Shown: positions 1 through 64,000 of the stretch, in pieces
Numbering within the stretch: the stretch's first letter is position 1
Layout: the number at the start of each line of letters is the position of its first letter
Source: Diplonema papillatum
Lineage: Eukaryota; Euglenozoa; Diplonemea; Diplonemida; Diplonemidae
Length of the DNA stretch: 64,000 nucleotides
Direction: 5' to 3'
NCBI GenBank assembly: GCA_030068145.1
Contig: JAPJBO010000040.1
Coordinates: 186,001 to 250,000, forward strand
The notes under the pieces: generated by a model
The model's database searches: none
The model's input: only the letters and a program-made list of their open reading frames with translations
Told to the model about the DNA's origin: nothing
Translations under genes and position numbers: made by a program

Positions 1-2319
1 TTCAACGAAAAACAATTCCCTCCCCTCATCATTTTCCGGTTTCAACCGTGGTTAGCCAGTGACGCGTCTTATTCCTCTCTCAGCACCCGCTTTGTATGAA
101 ATGCTTGAGGAGACTGCCAGTTGCGATAGATCAAAGGAGGTAAATGTGCTGTAGCCCACACGAAACACAGGTAAATCTGGGTTTAGTGGGCGGGCGTAAG
201 CGTTCAACAAAAAAGAACAGGCACCGGAGCACGAGCGGCCTCCCAACCGTCGGGGGCGAGGCCGACCTCGATGGGAGACCAGTCGACAGCCTTCAGGTCA
301 ATCGCCATCTGCACGAGCAATATATTTTTTGTTTGTGCGATTTAACCTACATGTGTTCTGGTTAAACCGCTGCCAACGTTCTTTTTAGCTGTAACAAATA
401 CTGCCTCCAGTGAAGCAGAAATTGGTTGTCGCAAAAAAGACCCACTTAAACAAGGCAGCCCTTCGAGCATTTCCTTCGGAGAGAGCCTCTCGAGGGGGGT
501 TCACGAACCGCGCCTACCACCTGACTACCAACGCAGAATTCCATCCCACACGCGATGGGGGCAGGTGGCGTTCGCGCCCCTTGAAAAAGAAGACTTCTCT
601 CTCTCTCCATCGCTGCCCTTCACCAGTCTCTCCGGCGAAGGACGATGCCGGGGTATGCAACCTATACCCTCGTATGCTGAGGCCGAACGGGCCCAAATTC
701 ATCCGAGAAGCCTTCTTCGGAGCACAGAACTCTGTGTCTCTAGGTTCAGAGGTCCCCGTGTTGGATACAGAGGCCTCCTCCAGAACTTTCTGCCCAAGGC
801 ATCGTCTCATATGGTGGTGGTGGTGGTGTTGCAAGGGACAGCATCACTTCTGCCGGCAGCGGGATTCGCCACCAGAAAAGAGAACGGACTTTGAACTTTC
901 TTTGAACTTTCAGCGAGAAAAAAGAAGACCCCGACGCGTTTGACTCCAGTCAGACTTTGTGTGTAGTGGCACGAGGAGGGCGGAGGCTGAAACATCGCAA
1001 TGCCACTTCTAAGGCGACAACGAAAAATGTCGTCTTTACGGGCAGCGCGGTTCGGGTCTTGACCTTTTTGTTGGGTGTCTCCAAGTATCCCCCCCTCAGC
1101 AGAACATAGCGGACGACTGCCAGCACTCTACGCCTGGTATGCATGCTCTTAGCGTGCGGTTCGAGCGTACTCACACTCGAGGATGGCAGTGTGGTGCTGT
1201 GAAGTACCACCTAACCCATACCACGAGGTGCTCCTAGCAGCTGATGCAGCTTAGGGTACATATTATAGCCTCTAGGATGGAATGCGCGATGCTAGTGAAT
1301 ACCAGCTAGGTCGTCCTCGCTTTGTCGAAACTTGACCTTCATACCGACCCGGACCACGAGTGCAGCCGTCGTGCTCGCGCGGTGGCTGAACTCGTGGTCA
1401 GGATGCCCGCTCAAAGTTCTTGCATTGCACGTGAATACAGTCCTGATGCAGACCATCTTGTGCGGGAAAGTTGACCTCAGCGAGCCATCTTTTCGTTCAC
1501 ACAATTGTACAGATGCCAATGATAACAGCAGTGTTCATACCGCATAATAACATGATCGATAGCAACAAAAAGACTGGCGCTTCATTTTGTTTGTGCGTGC
1601 CGGTTGATCGATTTCTCACCTGTGTTTACCCTGTTTCTTGTCCACGTAAGGAATGGTGATCAGCCACCAGAACATGCTGCCTGCGGGGTTTTTTCCTCTT
1701 GCTTTCGCAACACATTGCAGGGCAACCCGCAGATTGTTAGTACTAAAGGAAAATAGAATACGCAACCACTGTTTTTGCTTCGCCCCTTTCGCCCTCTGAC
1801 GAGTTCCATCAAATTCTTGGTTTGTCGAAGCGGCAGTACAACGCGCTCAAACCCGTTGCATGCAGAAAATGGCTGTCAGTAGGCCCGTTCGTATGCCTGT
1901 GTCATTCATGCGCGATCTGGCTGTCAACAGGTTAGTAAGAGGTTGCATTAGTACTATCGTCCGTTGGGACTACTGACAGGCCTTCAACTACCCCTGAGCA
2001 GCGCAAAGTCGCACCCGGCTTCGTAAACAGACGGGCTGAAGTGCTCCGCCGGTCCGCGGAGCTCCCTCTCAAAAGCGACCCATGTATGATCACCGATCTT
2101 CCTCAGGGCCCTCCGTCCCCTATCGAGTCAGGCCAAATCTAGCCTGTACAGAATTTGAGTGGGATACGCACTTTCCCTCCGAGGGTTTACCGCGGGACGG
2201 CACACGGCACCACGCACTGAGTTCTTTTGAGTACATAATTAGCATGCACCAAGCAGTGTGAACTTGAAATGCAGGTACCACAAGGGGTAGGCTTGCATTG
2301 TCAAAGGCTAGTGTTACTT
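1..2319. other. Gene-free stretch with dispersed repeats
   Basis: I see no convincing coding exon here; open frames are short and lack the GC-rich bias of the real exons. About 85-225 is a copy of a dispersed repeat (RepA) with the motif GAGGAGACTGCCAGTTGCG followed by GGTAAATCTGGGTTTAGTG; other copies lie near 10.56, 12.6, 13.0, 16.45 and 27.75 kb. About 315-412 is an inverted copy of the sequence at 44.08-44.17 kb inside an intron of gene D (shared CTGTAACAAATACTGCCTCCA). The remainder shows nothing I can name. Confidence 0.6.
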
Positions 2320-2553
2320 GATACCGTCGTCCGAAGATCTCGACGCGGACGAAGACGATGAGGACCGGCTGGTGATATCCAGCTCCATTCTTTGAATGCT
2401 GCGCTTTCGCGCCGCGTGCTCTTCTTGGGGTTCCCCGCCGGCAGCTCTGCCGAGGGGAGTCGATCTTGATGTGGTGGACGATGAAGAAGATGGGGGGCGG
2501 TAAGGCTGGTGATACCCAGCTCCAACATCCATGCGGAGCATCAAGCTCGTGCA
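2314..2553 (-). CDS. Possible Ser-rich terminal exon on the minus strand (weak)
   Basis: The minus strand reads a Ser-rich tail containing RKRSIQRMELDITSRSSSSS and ending RSSDDGIK-stop. The stretch has an internal duplication: GAGCTGG(G/A)TATCACCAGCC occurs twice, each copy followed by a serine-rich segment. It faces gene A head to head. No start codon or good splice acceptor could be assigned and no family is recognised. It may equally be promoter-proximal low-complexity DNA of gene A. Confidence 0.2.
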   Translation of the reverse strand, partial: CTSLMLRMDVGAGYHQPYRPPSSSSSTTSRSTPLGRAAGGEPQEEHAARKRSIQRMELDITSRSSSSSSASRSSDDGIK

Positions 2554-2669
2554 ACAGCCATCGCACACACGTCCGAGTTTACCACGGACCACGGGAAAGG
2601 TTCCCGTGTATATCACACTGTAAACGACTCAACCATAGGCGGGAGGTGGAGGGGGGCGGGGGGCAGCCG

Positions 2670-5445
2670 ATGGCCGAAGACGGCGGGGAAGCGCCTGTCG
2701 GTGGTGACGGCGAAGAGACAGAGAAGCAAGAGGGAGCCGGCAGCAGTGAACAGGCAAAGGACGAGCCCCCTGCGGAGGCTCCCGACGCCGGCGATCCAGC
2801 CAAGGAAGAGTCCCCTGCGGAGACTCCTGCCGCTAGCGATCAAGCAAAAGAGGAGAGCGCTGGTGGGAAAGAAGAACCGCCTTCGGAGACTCCGGCCGCC
2901 AGCGAACAAGCAAAAGAGGAGGGTTCTGACGCGAAAGAGGAATCCCCCACGGATAGTCCTGCCGGCGAAAAAGCCAAAGAAGGGCCCCCGTCAGAGGTTC
3001 CTGCCAGTGACCTACAAGCGAAGGACGCAGTTCCTGCTGCCAGCGAACAAGGAACCGAGGAGGCCCCTGATGCGAAAAACGAACCCCCCGCAGACGCTTC
3101 AGCTGCCAGTGAACAAGCAAAAGACGAACCAGCGACACCTGCTGCAAGTGAACAAGCGAAAGATGAACCAGCGACACCTGCTGCTAGTGGACAAGCGAAA
3201 GACGAACCAGCGACACCTGCTGCCAGTGAACAAGCGAAAGACGAACCAACGACTCCGGCTGCCAGTGAACAAGTGAAAGACGAACCAGCGACTCCTGCTG
3301 CCAGTGCACAAGCAAGGGAAGAGAATGCTGATGCCAGCGATCCCGCGGAGGAAAACCCCGGCGCAGACGCACCGCCAGCCGGCAGCGATCCCGCGAAAGA
3401 ACCCCCCGCCCCCGCCTCTGCTTCCGCCCCGGCCGACAGCAACGAAGAACCGCCGGAAAGCCCTGCTCCCGACGGCGGCGGCGAGCAACCGAAGGAAGAA
3501 CCCCCCGCGGATCCTTCTCCCGACGACACCAACGACCAAGTCACCGTTTCTTCACCCACAGAGCCACCCGCTGCAGGCGGTAACAGTGAAACGAAGGAGG
3601 TCCCATCGCCGCCGCCGGAAGCCAAGGAAACGGGCAGTGAGCACGAAGACGCGCCGAAGCCTGCTGATGACGTCGACCAGCCGCACTCCCCGGTCACCGA
3701 CGCGGGGACCGAAGGCAACGGTGTCGAGCGGAAAAGCGGTCAAAGCGACGTCCCGGCGGGCGAGATGCTCGAGGACGTGCCGCAGGCGGAGTCGATGCAC
3801 TCCGACACGACGCTGCGGAGCGACAAGTTCTTCAAAAACCTGCTCGACGACGGCGCGTCGCGCGTGTCGATCAACTCCGGAGTCAGCGTAAAGGACGAGG
3901 TGGCGCGCATTCACAAACGGTACGCGACCCCTCTTGCGCCCACCTCACTGTAAAATCCTGATATCTCAAGCAAACTTCAACACTAAAGAAAATACCTGAC
4001 AAAGGACGAATACCGTCAACCTGTGCCACAACACCTGACAGAAGGTGCGCACTGGCCGTGCTATTATTATTAGTATGAGGTTCCGGTTTTTGATATGCAT
4101 TTACAAGGCCGACAGCAGGATCAGCAGTTGCGTGGCAGAAGAATTAGCATCATACCAGGGTTTCCGAAGTCGGCGCTTCCGATGGTGAACTTGTGGAACC
4201 TGGTGATGTCCATGACTGGGACTTGCGACACGACGGCGCCAAACAAGTTCTCTCAAGAGCGTACCTGCGCGTGACCCAGCGCGAGCAGCAGGAAGACGTC
4301 GTCACCTCCGTCGCCGCTCGAGGGAACCTCCAGACTCGGGGCATCTAAACTTAATCCCTGGACTGCTGGTTCATGAAAAATATATCCTTGCCGGATATGA
4401 ACTCGTTGTTGGTCACGAACCAGGCCAGCCAGTAGCAAAAGTGTCCACAGAGTCTGTAAAATCCCGGAATCTCAAGCAACCTGCAACTCTAGAGAAAACG
4501 AACTGGCACAGGATGAAGAACGTCAAATTCGCCGACGCGCCCGTCGGAGGCCAGGCGATGCTGAAGGAGCAGCTGACGCAGTGGGCGGCGGTGTCTGCTG
4601 CGGAGAAGCGGTTCCAGGTCCTGGCCGCGAAGCGGCGGCGGCAGGAGGAGGAGGACCGGGTCAAGGCGTACGAGCGCGCCCGCACCGAGCAGATGATCGA
4701 GCGGGCGCGGGCCGTTACGAACCTGCGCATCCGCGACCAGGCGCGGAAGGTGGCCCTCCGCACGTCGCTGAAGATCCAAGAAGCGCACCTGCGCGTGACC
4801 CAGCGCGAGCTGCAGGAGGACGTCTTCACCTCCGTCTCCGCTCGGGGGAAGGAGCAGAGGCTCGAAGCTGCGCAAGTCGTCGAGACCAAGCGGCTCGAAT
4901 GCCGGTCGGAGCACATGCGGAACATGTGCATCGTCGAAAAACTGGCGAAGGACGAAGTGACCGAGGCGGAGACCCTCCAAAAGCGAGAGGCGCACCGGCA
5001 AGACGCAAAGCAGCAGAAAGCCATCGACGAGCTCCGTTGCATCGTCAAGCAGTCGAAGGACCACCAGGCCAACACGTCGCGACAAGAGCGCATCGACGCC
5101 GCCGTGCAGCGGACGAACGCGAAGGCTGTCTGCCTGAAGCTCGAACAGCAGCAGACCCGGCTGCTCGTACAGAAGGAAGGCGAGGCCCGAACTGCCGCCA
5201 AGCAGCACGCGGACGCTTGGGTGCAGAAAGTGGTGTCCACCTCTCCGGCTCGGGTCAGGCCGGCGCGGTTGCCTTCTCCGGAACGCACCCCCGCCGTGCC
5301 GAGCATCGAGGCGGGCAAGTACAAGGGCCTGACTACCAACCGGTACAGCAAGGTCGAGAAACTCGCCGAGTACCAGTTCCTGCAGGAGGGCGAGGCGGAG
5401 GTTGACTTTTGGAAGGCGTCGCGCGCCAGGTCGAAGTGGCGGTAG
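2670..5445 (+). CDS. Gene A: acidic-repeat plus coiled-coil protein, two exons (2670-3919, 4512-5445)
   Basis: The ATG at 2670 opens a 727-aa protein if the intron 3920-4511 is removed (donor ACG|GTACGCG, acceptor GGCACAG|GATG). The phases match: CG plus G makes Arg, followed by MKNVKFADAP. Exon 1 is low-complexity and acidic (E, P, A, S, K), with a 13-aa unit AASEQAKDEPATP repeated about five times at 3105-3300 and many looser variants. It ends in a less repetitive segment rich in charged residues. Exon 2 is a long charged helix (RRRQEEEDRVKAYERARTEQ and similar), probably coiled coil, ending in a Pro/Ser linker and EYQFLQEGEAEVDFWKASRA. There is no signal peptide or membrane segment. The family is not recognised; a cytoskeletal or flagellar structural role is only a guess. 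Confidence 0.65.
4240..4345 (+). pseudogene. Intronic echo of gene A exon 2
   Basis: Inside the gene A intron, 4258-4330 is a degraded copy of exon 2 around 4783-4855: TACCTGCGCGTGACCCAGCG, then AGGAAGACGTCGTCACCTCCG. It carries substitutions and ends in unrelated sequence. It is not flanked by usable splice sites in frame, so it is not an alternative exon. Confidence 0.7.
4450..4511 (+). repeat. RepD copy at the 3' end of the gene A intron
   Basis: The last 60 bases of the intron carry a recurring module, approximately CTCTAAAATCCCGG(A/T) followed by TCTCAAGCGAAC and CTCTAAA, ending at or near the acceptor AG. Similar modules lie near 33.57, 34.58, 39.95, 49.75 and 59.24 kb, usually just upstream of an exon. 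Confidence 0.5.
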
Positions 5446-5559
5446 CACTCTCGGCCATCTGCGCATGCTCGGCTAGGCGGTGTTTCCTTGCGCCGTGCTC
5501 AAAGTGTCTGCCTCAGAAGAAGCGTCAGGACCTAAGCGGTAGAGTAGTATCATCGAGCC

Positions 5560-5913
5560 TGAAGCTCGAACAGCAGCAGACCCGGCTGCTCGTACAGAAG
5601 GAAAGCGAGGCCCGAACTGCCGCCAAGCAGCACGCGGACGGTGCAGAAAGTGGGTCCATCTCTCCGGCTCGGGTCAGGCCGGCGCGGTTGCTTTCTCCGG
5701 AACGCACCCCCGCCGTGCCGAGCATCGAGGCGGGCAAGTATAAGGGCCTGACTACCAACCGGTACAGCAAGGTCGAGAAACTCGCCGAGTACCAGTTCCT
5801 GCAGGAGGGCGAGGCGGAGGTGGGCTTTTGGAAGGCGTCGCGCGCAAGGTCGAAGTGGTAGCACTCGGCCATCTGCGCATGCTCGGCTAGGTGTTTTGCT
5901 TGCGCCGTGCTCA
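5560..5913 (+). pseudogene. Downstream tandem copy of the gene A tail
   Basis: This is a roughly 95% identical duplicate of 5134-5500: the last ~105 codons, stop and 3' flank of gene A. It lacks a 12-base stretch around the codons for AWVQKVV, which changes the local reading, then resumes TSPARVRP-like sequence through to the tail and stop. It has no start codon or promoter of its own, so it is best called a truncated duplicate. It appears more recent than the intronic echo. Confidence 0.8.
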
Positions 5914-8212
5914 AAAGGGTGGCCCTCCTGAGCAGGCCCTCCACGGAAGAGGAACATGTTTTCTCCATCATAGGAAGGGAAACCACATTCAAAACTCCAC
6001 CCTCTCTCTCCCAACATGCATACTCCGCCCCCTGAGAACGCAACCACACGAGGAGGAAGCATGGTTCTCACTCACGGTGGGGTAACCCGCCCCGGTACGT
6101 TTCGTCAGTTGTGTAAAGAAGATACGTCAGTGTTGCAGTTTTTTAACTGATTGCTCAGACACGGTTGCGGGCCCCTTCCCGCCGGATTCATCTGTGCTCT
6201 CGTACGGGTGGTCCTGGCTGTGACGAGCTACGAATAGCCGCCTGCCAAACCAGACTCACACAGCTGTCCTGTCTGCAGACCCTCAGGTTCCGCGCTGATG
6301 ATGGTCCGCTGTGTGTGTGTCCGTGGCTTAAAGGATCGAAACACGGCGCAAACGGGTGTTGACCACATCCATTCCAAGCACGTTCTTGCAATTCCCCCCG
6401 TACGTCTCGTCAGTTGCGACAGGCCACTGGCACCAACGGAAAAACCAGCATGATTCAGTAAGTAACCAGCATGACACGGACGCAGAACCCACATCACTGA
6501 TGTGCTGGCGGGCGGAAGTGGGCTGACTACAAACTTCACCAGGCGTACCGTTAGCGTTTCAGTTGCCGTCACAATGGCAATCGTTGGCTCGACGCAGGGC
6601 ACTTGCAGGCACCAAAAGCCCTCATACCCAAAGCACTCGCATTCCAAGCAAACAAATGGGTAGCCAGTGCGACATGCACTGCAGTGTGCCGCATTGTACC
6701 TTCTCCTCCTCCCATTTCGCCTCTTTTCTTATCGAGGGCGCAGTGCGGCTTTCCTCAAGGTTCTACCAGGAATTATGTTCGAGTCGGTTTCCCGGGTTCC
6801 GAAACCGGTATTGGGCTAAAAACCGGGTTTGGAAAAAGAAAGAGTAGGTTGGCCCCAGCCCGGCTTGCGCCCTACCACTCTGCGTTGCCACGCGAAAAAT
6901 AGACGAAACGGAATAGGCGTGTGTTTGTTGGTACGTGCCGGGGGAGGATTAGCCTGCTAGTGATTGATAGTGATCGTTAGGCTAATCTTCTCCCAAACAC
7001 GCTGTCAGCGTTCTCTTTCGTGTTTATGCTACGAAAAAGTGACACCCCGCTAAACCCGAGACAAAGAGCTTAAGACCTAACTTAACCCCTGGTCTACGCG
7101 CAAGGGAGTCTCGCCCGAAGAAAAAGAGATTTCGGCATCTTCCTGAAGGCGAGTGTGAAACCCAGCTCGACCACCGACGAACTAGTTTGCTGATGTGCTC
7201 AACAAACCGTTCCCTCAATTGTGTGTCTATAGCACGAAGTGTTGTTTTCTTCTTTTTGAGGGAGAGACTCAGAGAGACAGAGAGAGAGAGGTTCTTTTTT
7301 CTTCTGTGCTTTCTCCACTTTTCTCCGTGTGAGCTGAGGACTTGCTTTCCACGTTCGACTTGCCAGCTCACGTGTACGTGTACGCCTTGCCTTCAACCTT
7401 CTTCGGAGCGTTCTGTTCCTGTTATTTGTTCCAGTTTTGCTCTGCAGGTTAAGTTGCGAGGGTGACACGAGGTGAGCTGATCTTACTCGCTTGGAAAGAA
7501 CCGTGGAATACACCCAGAGGTCCATGGCATGGGCGTCGATCTCAAAACTACGTCGGCCCGTCGCCTGACTGTGACAAACTCTGATGGAAAGCACCAGTAA
7601 TTGCTATGCAGCACTGGGATAAGGATGGACCTGATGGACAGTGGTATATCGTGTACATCGTCATAGCTTGGTTGGTGGTAGGTTAGAATACTTGTAGCTA
7701 TGGCCTGCATTGGTTACTAGGTGACTACCTCTTCAATCGTACCGTGTCGTTCTGGCGTTGACTATAATCGTCTGTGATAGCCTACTGTAGCCTGTGCTAG
7801 CCTGTGATAGATAGACTGAGGTTAGCATGCAGAGTATCTGTAGCGATGGCCTGCATTAGTCACTAGGTGACTACCTCTTTGGGTTAGAATGCAAAGAATC
7901 TGCGGCGAGACTCTGCGTCGACTGTGGTGGACCGGCTTGACAATACTCAAGACCATAACTGCGATGGATATCAAACCAACGCCACGCAGAAACAGGGGTC
8001 GGACGGTGGGGGAAACAGGGGGCCGCGGGGACACGGCTGCAAGGAAAGCCACAGCAGCTGTGGGGATAGCCGGCCGAGGGAGTTAGACCCCACCCCCCCC
8101 GCCCCCAGCCGCCCACCCCCGACACCTTCGCCACCCTGCGGAGCCAGTGGTAAGGGCAAGGAGCAGGGCCGCGAGTGGGCCGAGGTCGGGGGAGGCGAGC
8201 GTGGGCGGCATC
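5914..8212. other. Intergenic repeats between genes A and B
   Basis: No supported gene. About 6205-6425 is a dispersed repeat (RepF; motifs GACGAGCTACGAATAGCC and CCAAGCACG(T/G)TCTTGCA) found again near 28.8-29.2 kb and in part near 63.6 kb. About 6915-7035 is an inverted copy of the RepB hairpin family. 7693-7735 and 7838-7880 are near-identical direct repeats (ATGGCCTGCATT...CACTAGGTGACTACCTCTT), and 7770-7815 has short GCCTGTGATAG-type tandem units. Confidence 0.55.
6915..7035 (-). repeat. RepB hairpin element (inverted copy)
   Basis: Read on the minus strand this matches 58150-58265: AGAGAACGCTG(G/A)CAGCGTGTTTGGG, then GATTAGCCT, a short AT-rich loop, AGGCTAATC, then a pyrimidine run and GGCACGTAC. 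The inner arms GATTAGCCT and AGGCTAATC are perfect reverse complements. It resembles a small MITE or a structured RNA-derived repeat. Confidence 0.55.
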
Positions 8213-11200
8213 ATGGGGGACTACTGGAGGAACCGGGCGACCGGATGGGGCGTCGCGCCCAGCCAGTACACGCAGCAGACGATGAACCAGCCGGCGTACC
8301 CCCAAAGCGGTGGGCTGTCGCCGTACGGGTCGTCTACCAACTACAACGACGTCTACAACCAGCAGTGGGGTTCGAACGCGTCTTCAATCCCGTCGGTCGT
8401 GCCCGTGTCCGGCCTGGTCAGCGGCGGGAACAGCAGCTACCCCGGCTCGTACAACTTCCCCTACGGCCAGACCGCCGCGGGGGGCCCGAATGCCGCGGCC
8501 AGCCGCGGCCAGGGCGCCGCGCAGCCGCCGCCGCCGAGCAACCCCGTCACGACGCCGGCCCCCAAAAAGCCGCTCGCGAAGGACCTCTCGGGCGCCGACG
8601 TCCCCGAGGGCTACGAAGAGCTGTTCAAAGCCGTGAAGTTCCTCGTCGCCGCCCAGCTCAGCAAGTTCCTCCCGCTGCCCAGTATGTGTTCCCTTTTTTT
8701 TCTTGAAAGTATGCCAATACTGCAGGGAATAGTTGACTAGACCTCTTGAGTTTGTGCTAACCACGAATTGGGGAGTCGGGAGAACCTACAAAGCCAAAAG
8801 CAGGACAGACCCCCCCGTTCGTGAGAAAAAGCGAAGAATAGAGCTGCAACTCAACTATTCTGCTGTATACGCACCTGCTTTGTAAGGCAGGGAAAGCCTG
8901 CTACACGGGAGCCAAGCTTCACGTGTTCGGCGGTGCTGCAGAGCCACGGGCCTACGGTCAAGTGGCTACTAAAGCATCATGGCTTGGCGCACCTTGGGGC
9001 TTGGCGCTTGCGCCGAACACAAGCTCGTCGAGACGGTCAACCACAGGGCAGAGCGGACGGGGTTGTAGCACTGGGCTGCCTCAACTCAAGCTTTGCAAGC
9101 TGTGGTTGACCGCATTGTGTTCCACGAATGCAAGCTTGTGCAATGAGCGAACAAACCATACTAAGGTCGTTCATGCGTCTCCACCGCGTGGAAGTGGGGC
9201 CTGGTTGGGTTTGTGCTTGAAGACGTACATATGCTCACCGTACACCCCACACAGAGTACTTCGACAACAACTACGAAGAGTTCGTCAAGTGCGCAAAGCA
9301 CCTCATCGACAGAGTGTACACAGCGGTATGTCATCCACTTCTTCGTTCGTTCGTTCCTCTTTTTTGCTCCTTTCGTCATTCCAACCGGAATGACTCGATC
9401 GATGATTACCGGCAAGCCCTTTGTCGTCGAATCACCCGACATGGACATCATGTCGTCGGATATTGCTATGCATACACACGAACCGTACCACTGCACGGGG
9501 TGCAGTTTCCGCTGGCTTATCGGGCGATGTCAAAAACGCAGCAAGGTGCAGACTGTGCACGGTGTGTGGTGGATTGACCGCGTTTCTACATCAAAGCGCC
9601 CCCTTGTCATCTCTCGCGTGCACGGGTTGCAAACGTATCCGGCCGTGGTTGGAATTTTATGTCTGCAACAGCGGGTCCTACCTGCGCCGTGATTCTGGTG
9701 TCCTTTGAGCCATGGACACATTCGACGGAACACGGTCTGGTTTGTGTCCCGCTCACCATTTTGACTCCCAGCCTCCAACGGTCAGCAGGAAACACGAGGT
9801 TACTAACATGTTATGCTTACAGTCAAACACGCCGCAGGAAAAAACACGAGGTGGGCGCGAAGTGCATCACACGCGACGAATGCAGGAGGGCGCGATTCGG
9901 TTCGTCAACGCGTACATGAAGCAGTACGCCATCCGAAAAGAGCAAAAGAAGCGCGAAATGCGGAAGCGGAAAGCGGCCGGCACCGCGGACGGCGAAAAGA
10001 AGACGAAGAAGTGGCGGAAAAAGATGTACGGCGACGCCGACGTACGCCCCCTTTTTCTTTTTAGCCGCATGCAATGTGTGAGGAAACTGAACCGCCCCAA
10101 GTAGGACCTTCTGATCATGATCATTTGCAAACAATTTGCCACCTGAAACCACGTCCAGGGTTTGGGCTCAGGGTAGTATGGTCAACAAAAACTCTAGTTT
10201 CCCTTTCTACTTTCTCGTACTCTCGCGGTGTACGGTTTTTTGTCGGGGGGGGGGGGGGGGGTTCTTGGTTTAGGCAGAATCCTGCCTCTTCTTCGCGGGA
10301 ATGCAGTGATTTGTTTTCTGGGAAAAGGCAAAAAATATGAACAAGTGAATTTTGATCAGCCGGCAAACACAACCCTGTGCTTTGCCAAACCCTTCAGCTG
10401 AGGTCTTCCCCTCGTTTTCGACGAAGAAAGCTTGTTGTTTCATTATTACCACGGTCGGGTCGTGTGGGATGCTGTCTTAGCTACTTTGATCATCGAAGGC
10501 CAAGGTGCTAACAGGGAAACCCATACAAAAAGCGAGTTTCTTTTGGGAGGCAAAGCCTCGCCGGAGTAAACCTGGGTTTAGTGGCGGGCGTAAGCGTTCA
10601 ACAAAACTCATTTGTACACAGCTGGTTGGCACGCCGTTCGTGCCGCAGGAAGACTACGAGAGCATCCGGGACGCGAGTGAGGAGAGGAACGAGCGCGCGG
10701 AGGAGCAAGAACCCGAAGACGAGGGCGAGAAGCCCGCCAGCGTCAAGCCGCCGACGCAATCCGCGAAGCGGACGCCGGCGGCGAAGGTGCCCCCGCCGCT
10801 GAAGAAGGAGACGCTGCTCAAGGCGAGTTCGCAGACCCAGGAGCTTCCCGCGGAGCCGGAGCCCATCCTGTTCTCGTCCCAGCCGCCCCGCAACCGGATG
10901 GGCGTCCGCGTCGACTACGGCTACGACGAGGAAGAAATCGTCGACATCAGCATGAGCGACGCGAGCAGCGAGCCGAACCGCAACGTATTTCTTTCATTTG
11001 GGGCCGGCTAGCGGCTGCAGCTGCATCCGGGTGAAAGGGGGGGGAATCTCGGTGTCAGTCGCAGCAGTAGGAAATGAGAGCGCGCTTCAAGAACCGGCAA
11101 CGGGCAACAACGACACACACGTCCATGCACTGCCACAGCACACGTGCATACCTATATACGATACCGTGCGAGAAACCCGGAGACTTCAAGAGCCTCCGGT

Positions 11201-11904
11201 ATTCTCAATGCGGAAGCGTTCACTCCAAAAGCCGAACAGTCGGCAACACGCAACAACGACACACACGTCCATGCACTGCCGCAGCACACGTGCATTACCT
11301 TTCTACGATACCGTGCGAAAACCCCGGAGACTTCAAGAGCCTCCGGTATTCTCAATGCGAGCGTTCACACCAAAAGCCGAATAGTCGGCAACACGCAACA
11401 ACGACACACACGTCCATGCACTGCCGCAGCACACGTGCATACCTATATACGATACCGTGCGAAAAACCCGGAGACTCCAAGAGCCTTCCGTATTCTCAAT
11501 GCGCGAGCACTCACTCCACAAGCCGAATGGTCGGCATGTGGATGCAACAACGACGCACACGTCCACCTATACACGATACCGTACGGGAAACCCGAAGACT
11601 TTGAATCCCGCGGATTCTGAATGCGCGAGCTTTTACTCCAAAAAGGAAACCCCCCTCCGCCCCACGTCTTGACCGCTCAGCACACGAACTAGTCCAGAAA
11701 AGCAACCCACAAACACACGCATACACACAGTCTCCGGGCAGGGCTGAGCCTTTGAGCCCATTCCTCTCGCCGTTCCGGGAAGAAGCGCCGGGCGACTTCT
11801 CGCACTTGGTGAAAGTCGAGCGGGAGGTCGAAACCACGACGACGACAGTGGTCGTCGAGACCGAGAAGAAGACCACCACGCCTGCCGCCAAGCCCGCGAC
11901 ATAG
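8213..11904 (+). CDS. Gene B: five-exon protein of unknown family (8213-8681, 9255-9325, 9823-10041, 10622-10984, 11731-11904)
   Basis: All four junctions are GT-AG and phase-consistent, giving 431 aa from ATG 8213 to TAG 11904. The N-terminus is Gly/Asn/Tyr/Pro-rich and probably disordered (MGDYWRNRATGWG...). Exons 1-2 encode a compact helical segment, EGYEELFKAVKFLVAAQLS then FDNNYEEFVKCAKHLIDRVY. Exon 3 is strongly basic (KEQKKREMRKRKAAG), a likely nuclear-localisation or nucleic-acid-binding patch. Exon 4 is acidic and Pro-rich, and exon 5 ends in a Thr/Lys tail. There is no signal peptide. I do not recognise the family; a basic nuclear adaptor is one reading. The introns hold RepC (8905-9130) and a 145-bp tandem array (11050-11640). 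Confidence 0.7.
8905..9130 (+). repeat. RepC hairpin repeat in gene B intron 1
   Basis: About 210 bp closely match 26328-26561 in an intron of the WD gene (shared CAGAGCCACGGGCCTACGGT). The 3' half can fold: GACGGTCA(A/G)CCACAG near the middle pairs with CTGTGG(T/C)TGACC downstream. In the 26.4-kb copy the 15-base arms are perfect complements. Both copies lie inside introns, in the same orientation as the host gene. Confidence 0.6.
11050..11640 (+). repeat. 145-bp tandem array in gene B intron 4
   Basis: About 3.5 copies of a ~145-bp unit; CGACACACACGTCCATGCAC recurs at 11111, 11257 and 11402. Each unit contains a RepD-like segment (CCCGGAGACT(T/C)CAAGAGCC, then TTCTCAATGCG). The last unit is shorter and more diverged. 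The array fills most of the intron between exons 4 and 5. Confidence 0.75.
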
Positions 11905-14900
11905 CACCCGCCGCCCCTTCCCTGTTGTGCGGCACCCTCCGCCCTCCGCGGACTGCTTTCTTATGGGCAGCCGCCCGGCTCGAGAAGGGAAGGCCGCACC
12001 CACGCGGCAGGTCGAACGCTTGGCGCCTTTCCCGCGGTCGTCGTGATGACGGATCCAGCAGACACCCCTGGGAGGTGTCTGGGCCCGGAAATATGGAGCA
12101 TCATCATGCGCTTCAAGGGTCGGGCCCCACCCACGGCTTGCCACCTCGCATTCCAAAGCGGCGCGTCTACTAAGACGACCTGCACTGTTGCCTCCCGATA
12201 CAAAGGAGAATCCACTTTCGATTCTCTGCGTGCGCGGGCAGCAGCCCACCCCTCCCGACTTACCTTGTGCACGCGAAGGACAATGCATATTTGGCGTTCA
12301 TTTTTTTAGTACTAACAATCTTGTGGGTTGCCCTTCAATGTATTGTGCAGGCTAAAAAGACGTAGGCAGCGTGTTTTGGTGGTTGATCAGAATTCCTTAC
12401 CTGAATACACACAGGGTAAATACAAGTGGGAAAACGATCAACCGGCACGCACAAACAAAACGAAGCGCCTGTCTTTTTCATCACCATCGATCACTCGATG
12501 CTGATGGTCCGTCACAACTCAGGAAATGCTCTCTTTCATTAAGTACGCGTTGTAGGAAATACTGGAGAGGAGACCGCCCAGTCTCGCCAAAAAACTCAAC
12601 AAAAGGGAATGCGTTGTAGCCCACTTGAAACACAAGTAAATCTGGGTTCGGTGTCGGGCGTACGCGTTCAACAAGAAAATGCCCATTTGTGGTTGCATTG
12701 TTTCTCCCAGCCACCGTCGAAGTAGGCACGGGCAGCCCTTCCGAGTATTTTCCCTTCATGTAGCCGGTGGTCTTGTAAACGTGGCACTGCTGACGTTTGT
12801 GCTGCATCCCCCCCCGACAGTTGTGGTATTCCCCCCTCTCTCCTGATACCAATGCAGCTTTTCACGTGTACTGGTTGCTCATGCAGCACCCCCACACTAC
12901 TCTTCCCCTCTCTCTTTCAGGGTCAGTGCGGCAGCGAATAACAGCTTCTCGATTTTGTTTTGACGTGTTTTTTTGTATAAGCACCTGCTTTGTAGGAAAT
13001 GCTTGAGGAGACTGCCAGTTGCGAAAGATCAAAGGAGGTAAATGTGCCGGGTGGGACCGGGCCCTGGAGCTGCTCAGGCGTGACAAACACCGACCCCTTT
13101 CGATTGCGGGCCAAGTTAATCCGATAGCCGTGAACGGCATTGCGCACGTGTTGGTTGGAAAACGGGCTGTTTGGGCTCGAAACGCGTTGTGCCTCGCGAT
13201 GACCTTTACCAGAGAGACAGAAAAGAGATAATACAAGAAAGCAATGCCAAAAAAGTGTGTCGAATGGCACCAGTCCGTATGCCCACACGGAGGGTCAGAA
13301 CCCACAAAATCAGTACGATCTCGTACAAGAACGAACCAAAGAAAACGCGAGTACGCCTCCTCTCTGCAACTGTCTGAAGCGCGGAAGGAGGAAAAAAAAA
13401 GTTTAAAAGAAAACAGTCGTTTTTTTTTCTCGCGGTTTCTTTTTTTTTTTAAAGGAAAGTATCAAGCATCTCCAAGCAAATTCTTTTTCCCCCCCGGGTG
13501 CGGTCTGCAACAACACCGCCAGGCCTCCGACGCGATGAACGACTCTAGATGTGTGCCTTTGCACAGTTTGTTTCCACCCTCCCCTCCCAACCCCCACGCC
13601 GATCTCTGACATGCACCTGTAAGCCATTCGACGATCGACCGCCGTTTGCAGTCAGGTTCACTTTTAACCTTTTTTCTAAAGCTGTTGTCCCCCCAACGAT
13701 TTGGGAATTGGATCTGGCCCGCCTGCTTTGTTTTCGCCAGCCGTGTCTGCAGTGCTTGCCTGGGCGGCATCTGCGTCATCAACGTGTAACGTTGAAACGC
13801 TTACCTGCACCACCAAACCCAGGATTCTTGCGTCTCATATGTTAGACGTTGCCACACCAAGGCGTGCCATACCCCTGGATGTCGAGATTCCAGATACGAC
13901 GCTTCCCTCGAGTGTACCCACAACATGCCCGCTGCTCATTGCCAACGCAATAGAAACCTCCCGCGGGTCTGAAGGGAAAAGGAAGAAGTCTTCATACACA
14001 CTGATTGGTCGAAACCAACTGAAAGAAAACGAATGTCCCCGTGCGCCAATCTGCGCCGGAAAGAAGACGCGCCCCCCCCCCCCCCCCCCCCCCTTTTTTT
14101 TTTCTTTTGAAAGTATGAAAATACTGCAAGGAAAAGTCGAGTAGACCACTGCTCGTACGGTTGCGGGAGCCCAAACCAGGACCGACGGCCCTCTCGTTAG
14201 AAAAAGGCGAAGCTAAATTATTATGGAAGGAAGCCAAACGGGGGAGGAGGGGGTTTTGGCAACGTGCGATCATGTGGGGTACGCGGCCTATACCCTCCAC
14301 TACCCGTATTCTGAGGCCGGATGCGGGCCGAATCCATCCGGGAAGCCTTCTTCTGAGCATAGAACCCCGTTTTCCTGGGTCTAGAAGTCTCTGTTTTGGG
14401 CACAGAGGTCGCACATCCCGCATATTCATCATCGTACTTCGCCAAAATCCTTCTGCCCAGACTCCCCCACCCCTTTGCGCATCGTCTCATATAAACACCC
14501 CATCTTCTCCAACGGTCGGGCTCTTGTTGCGCTACCGCGGGAGTCATTGTCATTCCAGTGGATACCGCACTAGCCGTAGGGCTGCGCCGCAGCTATTGCC
14601 GCGCACCACCCTACATTTGCGGAGAACGCGCCGGTTCTCAGAATAAGCGTCCCTGTAAGCCGGTTCATCCCCTCCTGATAGACCGTGATAGTTTGGGTTA
14701 GTTTGAGTTAGAATGCAAAGAATCTGTGGCGATAATCTGCATCGCCGGCGTCGCGGTTATCTCTTCGCTCGTGATGTGTCATGCTTTCGCCTCTTAAGCT
14801 CGTCTTGATCGTCGCGCTCAGGCGCGCGTTTGGTGTCTCGCTTCTCCTTCGATTGCTTGTCCAGGTGCATCGGTTGCGCCTCGATAGTTGCTTCCTTGCG

Positions 14901-17588
14901 GCGGCGCTTGGGCGCGTCTTCTGTGGTGTTGCCGAGGTTGATCGTCGCTTCTTCTACCGTGATAGACCGTCAAGTGCATCTCCAGGAAATTTCACGCAGC
15001 TCCAAGACCGGCTTACGGGGCGTTTCCAAACAGGGTTAGTCAACCCATTATTTGTGCATGCAGTTGATCGTTTTCCCTTTTGTATTTACCGTGTGTCATT
15101 TCCAGGTAAGGAATTCTGATCAACCACCGAAACTCGCTGCCGACGTCTCGTTTAGCCTGCACAATGCTTTGAAGGCCAACCCGCAAGATTGTGTTGGTGC
15201 TGAAAAAACCCACCAGAGGCATGCACGGTGTCCCGGAGACTGATTAAGATACCGAACTTCTAAACCACGAATACCACTAAAGCAACGGCCCCACGTTTAC
15301 CAGCACGAAGTGTCAAGTGATCTCTAGCACCGACCGACCGCACGTCGAGTCCGTGAATCACTGCACAGTGTCCCAAGCCCACCCAAAGCATCGTACAGCA
15401 CTGCGCGGGCGCCGCGCACGAGAACAATCCCACGAGACGTCGAAATCCCCCGGAGACTTTCGAAGCTTGCGTTCGCTCTAAAATAGCGACTTGCTCGTCT
15501 TGCGTGCATCGTAACCAGCACCAGTTTTAAACGCGCCTGAACTCGATTGACGGAAGCAAGTCTGTTCGCTGATCTGAAGGTGCCCCTCACAAGATCAAAT
15601 ATAGACTGATCTCTCAGTGAAAATTGTGGCATGCGGGCAGTTCTGCCATGCTTCAGATCTTCAGGTCTCTGCACTGCATCCAGGCAGCAGATCAGGCTGG
15701 CTGGATCGCCAAAGCACGGGTTATGGCGGATGCTGAAGAAGGCCGCATGTAGAGTGTGTGGATACGAGCCGGAACCACCAACGAACGTGACCACCGAGTA
15801 CCAACTGGCTGCACACGAATGTTGCGTGCAAGAACATGCGTTTCGCGGTTCAAATCTGGAAATTGCTGCAAGATGGGTGTTACGTGACACCGGGGGGGAA
15901 AAGGCCGCAGTTGCAACGCTTTTTTCGCTCGGTCCGAACCAGGATTTTTGCTTGCGCGTCTTGGTTGAGCGGCACGAGAAGCGGCAGTCGTGGGCCGAAA
16001 GTCATCTGAACTTTCTTTTGCCGAACCAATCTCGTTAGCATCCATCGCTGGAAAAGCACCAGTGCGACTTACCCAAACAGCCGCTCTTCCTGTCCTCAAA
16101 AGCTGTCCATTGTTACCCCGCCTCGCACCAGTGCATTTGTCATTGCGTCTATTGCAGATGCTCGTCTTTTCCGTTCCCATTTCTTGTTCTGCTCTTTGTT
16201 GTCTGCTTTGTTTTCCCCCTTTCCTTTTTTTTTTCTTACCCCCTCTTTTTCTTTTTGTCTCTTTTGCATTTCCTTTCACCACCTGGACACGGCGCATTGG
16301 GGCCAAATGCCGACCATATTCCGAAGTTACCTTCCGAGAGACGGTTTCTTGCACGGTTCCCTTCCAGCTGGGTATAGCAACACAGCGCCGGTATTTTTGA
16401 CGGAAATATAGCCCGCTTTACACGGCCGGATTTCTTTTGTACAAGAATTTGCTTTGTAGGCAATACTTGAGGAGGCTGCCAGTTACGAAATCTCAGAGGG
16501 TGGTAGTTTGCAGCAGCTCATACGAAACTCAGGGAACTCAGTGTTCAACAGCCTGGGTTTAGTGACGGACGAGCATAAAGGACCCACTTTGTAGTCGCTG
16601 TCCCCCTCTAGCCTCCGTCGAACTAAGCACAAGGCAGCCCCTCGAGTATTTTGTTGGCAACAATACTTTTGTTTCTTGAAGACCAATACTAATCCGAACG
16701 GCCGGTTTGCCGCTCCAGCCGCAACCATCCAGGGAAACGAAAGTGGGGTGCCCACTTCATGTGGTCAGCAGCATAAGACCAGCCAGCCGCTTTCGGCTTC
16801 GCCTTTTTCTCCACTCATACAGCACGCGGCAACCAAGCAGGAGCGGCGGACTGGTGCGACCGACTCTACCAGACGAGCTTGTTTTTTGAAGTCAAAAAAG
16901 CGCCACAATTTTCTTGTTGCCTGGACACGCAAACAGTTGGGAGAAGAAGCAGCAGCAGACTACCCCAATCGACGGAGAACACCGCAGCCTTGCCCCCCTG
17001 CGTTCCCAGACTCCTTTCACGCCCAGTGATCAAACGAACCCTTCCGCATCATCGTTTGCGTCTTCATCGGTGGTACCAGCGTTTTACCGGGCCGCCTATC
17101 TATTTTCTCGCTTCATTTTTTTTTTACTACTCATTTTCTTTGTTCTTTTTGTTTTCGGTTTGTCAGTGTGTCTTACTGCTCTGCCTTTTCTTGTCGCAGT
17201 GCACATGATTTGCAATCTTCAATTGCATCTCGGCTCCATGCTCAAGGGCAGCAGCGGATATTCTACAGAACAAGTATTTAGCCTCGGTAGCAGTACACAG
17301 TCTGTTTGGCGGTCCACGATTAGGCTCGACCGAAAGGTTTTGTTTTTCAAAACGCTCGTGGTTCATGTCTTTCTGTCAGGCGCTGACACTTGGATTGTTG
17401 GTACGGCATGCTGACGCAGGAGCTGTTCTCGTCGTCGCAGGGTGCCGCCAACCTCGCATGCGCGGGCTTCAACAACCCAGCATACGCCAAGCAGTCCGTT
17501 TCACCTGCCGGTTTTGCGACGTAAACCACCACCTGCCCCCCCTTTACTCACAGGCCACGCATCCAACACACTTCTGCTCACAACACTG
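11905..17588. other. Gene-free repeat region between genes B and C
   Basis: No convincing exon. RepA copies lie at about 12525-12690, 12965-13040 and 16440-16670. 12060-12095 holds a perfect 8-bp-arm hairpin (CAGACACC...GGTGTCTG). 14072-14091 is a poly-C run. A 38-codon frame at 17408-17524 just before gene C could be an upstream ORF or leader exon but is not joined in frame to it. The rest shows nothing recognisable. Confidence 0.5.
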
Positions 17589-18095
17589 ATGGGTTGCTGC
17601 TTTAACCTTGACGCATTAAGCTACTACGCAATTGTCGACGGCAAGTTGGGCGGCGGTGACAAGTCGGGCATCGTCACCAACGTCGCATGCTTTGAATACA
17701 GTGTGCCGGCGAGCGCCGTCGTGCTGATCAACGAGCAGTCGTCGCGCGGGCACTATGCCGCCAACATGACCATCTACGGCGTTCCCGTGCGCTATGACAT
17801 CACCGGCTCCGTCCCGATGGGCGCGTCAACGAACCCGCCACCGGCCGACGTGCACGCGGCCGGCGGGGTGAACCCGGAGGCGATGCAGGGCAAGCCGTCC
17901 AACCACGAAGTCATCTCGCGCGCGGCGTTTGACATGAACGTGCCGGCATCGCAGGTGCTGATGGTGCGCATGGTGGAGGGCCGCGGCTGGGGCAAGTACG
18001 TCCTCAGTGTCAACGGCGTCGAGGTGCGGTTCAACAAGATGGGCTCCGTCTACATGTCGGCTGCGGCAACGGCCTCGCTGCCGTTTGTGCGATAA
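17589..18095 (+). CDS. Gene C: 168-aa two-repeat protein with N-terminal MGCC
   Basis: A single exon from ATG 17589 to TAA. The protein starts MGCCFNLD; Gly2 plus Cys3/Cys4 could support myristoylation and palmitoylation. It contains two related units of about 45 aa. Unit 1 has ACFEYSVPASAVVLINEQ then ANMTIYGVPVRYDITGSV. Unit 2 has AAFDMNVPASQVLMVRMVEG then YVLSVNGVEVRFNKMGSVYM. The shared pattern is (A/C)F-x-(Y/M)-x-VPAS, VR(Y/F), GSV-x-M. A Pro/Gly-rich linker separates them. A pyrimidine tract and CAG at 17531-17553 suggest a 5' leader intron. The family is not recognised. Confidence 0.6.
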   Translation: MGCCFNLDALSYYAIVDGKLGGGDKSGIVTNVACFEYSVPASAVVLINEQSSRGHYAANMTIYGVPVRYDITGSVPMGASTNPPPADVHAAGGVNPEAMQGKPSNHEVISRAAFDMNVPASQVLMVRMVEGRGWGKYVLSVNGVEVRFNKMGSVYMSAAATASLPFVR

Positions 18096-19079
18096 ATGGT
18101 CGTCGATCGTCACCGAATAACACACATGTCCTCGAACCCCCGTTCCCCCCAGCATGATCGAGATCACCCCCTCCCCGTTTTCAATGGGGGTTGTGTTGAA
18201 AGTCGCCCGTGCCCCCCCCGTCGGTTGCAATCCCCTGTCGGGTTACATGCATAACATGTACCCCCGGACGGGGGCAACGCGGGGGAGTCGCACCCGCATC
18301 TAATTTGCACGTTCCTGTTCTCCGGTTCCCACTTCTGCTGAGTTGGGCGTCACTTTTACTCAAGCATTGAACGGCACAACCCTGACCGTTTTTTTTGTTG
18401 AGAGGGATAAACACGCAGTCTTTTTCCCTCAGGTTTTATTGTCGCAAACAAATCACCGCGTGCATCGGGCGGCGCCCACAGCACGGAACAAAGCGCCCAT
18501 GCGGGGCTTCAAGCTCATTAGACAATCGACGCATACCACACGAACGTATCAGGTTACCACACAACGTAAGCACACTCTCCCCGGTAGCTCCGGTCAGTTG
18601 ACCTCCGCCGGGCTTAAAAAAGCCTACTGTTTCCTTCCGCGTGAAGGCACACGGAAGAGGGCCTCCGCAGGGGTTCTGACCCCAGCGAATGAAAGGGCTC
18701 CTTTTCCGCGGCAGGATTTATCTAGCAAGGTGGCCGGTGCTTCTCACTGGCCCCGACGCACTGTCTCTATTTATGTCTCTCTTTCTCTTTTCTCCGCATG
18801 TGGTACAAAGAAGCGAGGTTTGGCGCGGCAGCTCTTCCCCAGAGAAGGGAAATAAAACGATTTGGCAGCGGGATTGCTGGGGGCGGGTCCCAACGAGGCC
18901 CTGTGAGAGGGAAAGCGAAAGGAAACTGGACTTGCCCCCCGCGCCTGCTGTCTCCGGCTGCTTCGGCAGTTCGGTATCCTACTACCACCGTTGGTATGGA
19001 GGAAGGGCAGGACCCTTCCCTGCTTCCTGAGAGAACGGGTGCGTACACTTTGCCTTTTTCGGTTTGTAAGAGGCATGAA
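18096..19079. other. Intergenic region, no gene seen
   Basis: Open frames here are low-complexity and lack the codon bias of neighbouring exons. Around 18952-18970 the bases CTGCTTCGGCAG could form a short UUCG-type hairpin; the same core occurs at 28095. Nothing else is assignable. Confidence 0.4.
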
Positions 19080-19532
19080 GGTTCTTCTTCCTGAGTTGTT
19101 CCTGGTTTACAACAACACTTACTGCTACTGCAACTGGTTCTTCTTCCTGAGTTGTTCCTGGTTTACAACGACACTTACTGCTACTGCAACTGGTTCTTCT
19201 TCCTGAGTTGTTCCTGGTTTACAACGACACTTACTGCTACTGCAACTGGTTCTTCTTCCTGAGTTGTTCCTGGTTTACAACGACACTTACTGCTAGTGCA
19301 ACTGGTTCTTCTTCCTGAGTTGTTCCTGGTTTACAACGACACTTACTGCTACTGCAACTGGTTCTTCTTCCTGAGTTGTTCCTGGTTTACAACACTTACT
19401 ACAGATTGTTGCTGCGTATCAAGTTCAAACTGCTACTGCAACTGGTTCTTCTTCCTGAGTTGTTCCTGGTTTACAACGACACTTACAACAGATTGTTGCT
19501 GCGTATCAAGTTCAAACTGCTACTGCAACTAT
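19080..19532 (+). repeat. 56-bp tandem repeat array
   Basis: Units begin (GTTCTTCTTCCTGAGTTGTT) at 19081, 19137, 19193, 19249, 19305 and 19361, an exact 56-bp spacing. A further unit at 19445 follows an 84-bp unit enlarged by an insertion containing GATTGTTGCTGCGTATCAAG; the last unit carries the same insertion. The array can be read through as protein in one frame, but the repeat structure explains that. Confidence 0.9.
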
Positions 19533-19674
19533 GTAGTACGCATGAATTGCAAATTCGTTAACGCTGGCTGCGCGTTTGGAGGACAACACGATCATGTTCA
19601 CCTGCTGTCAGGCTAGTCATTTCCCCTGCACGTACAAACAAAGACGTAGTCATTAAAAACGCCACCATCCTGAG

Positions 19675-20713
19675 GTGCTCCAGCGATGGGACTCTCGATC
19701 CGGAGCTATGGATGGACCCAATAGCACGTCGTATCGTAGATCCGCCAAACCAGTCTTGGGAGGGCACGGGGTTGGTGAAAATATGCTTCGGCGAACTATC
19801 CTCCGCGCCATGCGGCCGCCTCCAGGTTCCGAAGATGTGGTTGTAGGGCGGCGCGTGTCGGCGGAACTGAAGGAGAAGCTGGCCCAGCGGCTAGAGGAAG
19901 TCGAGGAGCGCCCTGCCAACGAGACGCACGAGCAGCGCATGGAGAGGCACAGGATGGAGTTTCTTGCCAAGGCCAGCCTGAACACCGAGAACAAGCAGGA
20001 ACGCTGGGCTGAGAAGCAAAGGAACCGGCAGTTCAGCATCATCTCCCGTCGCGGTACGATAACCAACACAACCCAAGCCCTAGCAGAACAAACAGGGTCC
20101 ATGCAAGAGGTGATCGGCGACAAAGAATCTCTCGTAGCGGTGTGTGCATACGAATATACGAATATGTCTACATCCATGACCACCAAAAAATAGTCAACCG
20201 GAGACTCTAAAATACAGGACCTTTAAGTCATAAAAAAAAAAAAACGCTAGATGGTTCCTACACACTGACTTGAGTTCCACCCACGCTCATGCTTATCTTT
20301 ATCACAACATCCTCGTCATAGGAATGCTCTCAAGTCAACAACGACTATTGGACCCTTGGACGCCCCGATAGTGCCAAGCAGTGCGCTTGGCCTCATATTT
20401 CTATCGATTAAATTGGTATACGTTGGGAATCGGGCCACGGAGTCCTCATGGGTGAGCTCGGTCCTAGTGAGTTTGAAGCGGACCTTGCCGTAGTGGACTA
20501 CCGCTGCAACGGGTAACGGGGAATTTGGGTTCGATTCCGGAGAGGGAGCCTGTCGTTCGGGTCGAGAAGGGAACGCGCACCAAAATCACACAGGTAAAGA
20601 GGGAGCATCTGGATCAGAAGGAGAAGTCGCTGGAGCACCAGAACAAGACGAGCAAAGGTCGGTTGCAGCGTAAGCGCATCACCATCGATGACGACGACGA
20701 CGACGACCTGTGA
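19675..20713 (+). CDS. Putative charged protein, partly resolved exons (about 19675-20053 and 20594-20713)
   Basis: The first block encodes a helical charged segment (SAELKEKLAQRLEEVEERPA, EQRMERHRMEFLAKASL) and can end at donor CGTCGCG|GTACG. The second block, after acceptor ATCACACAG, encodes KREHLDQKEKSLEHQNKTSK and a basic stretch followed by seven Asp and a stop. The two do not join in phase directly, so an exon between them or a different boundary is missing. The frame upstream of the second block runs through an 18S rDNA-like stretch. Family unknown; short, acidic-tailed and probably nuclear. Confidence 0.4.
20488..20551 (+). pseudogene. Captured fragment of 18S rDNA
   Basis: AACGGGTAACGGGGAATT followed by GGGTTCGATTCCGGAGAGGG and AGCCTG is the highly conserved core near nucleotide 370-420 of eukaryotic small-subunit rRNA, with one or two changes. 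Similarity continues upstream through GTAGTGGACTACCG. Sequence after 20551 is not rRNA. This is therefore a fragment of about 65 bases, not a working gene. It lies directly in front of a putative coding exon. Confidence 0.75.
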
Positions 20714-20749
20714 CACCGTGCTCGGGTTTGGTACGCGGGCTCAATACGG

Positions 20750-20830
20750 GACTATAGAGAGAACCACAACGAGGCGAGCAAGGTCGGTTGCAGCGTGAGC
20801 GCTTCAACGACGACGACGATCTGCATTGTG
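20750..20830 (+). pseudogene. Downstream echo of the 20.6-kb terminal exon
   Basis: GAGCAAGGTCGGTTGCAGCG then TGAGCGC...GACGACGACGA repeats the end of the exon at 20645-20710 (GAGCAAAGGTCGGTTGCAGCG, then TAAGCGC...) with substitutions and a shortened Asp-codon run. It is another truncated gene tail just downstream of its source. Confidence 0.6.
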
Positions 20831-21780
20831 GCACCGGTATTCAGGTTTTGCGCCCGGGTTGAATCCACACTCACGTGCTCTTGCCGCAACTCCTTTGTGC
20901 ACACGTCCGATCTCAGCGAGGTACTGCAAACTGCTGCGCAATCGAGTTGGGCCTGGCTTGGGCCAAGGCGCGGACCATCTCGTGAGACGCGACTTGGAAG
21001 TGTACCCAGAATCCCGGAAGCGGGTTCCGACTCGTCGATACCCGAAGGCACCAGATTGATATGCCCCGACGAGGGGCCGGTGCGCCACAGGCGCGAATAG
21101 ACACGGATAGCCGAAAGCGATCGTGAGACGCCCGCCACCGGCGAGGCGGTTTGCGAAGAGAACGAAGACGGCGACGACGCCTGTCTGAGCAGCTCAGTCG
21201 AGGACTCCGGGGATGAAGCAACGGCGCACAAAGGCAACTTGAATGGCGCGTAGCCTGACGGAAGTGAACCGAGAGGCTGCCAGTCGCAGAATCGCGAAAA
21301 AGAGGCGCCGTCCGTCCGTAAGGCCGACCTGCGACGCGGCCCATTCCTGAGTTGCGGGTCTTTTCGAAGAATCGGGCCAATACAACACTGCTCTGCGGGT
21401 GCATGGGGCAACCACCGATTGCACTCTGCCCTTGCGACAGGTGGTGCAGGAGGGAACACAAGCTCGTTGGATGTGCAAGTGGCTTGGATGTCTGAGCTTT
21501 ATGGACGATACCGGTTCTTCCAGTAGTAGTCTGCACTTGATATGCAGCGTACGCTGTGGTACTCATTTGCACGCAAATGACACCTGGCGGCTATCCCCTC
21601 TTTCGAAAAAGCCTCGATGCCAATGCCACAGCGCTACTCTTAAAACGCAGTCTCCCCCACTGCGACCCACTCCCACTGGAGGGTGACTAGCAAGACCCCT
21701 GCCCTTCGTTCTGAAGAAAGATAACGCAATCCGACCGTTCTTGCCTCGACCATTTTCTTTGTTCCTGTTCATGTTTGCCA
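20831..21780. other. Undetermined region, possible degraded coding sequence
   Basis: 21100-21250 can be read on + as an acidic C-terminus (CEENEDGDDACLSSSVEDSG... then stop at 21249), but upstream frames are broken and no acceptor is convincing. The minus strand is also open for 235 codons (20752-21459). Both cannot be real, and neither resembles a known family. Confidence 0.25.
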
Positions 21781-21844
21781 AAGCGTTGGAGTTCGGGGTA
21801 GTGCGGTCAACGAAGACAACTCTAAGTTTCCTTTCTTATAAAAG

Positions 21845-21976
21845 GTGTCACGGGAGAAGCCGGCAGCCGCTGCTTAACCGCGTGCTGATCCATGTGGTCC
21901 ATGTACTTAAACGCTCCCAGTGCTTAACGGCTTTATCACGTGGGCGGCCCTGAGATTACCCCCATCAGGTGACACC
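21845..21976 (+). mobile_element. RepE: 132-bp MITE-like element
   Basis: The ends are GGTGTCAC and GTGACACC, perfect 8-bp inverted repeats within slightly longer imperfect ends. Inside are GCAGCCGCTGC (self-complementary), a module with CATGTGGTCCATGTACTTAAA, then CACGTGGGCGGCCCTGAG. Compared with the related background repeat near 10.17-10.23 kb, this block looks like a clean insertion. A second copy at 34367-34446 lacks the middle module. Confidence 0.6.
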
Positions 21977-22106
21977 ACTGTTTCATCTTAACCCTACTAC
22001 AACCTTCTTTCACCTACTCTCGCGGTGCACGGTTATTATGTAGAAACGCTTGCTTTTACTCGAGGGGCCGCCAGGCTGCAAAATCTCAAACCCAAAGAAC
22101 CCCAGG

Positions 22107-22524
22107 TGTTGGGTGTTGGGGAAGGTCGCAAGAGGGCGTCGCCCGAGGGGAGCTCGAACGCGGCTCCTTCCTCTGATGCCAGCGGCAGCGGCGAGAGTTC
22201 CGATGACGATAAAAAGACGCCCAAGAAGCGCGGGCGTGAGCCCAAGCAGTCGAACGACGACGACGACGACGAAGATGAGAGCGACGCCAGCGTCGAAGGC
22301 AACTAACACCCGGAAGCGACGCCGGCGAAGGGGAAGTACGTGGCGATGGTCGAGCGCCCCGAGCTGTCCATCAAGGAGCACCGGTGCACCGCGGCGAAGG
22401 TGTCGGCCTCCTGCCTGTCCAGCCACGGCCGAAGCTGACGCTCAACCCGTCCCTCAACTGCGCCGCGCACCCGCTCCTCTCGCCGTTTCTGACCGGGATC
22501 CAAGTCAAGCTCGGTAACGATGTC
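22107..22524 (+). pseudogene. First broken 5' copy of the WD gene
   Basis: Matches 23462-23945 of the intact gene, but the start region reads AGAGGGCGTCGCC instead of ATGGCGTCGCC. Three internal blocks are deleted, each at short matching bases: after GACGCCAGC, after ACCCGGAAG and after CACGGC. It ends at the point where the real gene reads AACGACGTCCTCGC and passes into a pLTR-like repeat. Confidence 0.85.
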
Positions 22525-22675
22525 CTCGCACCATGTGGCTCATGTACTCAAAATACCTCAATGCTTAACAAAAAATTGACGTGGGCGGCTTTAGATTTAC
22601 ATCTGAATGACACCTCAATCCAAAAAGGTTGTCGACAACTAACAAGTAAAATAATCCAGCAAAACTACGCACTTC
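22525..22675 (+). repeat. PLE pLTR-related short repeat
   Basis: Contains CATGTGGCTCATGTACT, CTTAACAAAAAATTGACGTGG and the palindrome GTTGTCGACAAC in the same order as the pseudo-LTRs of the Penelope-like element at 49.8-50.2 kb. A near-identical copy lies at 23229-23385. It forms the junction of the tandemly repeated WD-gene 5' unit. Confidence 0.55.
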
Positions 22676-22739
22676 TTTCACGCTTGCTTTATTGGGAATA
22701 CTCGAGGAGGCCGCGAACCAGGCTGCGAATTCTCATACC

Positions 22740-23228
22740 AAATAACCCCAGGTGTTGGGTGTTGGGGACGGTCGCAAGATGGCGTCGCCCGAGGGGAGCT
22801 CGAACGCGGCTCCTTCCTCTGATGCCAGCGGCAGCGGCGAGAGTTCCGATGACGAGAAAAAGACGCCCAAGAAGCGCGGGCGAGAGCCCAAGCAGTCGAA
22901 CGACGACGATGACGACGACGATGAGAGCGACGCCAGCGATTCATCCGCGTCGAAGGCAACCAACACCCGGAATTCGTCCGCGAAAAGTTCCCCGGGCCCG
23001 AAATCGACGCCGGCGAAGAAGGGGAAGTACGTGGCGATGGTCGAGCGCCCCGAGCTGCCCATCAAGGAGTACCGGTGCACCGTGGCGAAGGTGTCGGCCT
23101 CCTGCCTGTCCAACCACGGCCGCGTTTTTTCCGGCGCCGTGCCGACGCTGACGCTCAACCCGTCCCTCAACTGCGCCGCGCACCCGCTCCTCTCGCCGTT
23201 TCTGACCGCAAGCTCGGTAGAGATGTCC
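22740..23228 (+). pseudogene. Second broken 5' copy of the WD gene
   Basis: ATG 22779 opens a near-perfect copy of the first ~150 codons of the gene at 23489 (Ser/Asp-rich N-terminus, GREPKQSNDDDDDDDE, then VAMVERPELPIKEYRC). It diverges and terminates after the codons for TASSVEMSS, in the pLTR-like repeat. The intact copy starts 710 bp further on. It may be transcribed but can encode only a truncated product. Confidence 0.85.
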
Positions 23229-23488
23229 TCGCACCAGGTGGCTCATGTACTCAAAATACCTCAACGCCTAACAAAAAATTGACGTGGGCGGCTTTAGATT
23301 TACATCTGAATGACACCTCAATCCAAAAGAGTTGTCGACAACTAACAAGTAAAATACTCCAGCAAAACTACGCACTTCTTTCACGCTTGCTTTATTGGGA
23401 ATTGGGAATACTCGAGGAGGCCGCGTACCAGGCTGCGAATTCTCATACCAAATAACCCCAGGTGTTGGGTGTTGGGGACGGTCGCAAG

Positions 23489-25511
23489 ATGGCGTCGCCC
23501 GAGGGGAGCTCGAACGCAGCTCCTTCCTCTGATGCCAGCGGCAGCGGCGAGAGTTCCGATGACGAGAAAACGACGCCCAAGAAGCGCGGGCGTGAGCCCA
23601 AGCAGTCGAACGACGACGATGACGACGACGATGAGAGCGACGCCAGCGATTCATCCGCGTCGAAGGCAACCAACACCCGGAAGTCGTCCGCAAAAAGTTC
23701 CCCGGGCCCGAAATCGACGCCGGCGAAGAAGGGGAAGTACGTGGCGATGGTCGAGCGCCCCGAGCTGCCCATCAAGGAGTACCGGTGCACCGTGGCGAAG
23801 GTGTCGGCCTCCTGCCTGTCCAACCACGGCCGCGTTTTTTCCGGCGCCGTGCCGAAGCTGACGCTCAACCCGTCCCTCAACTGCGCCGCGCACCCGCGCC
23901 TCTCGCCGTTCCTCACCGAGATCCAAATCAAGCTCGGCAACGACGTCCTCGCGCCCATGAAACCGCTGACCAGGCACGCGCACACGGACACGGACGACTT
24001 CCTCCGCACGACCGGCCGGAGGAACGAGACGCTATCAACGCCGCCCATCCACTTTTTAGCGTCCGGACTCGCGTTCCCGACGTCGCTGCAGTTCTGCCCG
24101 TCTACGTTCCAGGCTGCCCCGAAGGCAGGGGGTGGGGCGACGGACCCGTTCCGCATCCTCCTCGTGTCGGGCTCGCGGGTTCCGACCCGGTACATGGTCG
24201 AGCGTAGGGGGAGCTGCATCGAAACCAAGGAGGACCCGCCGGAGGCGCACGCGCAGGAGGCCGCAGTGCTCTCGCGGTACATCCAGCTCTGGTACATCTC
24301 CGTGCCGCTCGGCCCGCACGTCGCGCAGAACACGGCGCCGGTGGTGAAGGCCGCGATGCCGGGGCAGTTCCTGCTGAAGCTGCCGGCCGCCGACGCAGAC
24401 GAAGCGGCGACCGCGTGGTCCGTGCGGGGCGTCCGCTGGTTCGGATCCGACGAGGAGTCGCTCGTCGCGGAGCTGAAGGGCGCCTTCGGCTCGGCGGACC
24501 CGGCGAAAAAACGGCTTGGCATCGTCGGCTGCGTGACCGACCACGGTGCCATCATGGCCTACGCCGTCCAGCAGGCCCCGGGGATGATCGGCGACCTCGT
24601 CCCCTTTGCCCACTGCGTGCACAGGGGCAGTTCGTACACGTCGCTGGCGTGGCACGTGCGGAGCGGGGAGGTGTCGATTTTCGCCGGCATGGCGAACGGC
24701 GACGTTGCGTGGGCGTTCTTCACGACGGGCGCGCAGGGTGCGGCGACCGAAATCGTCGTGACGTGCCACTTGACGACGCAGCAGGGCCCCGTGAAGTCCC
24801 TCGCGATCTTCCCGACGTGGGTCGCGGCCACCGAGGAAGGTATCAAGTACGACTCCGATGACTCTGCCCCGGAGCTGCTGCACAGCATGCCGCTGGTGGA
24901 CTGGCCGGCGTCTGACAGGGAGCCCGAGACAGACATCACCGGGTCGGTGCCGGCCATCGATGGCATCGAGGTGCACGACTTGCTCATCAGCGTCGGGCTG
25001 AGCGACAGGAAGCTTTGCGCGTACGACGTCGACCTGCTCACGACGTCCCGGTGCCACGGGTCTCTCCTTGAGTCCGCCTTCGCTGGCTGCATCTTGCCGC
25101 TTCCCTACGGGGTTCTCCTGATCGGGCTACATGACGGCACCATCCGAGTGTGCCCCCCTCCGGGCCCTGCCCACTACTGCGACTCGTCACCTACTCCGAG
25201 CGTCATCAAGGTCTGCGTTCATCTGTGTATCCGTACTCGTGTGGTTGCTTGAACCCTGCATCGACGTACTTGTGTGTTTGTTTAAGTTCAGGGCGGTGTT
25301 AGCTGCACGGGGGTTTCGGCCCCGTGCAACAGCTGAATGTCTTTCCACAGGCGGCACATCTCACCCGAGGATGTGGTAAGCTCACTCTGTGCAATGAGCT
25401 TGGCCTGAGTAGCTGATCCAAACTCCTGGTGCAAGCACCCGTCATGGTCGGCAGTCGCATCCTGGGTCACAGTTTTGAGTCCTCTGCAATGCTGACGACT
25501 GCTACCCCTTT

Positions 25512-25542
<31 letters not shown>

Positions 25543-28500
25543 CGCGTGGATCTGTCTTTAAGTTCACGTCTTCAAGTTGATACCGTCTGAAGCTGAGTGT
25601 AATTGTAGTTTCAACAACCACGCGGCTTTTGGGTCCTGCGATCTTTCCGAAGGGTGGGCTTCGAGACGGATAGAGCGTGGGACTCTTCATCCGGCATTCG
25701 GCCCAAGACTCATGCTTTTATCTTGCGGTGTTAGCTGCCTGGGGGTTTCGATCCCGTGCAACAGATGGATGTCTTTGCACAGGCGGCGCATTGCCCGAGG
25801 TGGCGAGGTCTCTGTGTAATGAGCTTGACCTGACTAGCTGTCTCAAAACTCCTGGTGCAAGCACCCGTTGTGGTCGGTAATCACCACCTGGTCACAGTTT
25901 TGAGCCCAGTTCGAGACATACCTGCATGGGGAAGTGGCGCGAATGGACGTCCACCTGTCCGCGTATTTTTCGCCTGCACAATCCATTGAAGGGCAACCCA
26001 CACGATTGTGCGTACTATAGCAGTTACCAACACCCTCACAGCCGTCTGTCGAGTATCAGTCTGCCATCACGTGCATGGACTACGTCACAGACAATCGGCG
26101 GAAGCCAGACAAGAAGAGAAGGCGAGTAAAGGGCTCCAGCAAGCACGCACCGACGACCGATTCCATTGTCTGCTACGCGACGGCTAACGGCACTGTCGGC
26201 ACCCTACGGTACCCTCGGCGCGTTTTAAACGCGTCCGCTGGAACCAAGAGATGCACTGTATGCAGGAACAAAGGCGTCAAAAACTCGTGGACGGTATGCT
26301 TTTTTTCATAATATCATTCGGTACCAGGGACACGGGAGCCAAGCTTCACCTGTTCGGCGGTACTGCAGAGCCACGGGCCTACGGTCAAGTGGCTACCGGT
26401 TTCCCAAACGAAAGCATCATGGCGTGGCGCACCTTGGCTTGGCGCTTGCGCTGAACACAAGCTCGTCGAGACGGTCAGCCACAGGGCAGAACGGACGGGG
26501 TTATATCACTGTGCTGCCTCCGACTCAAGCTTTGCAAGCTGTGGCTGACCGTCATTCCTGGGCCCGGAGCGGTCTTTTTCCATAATATCATCGGTTGTAA
26601 ACTCGAAAGAGAACGCTGGCGGCTTGCTTGCGAAGAGATTAGCCTGGCGATCGTGTACGTTTCCGTTATTAAAGAGACGGCTGCAGCGTATCGGGATGAA
26701 ACTCGCTTCAATTAGGGGACTACGCATGCGCGCACCAACCAATGTGGCGAAGTGGCGGCTTTCGATTTCGCGTATCACCAAAGAGTGAGTCGTTGACAAC
26801 GAACCCAGTCCCAAAACAAACCCACGCGTTTCTGTCTGTCAACGAACAGGAACAGTGCACCAGCAACACTCGTGACGATGAGCTCTAAATTTCGAATGGT
26901 CTGCGCTCAAAAAGCGAAGCCGCTGTTTCCTCCGCTTGGCCATACTCATCCGCCTTTTCAAAGAGGTATGGTGCTGGCATCATGCACGCCGGAGCAAGGC
27001 GAGACGACATGTGTACGGGCGTCAGGAGCCCACGGCTAGAACCGTAGCGAGTGCGTTCTTGGTGTTGGTCACGTCAGTCTATCGCGCCGGAAGGCAGGCC
27101 AAAAAGACACAAGACACAGGTAAGAGAGATGGGGATGGGCTATGGTACAGGGAGTCTGTGGGGTACGTGTGTGGGTGGGTGTCCAGTGCTGAGCCTTTCA
27201 CTCGACCAGCCAGGTGGCGCACCTGGCTGGTCGAGTGAGATCAGGTGGAAGACCCGAATAATGCTGCGAGGCGCGGTTACAGTCAACCCTGGCCAAAGTC
27301 AAAGTGTGCGGAATATGAGTACTCCCTTCGCTACCCGACTCCCAGCCTCAAATATGGTCGACCGGACCTCTAACCCTCAAGAAAAACAAAACCCACCAAC
27401 AAAACGCAGCTGGCCGCATGCGACTGCGCTGTCGACGCGCAGTACAAAAGCCATGTCGAGGAGAGTCCGCTGCTGCTGTTTCGGGACACCCAGTGGCTCG
27501 TGCCAACCGAAAAAGAGCGCCCGAAGATCAAGTACGATCTCACCGTCCTCCCGACCTCCGGTACTGTTTTCCTTCTTTTTTTTCACTGTAGCAGAGCCGC
27601 AACCTGCAGCGCGCCTCCGGAGCGACTTACGCCCGCCGTAGCAGTGCGAAGAGTAGTGAGGAGACCGGCAACTCCCCGGAGAGATGGTCCCTGCACTCTA
27701 ACTCGTCTCTCTCTCTCTCTCTCTCGCTTTGTACAAGCACCTGCTTCGTAGGAAATGCTTGAGGAGACTGCCAGTTGCGAATAAAGATCAAAGGCCGGTG
27801 ACGAGCGTTCAACGAAAGATACCCACTTTGTATTTGAATTGTTTTTACCAAACATGAAATGTTGGAGGAAATGAGAAGCTCGTCGCCGCAAACCGTGGCG
27901 TTTTCACTTGTGTCCTGAATCCAGCTTTACGTAAAAAACGATCAGGCACCGCGTTCAACGAAAACAACTCACTCTTCCCATCATCATCATCATCATTAGT
28001 TTTGTATCAGCTCTATTTTCTCCCCCTCTAGCCTCCTTCGAAATGAGCACAAGGCAGTCCCTCGAGTATTTCTGTTTCAAAATTGCTGTGTCTCCGGCTG
28101 CTTCGGCAGACGACACATACTACTACCGGAGACAAACAGTATGCGGGGCAAGAAGAAGCGACCGAAGCATGACGAGTACCCTGCATATCAAGTTCAATAC
28201 TACTACTACTACTACTCTGTTTCCAAAGTACGGAGCAGCAGTTAGTTCCGAGACCGACAGGCGCCACCTCCCCCAGTGATCTCCAGTTTACAGGAGTGTG
28301 CCTCGTGTGCGTGAAGAGACACGCATCCTACACTGCCGCTGACACCTGCAAGTGCGTGCATAGTATCTCGAAGTTGAGATGAATTCCCTCTCGCGGATAA
28401 AGATACATGCGGTACGCTTGTAGCACTGGGTGCCAGTGGCCAGCACACACGTCCTAGCCGAAGACTGTATGGAAAACGTAAGAGGCTTTCCGGCCCCTGT

Positions 28501-28761
28501 GCTTGCCATACAGCCTTTCACTTGCGCTCAAATTTGGCCCAATGATAATCATGCGGGTTGACACGATCCTGTTGCCAGCCACGAAAACGAACGCACCCAC
28601 CCACAGAGGAACTTGACGAACACAAGACCCGCACGTACTCGGTTGCGGGTTTCGCGCAGGCTCATCACTACATGGTGGCCATGGCAGCTGGTGGACTGCA
28701 GCATTCGCACTTAGTAGCAGTAGCGTCTCCTGGTGGGCTCATCGTCGTTCTTCCTATGTAG
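23489..28761 (+). CDS. WD/beta-propeller protein, TFIIIC-subunit-like candidate (23489-25210, 26060-26293, 27410-27560, 28607-28761)
   Basis: Four exons join in phase (AAG|TCT, ACG|CTG, G|AG) to give 753 aa. Residues 1-90 are disordered: Ser/Gly, a seven-Asp run and KKRGREPK, a likely nuclear signal. From about residue 95 the chain alternates short beta-like segments typical of a propeller: KKRLGIVGCVTDHGAIMAYA, TSLAWHVRSGEVSIFAGMAN, GPVKSLAIFPTW, EVHDLLISVGLSDRKLCAYD, YGVLLIGLHDGTIRVC. Exons 2-4 add DSIVCYATANGTVGTLR and HLVAVASPGGLIVVLPM-stop, which look like further blades. An acidic nuclear N-terminus plus a degenerate C-terminal propeller resembles TFIIIC subunit 2 (GTF3C2/Tfc6), but no diagnostic motif proves this. 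Other nuclear WD proteins are possible. Two broken copies of its 5' end precede it. Confidence 0.7.
25285..25905 (+). repeat. Diverged direct repeat pair (about 25290-25485 and 25730-25905)
   Basis: Both copies share GTTAGCTGC, GGGGGTTTCG, CCCGTGCAACAG, CTCCTGGTGCAAGCACCCGT and GTCACAGTTTTGAG in order, at about 80% identity. The pair fills the first intron of the WD gene. Part of the same sequence recurs at 45.90-46.02 kb (GACGGATAGAGCGTGGGA). Confidence 0.6.
26328..26561 (+). repeat. RepC hairpin repeat in WD-gene intron 2
   Basis: Second copy of the element at 8905-9130. Here the arms GACGGTCAGCCACAG (26473) and CTGTGGCTGACCGTC (to 26553) are perfect 15-bp complements around a ~50-base loop. 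It is immediately followed by a RepB-related segment (CGAAAGAGAACGCTGGC at 26603). Confidence 0.65.
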
Positions 28762-29844
28762 CGTAGCGTGGTTGGGTTGCTTCCTTCGCCTGCATAGAGA
28801 CCGACACAACCAGTGCCCGGTTCGGATTAAAAGGCCCGATATGCTGTCAAGATGAACCGAGACCTTGACGTCTGTTGCCCTGTCACACCTAACTTCGACG
28901 ACGCGCTGGCCTGTCCTGACGGCGAAGGCATGGGCCGTGTCCAACATACACCACCAGTAGCAGTTGCGGCCAAACTCCGCTGCTAGACTTGGCCCGATGA
29001 GACCGCATATTTGCGTTCTGCCCGCGAATCTTTCCAAAATGACGGGGCCCGGGAGTTTCACCCCCCACTCTTCTCCCACCGCTGTCCTGACCGCAGCCGC
29101 TCTGGTTCCGCCTTGTGTGTCTGGCTTAAAGTACCACGATACAGATGGGACCGACTGAACAACATCATTCCAAGCACGGTCTTGCAGTTCCCCCACACAT
29201 TCTGGGTTGTCTGTCGATGCGGAGTATCACCACAGGTTCTTGAAACGATTCAGGGCGAGCGCAGATTTTCATCCGAAGATGAGCCGTGTTCCAGTCAACA
29301 GCCCGCTTGCAACGTGCCTGCGTACCACACACACACAGTGTGGTTTTTGTTCAAGTCCATTCAGCCCTTCAGCCCTTTGCATCAGGCGCCGCGGGAAAAT
29401 GCAGTGAGATGCAACGAACTTGGTGAAGGGTGTGAAGAATCCCTTTGATGTGCGGCAAGAGTCGGATGCGTTAGGCTCTCGATCCTCCTTCACTGGAGGC
29501 AGGGTGCTGCCCTGCAAAAATACCCCGCGGCCATTCGCTGTGTTGAGCTCTTTGCGGCGTTCATGAAGAACAACAGTGCTCAGCTTCTACAAATGAACGA
29601 AGCGTTGTTACTCCAAATATGCAAGACACGGCCCTCATCGAGTAAGGTCCCTCCGCCGATTGAGAAGACTCTTTGAGACGCTTGCGAAGTCCAGACCAAT
29701 GCGGACAAGTTCGATTGCGAGAACTTGCAGGCTTCCCTCAAGGCTCAGTCAGGATACTGAGGCCCACTCTTGTCTTTGCCAACAGCTATCTCCAAGAGAC
29801 TATTCAAGCTCTATGCTACGCATACTTTACACATGCCTGAACAG
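28762..29844. other. Intergenic or unresolved 5' part of the coiled-coil gene
   Basis: 28810-29210 carries a RepF copy (TGTCCTGTCTG/CCAAGCACGGTCTTGCAGT motifs, partly inverted). 29390-29760 has several short frames with plausible residues (for example AFMKNNSAQLLQMNEALLLQ at 29556-29615) separated by stops. These could be small exons of the following gene or a decayed ORF; no phase-consistent set was found. Confidence 0.35.
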
Positions 29845-32800
29845 GGCACGGAACGATGCGATCGAACAGGCGTTCGGCGTCGCAATGGACGGCTACGGCA
29901 AGTTGCGTGGCTGGATGCTGGATGTGCGGGCGACCATGCCAGGGTCGCACTGCGCTCTTCTTCGCAAGTGCGAAGAGGTGTACCACACCGAGGTGGTAGG
30001 CGTCGACCAGCCACCGGACGAAGCAGGGGAGCTGATTGCCACCCTCGTCGCCTTCGAGCCGAGCCTTTTCGCGGCTGCACAACACGTGGGAGGCCTCACC
30101 AAAAGATTGTGTGTCCAGGACGGGAAAGGTTCTTTTAACAGAACCCCCTTGCCTACTACTGGTGCCCAAGTAAGATTTCAGATGAAGCGATGGCTTTGCC
30201 CACCAAATATTTGACAGCCTGAGCCGTCCGCGCGAGGACGAAGTTCGCTCGAGGCGGACCGGGCTGAGCTGCGGAACGAGGTGCGGGGGTGCAGGGCGGC
30301 GGCGGAGAGGCTCGCCGGGGAGCGCGAAGCCGTCGCCCTGCGGGCGGCCGCGGGCCGCGAGCGGAGCCTCGCCCGCAACCTATCCGAGCTCAACTACGGA
30401 CACATGCCGATAGATAACCTAACTGCGTAACTCTCTTGAGCACGCTGTGCTGTTCGTACTGTGTTAGTAGAGTATATGTGTGTATGACACAGGCATACAC
30501 ACATATACTCAACTAACGTTCTCGCTAAGCCGTGCCCAAAACAGGACCTTCGCCCCACGGGCAAAGAAAGGTTCTTTTAACCTAAGATTTTCCCCCCTCG
30601 CCAGATGAAGCGATGGCTGTGCCCACCAAAGATTTGAAGCACCTGCTGGGCAGCCTGAGCCGTCCGCGCGAGGACGACCAGGATGAAGTCGCGAAGAAGG
30701 TGCTGCTGCTGCTGCAGGTGAAGGACAGCGAGATCCGTTCGCTCGAGGCGGACCGGGCCGAGCTGCGGAACGAGGTGCGGGAGTGCAGGGCGGCGGCGGA
30801 GAGGCTCGCCGGGGAGCGGGACGGCATCGCGGGCAAGCTCAAGAAGCTGGCCGGGGCGCACGGCGGCGTCGACCGGCTCCGCGCGGAGCTGCGGCTGGCG
30901 GACGCCGAACGGGGGGAAGTCGTCCGCGAGAAGCAGATCGCGCTCGACGAGCTCCAACGCGCGTCGGCGCGGGCCGAGAAGCTGGAGGCCGCGCTGCAGG
31001 AGCAGACCGTCCGGTCCGACGCCCTCGAGCGCGAAGCCGTCGCCCTGCGGGCGGCCGCGGGCCACGAGCGGAGCCTCGCCCGCAACCTGTCCGAGCAGCT
31101 CGCCCTCCAGCGTGAAGAAGCCGGCGACGCGGGCGCCGCCCTCGCCACCTGGCGGCAATCCGCCGCCGCCGCCACCGACACCCTCGAGAAGCAGGCCGAA
31201 ACCTTGCGAAAAGAGCTCGAATCCGAGCGCCACGCCCGGAAAGCCGACCGGGAACAGGCCGCCGCACTCTCCCGCGGGTGCGACGACGCAGGGGCGCGGG
31301 CGGAGCGGGCCGAGGCGGCGGCGGCGGAGCTCGAAAAGACGGTGTCGTTCCTGAAGGAGGCGCGGCGGCAGCTGGAAGGCGACTTCGCGGACGTCGAAAT
31401 CGAGCGGGAAAAAGCGGTCGAGAAGCTCGCCTCCGAGCAGCTCCGCACGCGCGAGTGCGAGAAGCGGGCGCGGGACGCCGCGGCCGAGGCGGACGCAGCA
31501 CGACGCGGGATGGAGGAGGCCGCCGCCGCCCGCGACGAAAAGGCGCGGGAGGTCGAACGGGTCAAGGGCAGGCATGAGGCGCTTCGCCGGGAGGCGGCCG
31601 CGGAACGATCGCGGGTCGACAACTTCGAAATGGTCGTCGTGCACTTGAAGGGCGAGCTCGAAGCTTCGAACACGGCGCGAAGCGACCTCGAACAAACCCT
31701 CGCGGACGAGCGCGCGAAGGCAGGGGGAACCCAGCGGGAAATCGCCGTTTTGCGAGAGGACCTGGAAGCCCGGCAGGCCGCGCTGGCGCTGCTGGAACTC
31801 GAACAGGCGGACCTCGTCTCCGCCGCCGCCGCCGCGCGTGCCGCTGAGGAGGCTGTGGAGACGCAAGCCCGGGAGTTGGCCCTCCGCGTCGAACTCCTCC
31901 AGTCCGAGCTCACGCTGCGCGAAGACGCGCTGGACGACGTCCAGGCGAAAACCGACGAGCGGATATCCGACCTCGCTGGGCAGCTCTGCGAGGCTGAAAA
32001 CCTCCTCGCCGACGCCGAAAAAACCGTCGAAGACGCGCGGGGCCAGCGGGCAACGCTCGAAGCGGACCTTTCGAGCACCCGCGCCGCGCTGAAGCTGTCG
32101 GAAGCCGAGGCCAGCCGGCGAGCGTCTGACGCGGCAGTCGCGCAGGCGGAGCTGGAGGCCGTGCGGGAGTCGCAGGTGCGGTGCAAGAAGGCGCTTCGCC
32201 GCGCGAAGGGCGAGCGGGAGGCCGCGTTCGAGCAGCTGGCCGCGGTGCGGGCCGAGTTCGACGACGTGTCGTCACGGTCGGTCCGCGACCAGCACGGGGG
32301 GCAGCAGGTCATCTCGTCGCTCGCCGCCGCGCAGAAGGACCTCAAGGAGCAGCTCCTCGCCTCCAAGCAGGAGGCCGAAGATCTCCGGTCGGAAGTCGAC
32401 CGGCTCGAGGATGCCATCGCCGCGCGCCAGCGCGACGCTCGGACAGCCGAAGCGAAAGCCGACGAAGCTGCCTCGGGTAAGTCCTTCCTCCTTCCGTCCC
32501 CTTACATCTTCTTCAAAGAGGTTTTGATGAGAGTTGGTATCAAAACATGCATGAGAAGCATTCGATCCGGTTGATCCAACGATGCTCTGTTTGAAATACT
32601 GGTGCAGGGACTACTTATGATTTACAGGAAGTAAAGTCTGAGAGAATCAGAGCCCAATAATGGAAACCAATAATTGATGAACCGGGAAACGCCTACGACG
32701 TCTCGTACTAGTATTCCTATACTCCACTTTCGGAGTGGTGATAAAACGGAAGGAATTCGTGTCACGAGAGAAGTGACCGAGGTACGGGGAGCGGGAGGCC

Positions 32801-35264
32801 GCGTTCGAGCAGCTGGCCGCGGTGCGGGCCGAATTCGACGACGTCGTGTCGTCGCGGTCGGTCTGCGACCAGCACGGGGGGCAGCAGGTCATCTCGTCGC
32901 TCGCCGCGGCGCAGAAGGACCTCAGGGAAGGGAGGGGCAAGGAGCAGCTCCTCGCCTCCAAGCAGGAGGCCGAAGAGCAGGTACGCAAATTGCCCAATAA
33001 CAACACTGCTGAGGCAGCGAAGAGAAATAGCCTCGACACGTACTTACCACCCTTTCCAGGTGGTCTTCGGCCTCCTGCGACTGGCTCGAGGATACCATCG
33101 CCGTCGGGGAAAATCCATCCGCTTTGTTTAGATGAACTTTGACACACCCACATACACGACAACTTACAGCATCGAGTAAGCGTGAACAACGGCTCGTCCA
33201 GCAGGCGACGGAGCTGTCGCAGGAACGGGAGCAGTTGTCTGCGAAGGTCGCGGAGCTGAAGATCCAACTGTCCGAGGCGAAAGCAGATTCGACGAAGCGA
33301 ACCGCCGAGAAGGTCGAAGCCCTGAAGTCGGCGGCCGCCGCCCAGCGCCAGGCGACCATCGCGAAGAGCAAGGTCACGGCGCTGGAGCGGGAACTCGACG
33401 CCCTGCGCACCGGCGAAAAGTCCCACAAAAAGGTATGCGGATAGGAAGCACCACCCTTCCCGAACGCATGTGACCTCAGTGTCGGTCGCAGTACTCCCGG
33501 ATATGACTAGTCTCAGTAGGAATGGAGAGCGCGCTCTCAAAGGAACCATCGACGATGGTCACCCGGTGACTTTAAACCCCGGTCCTCAAGCGAACGTTCA
33601 CTCTAAAAAGGTACGTGAGTAAAAAGGTACGTGAATGGTCGAAACCACCAGGATCAACCAAGGAACCCCGCGCCGCCCAAAACTTTACTTTTCCCTTTTC
33701 TCCAACAACATCCTGAAGGCCGTCTTATCGACTTCCGTGGTGCATCCGCTCCCAGTGAAACTGTGGAAGGGCGCATCGGTTAAAATATATCCCCTGTTGC
33801 CGAAAGTCACCAAGAAAGACTCTAAGCTCCCGGAGTTTCAAGCGAACCATTCCTCTCTGAAAAAGGAGCTCGCTGCCATCGACCGCCTGGAGCACGCCCT
33901 GGCCACCGAGCTTCGACAGGAGCGGAACCTGCTGCTGGAAGGCAGGGTTTTGCACTCGGGACAAAAGGACGGATATTTTGTCTCGAACACGTCAATCGTC
34001 CCTCAGTGACACCGTCAAACGCGCAGCGTTTAACCCTCTTCCGACGGGGCATCTGCAGAATAGTCCTGGATTTTCTGTGATACCCACTGATACCTTGGGT
34101 CGATTCTCTAAGCGTCATAGGTGACGAGTTAGTCGCCTCCGAGAGCGGCAGTGGAAAGACACGTCACAAATCCTTCCACGATCCTTCCATATTTTTTTCA
34201 TTCGTGGGAGAAATTGGTCTCAGAATTCACATGAGGCAATGCTCCCAAAATCCAAACGTGAAACGGCAACATACCCAGTTTCACTGGAGTGCCCGTTCCC
34301 GGCGAGCTACGAGGGAACGAACCTGTAAGAGTGCCAACGCTACTCTTTCAAAACGTACATATAAAAGGTGTCACGGGATAAGCCGGCAGCCGCTGCTTAG
34401 CGGCTTATCACGTGGCGGCCCTGAGATTACCCCCTCAGGTGACACCACTTTAGCCATACTTCAACTTTCTTTGGAATCTTTTGGTGCCAGAGGAAAAATA
34501 TACCGATTAAACCGGACATGTATGTCCGGCTCGTCGGAATAGGGTTAAAGGATGTCCCTATTGCCGAAAGTGTGACCCGGGGACTGTAAACTCAGCGAAC
34601 TTTCCACTCTTAACAGGAGCTCGCCGCCATCGACCGCCTGACTCGGGACGAGGACCGGAGGAAGCACGCCCTGGCCACCGAGCTTCGACAGGAGCGGAGC
34701 CGGCTGCTGGAGCACATCAACGAGCTGACGGAAAAGGCCGGGCTTGCGGAGGAAAAAGCGCGGGTCGCGCAGCAGGCGTCGGCGCGCTCGGCGAAGGCGT
34801 TCGCCGAGCTCCGCAAGAAGACGGAGGCCGACGCCTCGGGCGCCGCGACGGCGGAGCAGGCGCTGGAGTGGCAGGGATTCGTCCTCGCGCAGCTGTCCAG
34901 CGTGCTCGACTTCCTGCTGCGGTCGTCGCTCGAAGCGGTCGCCAAGATCAAAGTCCTCCGCGAGTCCAAGCTGCGGGAGTGCCGCACGATGCACACGCCG
35001 GTTTCTCCCTTCGTCTCCCTCATTGCCGAAGACGACATGAGCTCACTCCTCGACACTTCGCTACTCACGCAGCAGCACTACGGCAATCTTCTGCGCACGG
35101 CACTTGGCTGTTCAAAAAATCGTTTGGCTGCTGTACCGACTGTAAAAGTAGCTGGCGGTCTGGGAGAAGGCAAGCGTAACCGCGATGCAGCTAGGCTCTT
35201 CATTGACCTCATATCCCGCAGAGTCGAGCTTGAGTCGAAGCTAGCTGACGTCACTGCTCTCTGA
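29845..35264 (+). CDS. Long coiled-coil protein, 5' end incomplete (29845-30128, 30605-32476, 33170-33432, 34617-35264)
   Basis: All three junctions are GT-AG and phase-consistent (K-G|AT, G|CA, AAG|GAG). The exons encode at least 1,021 aa. Exon 29845 gives a globular segment (IEQAFGVAMDGYGKLRGW, EEVYHTEVVGVDQPPDEAGE). The large exon then starts DEAMAVPTKDLKHLLG and continues as about 600 residues of nearly unbroken coiled coil rich in A, E, R and L (EIRSLEADRAELRNEVREC, ELRLADAERGEVVREKQIAL). The last exon ends with QALEWQGFVLAQLSSVLDFL and a less helical tail to TGA 35264. If the first exon is wrong, ATG 30613 is a good start. This looks like a structural filament, basal-body or tethering protein; the family is not recognised. 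Three of its own exon fragments sit in the introns and one more follows the stop. Confidence 0.7.
30178..30400 (+). pseudogene. Upstream echo of the main coiled-coil exon
   Basis: Begins after TTTCAG with ATGAAGCGATGGC exactly like the real exon at 30605, but two internal blocks are missing. One block of about 60 bases lies between GAGGACGA and TCGCTCGAGG; one of about 210 bases lies at GGGGAGCG|CGAAGCC. An early stop (ACAGCCTGA) prevents use as an exon. Confidence 0.85.
30463..30517. repeat. Perfect intronic hairpin, 24-base arms
   Basis: Left arm 30463-30486 and right arm 30494-30517 are reverse complements with one mismatch; the loop is ACACAGG (30487-30493). The core is GAGTATATGTGTGTATG against CATACACACATATACTC. 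It lies in the intron between the first two assigned exons of the coiled-coil gene. It could be a minimal foldback element or a small-RNA precursor-like stem. Confidence 0.8.
32790..33105 (+). pseudogene. Intronic echo of coiled-coil exon 2 carrying an intron-like insert
   Basis: 32790-32985 copies 32213-32382 (GGGAGGCCGCGTTCGAGCAG onward) with small insertions. It is interrupted by about 86 bp starting CAG|GTACGC and ending CCAG|GTGG, then resumes TCTTCGG...GGCTCGAGGATACCATCGCC, matching 32386-32420. The insert has GT...AG ends and is bounded by CAGGT on both sides. The parent exon lacks it. Confidence 0.75.
33478..33610 (+). repeat. RepD/GTGTCGGTCGCA-family repeat in coiled-coil intron
   Basis: GTGTCGGTCGCAGTACT...ATATGACTAGTC...GGTCACCCGGTGACTTTAAA...CTCAAGCGAACGTTCACTCT is the fullest version of the family. 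Relatives lie at 36.73-36.88 kb, 27.29-27.39 kb and as tandem units at 11.05-11.64 kb. Confidence 0.55.
33830..33965 (+). pseudogene. Intronic echo of the coiled-coil last exon
   Basis: AGGAGCTCGCTGCCATCGACC, then CTGGAGCACGCCCTGGCCACC, then CGACAGGAGCGGAACCTGCT copies 34615-34715 with the codons for TRDEDRRK deleted. It is preceded, as the true exon is, by a RepD sequence (GGAGTTTCAAGCGAACCATT). Confidence 0.8.
34367..34446 (+). mobile_element. RepE: 80-bp MITE-like element, deleted form
   Basis: Same GGTGTCAC/GTGACACC ends as 21845-21976. Inner stems are GATAAGCCG...CGGCTTATC (around GCAGCCGCTGC) and CCTGAG...CTCAGG, so the RNA or single strand could form a three-way junction. It lacks the 52-bp CATGTGG module. 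It sits in the last intron of the coiled-coil gene. Confidence 0.65.
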
Positions 35265-35269
35265 GATGC

Positions 35270-35600
35270 AGCTGTCCCGCGTGCTCTACTCTCTGCTACG
35301 GTCGTCACTCGAAGCGGTCGCCAAGATCAAGTCCTCCGCGAGTCCAAGCTTCGAGAGTGCCGCGCGACTGTATAGCACGCAGAGTCAAGCTTGAGTCGAA
35401 GCTAGCTGACGCCACTGCTCTCTGAGATGCAGCTGTCCAACGTGCTCGACTTCTGCTCAGAAGCCGCCACCATCCTCCGTGGGCCTAGCTCCGCGAATGC
35501 ACACACCGGCCTCGCCCTTCGTCTCCCTCATTTTCGAAGACGAACCGAACTCCGTCCTCGAAACCTCGCTCCTCACGTAGCAGCCCTACGACAATCTCCT
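35270..35600 (+). pseudogene. Downstream echoes of the coiled-coil gene tail
   Basis: Two or three overlapping fragments. 35270-35355 matches 34893-34975 (CAGCTGTCC(C/A)(G/A)CGTGCTC...GGTCGCCAAGATCAA). 35375-35425 matches 35218-35265 (GAGTCGAAGCTAGCTGACG...CTCTCTGA). 35430-35580 again resembles 34890-35075 (AATGCACACACCGGCCTCGC). The pieces are out of order relative to the gene. Confidence 0.8.
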
Positions 35601-37508
35601 TGAACATGCTTCTTGGCTGTGCCCAGAGGGTGGCATCATCGTTACCCGCGAATACCGAGGTCGCACTGTTGAGAATGTGACACGGCAATCCGTCATGTTC
35701 CAAAGATGTCAGTCTGGGCAATGAGCGAACCAACACCAACTGAAGATCATGTTTTCGTCCTCAGCTGCTTTCGGAAGCACCAGTACCACCAGTACCACGT
35801 TGGCGCGCTTCGTTTGCTTCGGCGGAGGCGCTGCTGTCCCCGTTACAGTTTTCATGTACGTGCTTCACATGGAGATCCTCAACTCACGACATACCGGGTG
35901 AAAAGGAAGGACCCTGTGTGGATGCGTCAACGCAAAAGTCTTTGAGAACGAAAGGGCGAAGACATATTTTTGGTGATACTCTCAATAGTCTTTTTTTCCG
36001 AGCTCCGTAGATGGGGAACGAGCCCCTTCTTTAGGCTGTCTCTCCCTCTTCGTGTGGTTCGGCTTTCTTCCTTCTCGGCTTAAAAAACGTAGATCGAGCG
36101 AAAAGTCGCGCCTTTTTTTTCTGGCCCCCGCGTACTCGCACATAAGTTAGAACTTAGACAGTACTTACCTCTGATCCGTTGGTTGGTGTTTTCCATCCTT
36201 CTTTTAGCGCGAGTGTCGGCGTGGGTGGATTGAAGGTGCGGTGAGTAGTGCTCTCGGCTCCTGATTTCTTCTGGGCCTTCTTGCACGTTGTGCCTGCAAT
36301 GAAGTTTCGAACAAGAGAAACCAACTGGTTGAATAAACCACAGCATTTCGCTTCATCACAGCGGTGGCGAGTGGAATGTGGCTTCTGCCCAGTGCCCTGA
36401 ATGGCAACACTGAGAGATCAGGTTGTTGGCAGAAGCTTCATCTGGAGCAGGTCGTTTTCTTTTAGCCACCCGCAATCAGTGTTAGGAAACTGAACCGCTC
36501 GAATAGGACTCGCTGTTCATGATCAATTGCCACCTGAAACCGAAACCACGTCGTACGCCCGGTGTACGGGTTTCATCTGATCACTTTTTAGCACCAACAA
36601 TCTTGCGGGTTGCTCTACGATGAATTGCATTGACTAAAAAACAGACCGATACGAGCTGCATGGCAACCCCTGCTCAACATGCATGCGCGTGGGGGGCCCA
36701 AGACTAAATTCAAAGCGAATTTCTTCTTGGTGTCGGTCGCAACACTTACAAACATGGCTAGCCGTATTTAAGCATACCTACTACCCACATACCACCCGCC
36801 TCACAGCCTCAATGGTCAACCGGAGACCCTAAAACACCGAACCTCTAAACCACAATAAACGCTAAAAAAGACGTAGGCAGCCCGCATTGATCAGAATTCA
36901 TAACCTGTACATGGATCAGGGTAAAATACCACACAAAACAAAACGAAGCGTCTGTCTTTTTTGACGCACCACTCACACGGCACTGTAGGTAGGGGGTGTG
37001 GAGGAGGCGCGTTGAAAAAGTCTGTCGGGGATGGACCGATAAACGGGACATCGAGTGCGCTCCTTGGGAAACTCCTCGAGAGGTAAGGCCCCGTGGAGGC
37101 TTCGGCGTTGCACGGAGCTAAGTCGGAACCCAAGAGGCAAAACCAGCACCCCACACGCACCTAAGACCGTCAATCCGCAAAAGAAAGAGAGCGAAGTACG
37201 AGAAGGAAGACAGGCGGCACCCACGCCTGCTACTCCTCCTGTCGGCGCCATCACCCCCTCATTCCAACTCGTTGCCATAGCTTTACCTTGCTGAGACACA
37301 CCTCCTCCATCTGGCCTTATCCGTCAGTAAAAGAGTGAACTACTACCGAGTTGTACGTACAGTAGTGAGCAGAAAACCGAGCGAGTGGAGAAAGAACGGA
37401 GTTAGCACAAACTACCCTTCGGCCGACGGAGACCATTCCTCCTGGTTGCCCACAACCAGAACTAATTGCAACGAGTCGATCCCCGGCCGGTCGGAGCGGG
37501 GGCCCGCC
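35601..37508. other. Intergenic repeats upstream of gene D
   Basis: 36455-36560 matches 10060-10150 (GGAAACTGAACCGC...GATCA...TTGCCACCTGAAACC). 36725-36885 is a RepD-family copy with GTGTCGGTCGCAACACTTAC. A minus-strand frame at 37299-36973 (108 codons, one hydrophobic stretch GLTVLGACGVLVLPLGF) could be a small gene but has no other support. Confidence 0.45.
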
Positions 37509-40500
37509 ATGGATGTGCTCGCGCGGCTGGGGGAGAGCGCCTGGGGCCGGCTGTTGAAGAAGCAGCGGCTCCGGAAGAGGAGGCTCGAGAAGAAGGCCGA
37601 CGACCCGCGTCGGCAGCGCGCGAAGGACGCCGCGAAGAGCACGTCGGTGGTCGCCCTCGCGCGGCAGTGCGACGAGGTGGGAGGCACGAGGCTCGCACTG
37701 GTCTGTCCACAGTGCAAGGTGCCCGCGCACGACCTGTACGTCGACTCGAACAGAGAGTTCGAGTTCCACGTCTTCAACTGCAGGCTGAGCCACGGCGCCA
37801 ATCCGTTGCTCCCGATCGTATCGCTGACCCCGCAACCTCCCGTGAAGCCGAAGGCCGAGGCCAGGCGGCAAGTATGGGACTCGTCGACTGTTAAAGAGCC
37901 GGCGACCAGCGTTCCGCCGGGGAACCCGCGGCACGCCTCCCCTGGCATCGCGCCGAAGCCGCCGCCGCCGCCGCCGCCGCACGGCGCGCGGCCGTGGCCG
38001 CCGCCGCGGGACTGGTCGACGAGCACGTCGTTCCCGCCGCTCGATCGGCAGCCGACGCCGGCGCTCAACGCCGGGGACCCGCGGGCCCACTGGCACGAGA
38101 GGGTCAACGTGTTAGCTCTCGGCAACCTGCGCGCCGTGAAGCAAGCAGGCGATCCAGCCGCCGCGGCGAAGCTGCGTGCTCTGCTCAAAGCGGCGTCCCG
38201 CCGAGACCGCGTGTTTGACCTGTCGTCTGTTACCCTCGGAGTCTCCGACCTGCCCATCGTCGCGCCGTTGCTCTTCTCCGCCAACCAGGCGTCCCTCGTC
38301 GAACTCGGGCCCGTCGAAGCCGACGCACGCGCCCTCGTCGGGCGGCTGCTGGTGGAGTCGGTCTCGAAGCTCGACACCGTCCTCCGCGTCTCGCACCCGG
38401 CGGGCACGCTGCCCCCCGAGTCGGAAGCAGCACTGGACCGGGCCGTCGACCGGTCGGCGCGGAACATGGTCGATCGGGAAGCGTTCGCGAAGCTGGCGTC
38501 TTTGCAAGTTGAGTACGAGGCTTGGATGTCCGAACGGACGACGGACCTCCGAAACTCGATCGCCGGCGAGACCGGCGACAGGGCGCGTCTCGTGGACGAC
38601 GAGAAAGAGGAGAGGCACAAGCTGTTGGTCCGGAAACGGCGGGCGTGGCTCGCCGCGAAAAGGTGTGTGCTTTCAATCTTCGGACGGAATGGCCATCGTT
38701 GGCGGACTAAAAAGAGCGCGCCGCTCTGCAGTTCTGTCTGCGTATTTAGAACCTTCTTGCGTCCACTCTTCCCGCGGGTTCTGAGCACCCGTTCTTTGTC
38801 CCTTTTTCTTCCACCGTTTCTGCGCGACGGGAGGTCACCTGCCAACACAAAACCGTCCTCCCCCGAGAAGAGACACGCTGTGGGTTCGTCGAGCATAGCA
38901 GATAGACAGCGACAAAATCTTTGTTTGCTCTAAAGAAGTACCACCTCTCGCACCAGTCCCGCCTCCTTTGATTCGCCCGCCGAGCTTCTGCACAAAACCG
39001 ATGTTCACTGCCGTTGGTCTCTTTGACGATCCCGAATCTTCGCTGAACGACCGCCTTTCTACAATCGAAGAGGCCCTCGGAGAACTCCTCCACTGTGTAC
39101 CCGCGAAGGACGAGGCTTTCACGACGAGGACTTTGCTCGTTCGAAACAAGAAGTCGGCTCTGAAATCCGAAACACTCGATTCTCCCCGTGGCAGCGACGC
39201 GGTACGGGCCCCAGGAAGCCCGTTGTCTTTGTCCTTTTCTCAAAGCAACCGTTTTTGCAGCTCCTTGCAAGTCATACTTAAGTCTACCCGGCCTCGCCAC
39301 AGAGCCAACCCACGATGACGTTTAGGCCCCTCGGAGTGCGTGAACCACCAATGAAACCCCGCGATCACATCAGCTGCCAACGCTCGCCGTGCTGTTAGGA
39401 TCTCCACGTAGAAGAGGTGCAGCGTCTCCAGCAGACGAAGTAGCTTCTCCCGCTCCCTGGCCATCGGTGCAACAATCATCTTTGACTGGGCCGCGGCTCG
39501 CTCCGCGCCCACGACGTAACGACTTACGCCCGCCGTAGTAGTACAGGACAGTAGTGGGGCGACCGGATACCCCCGGAGAGATGGTCCCTGCACTCTAACT
39601 CGTCTCTCTCTCTCTCTCTTCCTGGGGGGCGGGGGCTACTACGCACAATCGCAAGCATGGTAGCCAACTCTGCTGCGCGGCCGTCGGTGTACTTCGCGCG
39701 TGTCTGTTTCGAGACCCCCTCCCAATCGCAACTCTAAACCAGTCCCGACGTGGCTGGCCATTACTAATAATGAACGCGTGCCAAAGAAACAGCCCACACT
39801 CAAAATAGCCCTTACTTGCTCGAAGAACCCCCATTAACAAGGTCACCCGCATACCACGATACCACGATACCACGATAGGCGCTAGTAGCACCACAGGATG
39901 CTAGTACATGAGATACTCATCCCGAGCATCTCCCGCTGCATGGCATCTAAAATGCCGGAATTTCAAAACGAACTTGAACTCCAAAAAACAGGTCCGAAAT
40001 CGCGCGTCTGGAAAGCGAAACGGCGCGCAAGGGCGTCGACGAGTTGCTGGCCAGCGAGCACGCGTGGCGAAGGTGCACGAAGGCGGTGGAGATCGGGGAC
40101 CTGCTGTGGTGCGTCGTGCTTGAAACCGACGACTGGCGCCGGGTCGCGGAGAGGGAGCACACAACCGCCCGGCAGACGCTGAAGGCGGCGGAGGAGCAGC
40201 ACCGCGCGAGCGCCTGCATCCGCGCCGCCGCGCGCCTGGCGAAGGAGCAGAGCGAGAAGGACCTGCTGGGCGACGTCGAAGAGGAGGACCGGTGCTTGGT
40301 CGCCCAGGTCTTCGAAGCCGCCTGCGTGCAGCTTGCGTCCCTGTTCCGGGAGAACGAGGCGCGCATCCGCTTCGCGGAAACCCAGCAGCACGTGCTCGCC
40401 GAGTTCTGCGAGCTGTGCGACGGCCGGTTCAAGATCATCGAAGCCGACGAGATTGAGTCCTGGCAGTTCATCCAGCAGCGGATCAAACTCTTCGCCCACT

Positions 40501-43500
40501 CGAAGCGCCAGGAGCAGCACCGCGCCCGCCAGGCGGTCCAAGACTCCGAGACTCGAACCCGCGCTTGGTTCGCCTCCGGGATGGAGCAGCTACTGCGGCT
40601 CGTCAAGCGCCACCTCGACCTCACTGTCGCCCACGAAAAAGTGCAAGCCAGCCTCGCTGCCAACCGCAGCAACCGCCGGTCTTTAATGCTCGAGGCGCCC
40701 AACCTGCGGGTCGACCCGTGTGTCTCGTTCAACACGAAGCCGGCGACGTACTTCGTGCACTCCAACTGCGAGCCGGAGGACCCGATCCTCATAAACCCGA
40801 GGACCACCGTCACCATAGAGCTCGCCCCGGACTGGCCGAAGAGGCACGCGCGCGCGGTGCGGGCGTGCGAAGACAACGGGAAGGCGGCGATCGAGTCGGC
40901 TGCCGCCGCGGAGGACGCCCAGGCGACGGCAGAGGCTGCAGTGGCCGCGTTCTACGACGCGATGCTTGCGCTCGGCGACGAGGTGGCGGTTGAAGGCGGC
41001 GGCGGCGGCGGCGGCGCGACCGACGAATACCTCGACCCCGAAGAGGCCGACGAGGAATTGACCCCCACCCGCGGGAAGAAGCGAAACCCGAAGCGCGCCG
41101 TGCACGTGCTGCAGGCCGCCGTCAAGCTCGGCTCCGCCGGGCCACCGGCCGGGGGTGGCGAGCAGAAGAGTGAAGAAGCGCTAGCCGAGGCGAAGGTCGC
41201 CCGGGAGCGCGAGTACCAGGCGCAGCTCGAAGCGTCGAGGCTCGTCGCGCGGCTAAAAACCCGCATCGCCCGCGGCTCGGTCGCCGTGTCCGTCGTCCCG
41301 CACCCGGACCATTCGTACGCGCAGACCTCCCTCCTCTCCTGCAAGCACCCCCTCGAGCTCGCCCACGCCGCGCGCTCGCCGACCCCCCGCTCCCCCTCCC
41401 TAGGCGTCCCCGCCGAACCTCCGGAAGGACAACTAGCGGTGTCGTCTGCCGGCAAGCCGGCGGAGGACACTTTCCCGCGGCCGGAGGGCAACCCGGTGCG
41501 CGTTTCGTTCGCCGGCGTGATGGCGGCGGGGCCCGCTGGATTGGACGTGAGCGCGGCCGCCGACCACGTGTTCACGCGGGAGCAGACACCCAGAGAGGAC
41601 GATCCCGACCCAAGCCGCGAAGGGCCGCCCAGTGCGGTGGAGTACGTGACGGCCGACACCATCACAGCCACGCTGCGGAGCATAACCTACCACGCCCGTG
41701 CTCAAGCAGTTGAAACGCCGGTCGTGCTTGACATCACCGTGGATGTGGCCCTCGAGTTCGACATCCCTTCGGACACCGCCGGCGAGGCACCCGAAGCGAC
41801 CGACCGACAGTGGATCGCCGCCGAAAAATCAGTCCCGTTCAACGCCGTGCTCTCCCGCCCGTTCCTGACCTACGACAAGCTCGACCTCCCGGACATCGAC
41901 TGGCTCGAAGGCAACCGGAGCGACGACGTTCCCCTGCTGCAAGACGCGCTCGTTGTGTCGGACCCGCCGACGGTGACGAAGAAGGAGAGCGACACGCATT
42001 TCTCGGTCATGGCCGGAGGCCGCCAGGGTGGCGGGCTCTCGCTGACCAACTTCCACGGGTCGGAGCTCACGGTCGAGTTTGTGTCCGGGCGGACGCCGGA
42101 TGACCTCGTCTGCTTCAAGTGCAGCGCGAGGTGTTCGCTGAATTCGGCGGGGTCCATCTGTTTCAGGGACCCCAGTGCGCAGTCCGACTCGAAGGACGCG
42201 GGCGCCGCCGCGGTTCGAGAGGAGGCAGCGCTGACGGAAGTGGGCCGCGTGGTGAAGGGAAGGCTCGCGCCGTGCGGCGAAGCGTCGGCGGCAGGAGCCG
42301 GCAGCGGGCTCGTGGTCATCGAGTTTGCGTGCGAGCAGAACGCGGCGCTGCTGGTAGCGGACAACGTCAGGCACTTCCTCCGGCAGCTCCGCTTCCACAA
42401 CACTTCGGTCGCGCCGGTCGAGGGAACCCGCGTCATTCGGGTCTCGCTTGTCGACGCAAACCGATACCGCAGCCAGGTGTTCACGCGGGTCGTCGTCACT
42501 GGGCAAGACAACCCAACCGAGATGACGATCCCGCGGCTCAAAATCCAGATGCGGCACTCGGCGACGCCGGCGCCGCTGCGGCAGTACCTCACGGCGCCCG
42601 TCATCCCCGTCGCGGACGGGGCCACCGTGAAGGACGTCGACACCGACCGGTTCATCGGCGGGTCTCTCCGGGTCCTGCTCGCGCAGGCGCAGGGCAAGGA
42701 GGGCATCTTCCTCTGCGTCGACCCGACCATGCTTGCCACCGTGTACAACAACTGCTCTGGGCAGATTGCCGAGCATCGGCAGTCGAGGAGCTCGAGGGGG
42801 TTCGAGTCGGAGGTCTCGAACGTAGGCGACGGATGCGAGAGTGCGGATGCGTCGGTGCAAACGCCGGCCAGGAAGGCATCCGGCGCCGGGGCCCACGGGA
42901 TCGTGATCGGCGCGGATCGGCGCGTAGAGTTCGAGGGGTTGCTGGTAGGGGAGGTGGCGGCCGGCGCGGTGGTGGCCGACCCGTCGCAGCTGCCGCACGC
43001 GGAGGCCTGCGCCGAGATCGTCGTCACCTTCGCCGAGTCGGGCGAGATGAGTATCGCCGCGTGCCAAGCGCTCCTCCGCTGCGTGGCCTTCACATCCGGA
43101 CAGCACAAGCTGGGCGTCCGGTCCGTGGAGTTCACCCTCACCATCGGCCCTACAGTACCGGACACGCTAGAAGGCGAAAGCGTTCCGATGCCCGTGTTCG
43201 ACGAAACCGAAGCCAGCGTGCTGCACGAGGTGGTGACGATACGGGTTCCCCCGCATTTGCTGACGGTTCCGGAAAAATACGCTGAAATCGAGTATCGCGA
43301 GCGCAGCGGGCCCCAGCGGGTCGCCCCGTTCGACCTCGGACAGGACAAGCTGTCGTTCGTCGACTCGTACAGCGGAGGATACGCCGTCGTCGAAATTTTG
43401 GAGGGCAACAACGACGAAGACTCGCTCGCCCTCCGCGAGGACGAGACCATCAAGCTTGCCCCGCACGCCAGCAAGCCGAAGGCGCACCCGCGCAGCTTCC

Positions 43501-45517
43501 TGCCGAAGGGCTCGAAACAGCCGGTGTCCCCGCACGAAGGCAAGCCGCTCTCCGCGCCCACGTTCGCAGATGCGGAGCCGGCGGTGGATGGCGCGGCGCC
43601 GACGACGCCGGGCGATCCGAAGTCGCCGGCCTTTGGGTTCCGGTTCTCGGAGCTGAAGGACAAGATGCGGGACCACGCCCGGGAGGAGGCAATCGGGCGG
43701 AAAAACCGGCGCGAGTCGCTCTTCGACGCGGCTCAGACCGAGATCAAGGGCCTCGTCCGCGACCTCGAGAAGCTGCGCGCCGGCGCCGAGACGGGCGCCG
43801 ACATCCTCGTCGCCGACAAGTGCATCGGAACGTACCGGCGGGACGGCAACGGGAAGCTGCTCGTGGCCTTCCACGGAGACGCGAAGGACCCGGTCTCCCG
43901 GAAGCACGTGCTCGCTATCCTGCGCAACCTGACGTACAACAACACGTCGTCGGACCCGCAGGTGCTCAAAAAGGTGCTCCGGGTGACCCTCTGCGACCAG
44001 CCGCCTTCGTTCTGTCAGTGCGTGGTCGAGCTGAGCATTCAGTCGGTATGGGTCGCCCGCTCCTTTTTTTTTGCGACAACCAATTTCTGCATCTTGGAGG
44101 CAGTATTTGTTACAGCTAATAGGATCGTTGACAGCGGTCAAATCAGAACACATGTAGGATACTCGCACAAACAATGCATTGTAAACACGAAGGAGAACGC
44201 TGGCAGCGTGTTTGGGTGAAGATTTCGCCGAACAACCAAATTCACTCACTAACAGGCTCATCTTTCCCCGGCACGTACAAACGGACTGCCCTTCAATGTC
44301 TTGTGCAGGCTGGCGGCCAGGCAGTAATAAATGGCCGCACAAGCGAGTCCATTCCCCACACGGCTCGCCGTGAGTATTTTAGCCACCACACTCAGCTCCA
44401 AAAAACACCCCAGGTTGACGACGTCACCGAAGTGTCGCTCACCAACTCGAAGGTGAAGTACGTCCCGGCGGGGCATCGTCCGCACGATTTACCGTTCGTG
44501 CTCGTGCCTTGGGGCACGGGCCGATTCTTGGACGCAGACACCGAGGTGTTCAACGGCGGGTGGATCTCGCTGCAGCCCACGCCGACGGGCATGAAAGGCG
44601 ACGTGCTCGGATTCCTCACGCCCGCCCAGCAGCGGGAGATGAAGGAGCGGACTCGTGAGAAAAAGGGAGACCGCTTGCCCGAGTCATATGCGGCCCTGCC
44701 GTTCACCATCGACGCCGGCGACGACGGCAAGCTCACCGTGTGGAACGACGAACTCGACGCTTCGCTCGGCGAACAGCAGTTCGGGCACTTTCAGTATTCG
44801 CACGAAAGATCCGCGATGAAAATCACCGCTTTGAAGGCAAAAGAGGGCGTGCCCACAGTGTCCATCGACTTGTTCAGCTACGCCCTGAACTGCATCACGT
44901 TCACCAACCAGCAAGACGCGCGAAAATCCGGAATGCGGACGTATTTGATAAAGGTCACCGACGGCGACAACCCGCAGGAGGGCAGGGCGAAACTCTTCAT
45001 CGAGTATCAATCCCCGCACTGCTACTTCCTCCCGTGGGCCTTCACCGCGGAAACGGTTCGGAAGGGAGACGCGCCCGTTGCTTTCAATGACGGGAAGGCG
45101 AAGATCACGCTGCTGATGCCCGGCGGAAAGGATGACAAGTCCTTGACGTCTGGCACCTTCTGCGTTTCCTTCGAGCCTGATGGGAACGGGCAAGGTGAAG
45201 GGGATGGCTGTGAACAGCAGGTAGACAGCGCACCAGCCGGCGAGATCGTGTTGCCATCGGGGTATTCTGTGAAGGACCAGTCTCTGTACCAAGGCACCGT
45301 CTTCCTAGCGAAGGTCGCTGTTGCGACCCCAGCTAACTTGAGCTACGAGTTTACCTGGGCTTCCAAAATGACCACGAAGCTGCTCCAGCAGTTCCTCCGG
45401 GGCCTGACGTACGTGCCGGCTCGCCCGGTGCCAGTCGCAGTCACAACGACGATCACCCACGGCAATGCTCCCCACACGCAGGCTACCTCCTGCGTTTCGT
45501 ATGTGAAGCTGCAGTGA
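37509..45517 (+). CDS. Gene D: about 2,103-aa protein with cadherin-like beta repeats (37509-38662, 39992-44045, 44414-45517)
   Basis: Three exons join in phase (AG|G = Arg, TCG|GTT). Exon 1 from the good-context ATG 37509 encodes a basic helix, a CPQC...C cluster, a polyproline tract and an LRR-like stretch (RVFDLSSVTLGVSDLP). Exon 2 begins with helices to about residue 850. Then come repeats with the signature L-R-x-(L/I)-x-(F/Y)-x-N-T-S...R-V-x-V: LRSITYHARAQAVETP, LRQLRFHNTSVAPVEGTRVI, LLRCVAFTSGQHKLGVRSVE, LRNLTYNNTSSDPQVLKKVL, LNCITFTNQQDARKSGMRTY and FLRGLTYVPARPVPV. This is the pattern of cadherin-like/CSPG-type beta-sandwich repeats, often with ADGATVKDVDTDRFIGGSL-type Asp motifs. 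No signal peptide or TM helix is evident, so it looks intracellular, which is unusual for such repeats. A further in-phase exon start near 38985 was considered but does not rejoin exon 2. Confidence 0.75.
44075..44300 (+). repeat. RepB element in gene D intron 2
   Basis: Nearly the whole 368-bp intron is repeat: TTGGAGGCAGTATTTGTTAC, TGTAAACACGAAGGAGAACG, CTGGCAGCGTGTTTGGG, and a degraded hairpin ending CCCCGGCACGTACAAAC. Its best relative is 58140-58265. The intron ends with CTCCAAAAAACACCCCAG. Confidence 0.6.
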
Positions 45518-46097
45518 GGGCTCACTCGCGACACTCCACCACTCTTTGCATTCTCTTCCCGAAGGACCCCAGTTAACCACCCTCGCCTTAGATCCATTTA
45601 CCCGCCGGTGCCCGACGACGAACTTCCGTTCGCTCGTCCAAGTTCTTCCGGAAGTGATACAGTTTTCTTACGCATCCCCTTGGTTCTACTGCACAACTTG
45701 TTGCAACCTGGACGATTGATCAACACTGCTCAAGCAATACGAGAGATCCTCTACGTTCAGCTGGTACAGCACAATGATCTTCTCCATGTGTGCGTTGAAG
45801 TTCATGGCTTAAAGTGGTAACTTCTGAAGCGAAAGACAACCCACACGTTCACCAATGGGCTTTGAGTTTCGGGCACGCTGTTTCTGAGTCCTGTAACGTC
45901 CCCAGGGTGGGTGGGGTCTTCGGGGGACGGATAGAGCGTGGGAGGTTGGATGTTCTCCATCCGGCAGCTCATCGCAACAACTGAATGTCTTTGCACAGGC
46001 CCGAGGATGTGGCAACACACACACACACAACTGCAGACGGAGCACTGAAAAGGCAGTGCATTAAAGGAGCCCTCTCCCCCTCCCCGTCCCTCTAAAG
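45518..46097. other. Short intergenic region before the WBP11-like gene
   Basis: No gene. 45900-46020 repeats part of 25.64-25.80 kb (GACGGATAGAGCGTGGGA, TGAATGTCTTTGCACAGGC). A pyrimidine-rich stretch at 46071-46093 immediately precedes the proposed ATG at 46098 and may be part of the promoter. Confidence 0.4.
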
Positions 46098-49000
46098 ATG
46101 GGCAAAAAGGGCGGTCTGATCCTCGAAGGGACGAAGCCGCAGCGCATATTGTATGTCTTTATTCGGTTCTTTTTTGTTCTTCCAAAATTTATCTAGCTGT
46201 TCTGAAGACAGCATTTCCGGGATCCGCGCGCGCACGTGAAAGCTCAAATAAATCCTGTGGCTTAGACGGTTGCAGGGCCTCATCCCTGAGACCCTGGACG
46301 CGTGAAGGGCAGACCGTACTGCCTGAAGTACGTGCGCTCGGCTATAGCCGGCGCGGGGCGAGACTGGAGGCAGCTGTTAAAGTTCGGGAAACAGTAAAGT
46401 TCGGGCGACGGGCGAAGCTATGTTCTGGTAAAGTAAAGTTCGGGCGAAGAAAAGTTCGGGTGCAGCTGAGTTCGGGCGAAGCAAAGTTCGGGCGAAGCAA
46501 CGCTCGGGCGATGCTAAGTTCTGGCGAAGCTAAGTTCTGGTGAACCAAAGTTCGGGCGAAACAATTCTAGTTCTGGTAGCAAGTTTGTACGAGTGCCTGT
46601 TTTATGGCGGGGTGTGCGAGCGCGGAGCAGACATGCGTCGACGGCTCGCTGTTCGAGCTCGACAACTGGCGGTGCGTGTGCCCGCCTCCGGCCGTCGGCA
46701 CCGGGATGAAGGTGTGCCGAATCTACCGGGCCTACCGGCCTGAAGGCCGACGCCAGCTCACTCTGCCACCTCTATGCATTTTGGCAGGGGAAAAAAAAGC
46801 TAGCTCCTCACTATTATCTGGTCCAAAAACAATACACTTTCATAATTGTTGCAAGAAAAGTGGGGTTGGCTCGAATAGAGGCTATTCACATTGCATGTTC
46901 ATAGGACCTCCAGTCTCGAAAAATGTAAGAAATTTCCACGAGCATCACCTTCCTGTTTCTTTTCTAAGTTTTGGCAGCCGCTGCGTAACAAGTGCTCGCT
47001 TGCCTTCATGGCACTTGCACTTTACAGGACCCCATGCTTAACACATTCTGACGTGGAGAACTTCAGATTTACGAACCTCTGCACCACTTGGGTGTCCCTA
47101 AAACGCTCCGGAAATCCAGAATATCTGGTCGGATGCTCGTTTAGGTTGTAATAATGGCTGCAGAATGCGAAAACAAGGCGAAATCACCAAGACAATTCCT
47201 TAACCCCTTACGGACGGGAGACATATATATATATATATATATGAGACGATGCCAAAACCCCCCCCCCCCCCCTTTGCACTAATAAAATATTTTTTGACGT
47301 CACTCCATACTGGCCCCGAACCCCCATCTGTGTGGCCCAAAACGGGTCCCAAACGGTTTTTGACGGGCTGAGTCGAGGTAAAGGGGTCTCTGAAGGCCCA
47401 CGAATGGGCCCAGGTGGGCCCAGGTGGGCCCCGGAGCGGGCTCTCAGTGCGAGGGGGTGTGCCGTAACAAACTGCCACTGGGCGAGTCAGATACTGACTG
47501 CTCAAGGTGTTCAGACGACATTGGCTCAAGTGCTTCCAGTGATGAACAGGAGACCGTGGCCGAGAAGATGCAGAAAAAGAGGACAAAGAAGAAAGAGATG
47601 TTTGCCAAGATGGCAGACCAGGAAATAAAAAACAGGGCCCGGGGAAAACATCCACCCAAGGAGAAGCCATCAGCAAAAGCCCAGGCCAAACCGCGTCCAA
47701 AGACATCCAAGTCCAGTGAACGGAGTTCAGATGCAGCCCCTCCAAGCAAGCGTCAGAAAAAGTGAAGTCGCCATCTCCACCTCTTGGTTCTTTTGCATTT
47801 TTCCACCTTATATTCTGCGTTTTCCTGGTAAGCACTGTGTTCTCAAAAGCGGGTGAAGCCGGATTCTAGGCAGGGCGCACTTGCACACCGCACATTCTAA
47901 GCGTGTGCCTGCCCACTGCTGGCGCTGCGCACATGGGGCTAACTGTGACCCCCGAGAGCATTCTTCGGCTTCAAGAGGACCCGCTGGTGGCTATCTACGG
48001 CGGAACACAGCCGATCTTGTCGTTTTGAAGTCTGGGTTTCCCGCTGGAGGCCAGAAAGTGTTTGACTAGCTTGAGTAGTGGCGAGGCCCGAAAATGACCC
48101 CATTTTGGGGACTCTCCCCCTCGCGCTCCAGGGGCCTACCTGGGCCTACCTGGGCCCACCTGGGCCTATTCGTGGGCCTTCAGAGACCCCTTTACCTCGA
48201 CTCAGCCCGCCAAAAACCGTTTGGGAACCGTTTTGGGCCACACAGGTGGGGGTTCGGGGCCAGTATGGGGTGACATCAAAAAAAGTTTTATTAGTGCAAA
48301 GGGGGGGGGGGGGGGTTTTGGCATCGTACCATATATATGTTGAAAAATCAAAAAAAGTTGCGGAGATCATCTCAACTATGAAGACACAACGAAAGTAATC
48401 CATACTTACTTCTTTGGAAAGATATGTCACAAATCTTTCAAAATCACCCTTCATCGGACAAAACTGCTGCCCAAGCTGCCAAGCAGATGCCACTGCAAAA
48501 CTTGGGGCCTGGCCAGAAATGGGTGTTTTTCGAGTTCTTGCCTGTGCTCACTACAGAACCCAAGCTCTGGCACGTGCCAGGGGCCCAAGCCACACCCAGC
48601 CAGTGCATATCCAACTAAAGTGGTCGGTGTTTGCTTCTTTGGAAAGATACGTCACAGATCTTTCAAATGCGCCCTTCATCTGACAAAACTATTGCCCGTG
48701 TGACGAACAGATGCCACCGCGAAACCCGGGACCCAGCCAGCATGGGACAGTAGCAAAAGACGGGGTGAGTGCTCGAAGGCGGACTCGGAAAAACGGGCGT
48801 GTGAAGAGATGATCATTTGATTTGGTGCAGCGACGAGGAGAAAGGGTCTCTGATTCCACTACTTCTTTGCAACGTTGCTGATTCTGTGGCCAGCCGACAG
48901 TGTAAGATCCTTGAAGTGCCGGCCGTTGGGGTCCTTCAAACGGTCAACGGTGCCTTGCATGGTTGGGTCATCGAAGAGATGTTGCGCCATGGTGTGGTAC

Positions 49001-52000
49001 CTTCCGAAACCCTCCACAGGGCAAAGAGGGACATCGCACTGCTTGCATTTGTAAAGAGCACCTTTGCGCTGCACGTGGCATATGCACTGTCGCTGCTGAT
49101 CCAGCTTGACGAGGTTGTGAAATAGCCCGTTCAACTTGTGCTTAACGCCGTGCTTTTGCTTTTCTGTCTTGCGAGCAAATTGGGGCGAAGGTGAGGGTGG
49201 CGGCATCGTTTTGTTGGAAGGGGTTCCGTCTCTGTAGAGCACCCTGTTGGGCAGTCCTTTTCGGCGGAAAGGAGCTCCATCGCCAGCTTGCGCTTGAAAT
49301 CGGGAAGTGAAGGTGTTCTTCCTTTCTTGTCAGTCCTAAGCATTTTCCACACGATGTAGGCATTCACAGTGGAGACCTCGACTAAGTAGAAAAAAGTTTG
49401 AGGTACCAACGCCGGCCCTTCATGAGTCGCCCGCAACTCGCCATGAGCTGATCGCCCATGTCGACGCCGCCCATGTGCGTGTTGTACGAGCTGACGATAT
49501 CCGGCTTCTCCACCTTGCGTGTCTTCTCATTGGAGATTTTGCTCCACTGTGGTAGTGATTTCCCCAACAGGAAGCGTGGACAGCATTTTCTTTATTTTTG
49601 GACAACAATTCTAGGTGTTGTTCGGATATATTTTGCTGGGTTTTCCGACCAGGTGTCTCCTGTGACCGTGTGTCTCCTGTGTCACTCTGCATGTGTACGC
49701 GTTCAATTCTGAGGTGCGCATTTGGAAGATCGGCCGCGAAAATCATTAAAATCCCGGATTCTCAAGCGAACTATAACTCTAAACTGCACCCCTTGGCCCC
49801 CATTCTCTCCATGAAGAACGGACGAAGGAAGGAGGAAGTGGAACCATACCGTATGGTTTCAAACCACGGAGTCCTGGACTCCTTTCCCACACTTTTTCTG
49901 CGAAGCAGACGCACAAAGGGACGGTGCCACGGCATGATTCGGCAGCCGCTGCTAAACGAACACAGTGCATGCTAATCCATGTGGTTCATGTACTTAAAAG
50001 AACTCAATGTTAAACGAACATCGACGTGGGCGGCATAGAGAAAGAAGAACTACTCTACGGCACCAGAAAGTCCAAAAAACCATGGTAAAGAAAGTAGAAG
50101 GAGAAAAAAGAAGTTGTCGACAACGAAAGAAAGAAAAGAACAGAAAATAAGACTCTGCATTCCGCGAAGAAGACTTGATGCTAGCATCAAACACATGAGA
50201 GGCAAGTAGCGCCTGAACACGAAACTAAGATTTTCCCCCCAACGGAGTATGCCGGCCTTCTGAAGGCACAGGTCTTACTCTGCTCTCCAATGGAGAAGAC
50301 ATCAGTTCCCCGGAAACAAGGGAATACCCAACCACCTACGAAGATAGGAAAACCCTGGCCGACTGCAGTAAAGCAGCACCGGCAGGAGAACGGCCCAATA
50401 AACAGCATCGAACTGACAAACACCCCACCTCCGAATTCCCAAAACAAGGCGAGATTTGGAAAGGACCGCGTTGTCTACGCGGGAAAAGGTGAGTTGCCAG
50501 TTATTCTCTTCCCTCCTTCATTTCCCAACAAAGAACAGTCTTCCGGGTGGCGAAACGGAAAACAAAGCACTCAGCTGCCTTCCCCCGTCCCGCCTACCGG
50601 ATGCAAAATGTGACGTCCCAGCTTCTCTGCAGCACAGGGACTGATAGCCGGAAGCAAAGCCCCGCATCCCTTTGTTGGCCGCGGCCGGTACCACTACAGC
50701 ACTTTCGAGCGCCATAAGGTACCGGCCCCGATGCAAAGTAAAAGTTTTATTTACCCCCGCCCTGCAACCCCGCGTCAGAGAGGAAGGCTGTCTACCTTCC
50801 TGCGCCCCATTTCTTCCCCAGCTTAGAACAACCCATGAGCGAGCCCCAAGCCAACTCCCCGTCAGTGGCTCTTGTCGGGGCAGCCATTCACAACTGACAG
50901 GAAGAAGACGACGGGCGAACTCTAGTGTGTCTTTTCCAAGCAAAAACACCCCAAATAAAAAGGGTACAGAAAAGCACAGGTGCCATCCACACCAGTGCAG
51001 AAAACCCAGGGAAACCAGAACCCCGGGCAACGACGGAGACCCGAACCGATACCGACCACTTGGATGTTGTAACCACACGATGGCCCCTTGCCGTGTGGCC
51101 CTAAAAAAACGCCGCAGGACCGCTTTTGGACCTGTCAGCCCGACACGTTGATAGACCCAAAATAAAAAATCCCACCCTCGTCTCTAAATCGTCATTGAAA
51201 GTGCCTAGGAAGCACAACCATTCGAGGCGGAGTGCTGCGTCGTCTGCCACCACCGAGTCCGAAAACATGAAAGTTGACTACTTTGATGATGAACTCGAAG
51301 GTACAGACACTAAGGTAGTCGTCGGATATCCGATTCGGACAGATGACGAATGCCTTATTTTCCGACAGCGCCACTCCCAGGAAGGACCTGAACTTGTTGG
51401 TCGTTTCCCAGCGACACGGAGAGAGGGAAAGGAAGAGAAACGCTGCGACAAAGGTCATCCCAGACCCCAAGCAGCCCCAAAAACAGAGAAATCCTGCGAG
51501 AAAGGTCTTTCCAGACCCCAAGCAGCCCCAGAACAGAGGAACCGTGGAACTACTCAACGCCCGGTTCACAATGATCGACCAAAGGAGCGCGAACAAAAGA
51601 GGCCACAAAAAGAAAAACCCAGAGCACAAACACGTAAACGCCGCCAAGAAAAATCGGAAGAACGACCACGTGACTCTGAGGCAAAAAAACAAAACCAAAA
51701 AAACAAGAAAAGAGCAAAAACACGCGCCAACAGAAAAGAACGGCGAAAACAAAAAACAAAACGGCCCAAATCTGACACTCGATTCCTCGCCGCTTTTGTC
51801 CACACCCGCCGCCACCCTGACGACGGCGACGACGATCACGGAAGTCGAAGAAGAAGCGCGATCGAAAACTTCTGGAAGCGATACGGCACGAAGGTGTCAA
51901 ATGGACGGAACAAGTGCGGGACCGACCGAAGCGACGTCGCCGACAGCACGACCGGAGTGATCTACGTGCTTCTGAACGAAGGGGGCACCGTCCTCTACGT

Positions 52001-55000
52001 GGGTCAGACGTCGAAGACGGCCGAGATGCGAAACAGCAAGCACTGGGAAAATCGGAACTCCAAGGGCAACCGTGTGTCGCAACAATTGCGAAAGCGAGGC
52101 CGAAAGCTCTACGCGTGTCCGATACAGAATGTTCCGGAACGGCTGTACGTACAGCCCGCTGACTTCGCGCGCGTTGCTCTCCCTATCGAAGATTTCTGGA
52201 TCAAGTGGCTAAACCCGCCCTTGAACATGACGAATCGGCGCCACGGAGAGAGGGTCAACCGCAAGGCTGCAAAGAAGAAGAAGAGGCAACGTCCACCGCA
52301 ACGCCTCCGCAAACGACGCACCGACGGCAACGTCTGGCACCGCATGGTAAACGGTGAACTCCACATTGACACCTCCCCGGGCTTCTGTTCTGGGTTGAGG
52401 AAACAATTGGACCACCTGCTGACACTCCCACAGGACCGGTTGGGAACATACGACATGGCAACATGGCACCCCAATCGTGCCCTACGCCTCCGCACGTGGC
52501 TGAGAACCTTCGTTCGAGGAAAGGACGTAACGGAAAAAGTACGTACCCTCGAGCGGCTCCTCAGTACGCGCATTCGCAACAGAACCGAGAAGCCGGCAGC
52601 CCCCCCACGACGATATTTTAAGCTGACACACCATCACCCGGCACAAGACCGAACAGCAATAGCCGGCGTCTTGTCACGCGCACGGGTTCGCGAAACATGC
52701 CCCAACCCGGCCGTCCTCAAAAACCTCATGGTGAGCAACCGACTGAAGCCACCTCTGGTAACCCTCGTCAGCAACGTCACCGAAGTAAGTTACGAAGCGA
52801 ACCAACCGACTAGCTCAAGCTCGGTTTGTCCATGCATGCAGCATCTAACACCACACCGCGCGGACCTTGGTGGACACGCTTTAGGACTTGCAACGGACCT
52901 GAAGACCGACGAAGCCCTCCTTTCGCTCTTTCGGAAAGGACGCAAGTACCGAGTCGCGAGTAGCCCGATGACGATGTACGACTCGATAAGGCACGACGTC
53001 GAGGAATTCGTGAACTCGAACTTCCCGAAATCGAGCGAGGAGGAGAAGACCAGATTCACAACGACTCTGGTCGAAGAGTTCGACGCCGTCCTTGGAACGC
53101 TCAACGCACACACCGACGAACCTCAACTCCGAGACGCCATACGAACCCTGAAAAAGCTCCAGGAGCACCTCGTATTTCTCCCTGTTGATAAGACGTCCCA
53201 TGACTTTGGGTTTATCTGCAAGGAAAAGTACAAGGAACTTTTACGGAGCGAGTTACAAGAGAGCTCAACGTACCAGGAAGTTGGCGAGTCGATTGAAGAC
53301 GTGCTCAAACGACACCATGACTTCAACAAGTCACATCAATTCACACACACCAACATCCTACCGTACCTTTACGGCATCCCGAAACTCCATAAACCCGAGC
53401 CACGGATGCGGTACATTGCCGGCGTGTCGGAGAAAGGGAACATTGAGAAGAAAAACGAACAGAAGGACCGAGACGAAAAAGGCCGCGACAAGAAACGAGT
53501 GAAGACACGTGCATCAACTACCCCTGCCCACCAAGAAGCCTCCGGTTTGCTGAAGCTGGTTCTAGCCACGCTCCGAAGCAAGGACGAAGCGACGTTTTCG
53601 CAAACGGGGATACGTCGTTTCTTCGTCGTCGAGTCGGTCGATGACGTAGCAGTGCACGTAAAGACGAACTACGCACGACTTCGCAAAAAGACGCCACGAA
53701 CTTTCGATTTCAAAGAAATGTACACAAAGATTCCGCAGAATCAGATCGTTGACTATGTCATGTCTGCAGTTGCGGAGGCTTTCGAGTACATGACGTCCGA
53801 AAAAGGAGCGAACGTGGAAGCCCAACGAGCCAAGCACCGTTTCGAGTTTGGGAAACCAGACGAATCGAACACAACCTCCTACAGTGTCGCAGAGATTCGG
53901 GAACTGGTCGAATTCATTGTCGGTAACACCTTCGTCACGAACGGCGGAAAGTGCTACCAGCAGGTCACAGGAATCCCCATGGGCGGCAATGCAAGCCCGG
54001 ACCTCGCCAACCTATACTGCTACTGGTGCGAAAAGCAGTACATCGACGGCCTGGTCGCAAACGGATTGCAAGAAGAAGCCAGGAATCACGCCGACAGCGT
54101 CAGATTCATTGATGACTTCTTGACCTGGGGCGTTCGACCACCGCCGGAATCTGTCTACGGCATGGAGTACGGAGAAACATCGAAAGGTGTCGACGACGTA
54201 GTCTTTTTGGGGATGCGGATCCGGATGGAGAGGGATACCAAAACGGACTTCATTCGGATGTCCGTCCTGGACAAGGGTGAGGAATTCCCCTGGTATCCGA
54301 TCAAGTACACGCACGTCGAATCAACGGTACCACGGAACACCGGAACCTCGATCTTCAAAGGCGCTCTGATTCGAGCAGCGCGCATATGTAACAATATGCC
54401 AGATCTGAAAGTCGAGATCATGAAGGTCCACTACCGACTCCGCAACCGTGGATTCTCTGGACGGGAACTCCGACACACGTTCGACGCGTTCGTTGCGCAA
54501 ACGTACGGGAAGTACGAACTGGATGCGCGAGTGCTATCACGGTTCTACCACTTCGTCGGAAAGGCCTTTGACGAAGGACGCTCGACCAACGAAGAGAAAC
54601 CGTACATCAGCATCCGTTCACCGCAACCACCCGATGTTTCACCGAGACCTCCACCCGGGAGAACCTCGCCGCAGAAAACGTCGCCACACAAACCCGAACC
54701 CACCAGCACTACGCACCTTGCGACGAAGCCAACAAACCCACCTGGACGCAACGGCATAAGGAACATCCGCAACTCATGTTTCTTTGCCGCCAGCGTTCAG
54801 TTCCTGGCGCGAAGGACCTCCTTCCGACTGCAGCTCGCAGGCCTTTCGCACCCGAACACCAACCAGTTGAAGGTGCAGCAGCTGTTCACGGATTTCGACG
54901 CAGGCCGTGACATCCACGGAACAATGGCCACACTACGAAGCCTTGTCTTCGACACGACGACAGACGACTCCGCGCAGCGGGACGTGCACGAACTGTTGAC

Positions 55001-58000
55001 GTGGATACGCTCTTGCGTAACGGACGACGACGACGACCAAGCGACGGTGACATACTCCCGACTGACAACGTGTACAACATGCGAAGAGTCTTCACGAGCA
55101 CTGCCGGCGTCAGAACCGTTCCTGATGGTTGAACTCAAAAACAGGGAGAAGCCCTACACCGAGTCAGTAGAGGATCTGATAAAGAAAGTGAAAAACAAGA
55201 GAGCAACCAAAGTGGACGACTTCCCCTGTAGCACCTGCAACAAAAGGACCGTTGGACTCACGAAGGAGTATTACACATTTCCAAACCAAATGGATGTAGT
55301 ACTGCAACGAGCACAGCTGTCGAAAAAAACACGCGAAGACATCAAAATACCAGCCCGCACCCCGATCCGACCAACCATTCTGATCGGGGAAGACTCCTAC
55401 ACGGTAAATGGCTTCATCATCCACACCGGAAGAGCGACGGCGGGTCATTACTATACCGTGCTAAAGGAAAATGACGAATGGGTGTGCTTCGACGACCAGC
55501 AGGTATTCGTACTCTCATGGGAGGAATGTGCCAGAAGATTCACAACGAATGGCTACATCATCTCTCTCGAGAAAGCGTAAACACTTTCACCTGGTGGAAG
55601 TAGTGCCCCGTGGCGGTTGGTTACGAGCCACAACACACTTTGAAAACCCCCTTTTTTTAAAGAAGAACGGACGAAGGAAGGAGGAAGTGGAACCATACCG
55701 TATGGTTTCAAACCACGGAGTCCTGGACTCCTTTCCCACACTTTTTCTGCGAAGCAGACGCACAAAGGGACGGTGCCACGGCATGATTCGGCAGCCGCTG
55801 CTAAACGAACATCGACGTGGGCGGCATAGAGAAAGAAGAACTTCTCTACGGCACCAGAAAGTCCAAAAAACCATGGTAAAGAAAGTAGAAGGAGAAAAAA
55901 GAAGTTGTCGACAACGAAAGAAAGAAAAGAACAGAAAATAAGACTCTGCATTCCGCGAAGAAGACTTGATGCTAGCATCAAACACATGAGAGGCAAGTAG
56001 CGCCTGAACACGAAACTAAGATTTTCCCCCCGTGAATTACTTTTTACCCCCGACACGTACTTTCCACCCCCCGAAAAACGGGGGGTAAAGAGTATAAATC
56101 CGGGGGTATAGAGTATAAATCGGGGGGTATAGAGTATAAATCGGGGGGTATAAATCGATGTCGGGGGGTGGAAATTTTTGTCGGGGGGTGGAAAGTACTT
56201 TTCGGGGGGTGGAAAGTACTTTCGGTGGAAAGTACTTTTCGGGGGGTGGAAAGTCTTTTCGGGGGTGGAAATTTTGGTCGGGGGGTGGAAAGTACTTTTC
56301 GGGGGGTGGAAAGTACTTTCGGGGGGTGGAAAGTACTTTCGGGGGTGGAAAGTACTTTTCGGGATTTTCGGGCAAACCCGAATCGCAAACCCGCATACCC
56401 GTTCCCGCAAACCCGCATACCCGAACCTGCAAACCCGCAAACCCAAACCCGCATACCCAAACCCGCATACCCGCGTACCCAAACCCGCATACCCGCATAC
56501 CCGAACCCGCATACCCGTTCCCGCAAACCCGAAATCGCAAACCCCGCATACCCGCAAACCCGCAAGCCCGCAGACCTGCAGATTGTGGCTGGAACTGTTT
56601 TTGCAAATACACACAGCAAATCAAAGAAAGGGGGGAAAGGTGGAAAATGCAGATCAAACGGGAGTAAAACGTGTACACGCTTATCCGACTCTTGACTTAC
56701 TATGCCGTGTTCTGAAAGCTGTCGAGGGGCCCCTCCATAGGTTCTCGCATGATTCGTTCGCCTTTGTAACACTATCCGTTTGTAGTACGCTTCGCAATTG
56801 TGTTCTTGCACTCTAGCCGAATGGCGGGTGGCGGATTTCCGCGCTCGGGCGCAAGACACAATTATGCTGCTTTTGCAGTGCAAGCCGAACCCGGTTCGCG
56901 ACTTCGGTTGCGGTAAAGTGTTACAAAGTCTTCGGCTTTCAGATCCGGATACGCGTATGCAACAGATAGTTAGAGGTCACTTGAAGGATACCCGTGTGCA
57001 GCGTTCGAAAGAGTTTGCGTATCTGGTCGGGGGGTGGAAAGTAGTTTCGAGGGGTGGAAAGTACTTTTCGGGGGGTGGAAATTTTTTTGTCCGGGGGTGG
57101 AAAGTACTTTTTGGGGGGTGGAAAATTTCCATCGGGGGGTGGAAAGTACTTTTTGGGGGGTGGAAATTTTTTGTCCGGGGGTGGAAAGTGTTTTTCGGGG
57201 GGTGGAAAGTACTTTTCGGGGGGTGGAAATTTTTCGTCGGGGGGTGGAAAGTACTTTTCGGGGTGGAAATTTTTGTCGGGGGGTGGAATGTACTTTTCGG
57301 AAAGTACTTTCGGGGGGTGGAAAGTACGTGTCGGGGGTGTTGAGTACATCACCCCCCCCCCCCCCCCCCCTCCGTGAACTTGGGGGAGTGGGCACTTCGT
57401 CACGTACGTTGCGCAAGACTCGGGTTGGATCCTCTTCGACGATCTACGGGTCAGCCTCGTCGACGACATTCCTTAGGACAATGTTTACCTCGCGGCCTTT
57501 GTCCGGGTCCCCCAGATTGCCCACAGCGTGACTGTCCGTGCGCCGTCACCCTCCATGGTACTTCCTGCTCAAGATCAGCTACGCGGCTCATCTACGCCCC
57601 CAAATTCTGCCGGTGTTGTGGTGAACCGACAGTCGGAAGAATCACCTAACCTGCTCTACCCTTCTGGTAGTCCATTGCCCTGCCCGCCCTTGCCGGACTC
57701 CTTATGCCCGACCCCGCATGGTCAGCTGTTGGAGCAGCAGTGGGCGGGATCCCCTGCGCTGCGGTGTCAACACTGCGCCATCGAGTGTACCAAAGATGGG
57801 CAGAAGTTTCAGGGTTTGAAGGGACTCCGTGCACATGAGAGACGTTGCCGCCTCGCGAGTGAAAGACTCTGAACCGTCGTTTGGGCCTCATCGAATTCCT
57901 GACTGTTGGCTGGTCTATTTTACGCTCTGCACCCGTTCACCCTGACTAACGGGAAACAACTCGAAGTGTTCTATACGGGTGAATGCGCACTATCATGAGA

Positions 58001-60549
58001 GGATGAAGGCACGCATATCCCGCCTGGCCCTGTGCTAGGCGTAGTTTTAGGTTGTACTTATTTCCGAACAACCTACCACGAGCTTATCCACCCACACACC
58101 CAACTTTTTCCCCTTTCTTCCAAATTCTTTTTTTTCGTAGTAACAATTAATTGTAAACACGAAAGAGAACGCTGGCAGCGTGTTTGGGAGAAGATTAGCC
58201 TACCGATCATATTCACTCACTATCACTCACTAACAGGCTAATCCTCCCCCGGCACGTACAAACAAAGTTTTCCCCCGCCCGATGTCGCTGATGACTAACG
58301 GACCGTCGGACCCGTCCCAACGGGGATACTTATGGAAGTTACAATGAAGGCTTAGACCGGTACGGGCTACATGGCAACTCCTGCTCAAAATGTAGAACGT
58401 GGGGAGCCCTTGGTCACATTCAATACGGGTGTGATCGTGGTGTCGGTCGCAACAGTCGTTTTGCTAGCCAAAGAGAGAGACAGAGATAAAAAGAGCGCCA
58501 GAGAGAAAAGAAAAGATAACGTTATCTTCCGGAAAAGAAGGGTTACGCGAACCCCCGAAAATAATAATAACAAAAAAACAAAAAAACCGAAAAAAATAAA
58601 AAAAACACAAACCGACGAAGACCCCAAAAACCTTTTTCAACCTCTCCAATTCCCTTCAAGCTAGACCATTATACAACGACCCCCCCCCCCCTTCTTCCAC
58701 AGACGACCCCCCCCCCTCCGTCCGTAAGGGGTTAAGGTCAGAAAACCAAAAAAAAACAGCCGCAAAAAGCAACCACGGTCGTTCCTTTACCCTCAAAATA
58801 CTCTAGAAGACCCCTGCGAAAACAAGGCGAAATCACCACCAGACAGTTCCTTAAGGTCAGAAACCCAAAAGAAACAGCCGCAAAAGCAGCCACGGTCGTT
58901 CCTTTACCCTCAAAATACTCTAGAACCCCCAACATAAACACAGAGCGCCACTCGAGGCACAGAAGCGGGCGGAGAAAAAGAAGCTAGTTCGCAAGCATGA
59001 AGAGGTTCGGCGAGAGAAGAAGTTCGTCGATGCCATCAAAAGCGACCCGGAATCCATCCGCCGAAAGGTTGCTGCAATGGAGAAGCGAGACAAACAAGGC
59101 GAGCTGACCTTGCGGCAACGGTGTGCTTCTTCAGCGAAAACACGAAAGTACACCAAAGAAGCCATGCGTGCCCCCCCAAACCCACCCAGTACGTATTAGC
59201 TTTAAACGAACCCATTCGACGAAGGTCACCCGGAGACTCTAAAAATCCGGATTCTCAAGCGAACTATAACTTCGAAAAAGTCTACCCAAGCCTCAACGAC
59301 CAACTCGAAGGCTTTAAAAAAGGTTGTCGACCTTCTGTACCACAAATAACGCAAGAAAAGTGGCGGTGTAGGCGAAGCGCCGTGTATCCACAATCGGCGA
59401 GCTCAGACACCTGTGCCTTTGAAAGTGAAAACCGACACATCTTCAATCAGCAAACGAAAAAGGTGGAGAGAACGTCCACCAAAATCCTGATCAACAAGAA
59501 AGTGCACAGAAGACTTGATGCTAGCATCAAACATGTATGAAAGGCAGACAGGGCCGTCTTGGAGGGGAAACTAAGGCAAAAAAGTGTCCCAAGGGTGCCC
59601 CCCCCCCCCTAGACGTGTGAACTGCTGACTTTGAGAAATGGTCAAAATCGGACACAGTTTGACCCCCCCCTACAGGGCCGCCTGAGCATCAACTTCAAAA
59701 CCGTACAGAAACGAGAAGAATGAGATGAAGTCGCTGCTCGTGGACCATGACCGGCAAGAGAAGTATGAGAGCGAGCGGAAGGCGCCAGCCAAGGTCGTGA
59801 TGCTGAACGCGTTCGGCCGCGAGATGACCGCCGACGCGCAGAGCAAGGCGCTGCTCGCCGCCGAAGAGGAGAAGAAGGCCGCCGAGGCCGAAGCCGCCCG
59901 CACCCTCGCGCAGCAGGAGCGGCCGGTGGCCCCGGACACCTTCTCCGTCGCCGCCGACGCCGCCGTCGTCGTTGAAGGCGAGGTGATCAGCAGCTCCGCG
60001 TTCATCGACCCGGACCTGCAGAAGAAGCCGGCCGCCGCCGCCTCCCCCGCCCAGCCCGAGATCGAAACCGCGAAGGCGATGCACTGGGACCCCAAGCTGA
60101 TGGTGTCCCTCGTCCCGGGCTCCGTCATCCGCAAGAAAACCGGCGCCGCCGCAAAGTTCGGCCCCGGCGGAGCCGCGAACCCCGGCAGGTCGGGCGCGGC
60201 GTCCCTCGCGCAGGTCATCGCGCCTTCCGTGGCGATGAAGCCTTCGAAGGCGGCCGTGCAGCCTCCGGCTCCAGCCGACACGTCGCACGCCACTTCCGCC
60301 ATTGCGCACTCTTTCAAGACGGTCAACCTTGTCCCCGAGAATGATGACAGCAGCGACGGCGAAGGCGGAGACGCGCCGGCGACGTACACGCCAGCCGCCG
60401 CCGTTGGGGGAGCGGGCACGAGTTTGTTCTTCTCGAGTGCGCCCAAGAAGCGGAAGGTCGAGGCGGCGGCCCCGCTGCCGCCGCCGCCGCCTCCCCCCCA
60501 CGCCGCGCCCGAGGACGACGAGATGGCGCGGTTTCTCGCCGGTCTCTGA
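46098..60549 (+). CDS. WBP11: WBP11-like splicing factor, three exons (46098-46150, 58944-59120, 59709-60549)
   Basis: Exons join in phase (TT|A, CG|A) to give 356 aa. The start is MGKKGGLILEGTKPQRIL; exon 2 gives APLEAQKRAEKKKLVRKHEE and AIKSDPESIRRKVAAMEKRD, then KQGEL. This matches the Wbp11 N-terminal domain pattern: a basic helix, then K-x-DP-x-x-I, then G-x-L. Exon 3 continues NEKNEMKSLLVDHDRQEKYE, then Ala-rich linkers, LVPGSVIRKKTG (compare the conserved VP-x-x-(L/V)-x-x-(R/K) motif of the family), the nuclear signal PKKRKVE, polyproline and EDDEMARFLAGL at the end. WBP11/NPW38BP acts in pre-mRNA splicing. The exons from 58944 on are well supported. The link to exon 1 across 12.8 kb rests on phase and family fit only; if wrong, the first exon lies elsewhere. 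Intron 1 contains the nested transposons. Confidence 0.55.
46376..46580 (+). repeat. 15-17 bp minisatellite (AAGTTCGGGCGAAGC)
   Basis: At least eight imperfect units of (T)AAAGTTCGGGCGAAGC, some with TTCTGG in place of TTCGGG, run through this part of the proposed intron 1 of the WBP11-like gene. Apparent frames on either strand follow the repeat. Confidence 0.8.
46604..46750 (+). CDS. Isolated Cys-rich coding-like segment (weak)
   Basis: ATG 46604 reads MAGCASAEQTCVDGSLFELD, then NWRCVCPPPAVGTGMKVCRI. The spacing C-x6-C, C-x-C-x10-C resembles an EGF-like module, and the base composition is like real exons. No partner exon, donor or stop supports a gene; the segment lies in the proposed large intron. 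Confidence 0.25.
47242..48338. repeat. Long inverted repeat (47242-47456 versus 48118-48338)
   Basis: The arms are close to 88% reverse-complementary over about 215 bp: GACGATGCCAAAACCCC, TTTGCACTAATAAAA, TACTGGCCCCGAACCCCCA, GCTGAGTCGAGGTAAAGGGG, AGGCCCACGAATGGGCCCAG. They enclose about 660 bp. The left arm starts just inside the TTAA end, so the right arm probably represents a second, truncated transposon end in opposite orientation. Confidence 0.85.
47424..47765 (+). CDS. Small Lys/Ser-rich ORF inside the inverted repeat (weak)
   Basis: Reads an acidic/Ser segment (DTDCSRCSDDIGSSASSDEQ) followed by a very basic tail ending PPSKRQKK-stop. An acidic N-terminus is common in piggyBac transposases and a basic tail could be nuclear-localising, but there is no catalytic part. 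It may be a transposase-derived fragment or chance. Confidence 0.3.
   Translation: MGPGAGSQCEGVCRNKLPLGESDTDCSRCSDDIGSSASSDEQETVAEKMQKKRTKKKEMFAKMADQEIKNRARGKHPPKEKPSAKAQAKPRPKTSKSSERSSDAAPPSKRQKK
48410..48730 (+). repeat. Diverged direct repeat (48410-48495 and 48637-48720)
   Basis: CTTTGGAAAGATA(T/C)GTCACA(A/G)ATCTTTCAAA and CCCTTCATC(G/T)GACAAAACT occur twice, about 226 bp apart. They lie between the inverted repeat and the transposase relic. Confidence 0.75.
48859..49567 (-). pseudogene. Decayed piggyBac transposase, C-terminal half
   Basis: Reading right to left on the minus strand, 49567-49382 gives KPDIVSSYNTHMGGVDMGDQ and GRRWYLKLF, the diagnostic piggyBac block. The Asp of GGVD corresponds to the third catalytic Asp. 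After a frameshift, 49436-49131 gives FFYLVEVSTVNAYIVWKML and DFKRKLAMELL. After another shift, 49242-48859 gives the Cys-rich finger CICHVQRKGALYKCKQCDVP then LCPVEGFGRYHT. The part with the first two Asp residues is not visible, and the upstream side abuts the Penelope-like element. The gene cannot encode an active transposase. Confidence 0.85.
49813..50240 (+). repeat. 5' pseudo-LTR (428 bp)
   Basis: Starts GAAGAACGGACGAAGGAAGG and ends CTAAGATTTTCCCCCC. It is nearly identical to 55663-56031 apart from an extra ~59 bp between two TAAACGAACA direct repeats. It contains CATACCGTATG, the palindrome GTTGTCGACAAC and TTGATGCTAGCATCAA. Confidence 0.9.
50241..51266 (+). other. Leader of the Penelope-like element, possible short ORFs
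   Basis: Two frames are open (50290-50613, 107 codons; 50672-51151, 159 codons, overlapping the start of the main frame). Both are Pro/Lys/Arg/Ser-rich without domains. The second ends ALKKRRRTAFGPVSPTR-stop. The main frame itself is open upstream of ATG 51267 back to 51126. No separate protein is proven. Confidence 0.35.
51267..55580 (+). CDS. GIY-YIG / reverse transcriptase / ubiquitin-specific protease fusion polyprotein
   Basis: 1,437 aa from ATG 51267. A highly basic Lys/Arg region comes first. GIY-YIG (about aa 228-320) has VIYVLLNE, LYVGQT (aa 243-248), the Arg of AEMRNSKHW and the Glu of IEDFWIKWLNPPLNM. Penelope-type RT (about aa 630-1090): FLPVDKTSHDFGF; YGIPKLHKPEPRMRYI; FDFKEMYTKIP (catalytic Asp near 814); YQQVTGIPMGGNASPDLANL; RFIDDFLTWG (Asp 949/950); VVFLGMRI; and a thumb with GALIRAARICNNM. 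After a Pro-rich linker the USP begins: NGIRNIRNSCFFAASVQFL (Cys 1171), SAQRDVHELLTWI, CTTC and CSTC zinc-ribbon pairs, FIIHTGRATAGHYYTVLKEN (His 1394) and WVCFDDQQV (Asp 1409), ending GYIISLEKA. All catalytic residues are present in all three enzymes. The USP could process the polyprotein or remove host ubiquitin; that is inference. Confidence 0.92.
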   Translation: MKVDYFDDELEGTDTKVVVGYPIRTDDECLIFRQRHSQEGPELVGRFPATRREGKEEKRCDKGHPRPQAAPKTEKSCEKGLSRPQAAPEQRNRGTTQRPVHNDRPKEREQKRPQKEKPRAQTRKRRQEKSEERPRDSEAKKQNQKNKKRAKTRANRKERRKQKTKRPKSDTRFLAAFVHTRRHPDDGDDDHGSRRRSAIENFWKRYGTKVSNGRNKCGTDRSDVADSTTGVIYVLLNEGGTVLYVGQTSKTAEMRNSKHWENRNSKGNRVSQQLRKRGRKLYACPIQNVPERLYVQPADFARVALPIEDFWIKWLNPPLNMTNRRHGERVNRKAAKKKKRQRPPQRLRKRRTDGNVWHRMVNGELHIDTSPGFCSGLRKQLDHLLTLPQDRLGTYDMATWHPNRALRLRTWLRTFVRGKDVTEKVRTLERLLSTRIRNRTEKPAAPPRRYFKLTHHHPAQDRTAIAGVLSRARVRETCPNPAVLKNLMVSNRLKPPLVTLVSNVTEVSYEANQPTSSSSVCPCMQHLTPHRADLGGHALGLATDLKTDEALLSLFRKGRKYRVASSPMTMYDSIRHDVEEFVNSNFPKSSEEEKTRFTTTLVEEFDAVLGTLNAHTDEPQLRDAIRTLKKLQEHLVFLPVDKTSHDFGFICKEKYKELLRSELQESSTYQEVGESIEDVLKRHHDFNKSHQFTHTNILPYLYGIPKLHKPEPRMRYIAGVSEKGNIEKKNEQKDRDEKGRDKKRVKTRASTTPAHQEASGLLKLVLATLRSKDEATFSQTGIRRFFVVESVDDVAVHVKTNYARLRKKTPRTFDFKEMYTKIPQNQIVDYVMSAVAEAFEYMTSEKGANVEAQRAKHRFEFGKPDESNTTSYSVAEIRELVEFIVGNTFVTNGGKCYQQVTGIPMGGNASPDLANLYCYWCEKQYIDGLVANGLQEEARNHADSVRFIDDFLTWGVRPPPESVYGMEYGETSKGVDDVVFLGMRIRMERDTKTDFIRMSVLDKGEEFPWYPIKYTHVESTVPRNTGTSIFKGALIRAARICNNMPDLKVEIMKVHYRLRNRGFSGRELRHTFDAFVAQTYGKYELDARVLSRFYHFVGKAFDEGRSTNEEKPYISIRSPQPPDVSPRPPPGRTSPQKTSPHKPEPTSTTHLATKPTNPPGRNGIRNIRNSCFFAASVQFLARRTSFRLQLAGLSHPNTNQLKVQQLFTDFDAGRDIHGTMATLRSLVFDTTTDDSAQRDVHELLTWIRSCVTDDDDDQATVTYSRLTTCTTCEESSRALPASEPFLMVELKNREKPYTESVEDLIKKVKNKRATKVDDFPCSTCNKRTVGLTKEYYTFPNQMDVVLQRAQLSKKTREDIKIPARTPIRPTILIGEDSYTVNGFIIHTGRATAGHYYTVLKENDEWVCFDDQQVFVLSWEECARRFTTNGYIISLEKA
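55663..56031 (+). repeat. 3' pseudo-LTR (369 bp)
   Basis: Copy of the 5' pseudo-LTR lacking the ~59-bp module between TAAACGAACA repeats. It follows the ORF stop by 82 bp and is followed at once by the G-rich minisatellite. Confidence 0.9.
56040..57345 (+). repeat. G-rich minisatellite, two blocks (56040-56375, 57024-57345)
   Basis: Units of about 20-21 bp, consensus TTCGGGGGGTGGAAAGTACT, often imperfect; each holds a G6 run, GTGG and the palindrome AAAGTACTTT. The first three units at 56080-56155 are a variant with GGGGTATAGAGTATAAATC. The blocks are in the same orientation and separated by a telomere-like C-rich tract and about 430 bp of other sequence. Open frames through the blocks are products of the repeat. 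Confidence 0.9.
56376..56590 (+). repeat. C-rich telomere-like degenerate array
   Basis: About 25 units of 7-8 bases of the type (A)ACCCGCA or TACCCGA, for example AAACCCGCATACCCG. It resembles a telomeric C-strand in rhythm but is not TTTAGGG or TTAGGG. It joins the first minisatellite block directly. Confidence 0.75.
57374..57872 (+). CDS. Zinc-finger-like retroelement fragment (weak)
   Basis: The frame ending at 57872 contains LRCQHCAIECTKDGQ, then KFQGLKGLRAHERRC. This CxxC...GL-x-x-H-x3-C arrangement resembles the zinc finger found near the ends of some non-LTR retrotransposon ORFs. No polymerase or nuclease follows. It may be a remnant of another element inside the composite insertion. 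Confidence 0.35.
58140..58265 (+). repeat. RepB hairpin element (best-preserved copy)
   Basis: TTGTAAACACGAAAGAGAACG, then CTGGCAGCGTGTTTGGGAGA, then GATTAGCCT, a loop with tandem TCACTCACTA, AGGCTAATC, and CTCCCCCGGCACGTACAAAC. The outer parts GTTTGGGAGA and TCCTCCCCC also pair partly. It is located near the right end of the composite insertion. Confidence 0.65.
58736..58943 (+). repeat. Tandem host repeat flanking the composite insertion
   Basis: Two copies of a ~120-bp unit (58732-58850 and 58851-58943, the second cut short by the exon) share GGTCAGAAA(A/C)CC, CACGGTCGTTCCTTTACCCT and CAAAATACTCTAGAA. The end of the first unit (GCGAAAACAAGGCGAAATCA, 58817) equals the sequence left of the insertion at 47168. 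The unit ends at the acceptor of WBP11 exon 2. Confidence 0.85.
59226..59580 (+). repeat. RepD plus pLTR-like relic in WBP11-like intron 2
   Basis: Begins GGTCACCCGGAGACTCTAAA, then CGGATTCTCAAGCGAACTAT (as at 49755). It ends GAAGACTTGATGCTAGCATC, then AAAC(A/C)TG, matching the pseudo-LTR end at 50167 and 55961. The middle is unrelated to the coding part of the Penelope-like element. Confidence 0.55.
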
Positions 60550-60764
60550 TTGTAGAGAGCGTGGGGAGAGCCTCAGTGGCTCGTTGGAAGCTCCTCTCTC
60601 TCTCGCGCACTCCTCGTGAAGTGCCCGTTCCGATACCGAAACGCCGTTTGTGTTCGAAGGCAGGCTCTGCTTCTCGAATCACGAGCTGCAGGCACCGTTC
60701 ACAAGCCGGTCCATCCCCTCCTGATAGTGACCGTGATGTACCGCGACCGTGATAGTTTCAAGTT

Positions 60765-60875
60765 GCCCGAGATCGAAACCGCGAAGGCGATGCACTGGGG
60801 CCCCATACTGATGGTGTCCCTCGTCCCGGGCTCCGTCATCCGTTAGAAAACCGGCGCCGCCGCAGGGGTGGACCG
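60765..60875 (+). pseudogene. Downstream echo of WBP11-like exon 3
   Basis: CCCGAGATCGAAACCGCGAA, then GGCGATGCACTGGGGCCCCA...GTCATCCGTTAG copies 60056-60150. The copy changes the codon after ATCCG(C/T) to a stop (AAG to TAG), then breaks off after GGCGCCGCCGCA. Confidence 0.85.
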
Positions 60876-61602
60876 GCTCAGCTTTTACCTCAGCTCGCGC
60901 ACCAGGATGCACACGGAATGTAGCTGTACTCTGCATCTCGGACGAGGATTCATGGATGAAGACGAAGAGCGCTTCTAACACCCCCTCTCCGTCAAGAACG
61001 TCGGCACCTGCTTCTGGTTAAGTCTCGCTCACTCTCTGCAGGGCAATCCAAGGTGCCTTCGGACCAGCCTCACGTGGACACCGCGTCTTTGGGAAAAATC
61101 AATCGTCAAAAGCGACTGTCTGGCGCGGCAGTGCCCCAGCTCATTTTGACCGTCGGTTGTGTGGTTGCGATGCCTCTCCCTTCACTTCAGTACTCATCTA
61201 GCCGTATCCGTGTTTGCTACCTCATGAACTTCTCCTCTTGTGTGGTGCATTTTGAGGGCACCCAGGGCCCGGCGAAGAAGTACCGACACTAGTGGTGAAG
61301 AGCGAAGCTCATCAGACCTTGGGGAGTCATTGCTGCAGCTAGCATCCGGGTTTGCGGCCACGTGTTGAAGAGCGAAGCTCATCAGTCCTTGGGGAGTCGT
61401 TGCTGCAGCTAGCATCCGCGAGCAACGCGTGGGTGCAACGTGGAGTGAGTGTGAAAAATAGCCGGAAAACGGCCAAAAGAGGGCACAGGAGGGCGTCCAC
61501 GTTCCGGACTCGAAGTCGCCTTTTCGTTTTGAACAAGCATTTTCTCTGTAGCAAATACTCGAGGAGGCCGCCGGTTGCAGAATCTGTCGACTCTCGACGA
61601 CG
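60876..61602. other. Short intergenic region before the CFAP97-like gene
   Basis: 61297-61352 and 61366-61421 are a direct duplication (GAAGAGCGAAGCTCATCAG, CTTGGGGAGTC, GCTGCAGCTAGCATCCG). 61535-61590 is a RepA-related piece (AATACTCGAGGAGGCCGCCG). No gene seen. Confidence 0.5.
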
Positions 61603-62758
61603 ATGGGCTCGCTATCGCGATCCATCGAATCGATCCGGTTTGAAAAGCGGAAGGTACAACATAACGAAGACACGAGCTTCGCTTTCGTTTGTGCGTGCCG
61701 GTTGATCGGTATCCACTTGTTTCAACCCGAAATTCGTGTCCAGGTGCGAAAATCGGATCAAAATCGCGTGGTGGCCACGGCTTGTCAGCCTTTTCGCAGT
61801 TCTACATTGCAGAGCAAACCCTCAACTGGAATACAGAAAGCACCCCGAAACGCGCGCAGGATATCTTCCCCCCCGGAAACGAAAGTTTCTTTAACCAATA
61901 CTACAAACTTTCTTGGGGGCGGGTGTTACCGGCATGTGGTGTCCAAGCGAGACACCCGGGCCAGAACCGCGCGAAGACGTCGACCGCGGGTACCGCCTGC
62001 ACGTACAGAAGGTGAAGGCGGCGCGGGGGTTCGTCGACCACAGGCTCGACCCGGTGGCCCTCCGGAAGAGTCGGCAGAACCACGGGCCGCGGCGGCCGCG
62101 CCGCGCGGTCGAAAGCCAGCGGGCGCGCGACATCGAAGCAGAGAACTGGCGCCTCGTCGCCAGCATCGAAGCCATCTTCAACGGCTCCGCCAAGACGTCG
62201 CTGCTGCCCCTGGTCCCGCGCCCACCCCCATTCGTCCCGACCAACAGGGAGCGCCTGAAGCTGCGCCGGCGGAAAATTGATCAAGAGAACGACAAACTCG
62301 AGCGCAGGCTGATTGACGTCGCACCGACCGTCGACAACAGGAAGTTCGCCGCCGATTCGGAGAGGGCGCGAAGCATGTCTCGGAGGTTGTCGAAACGAGC
62401 GAATGTTGTCTCTTCGCCGCCGCTGACAGCCGACGAGACGAAGGGTTTGGAGCTGAAATGGCTCCCGCTCTGTCCAAACGACGCCCCGAAGCGGAACGAG
62501 GAGGCCGACACGGCGGTGAAGAAGCAGAGGATACAAGCGTCTGCCGTCGAACTTCGAGACGCGCGGAAGCGCGCCGCCGAGCGCAAGAAAGCGATTCTCG
62601 CCGAGCTCAAGGCGGAGCACCACGCGCGGTTAGCCGCGTCCAAAAAAGACAAGGAGCGGCCGTGGATCAAGACCCCCACGCTCACCTACTCCCTGTTCGA
62701 CAAGACTCCGTACCCAACCACGCGAGTCTACCGCCTCTACGGCGCTGTGGTTACGTGA
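61603..62758 (+). CDS. CFAP97D1: CFAP97/hemingway-type ciliary protein (tentative exons 61603-61653 and 61952-62758)
   Basis: The main exon encodes YRLHVQKVKAARGFVDHRLD, then RARDIEAENWRLVASIEAIF and RRKIDQENDKLERRLIDVAP, then TVDNRKFAADSERARSMSRR. This is the order of the KIAA1430/CFAP97 domain: an (H/R)-x-x-V-x-x-A-x-x-x-VD start, two 'I-x-x-EN-x-x-L' helices, then R-L-x-D-x-x-P-x-x-D-x-R. The family is associated with axoneme and sperm flagella. A basic helical tail (RKRAAERKKAILAELKAEHH) follows, ending YRLYGAVVT-stop at 62758. A small first exon (MGSLSRSIESIRFEKRK, donor AAG|GTACAA) joins in phase at 61952, but an ATG at 61913 or 61934 is also possible. The symbol marks the family, not proven orthology. 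Confidence 0.65.
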
Positions 62759-62839
62759 GTCGTAGTCTTCGCAGAGCTTCTCGCATCGGCGTTCTTATCA
62801 CAGATAGATAGATGTGGACATGTACTACGCCAAGTGCCT

Positions 62840-62918
62840 GCTGTGAGTTCTGTGCTCACCTAGGCGACGAGTCTCCGTACCCAACCACGAGAGCTTCCCG
62901 CACTTTGGCGCTGTGATT
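62840..62918 (+). pseudogene. Echo of the CFAP97-like gene end
   Basis: GACGAGTCTCCGTACCCAACCACGA...GGCGCTGTG copies 62700-62748 (GACAAGACTCCGTACCCAAC...GGCGCTGTG). The adjoining 83-bp units also contain CTCTACAGCGCTG and GTCGTAGTCTTTGC, derived from the same exon end and 3' flank. Confidence 0.8.
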
Positions 62919-63330
62919 TGTTGTGTGTGTCGTAGTCTTTGCGGAACATCACGACATGTGACGTTATGGATCACAACTTGCCGTCTCTACAGCGCTGGGT
63001 TTGTTGTGTGTGTCGCAGTCTTTGCGGAACATCACGACATGTGACGTTATTGATCACAGCTTGCCGTCACTACAGCGCTGGGTTTGTTGTGTGTGTCGTA
63101 GTCTTTGCGGAACATCACGACATGTGACGTTATGGATCACAACTTGCCGTCTCTACAGCGCTGGGTTTGTTGTGTGTGTCGCAGTCTTTGCGGAACATCA
63201 CGACATGTGACGTTATTGATCACAGCTTGCCGTCTCTACAGCGCTGGGTTTGTTGTGTGTGTCGTAGTCTTTGCGGAACATCACGACATGTGACGTTAAT
63301 GTTCACAGCTTGCCGCCTCTACAGCGCTGT
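62919..63330 (+). repeat. 83-bp satellite with alternating variants
   Basis: GCGGAACATCACGACATGTG recurs at 62941, 63024, 63107, 63190 and 63273, exactly 83 bp apart. Units alternate: type 1 has TATGGATCACAAC and a following GTCGCAG; type 2 has TATTGATCACAGC and a following GTCGTAG. The real repeat is therefore a 166-bp dimer. The last unit decays into sequence like the CFAP97 gene end. Confidence 0.95.
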
Positions 63331-63919
63331 GGTTATGTGCATTCTAGTTTTCGCATCAGCTCAATGTTATTATTTTCCGCATACGCACGGGAAATACCGC
63401 CAGTTGCAACTTTGCAAGCACCTCACCGCAGGAGCCAATGCGCTGTACGCCGCACGAAACACCGGTACTTCTGGTTAAGTGCCGCAAGCGTCCAACAGTT
63501 GCCCAGCCACCGGGTGTAGAGGCCTTCTCCGACGCGGACTTTCCTGTGCTCTCGTAGCGTGGGTGACGGTCCTCGCTATGACGAAAGCCGGCTGAACCAT
63601 ACCAGACGCAGTTCGCTGTCCTGTTGACGCCCAGATTCCGGGCTGATGATGTGTCCGTGACCTAAAGGACCGAATCACGGTGTTGATAGGACATCGTTCC
63701 ACCTCTCGCTCTCCTTTTCGGCTGGCGGGACTGAAGCCGCAGCTAAAAGTAAGCCATCGCCTTACCACCTCGTCGCCTCCTCTCGCTCAATCCTGCCTTT
63801 CCATTCGTAGCCCGGGAGAAGCTCGTCCCCGTTTCCACGGGCGGCGACGCCATGCCGAAGAAGACTTCGCAAAAAGGAAGACCAGTCCGCACGCACTCGC
63901 ATTCCGTTGCCGATTTCTG

Positions 63920-63957
<38 letters not shown>

Positions 63958-64000
63958 AACCCCCCCCGGGGGGGCTAGTCTGACACAAGTTGTCAAAAGG
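63331..64000. other. Terminal region: repeat relics and poly-A tract
   Basis: 63370-63480 has RepA-like fragments (CCGCCAGTTGCAACTTTGC). 63540-63700 has RepF-like motifs (CTGTCCTGTTGACGC, GGGCTGATGATG). 63919-63956 is poly-A followed by C and G runs (63961-63975). Just before it a + frame reads VPVSTGGDAMPKKTSQKGRP and ends VADF-stop at 63917-63919; it could be a terminal exon but has no phase-matched partner. The poly-A might mark a retroposed 3' end. Confidence 0.4.

Follow-up and report, generated by a model that had tools for sequence, protein, structure and literature searches.

A marine single-celled eukaryote, Diplonema papillatum, was found to carry a mobile element in which a GIY-YIG nuclease, a reverse transcriptase (RT) and a ubiquitin-specific protease (USP) are encoded as one protein by a single open reading frame (ORF). 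Judged from its sequence, the element is a probably autonomous Penelope-like element (PLE) with a permuted domain order. Its C-terminal USP most likely deubiquitinates the element's own protein or ribonucleoprotein and spares it from proteasomal removal before integration, a reading that we hold with moderate confidence. The best reading of related sequences is that kin of this permuted PLE acquired deubiquitinases repeatedly. Features are listed in Table 1 for the window, which is the whole 64-kb stretch of DNA analysed.

Table 1 Positions of the element's features and of a neighbouring remnant in the window
Feature	Position	Strand	Basis or remark
Left direct repeat (pseudo-LTR)	49813..50240	+	428 nt; 58-nt insert absent from right copy
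Leader, left repeat to first ATG	50241..51266	+	Position only
Element ORF, single, from first ATG	51267..55580	+	Open frame starts at 51126
GIY-YIG endonuclease, aa 277-364	51954..52217	+	Pfam PF01541, E=1.3e-5
CxC motif (CPC, aa 568-570), upstream of RT	52827..52835	+	Motif position
Reverse transcriptase, ~aa 621-1150	52986..54575	+	Invariant motif columns in RT alignment
RT motif GIPMGGNASP	53970-53999	+	Motif position
RT motif FIDD	54105-54116	+	Motif position
Proline-rich linker, RT to USP	54576..54734	+	
USP deubiquitinase domain, aa 1204-1484	54735..55577	+	Pfam UCH 1210-1478, E=4.7e-16; predicted fold
USP catalytic Cys1218	54777..54779	+	Invariant alignment column
USP zinc-ribbon pairs, CTTC (55071-55082) and CSTC (55227-55238)	55071..55238	+	Motif positions
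USP catalytic His1441	55446..55448	+	Invariant alignment column
USP catalytic Asp1456	55491..55493	+	Asp in 8/10 aligned rows
Right direct repeat (pseudo-LTR)	55662..56031	+	370 nt; 3' end of the element; repeat match
C-terminal remnant of a second PLE-USP family (USP end and terminal zinc finger), outside the element	57384..57869	+	

The two direct repeats differed by one substitution and the 58-nt indel, and P0057 starts at the same ATG as the window ORF. The insertion, a single case, adjoins a minisatellite; PLEs with an N-terminal endonuclease have an insertion bias for microsatellites. Such PLEs are also not known to carry a hammerhead ribozyme, and no Rfam match was obtained up to E=1 in positions 49000-57600. 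The downstream remnant was 70% identical to P0043 and contained one in-frame stop codon, while eight other long ORFs in the window had no Pfam match at E<=0.01.

The domain order GIY-YIG, CxC and RT within the one ORF bears out the N-terminal, permuted position of the nuclease proposed in the sequence-only reading. The nuclease motif residues GVIY 277, YVGQT 291, R302 and E355 are presumably catalytic. Most relatives with a record long enough to cover this region also had a CxC motif ahead of the RT, and a CxC between endonuclease and RT is a hallmark of Naiad/Chlamys elements. The RT motifs that had been recognised, including FIDD, were likewise found in place, and in RT trees the window RT clustered with other GIY-YIG and RT proteins. 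An RT profile compared with the PDB gave only weak matches to retron-type and group II intron RT chains (best E=0.23).

That a complete USP with Cys, His and Asp boxes and CxxC pairs follows the RT had also been claimed, and each of these components was located. The domain was a strong match to Pfam UCH (59.6 bits against a curated cut-off of 23.9), and the predicted model was a confident USP fold that matched known USP structures. Its structural neighbours included USP46/USP12 and the SAGA Ubp8 module, with the caveat that USP folds all resemble each other. Cys1218 and His1441 were invariant in two USP alignments (9/9 and 10/10 rows), while the third catalytic site was Asp in eight of ten element USPs and Asn in P0038 and L002. 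Asp1456 is taken by us to be in register with D481 of USP7; the adjacent Asp1457 forms an invariant column in the nine-row alignment and is not the catalytic Asp. Together, the sequence and the model suggest that the window USP would be an active deubiquitinase.

The RT-USP arrangement was also found in other families of D. papillatum, in a protein read as coming from Rhynchopus humris and in four further lineages with RTs 28-60% identical; the fusion is not a host read-through. Of the two outcomes named in advance as refuting the sequence-only reading, a USP confined to this copy and the lack of a UCH match, neither was observed. Proteins continuing from RT into USP included P0002, P0003, P0040, P0043, P0009 and P0015 (18, 7, 11, 10, 6 and 17 cluster members, respectively) as well as P0010, P0038 and P0060. 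The Trinity transcript name of P0010, a protein from EukProt, points to transcription of an RT-USP frame. USP identity between lineages dropped to about 20%, and between P0001 and P0038 the USP (34%) diverged faster than the RT (60%), as might be expected of a host-adapting interface, although relaxed constraint could equally produce this pattern. Five relatives had, behind the deubiquitinase, a C-terminal zinc finger that is conserved and might contact nucleic acid.

Two further deubiquitinase families were identified at the same position in relatives, which goes beyond the sequence-only reading. An OTU domain behind the RT was recognised in P0056 (E=1.8e-6, 28.9 bits) and, below the cut-off of 23.3 bits, in P0011 (E=1.5e-3, 19.4 bits); a joint OTU profile of the two found OTUD5 at 7.9e-5. 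A Josephin domain was recognised in P0012 (E=1.5e-9, 38.3 bits, cut-off 26) and in P0049, where it scored 28.3 bits (E=1.8e-6) as a piece and 24.4 bits as a whole protein. A Josephin profile of two rows retrieved no structure of that family. Removal of ubiquitin is common to USP, OTU and Josephin enzymes. The catalytic residues were apparently lost from the Josephin-like tails of P0054 and P0048, the latter recognised by eye only with no Pfam match reported, and therefore the activity would be dispensable in some lineages. P0013 had a tail after the RT without a recognised protease.

Two other candidate tails gained no support. The tail of P0042 had an H-D-Q-C motif order suggestive of Ulp1/C48 by eye only, with no Pfam C48 or PDB match and a model pLDDT of 36.6, and the tail of P0014 and P0016 (GACGY...SDHFFF), considered as a deubiquitinase, had no Pfam match (P0014; P0016 tail) and no PDB match.

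RT-profile scans gave 17 pattern matches and no relatives in viral contigs, and 13 pattern matches and five relatives (L001-L005) in genome contigs. ORFs were read for L001-L004, L005 being known from tblastn alone, and among these four only L002 had a USP (UCH E=5.6e-27), its RT-USP frame being open in raw DNA. The L002 RT fell in a distant RT group whose elements stop right after the RT. This other group comprised 22 rows, including L001, L003 and L004, that end 144-165 residues past YxDD where measured, with a similar end judged by length for the remaining rows, and therefore most such elements do without a deubiquitinase. Forcing L002 together with the 21 tailed rows cost 120.7 log-likelihood units and was rejected, and on these RT sequences the L002 USP is placed as a separate capture in a distant lineage.

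Within the main clade, keeping the eleven USP rows as one group and the OTU rows out of it cost 7.5 log-likelihood units, only a weak rejection (p-AU 0.036). The USP may therefore have arisen once there, with OTU elements branching off later, or more than one event may have taken place. A single clade of twelve USP rows including L002 gave p-AU 2.5e-7, a test that mixes the main-clade question with the placement of L002, whereas the 120.7-unit test concerns L002 alone. Trees of the element USPs, built without host USPs, were poorly resolved with long branches, and a ten-row RT tree was mostly unresolved.

As in other PLEs, the nuclease would nick DNA, the RT would copy the element RNA at the nick and tandem copies would leave the pseudo-LTRs. 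In stripping ubiquitin from the element's protein or ribonucleoprotein, the USP would keep host quality control or defence from routing either to the proteasome before integration; the USP may also act on ubiquitinated target-site proteins. Both the substrate of the USP and its benefit to the element are deduced here. The occurrence of different deubiquitinase families at the same position in relatives suggests that ubiquitin removal helps such elements spread, and selection seems to act on the activity that these families have in common. On balance we lean slightly towards a wider proposal, that a deubiquitinating module recurs among permuted PLEs. One protist clade would have carried or exchanged at least three families (USP, OTU and Josephin) behind the RT, its USP and OTU branches swapping the enzyme and keeping the C-terminal zinc finger, and a distant second lineage would have gained a USP independently. 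Some descendants would have become non-catalytic and perhaps ubiquitin-binding, and the element would thus counter the host's use of ubiquitin to control the proteins of retroelements.

A possible though rather less probable alternative is that the USP acts on proteins of the host where the element inserts, such as ubiquitinated histones, PCNA or further repair factors, opening chromatin or steering repair so that the element fills the cut. The tethering of the deubiquitinase to nuclease and RT in one chain would suit this, as would the zinc finger of the five relatives, which is however absent from the window element, and the Ubp8 and USP46/USP12 resemblance, subject to the likeness among USP folds. 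A role of OTU/Ulp1 domains in DNA repair at transposition has been proposed for Ginger transposons, according to the portion of PMC2836005 available. Retroelement proteases often process polyproteins, but cleavage of the window protein by its own protease, for example to free the nuclease from the RT, appears improbable. USP, OTU and Josephin enzymes cut after the C-terminal Gly-Gly of ubiquitin, no ubiquitin-like domain was found in the window ORF by eye or by Pfam, and a Leu-Gly-Gly near aa 580 was absent from P0008 and P0040 when these were compared by eye. Self-release of the nuclease looks least likely because the few ORFs compared had no conserved ubiquitin-like Gly-Gly site.

We also see little likelihood that 3' read-through brought in the C-terminal domains as host passengers, which were then retained by chance. 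PLEs can transduce host DNA (PMC6431247, in the part available), and the inactive-looking Josephin-like tails and the tail without a recognised protease would fit such an origin. Yet the catalytic Cys and His are intact in families with RTs merely 28-38% identical to that of the window, the same activity recurs via different enzyme families, and third-position GC in the window ORF is equal in RT and USP (0.649 and 0.644). A chance host-gene read-through or misassembled frame is very improbable for the window element. The D. papillatum gene models P0004-P0008, P0036 and P0055 do join the element to unrelated sequence, and therefore annotation alone is untrustworthy; some other gene models include the window element, probably by error. 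The window frame is nevertheless open in raw DNA, and the fusion was met again in other families and other sources, including the raw DNA of L002 and the transcriptome-derived P0010, by which an artefact is refuted as a general explanation.

For annotation, these results mean that the Diplonema proteins named 'ubiquitin carboxyl-terminal hydrolase 16' and '26' (P0040, P0043, P0003) are RT-bearing element copies. Domains that cleave ubiquitin or SUMO have been noted here and there among transposons and were proposed to take part in transposition (available portion of PMC2836005). The present case is one retroelement lineage with different deubiquitinase families in one position beside a defined RT, and its naturally occurring versions, some intact, some exchanged and some apparently dead, make the effect of ubiquitin on a retroelement directly testable. 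Among the matches listed from the open-access literature, none reports a PLE with a USP, OTU or Josephin domain, nor does such a report appear in the available parts of PMC12910113 and PMC3846280.

The closest known systems are PLEs with an N-terminal endonuclease (Naiad/Chlamys), reportedly described by Craig et al. in 2021 (MBE). The window element resembles these in having GIY-YIG upstream of the RT with a CxC between them in one ORF, pseudo-LTR-like direct repeats and no Rfam hammerhead ribozyme, and differs in the USP after its RT, or the OTU or Josephin of its relatives. Cellular USP12, USP46 and USP18 are ~20% identical to the window USP, which in contrast is fused to an RT and a nuclease in a mobile element. 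Canonical Penelope/Poseidon PLEs likewise have pseudo-LTRs and one ORF with a GIY-YIG nuclease and an RT, in their case telomerase-like, but their nuclease is C-terminal and the available text of PMC11167929 mentions no deubiquitinase. In Ginger1 elements an OTU or Ulp1 domain lies C-terminal to the mobility enzyme and alternates among members of one group, although these are DNA transposons with a DDE transposase and not retroelements, and a peptidase C19 (USP family) lies beside a Trichomonas transposase, so that the protein of a DNA transposon has been seen with a USP before (both from the portion of PMC2836005 available). Utopia/NeSL non-LTR retrotransposons fuse a retroelement ORF to an Ulp1-type cysteine protease, but as far as the accessible part of PMC4640811 describes, the protease is N-terminal and these are restriction-like-endonuclease elements of nematodes.

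The window element, a Penelope-like retroelement (PLE), was claimed in the sequence-only reading to carry a GIY-YIG nuclease, a reverse transcriptase (RT) and a ubiquitin-specific protease (USP; Pfam UCH, peptidase C19) in a single frame, and this frame was indeed open throughout. A Pfam scan of the window protein (P0001) placed GIY-YIG at aa 277-364 (E=1.3e-5) and UCH at aa 1210-1478 (E=4.7e-16), both exceeding the cut-off, and reported no RVT_1, so that the profile search proposed earlier bore out the nuclease and the USP and not the RT profile. The RT was recognised because an alignment with seven relatives keeps its motif columns, with D861, GIPMGGNASP (949) and the IDD of FIDD (994) in columns invariant or nearly so. 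A CPC at 568-570 has the nuclease N-terminal and the RT C-terminal to it, which is the permuted order as originally described. A CxC between nuclease and RT is reportedly the hallmark of permuted PLEs as described by Craig et al. 2021.

Features of the window element and its surroundings (window positions)
Feature	Position	Strand	Remark
Open frame	51126-55580	+	1484 codons without stop (raw DNA reading)
First ATG of frame	51267	+	
Left pseudo-LTR	49813-50240		direct repeat flanking frame
Right pseudo-LTR	55662-56031		direct repeat flanking frame
Insert in left pseudo-LTR	49963-50020		10-mer TAAACGAACA precedes it and recurs at its end; part is 80% similar to 21880-21929
16-mer CTAAGATTTTCCCCCC	50225-50240; 56016-56031		3' end of both pseudo-LTRs
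Third CTAAGATTTTCCCCCC copy	30582-30597		16 nt upstream of ATG of long ORF 30613-32574
Minisatellite arrays (two, degenerate)	56080-56366; 57027-57350		unit about 20 nt, GGGGGGTGGAAAGTACTTTTC; separated by a CCCGCATA/CCCGCAAA array
C-terminal remnant, second PLE-USP family	57384-57869	+	70% identity to P0043
Long GC-rich ORFs	40044-44219; 30613-32574; 23462-25252; 37335-38933; others		

Sixty-one related proteins (P0002-P0062) were gathered in three protein searches, with scoring in the third confined to the 7995 candidates that had the most words in common; their domains were precomputed, and 30 of the 61 were scanned afresh with Pfam. By the precomputed domains, RT and UCH occurred together in nine of the 61: P0002, P0003, P0009, P0015, P0040 and P0043 (18, 7, 6, 17, 11 and 10 cluster members, respectively), P0010, P0038 and P0060. 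P0041 held a cut UCH piece under the cut-off. RT identity to the window protein was 92% for P0002, 80% for P0003, 60% for P0038, 56% for P0060 (only 224 residues compared), 38% for P0040, 35% for P0009 and P0010, and 28% for P0015. With RT and UCH together in these further proteins, chance read-through into a host gene, the refuting case named in the sequence-only reading, does not explain the fusion. P0010 comes from EukProt under a Trinity transcript name, in which 'Rhum' presumably stands for Rhynchopus humris. GIY-YIG, RT and UCH lay on one chain in the window protein, P0040, P0043 and P0015, the GIY-YIG of the last being weak (E=0.0039).

Other deubiquitinases were found C-terminal to the RT. 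P0056 carried an OTU (E=1.8e-6) and P0011 a weaker one under the cut-off (E=1.5e-3); in both, the Cys box reads GNCFFE and the His box reads SEH, and their joint profile matched OTUD5 (7.9e-5) and, weakly, viral OTUs. A Josephin domain was reported in P0012 (E=1.5e-9) and, when scanned as a piece, in P0049 (1.8e-6). A two-row Josephin profile matched no Josephin chain in the PDB. The P0054 tail is Josephin-like, with E=0.035 for Josephin when scanned as a piece. P0048 had no Pfam report and is Josephin-like by eye only. On reading of the sequence, the tails (extensions after the RT) of P0054 and, by eye only, P0048 appear to lack the catalytic residues, and an enzyme turned ubiquitin binder is possible. 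The P0014 and P0016 tails have GACGY and SDHFFF boxes with a cysteine-protease look and gave no family match when searched. The P0042 tail has the H...D...Q...C order of Ulp1 (C48) proteases, an assignment that neither profile nor structure supports. A C-x2-C...L-x2-H-x3-C zinc finger ends P0040, P0043, P0009, P0011 and P0056, following a USP in three of the five and an OTU in two; the ends of these proteins are similar and the enzyme between them differs.

The RT tree comprised 44 rows, none of them a named PLE reference element, and a 100/99 branch parted 21 tailed rows from the other 23. The tailed rows included ten USP, one truncated USP, two OTU and four Josephin or Josephin-like (two degenerate), together with two protease-like tails without family match, one tail with a zinc finger alone and one that by eye resembles Ulp1. 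OTU rows were nested within a clade of USP rows and Josephin rows formed two separate branches. The other side held 22 tail-less rows, 19 of them with 144 to 165 residues measured after the YxDD site and the other three, L001, L003 and L004 (read from contig DNA), with 154 to 158, and L002. This contig of 3.8 kb, presumably eukaryotic contamination in the gammaproteobacterial MAG to which it was assigned, encodes RT and UCH (E=5.6e-27) in one frame that runs off its 5' end, so the endonuclease is out of view. Its RT was nested within the tail-less elements; grouping it with the 21 tailed rows cost 120.7 log-likelihood units and was rejected; the printed p of 1e-107 is not literal, and the question was set after a tree was seen. 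This placement makes at least two USP acquisitions likely. Within the main tailed clade the USP may have one origin or several. Between P0001 and P0038 the USP diverged faster than the RT (34% identity vs 60% for the RT), which may reflect either adaptation or relaxed constraint.

The pseudo-LTRs, a kind of direct repeat that arises from tandem PLE copies according to the available text of PMC11167929, are alike except for one substitution and an insert of 58 nt found only in the left one; this near-identity suggests a recent insertion. The insert looks as if it were a short insertion with target duplication. CTAAGATTTTCCCCCC, expected by chance at a mean of 0.01 matches in shuffles with up to two mismatches, resembles a branch point and polypyrimidine tract and is perhaps a putative spliced-leader acceptor supplied by the pseudo-LTR. 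Since an RNA family search around the element gave no match, no hammerhead ribozyme was recognised. The minisatellite region directly downstream is possibly a preferred insertion site; the remnant beyond it ends in the shared zinc finger and is interrupted by one stop, placing two distinct RT-USP families less than 2 kb apart. Eight scanned long window ORFs gave no Pfam match, and many may be open by chance because of the GC content of 60-70%.

Repeats make up about 52% of the genome of D. papillatum, a diplonemid, according to its genome paper, which also describes many gene models of retroelements; a term count of the main text returned neither 'Penelope' nor 'ubiquitin' (PMC10161547). P0057 (D. 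papillatum DIPPA_35338) equals the window protein over 782 residues from the first ATG, with three differences in its last 16 residues. Its contig has a listed length of 21 kb, shorter than the 64-kb window, and it could be either another, near-identical copy or this locus as represented in a different assembly. In the public gene models P0004-P0008, P0036 and P0055, sequence unrelated to the window element is fused to its RT and, in a subset, to a portion of its USP; some of these models bear host names (UNC93-like, STIP1-like, dynein intermediate chain 2). The USP breaks off at nearly one common position in P0004-P0007 and P0055, as if a cryptic splice donor misled the gene finder or were used.

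USP, OTU and Josephin are all papain-like cysteine proteases, so the point at issue is not whether the enzymes themselves share a remote ancestor but their exchange at a single position of the element. In the available texts, deubiquitinase-type domains, including a peptidase C19, are described in DNA transposons (PMC2836005) and Ulp1-like domains in non-LTR elements (PMC4640811). No report of USP, OTU or Josephin behind a PLE RT was found among the matches listed in searches of an open-access library, a coverage that excludes Craig et al. 2021; as far as that search reached, this placement seems to be new, PLEs as such being known.

By analogy with other PLEs (PMC11167929, available text), the nuclease would nick DNA and the RT would copy RNA at the nick. 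Ubiquitin removal is the likely reason that the domain is kept, as this predicted activity is common to the three families. That the domain is a passenger has low probability. Polyprotein processing is likewise rated low. Protection of the element's own protein by the USP ranks highest, followed by action at the target site. In Ginger transposons, Bao et al. suggested a similar role, via DNA repair, for the OTU and Ulp1 domains (PMC2836005, available text).
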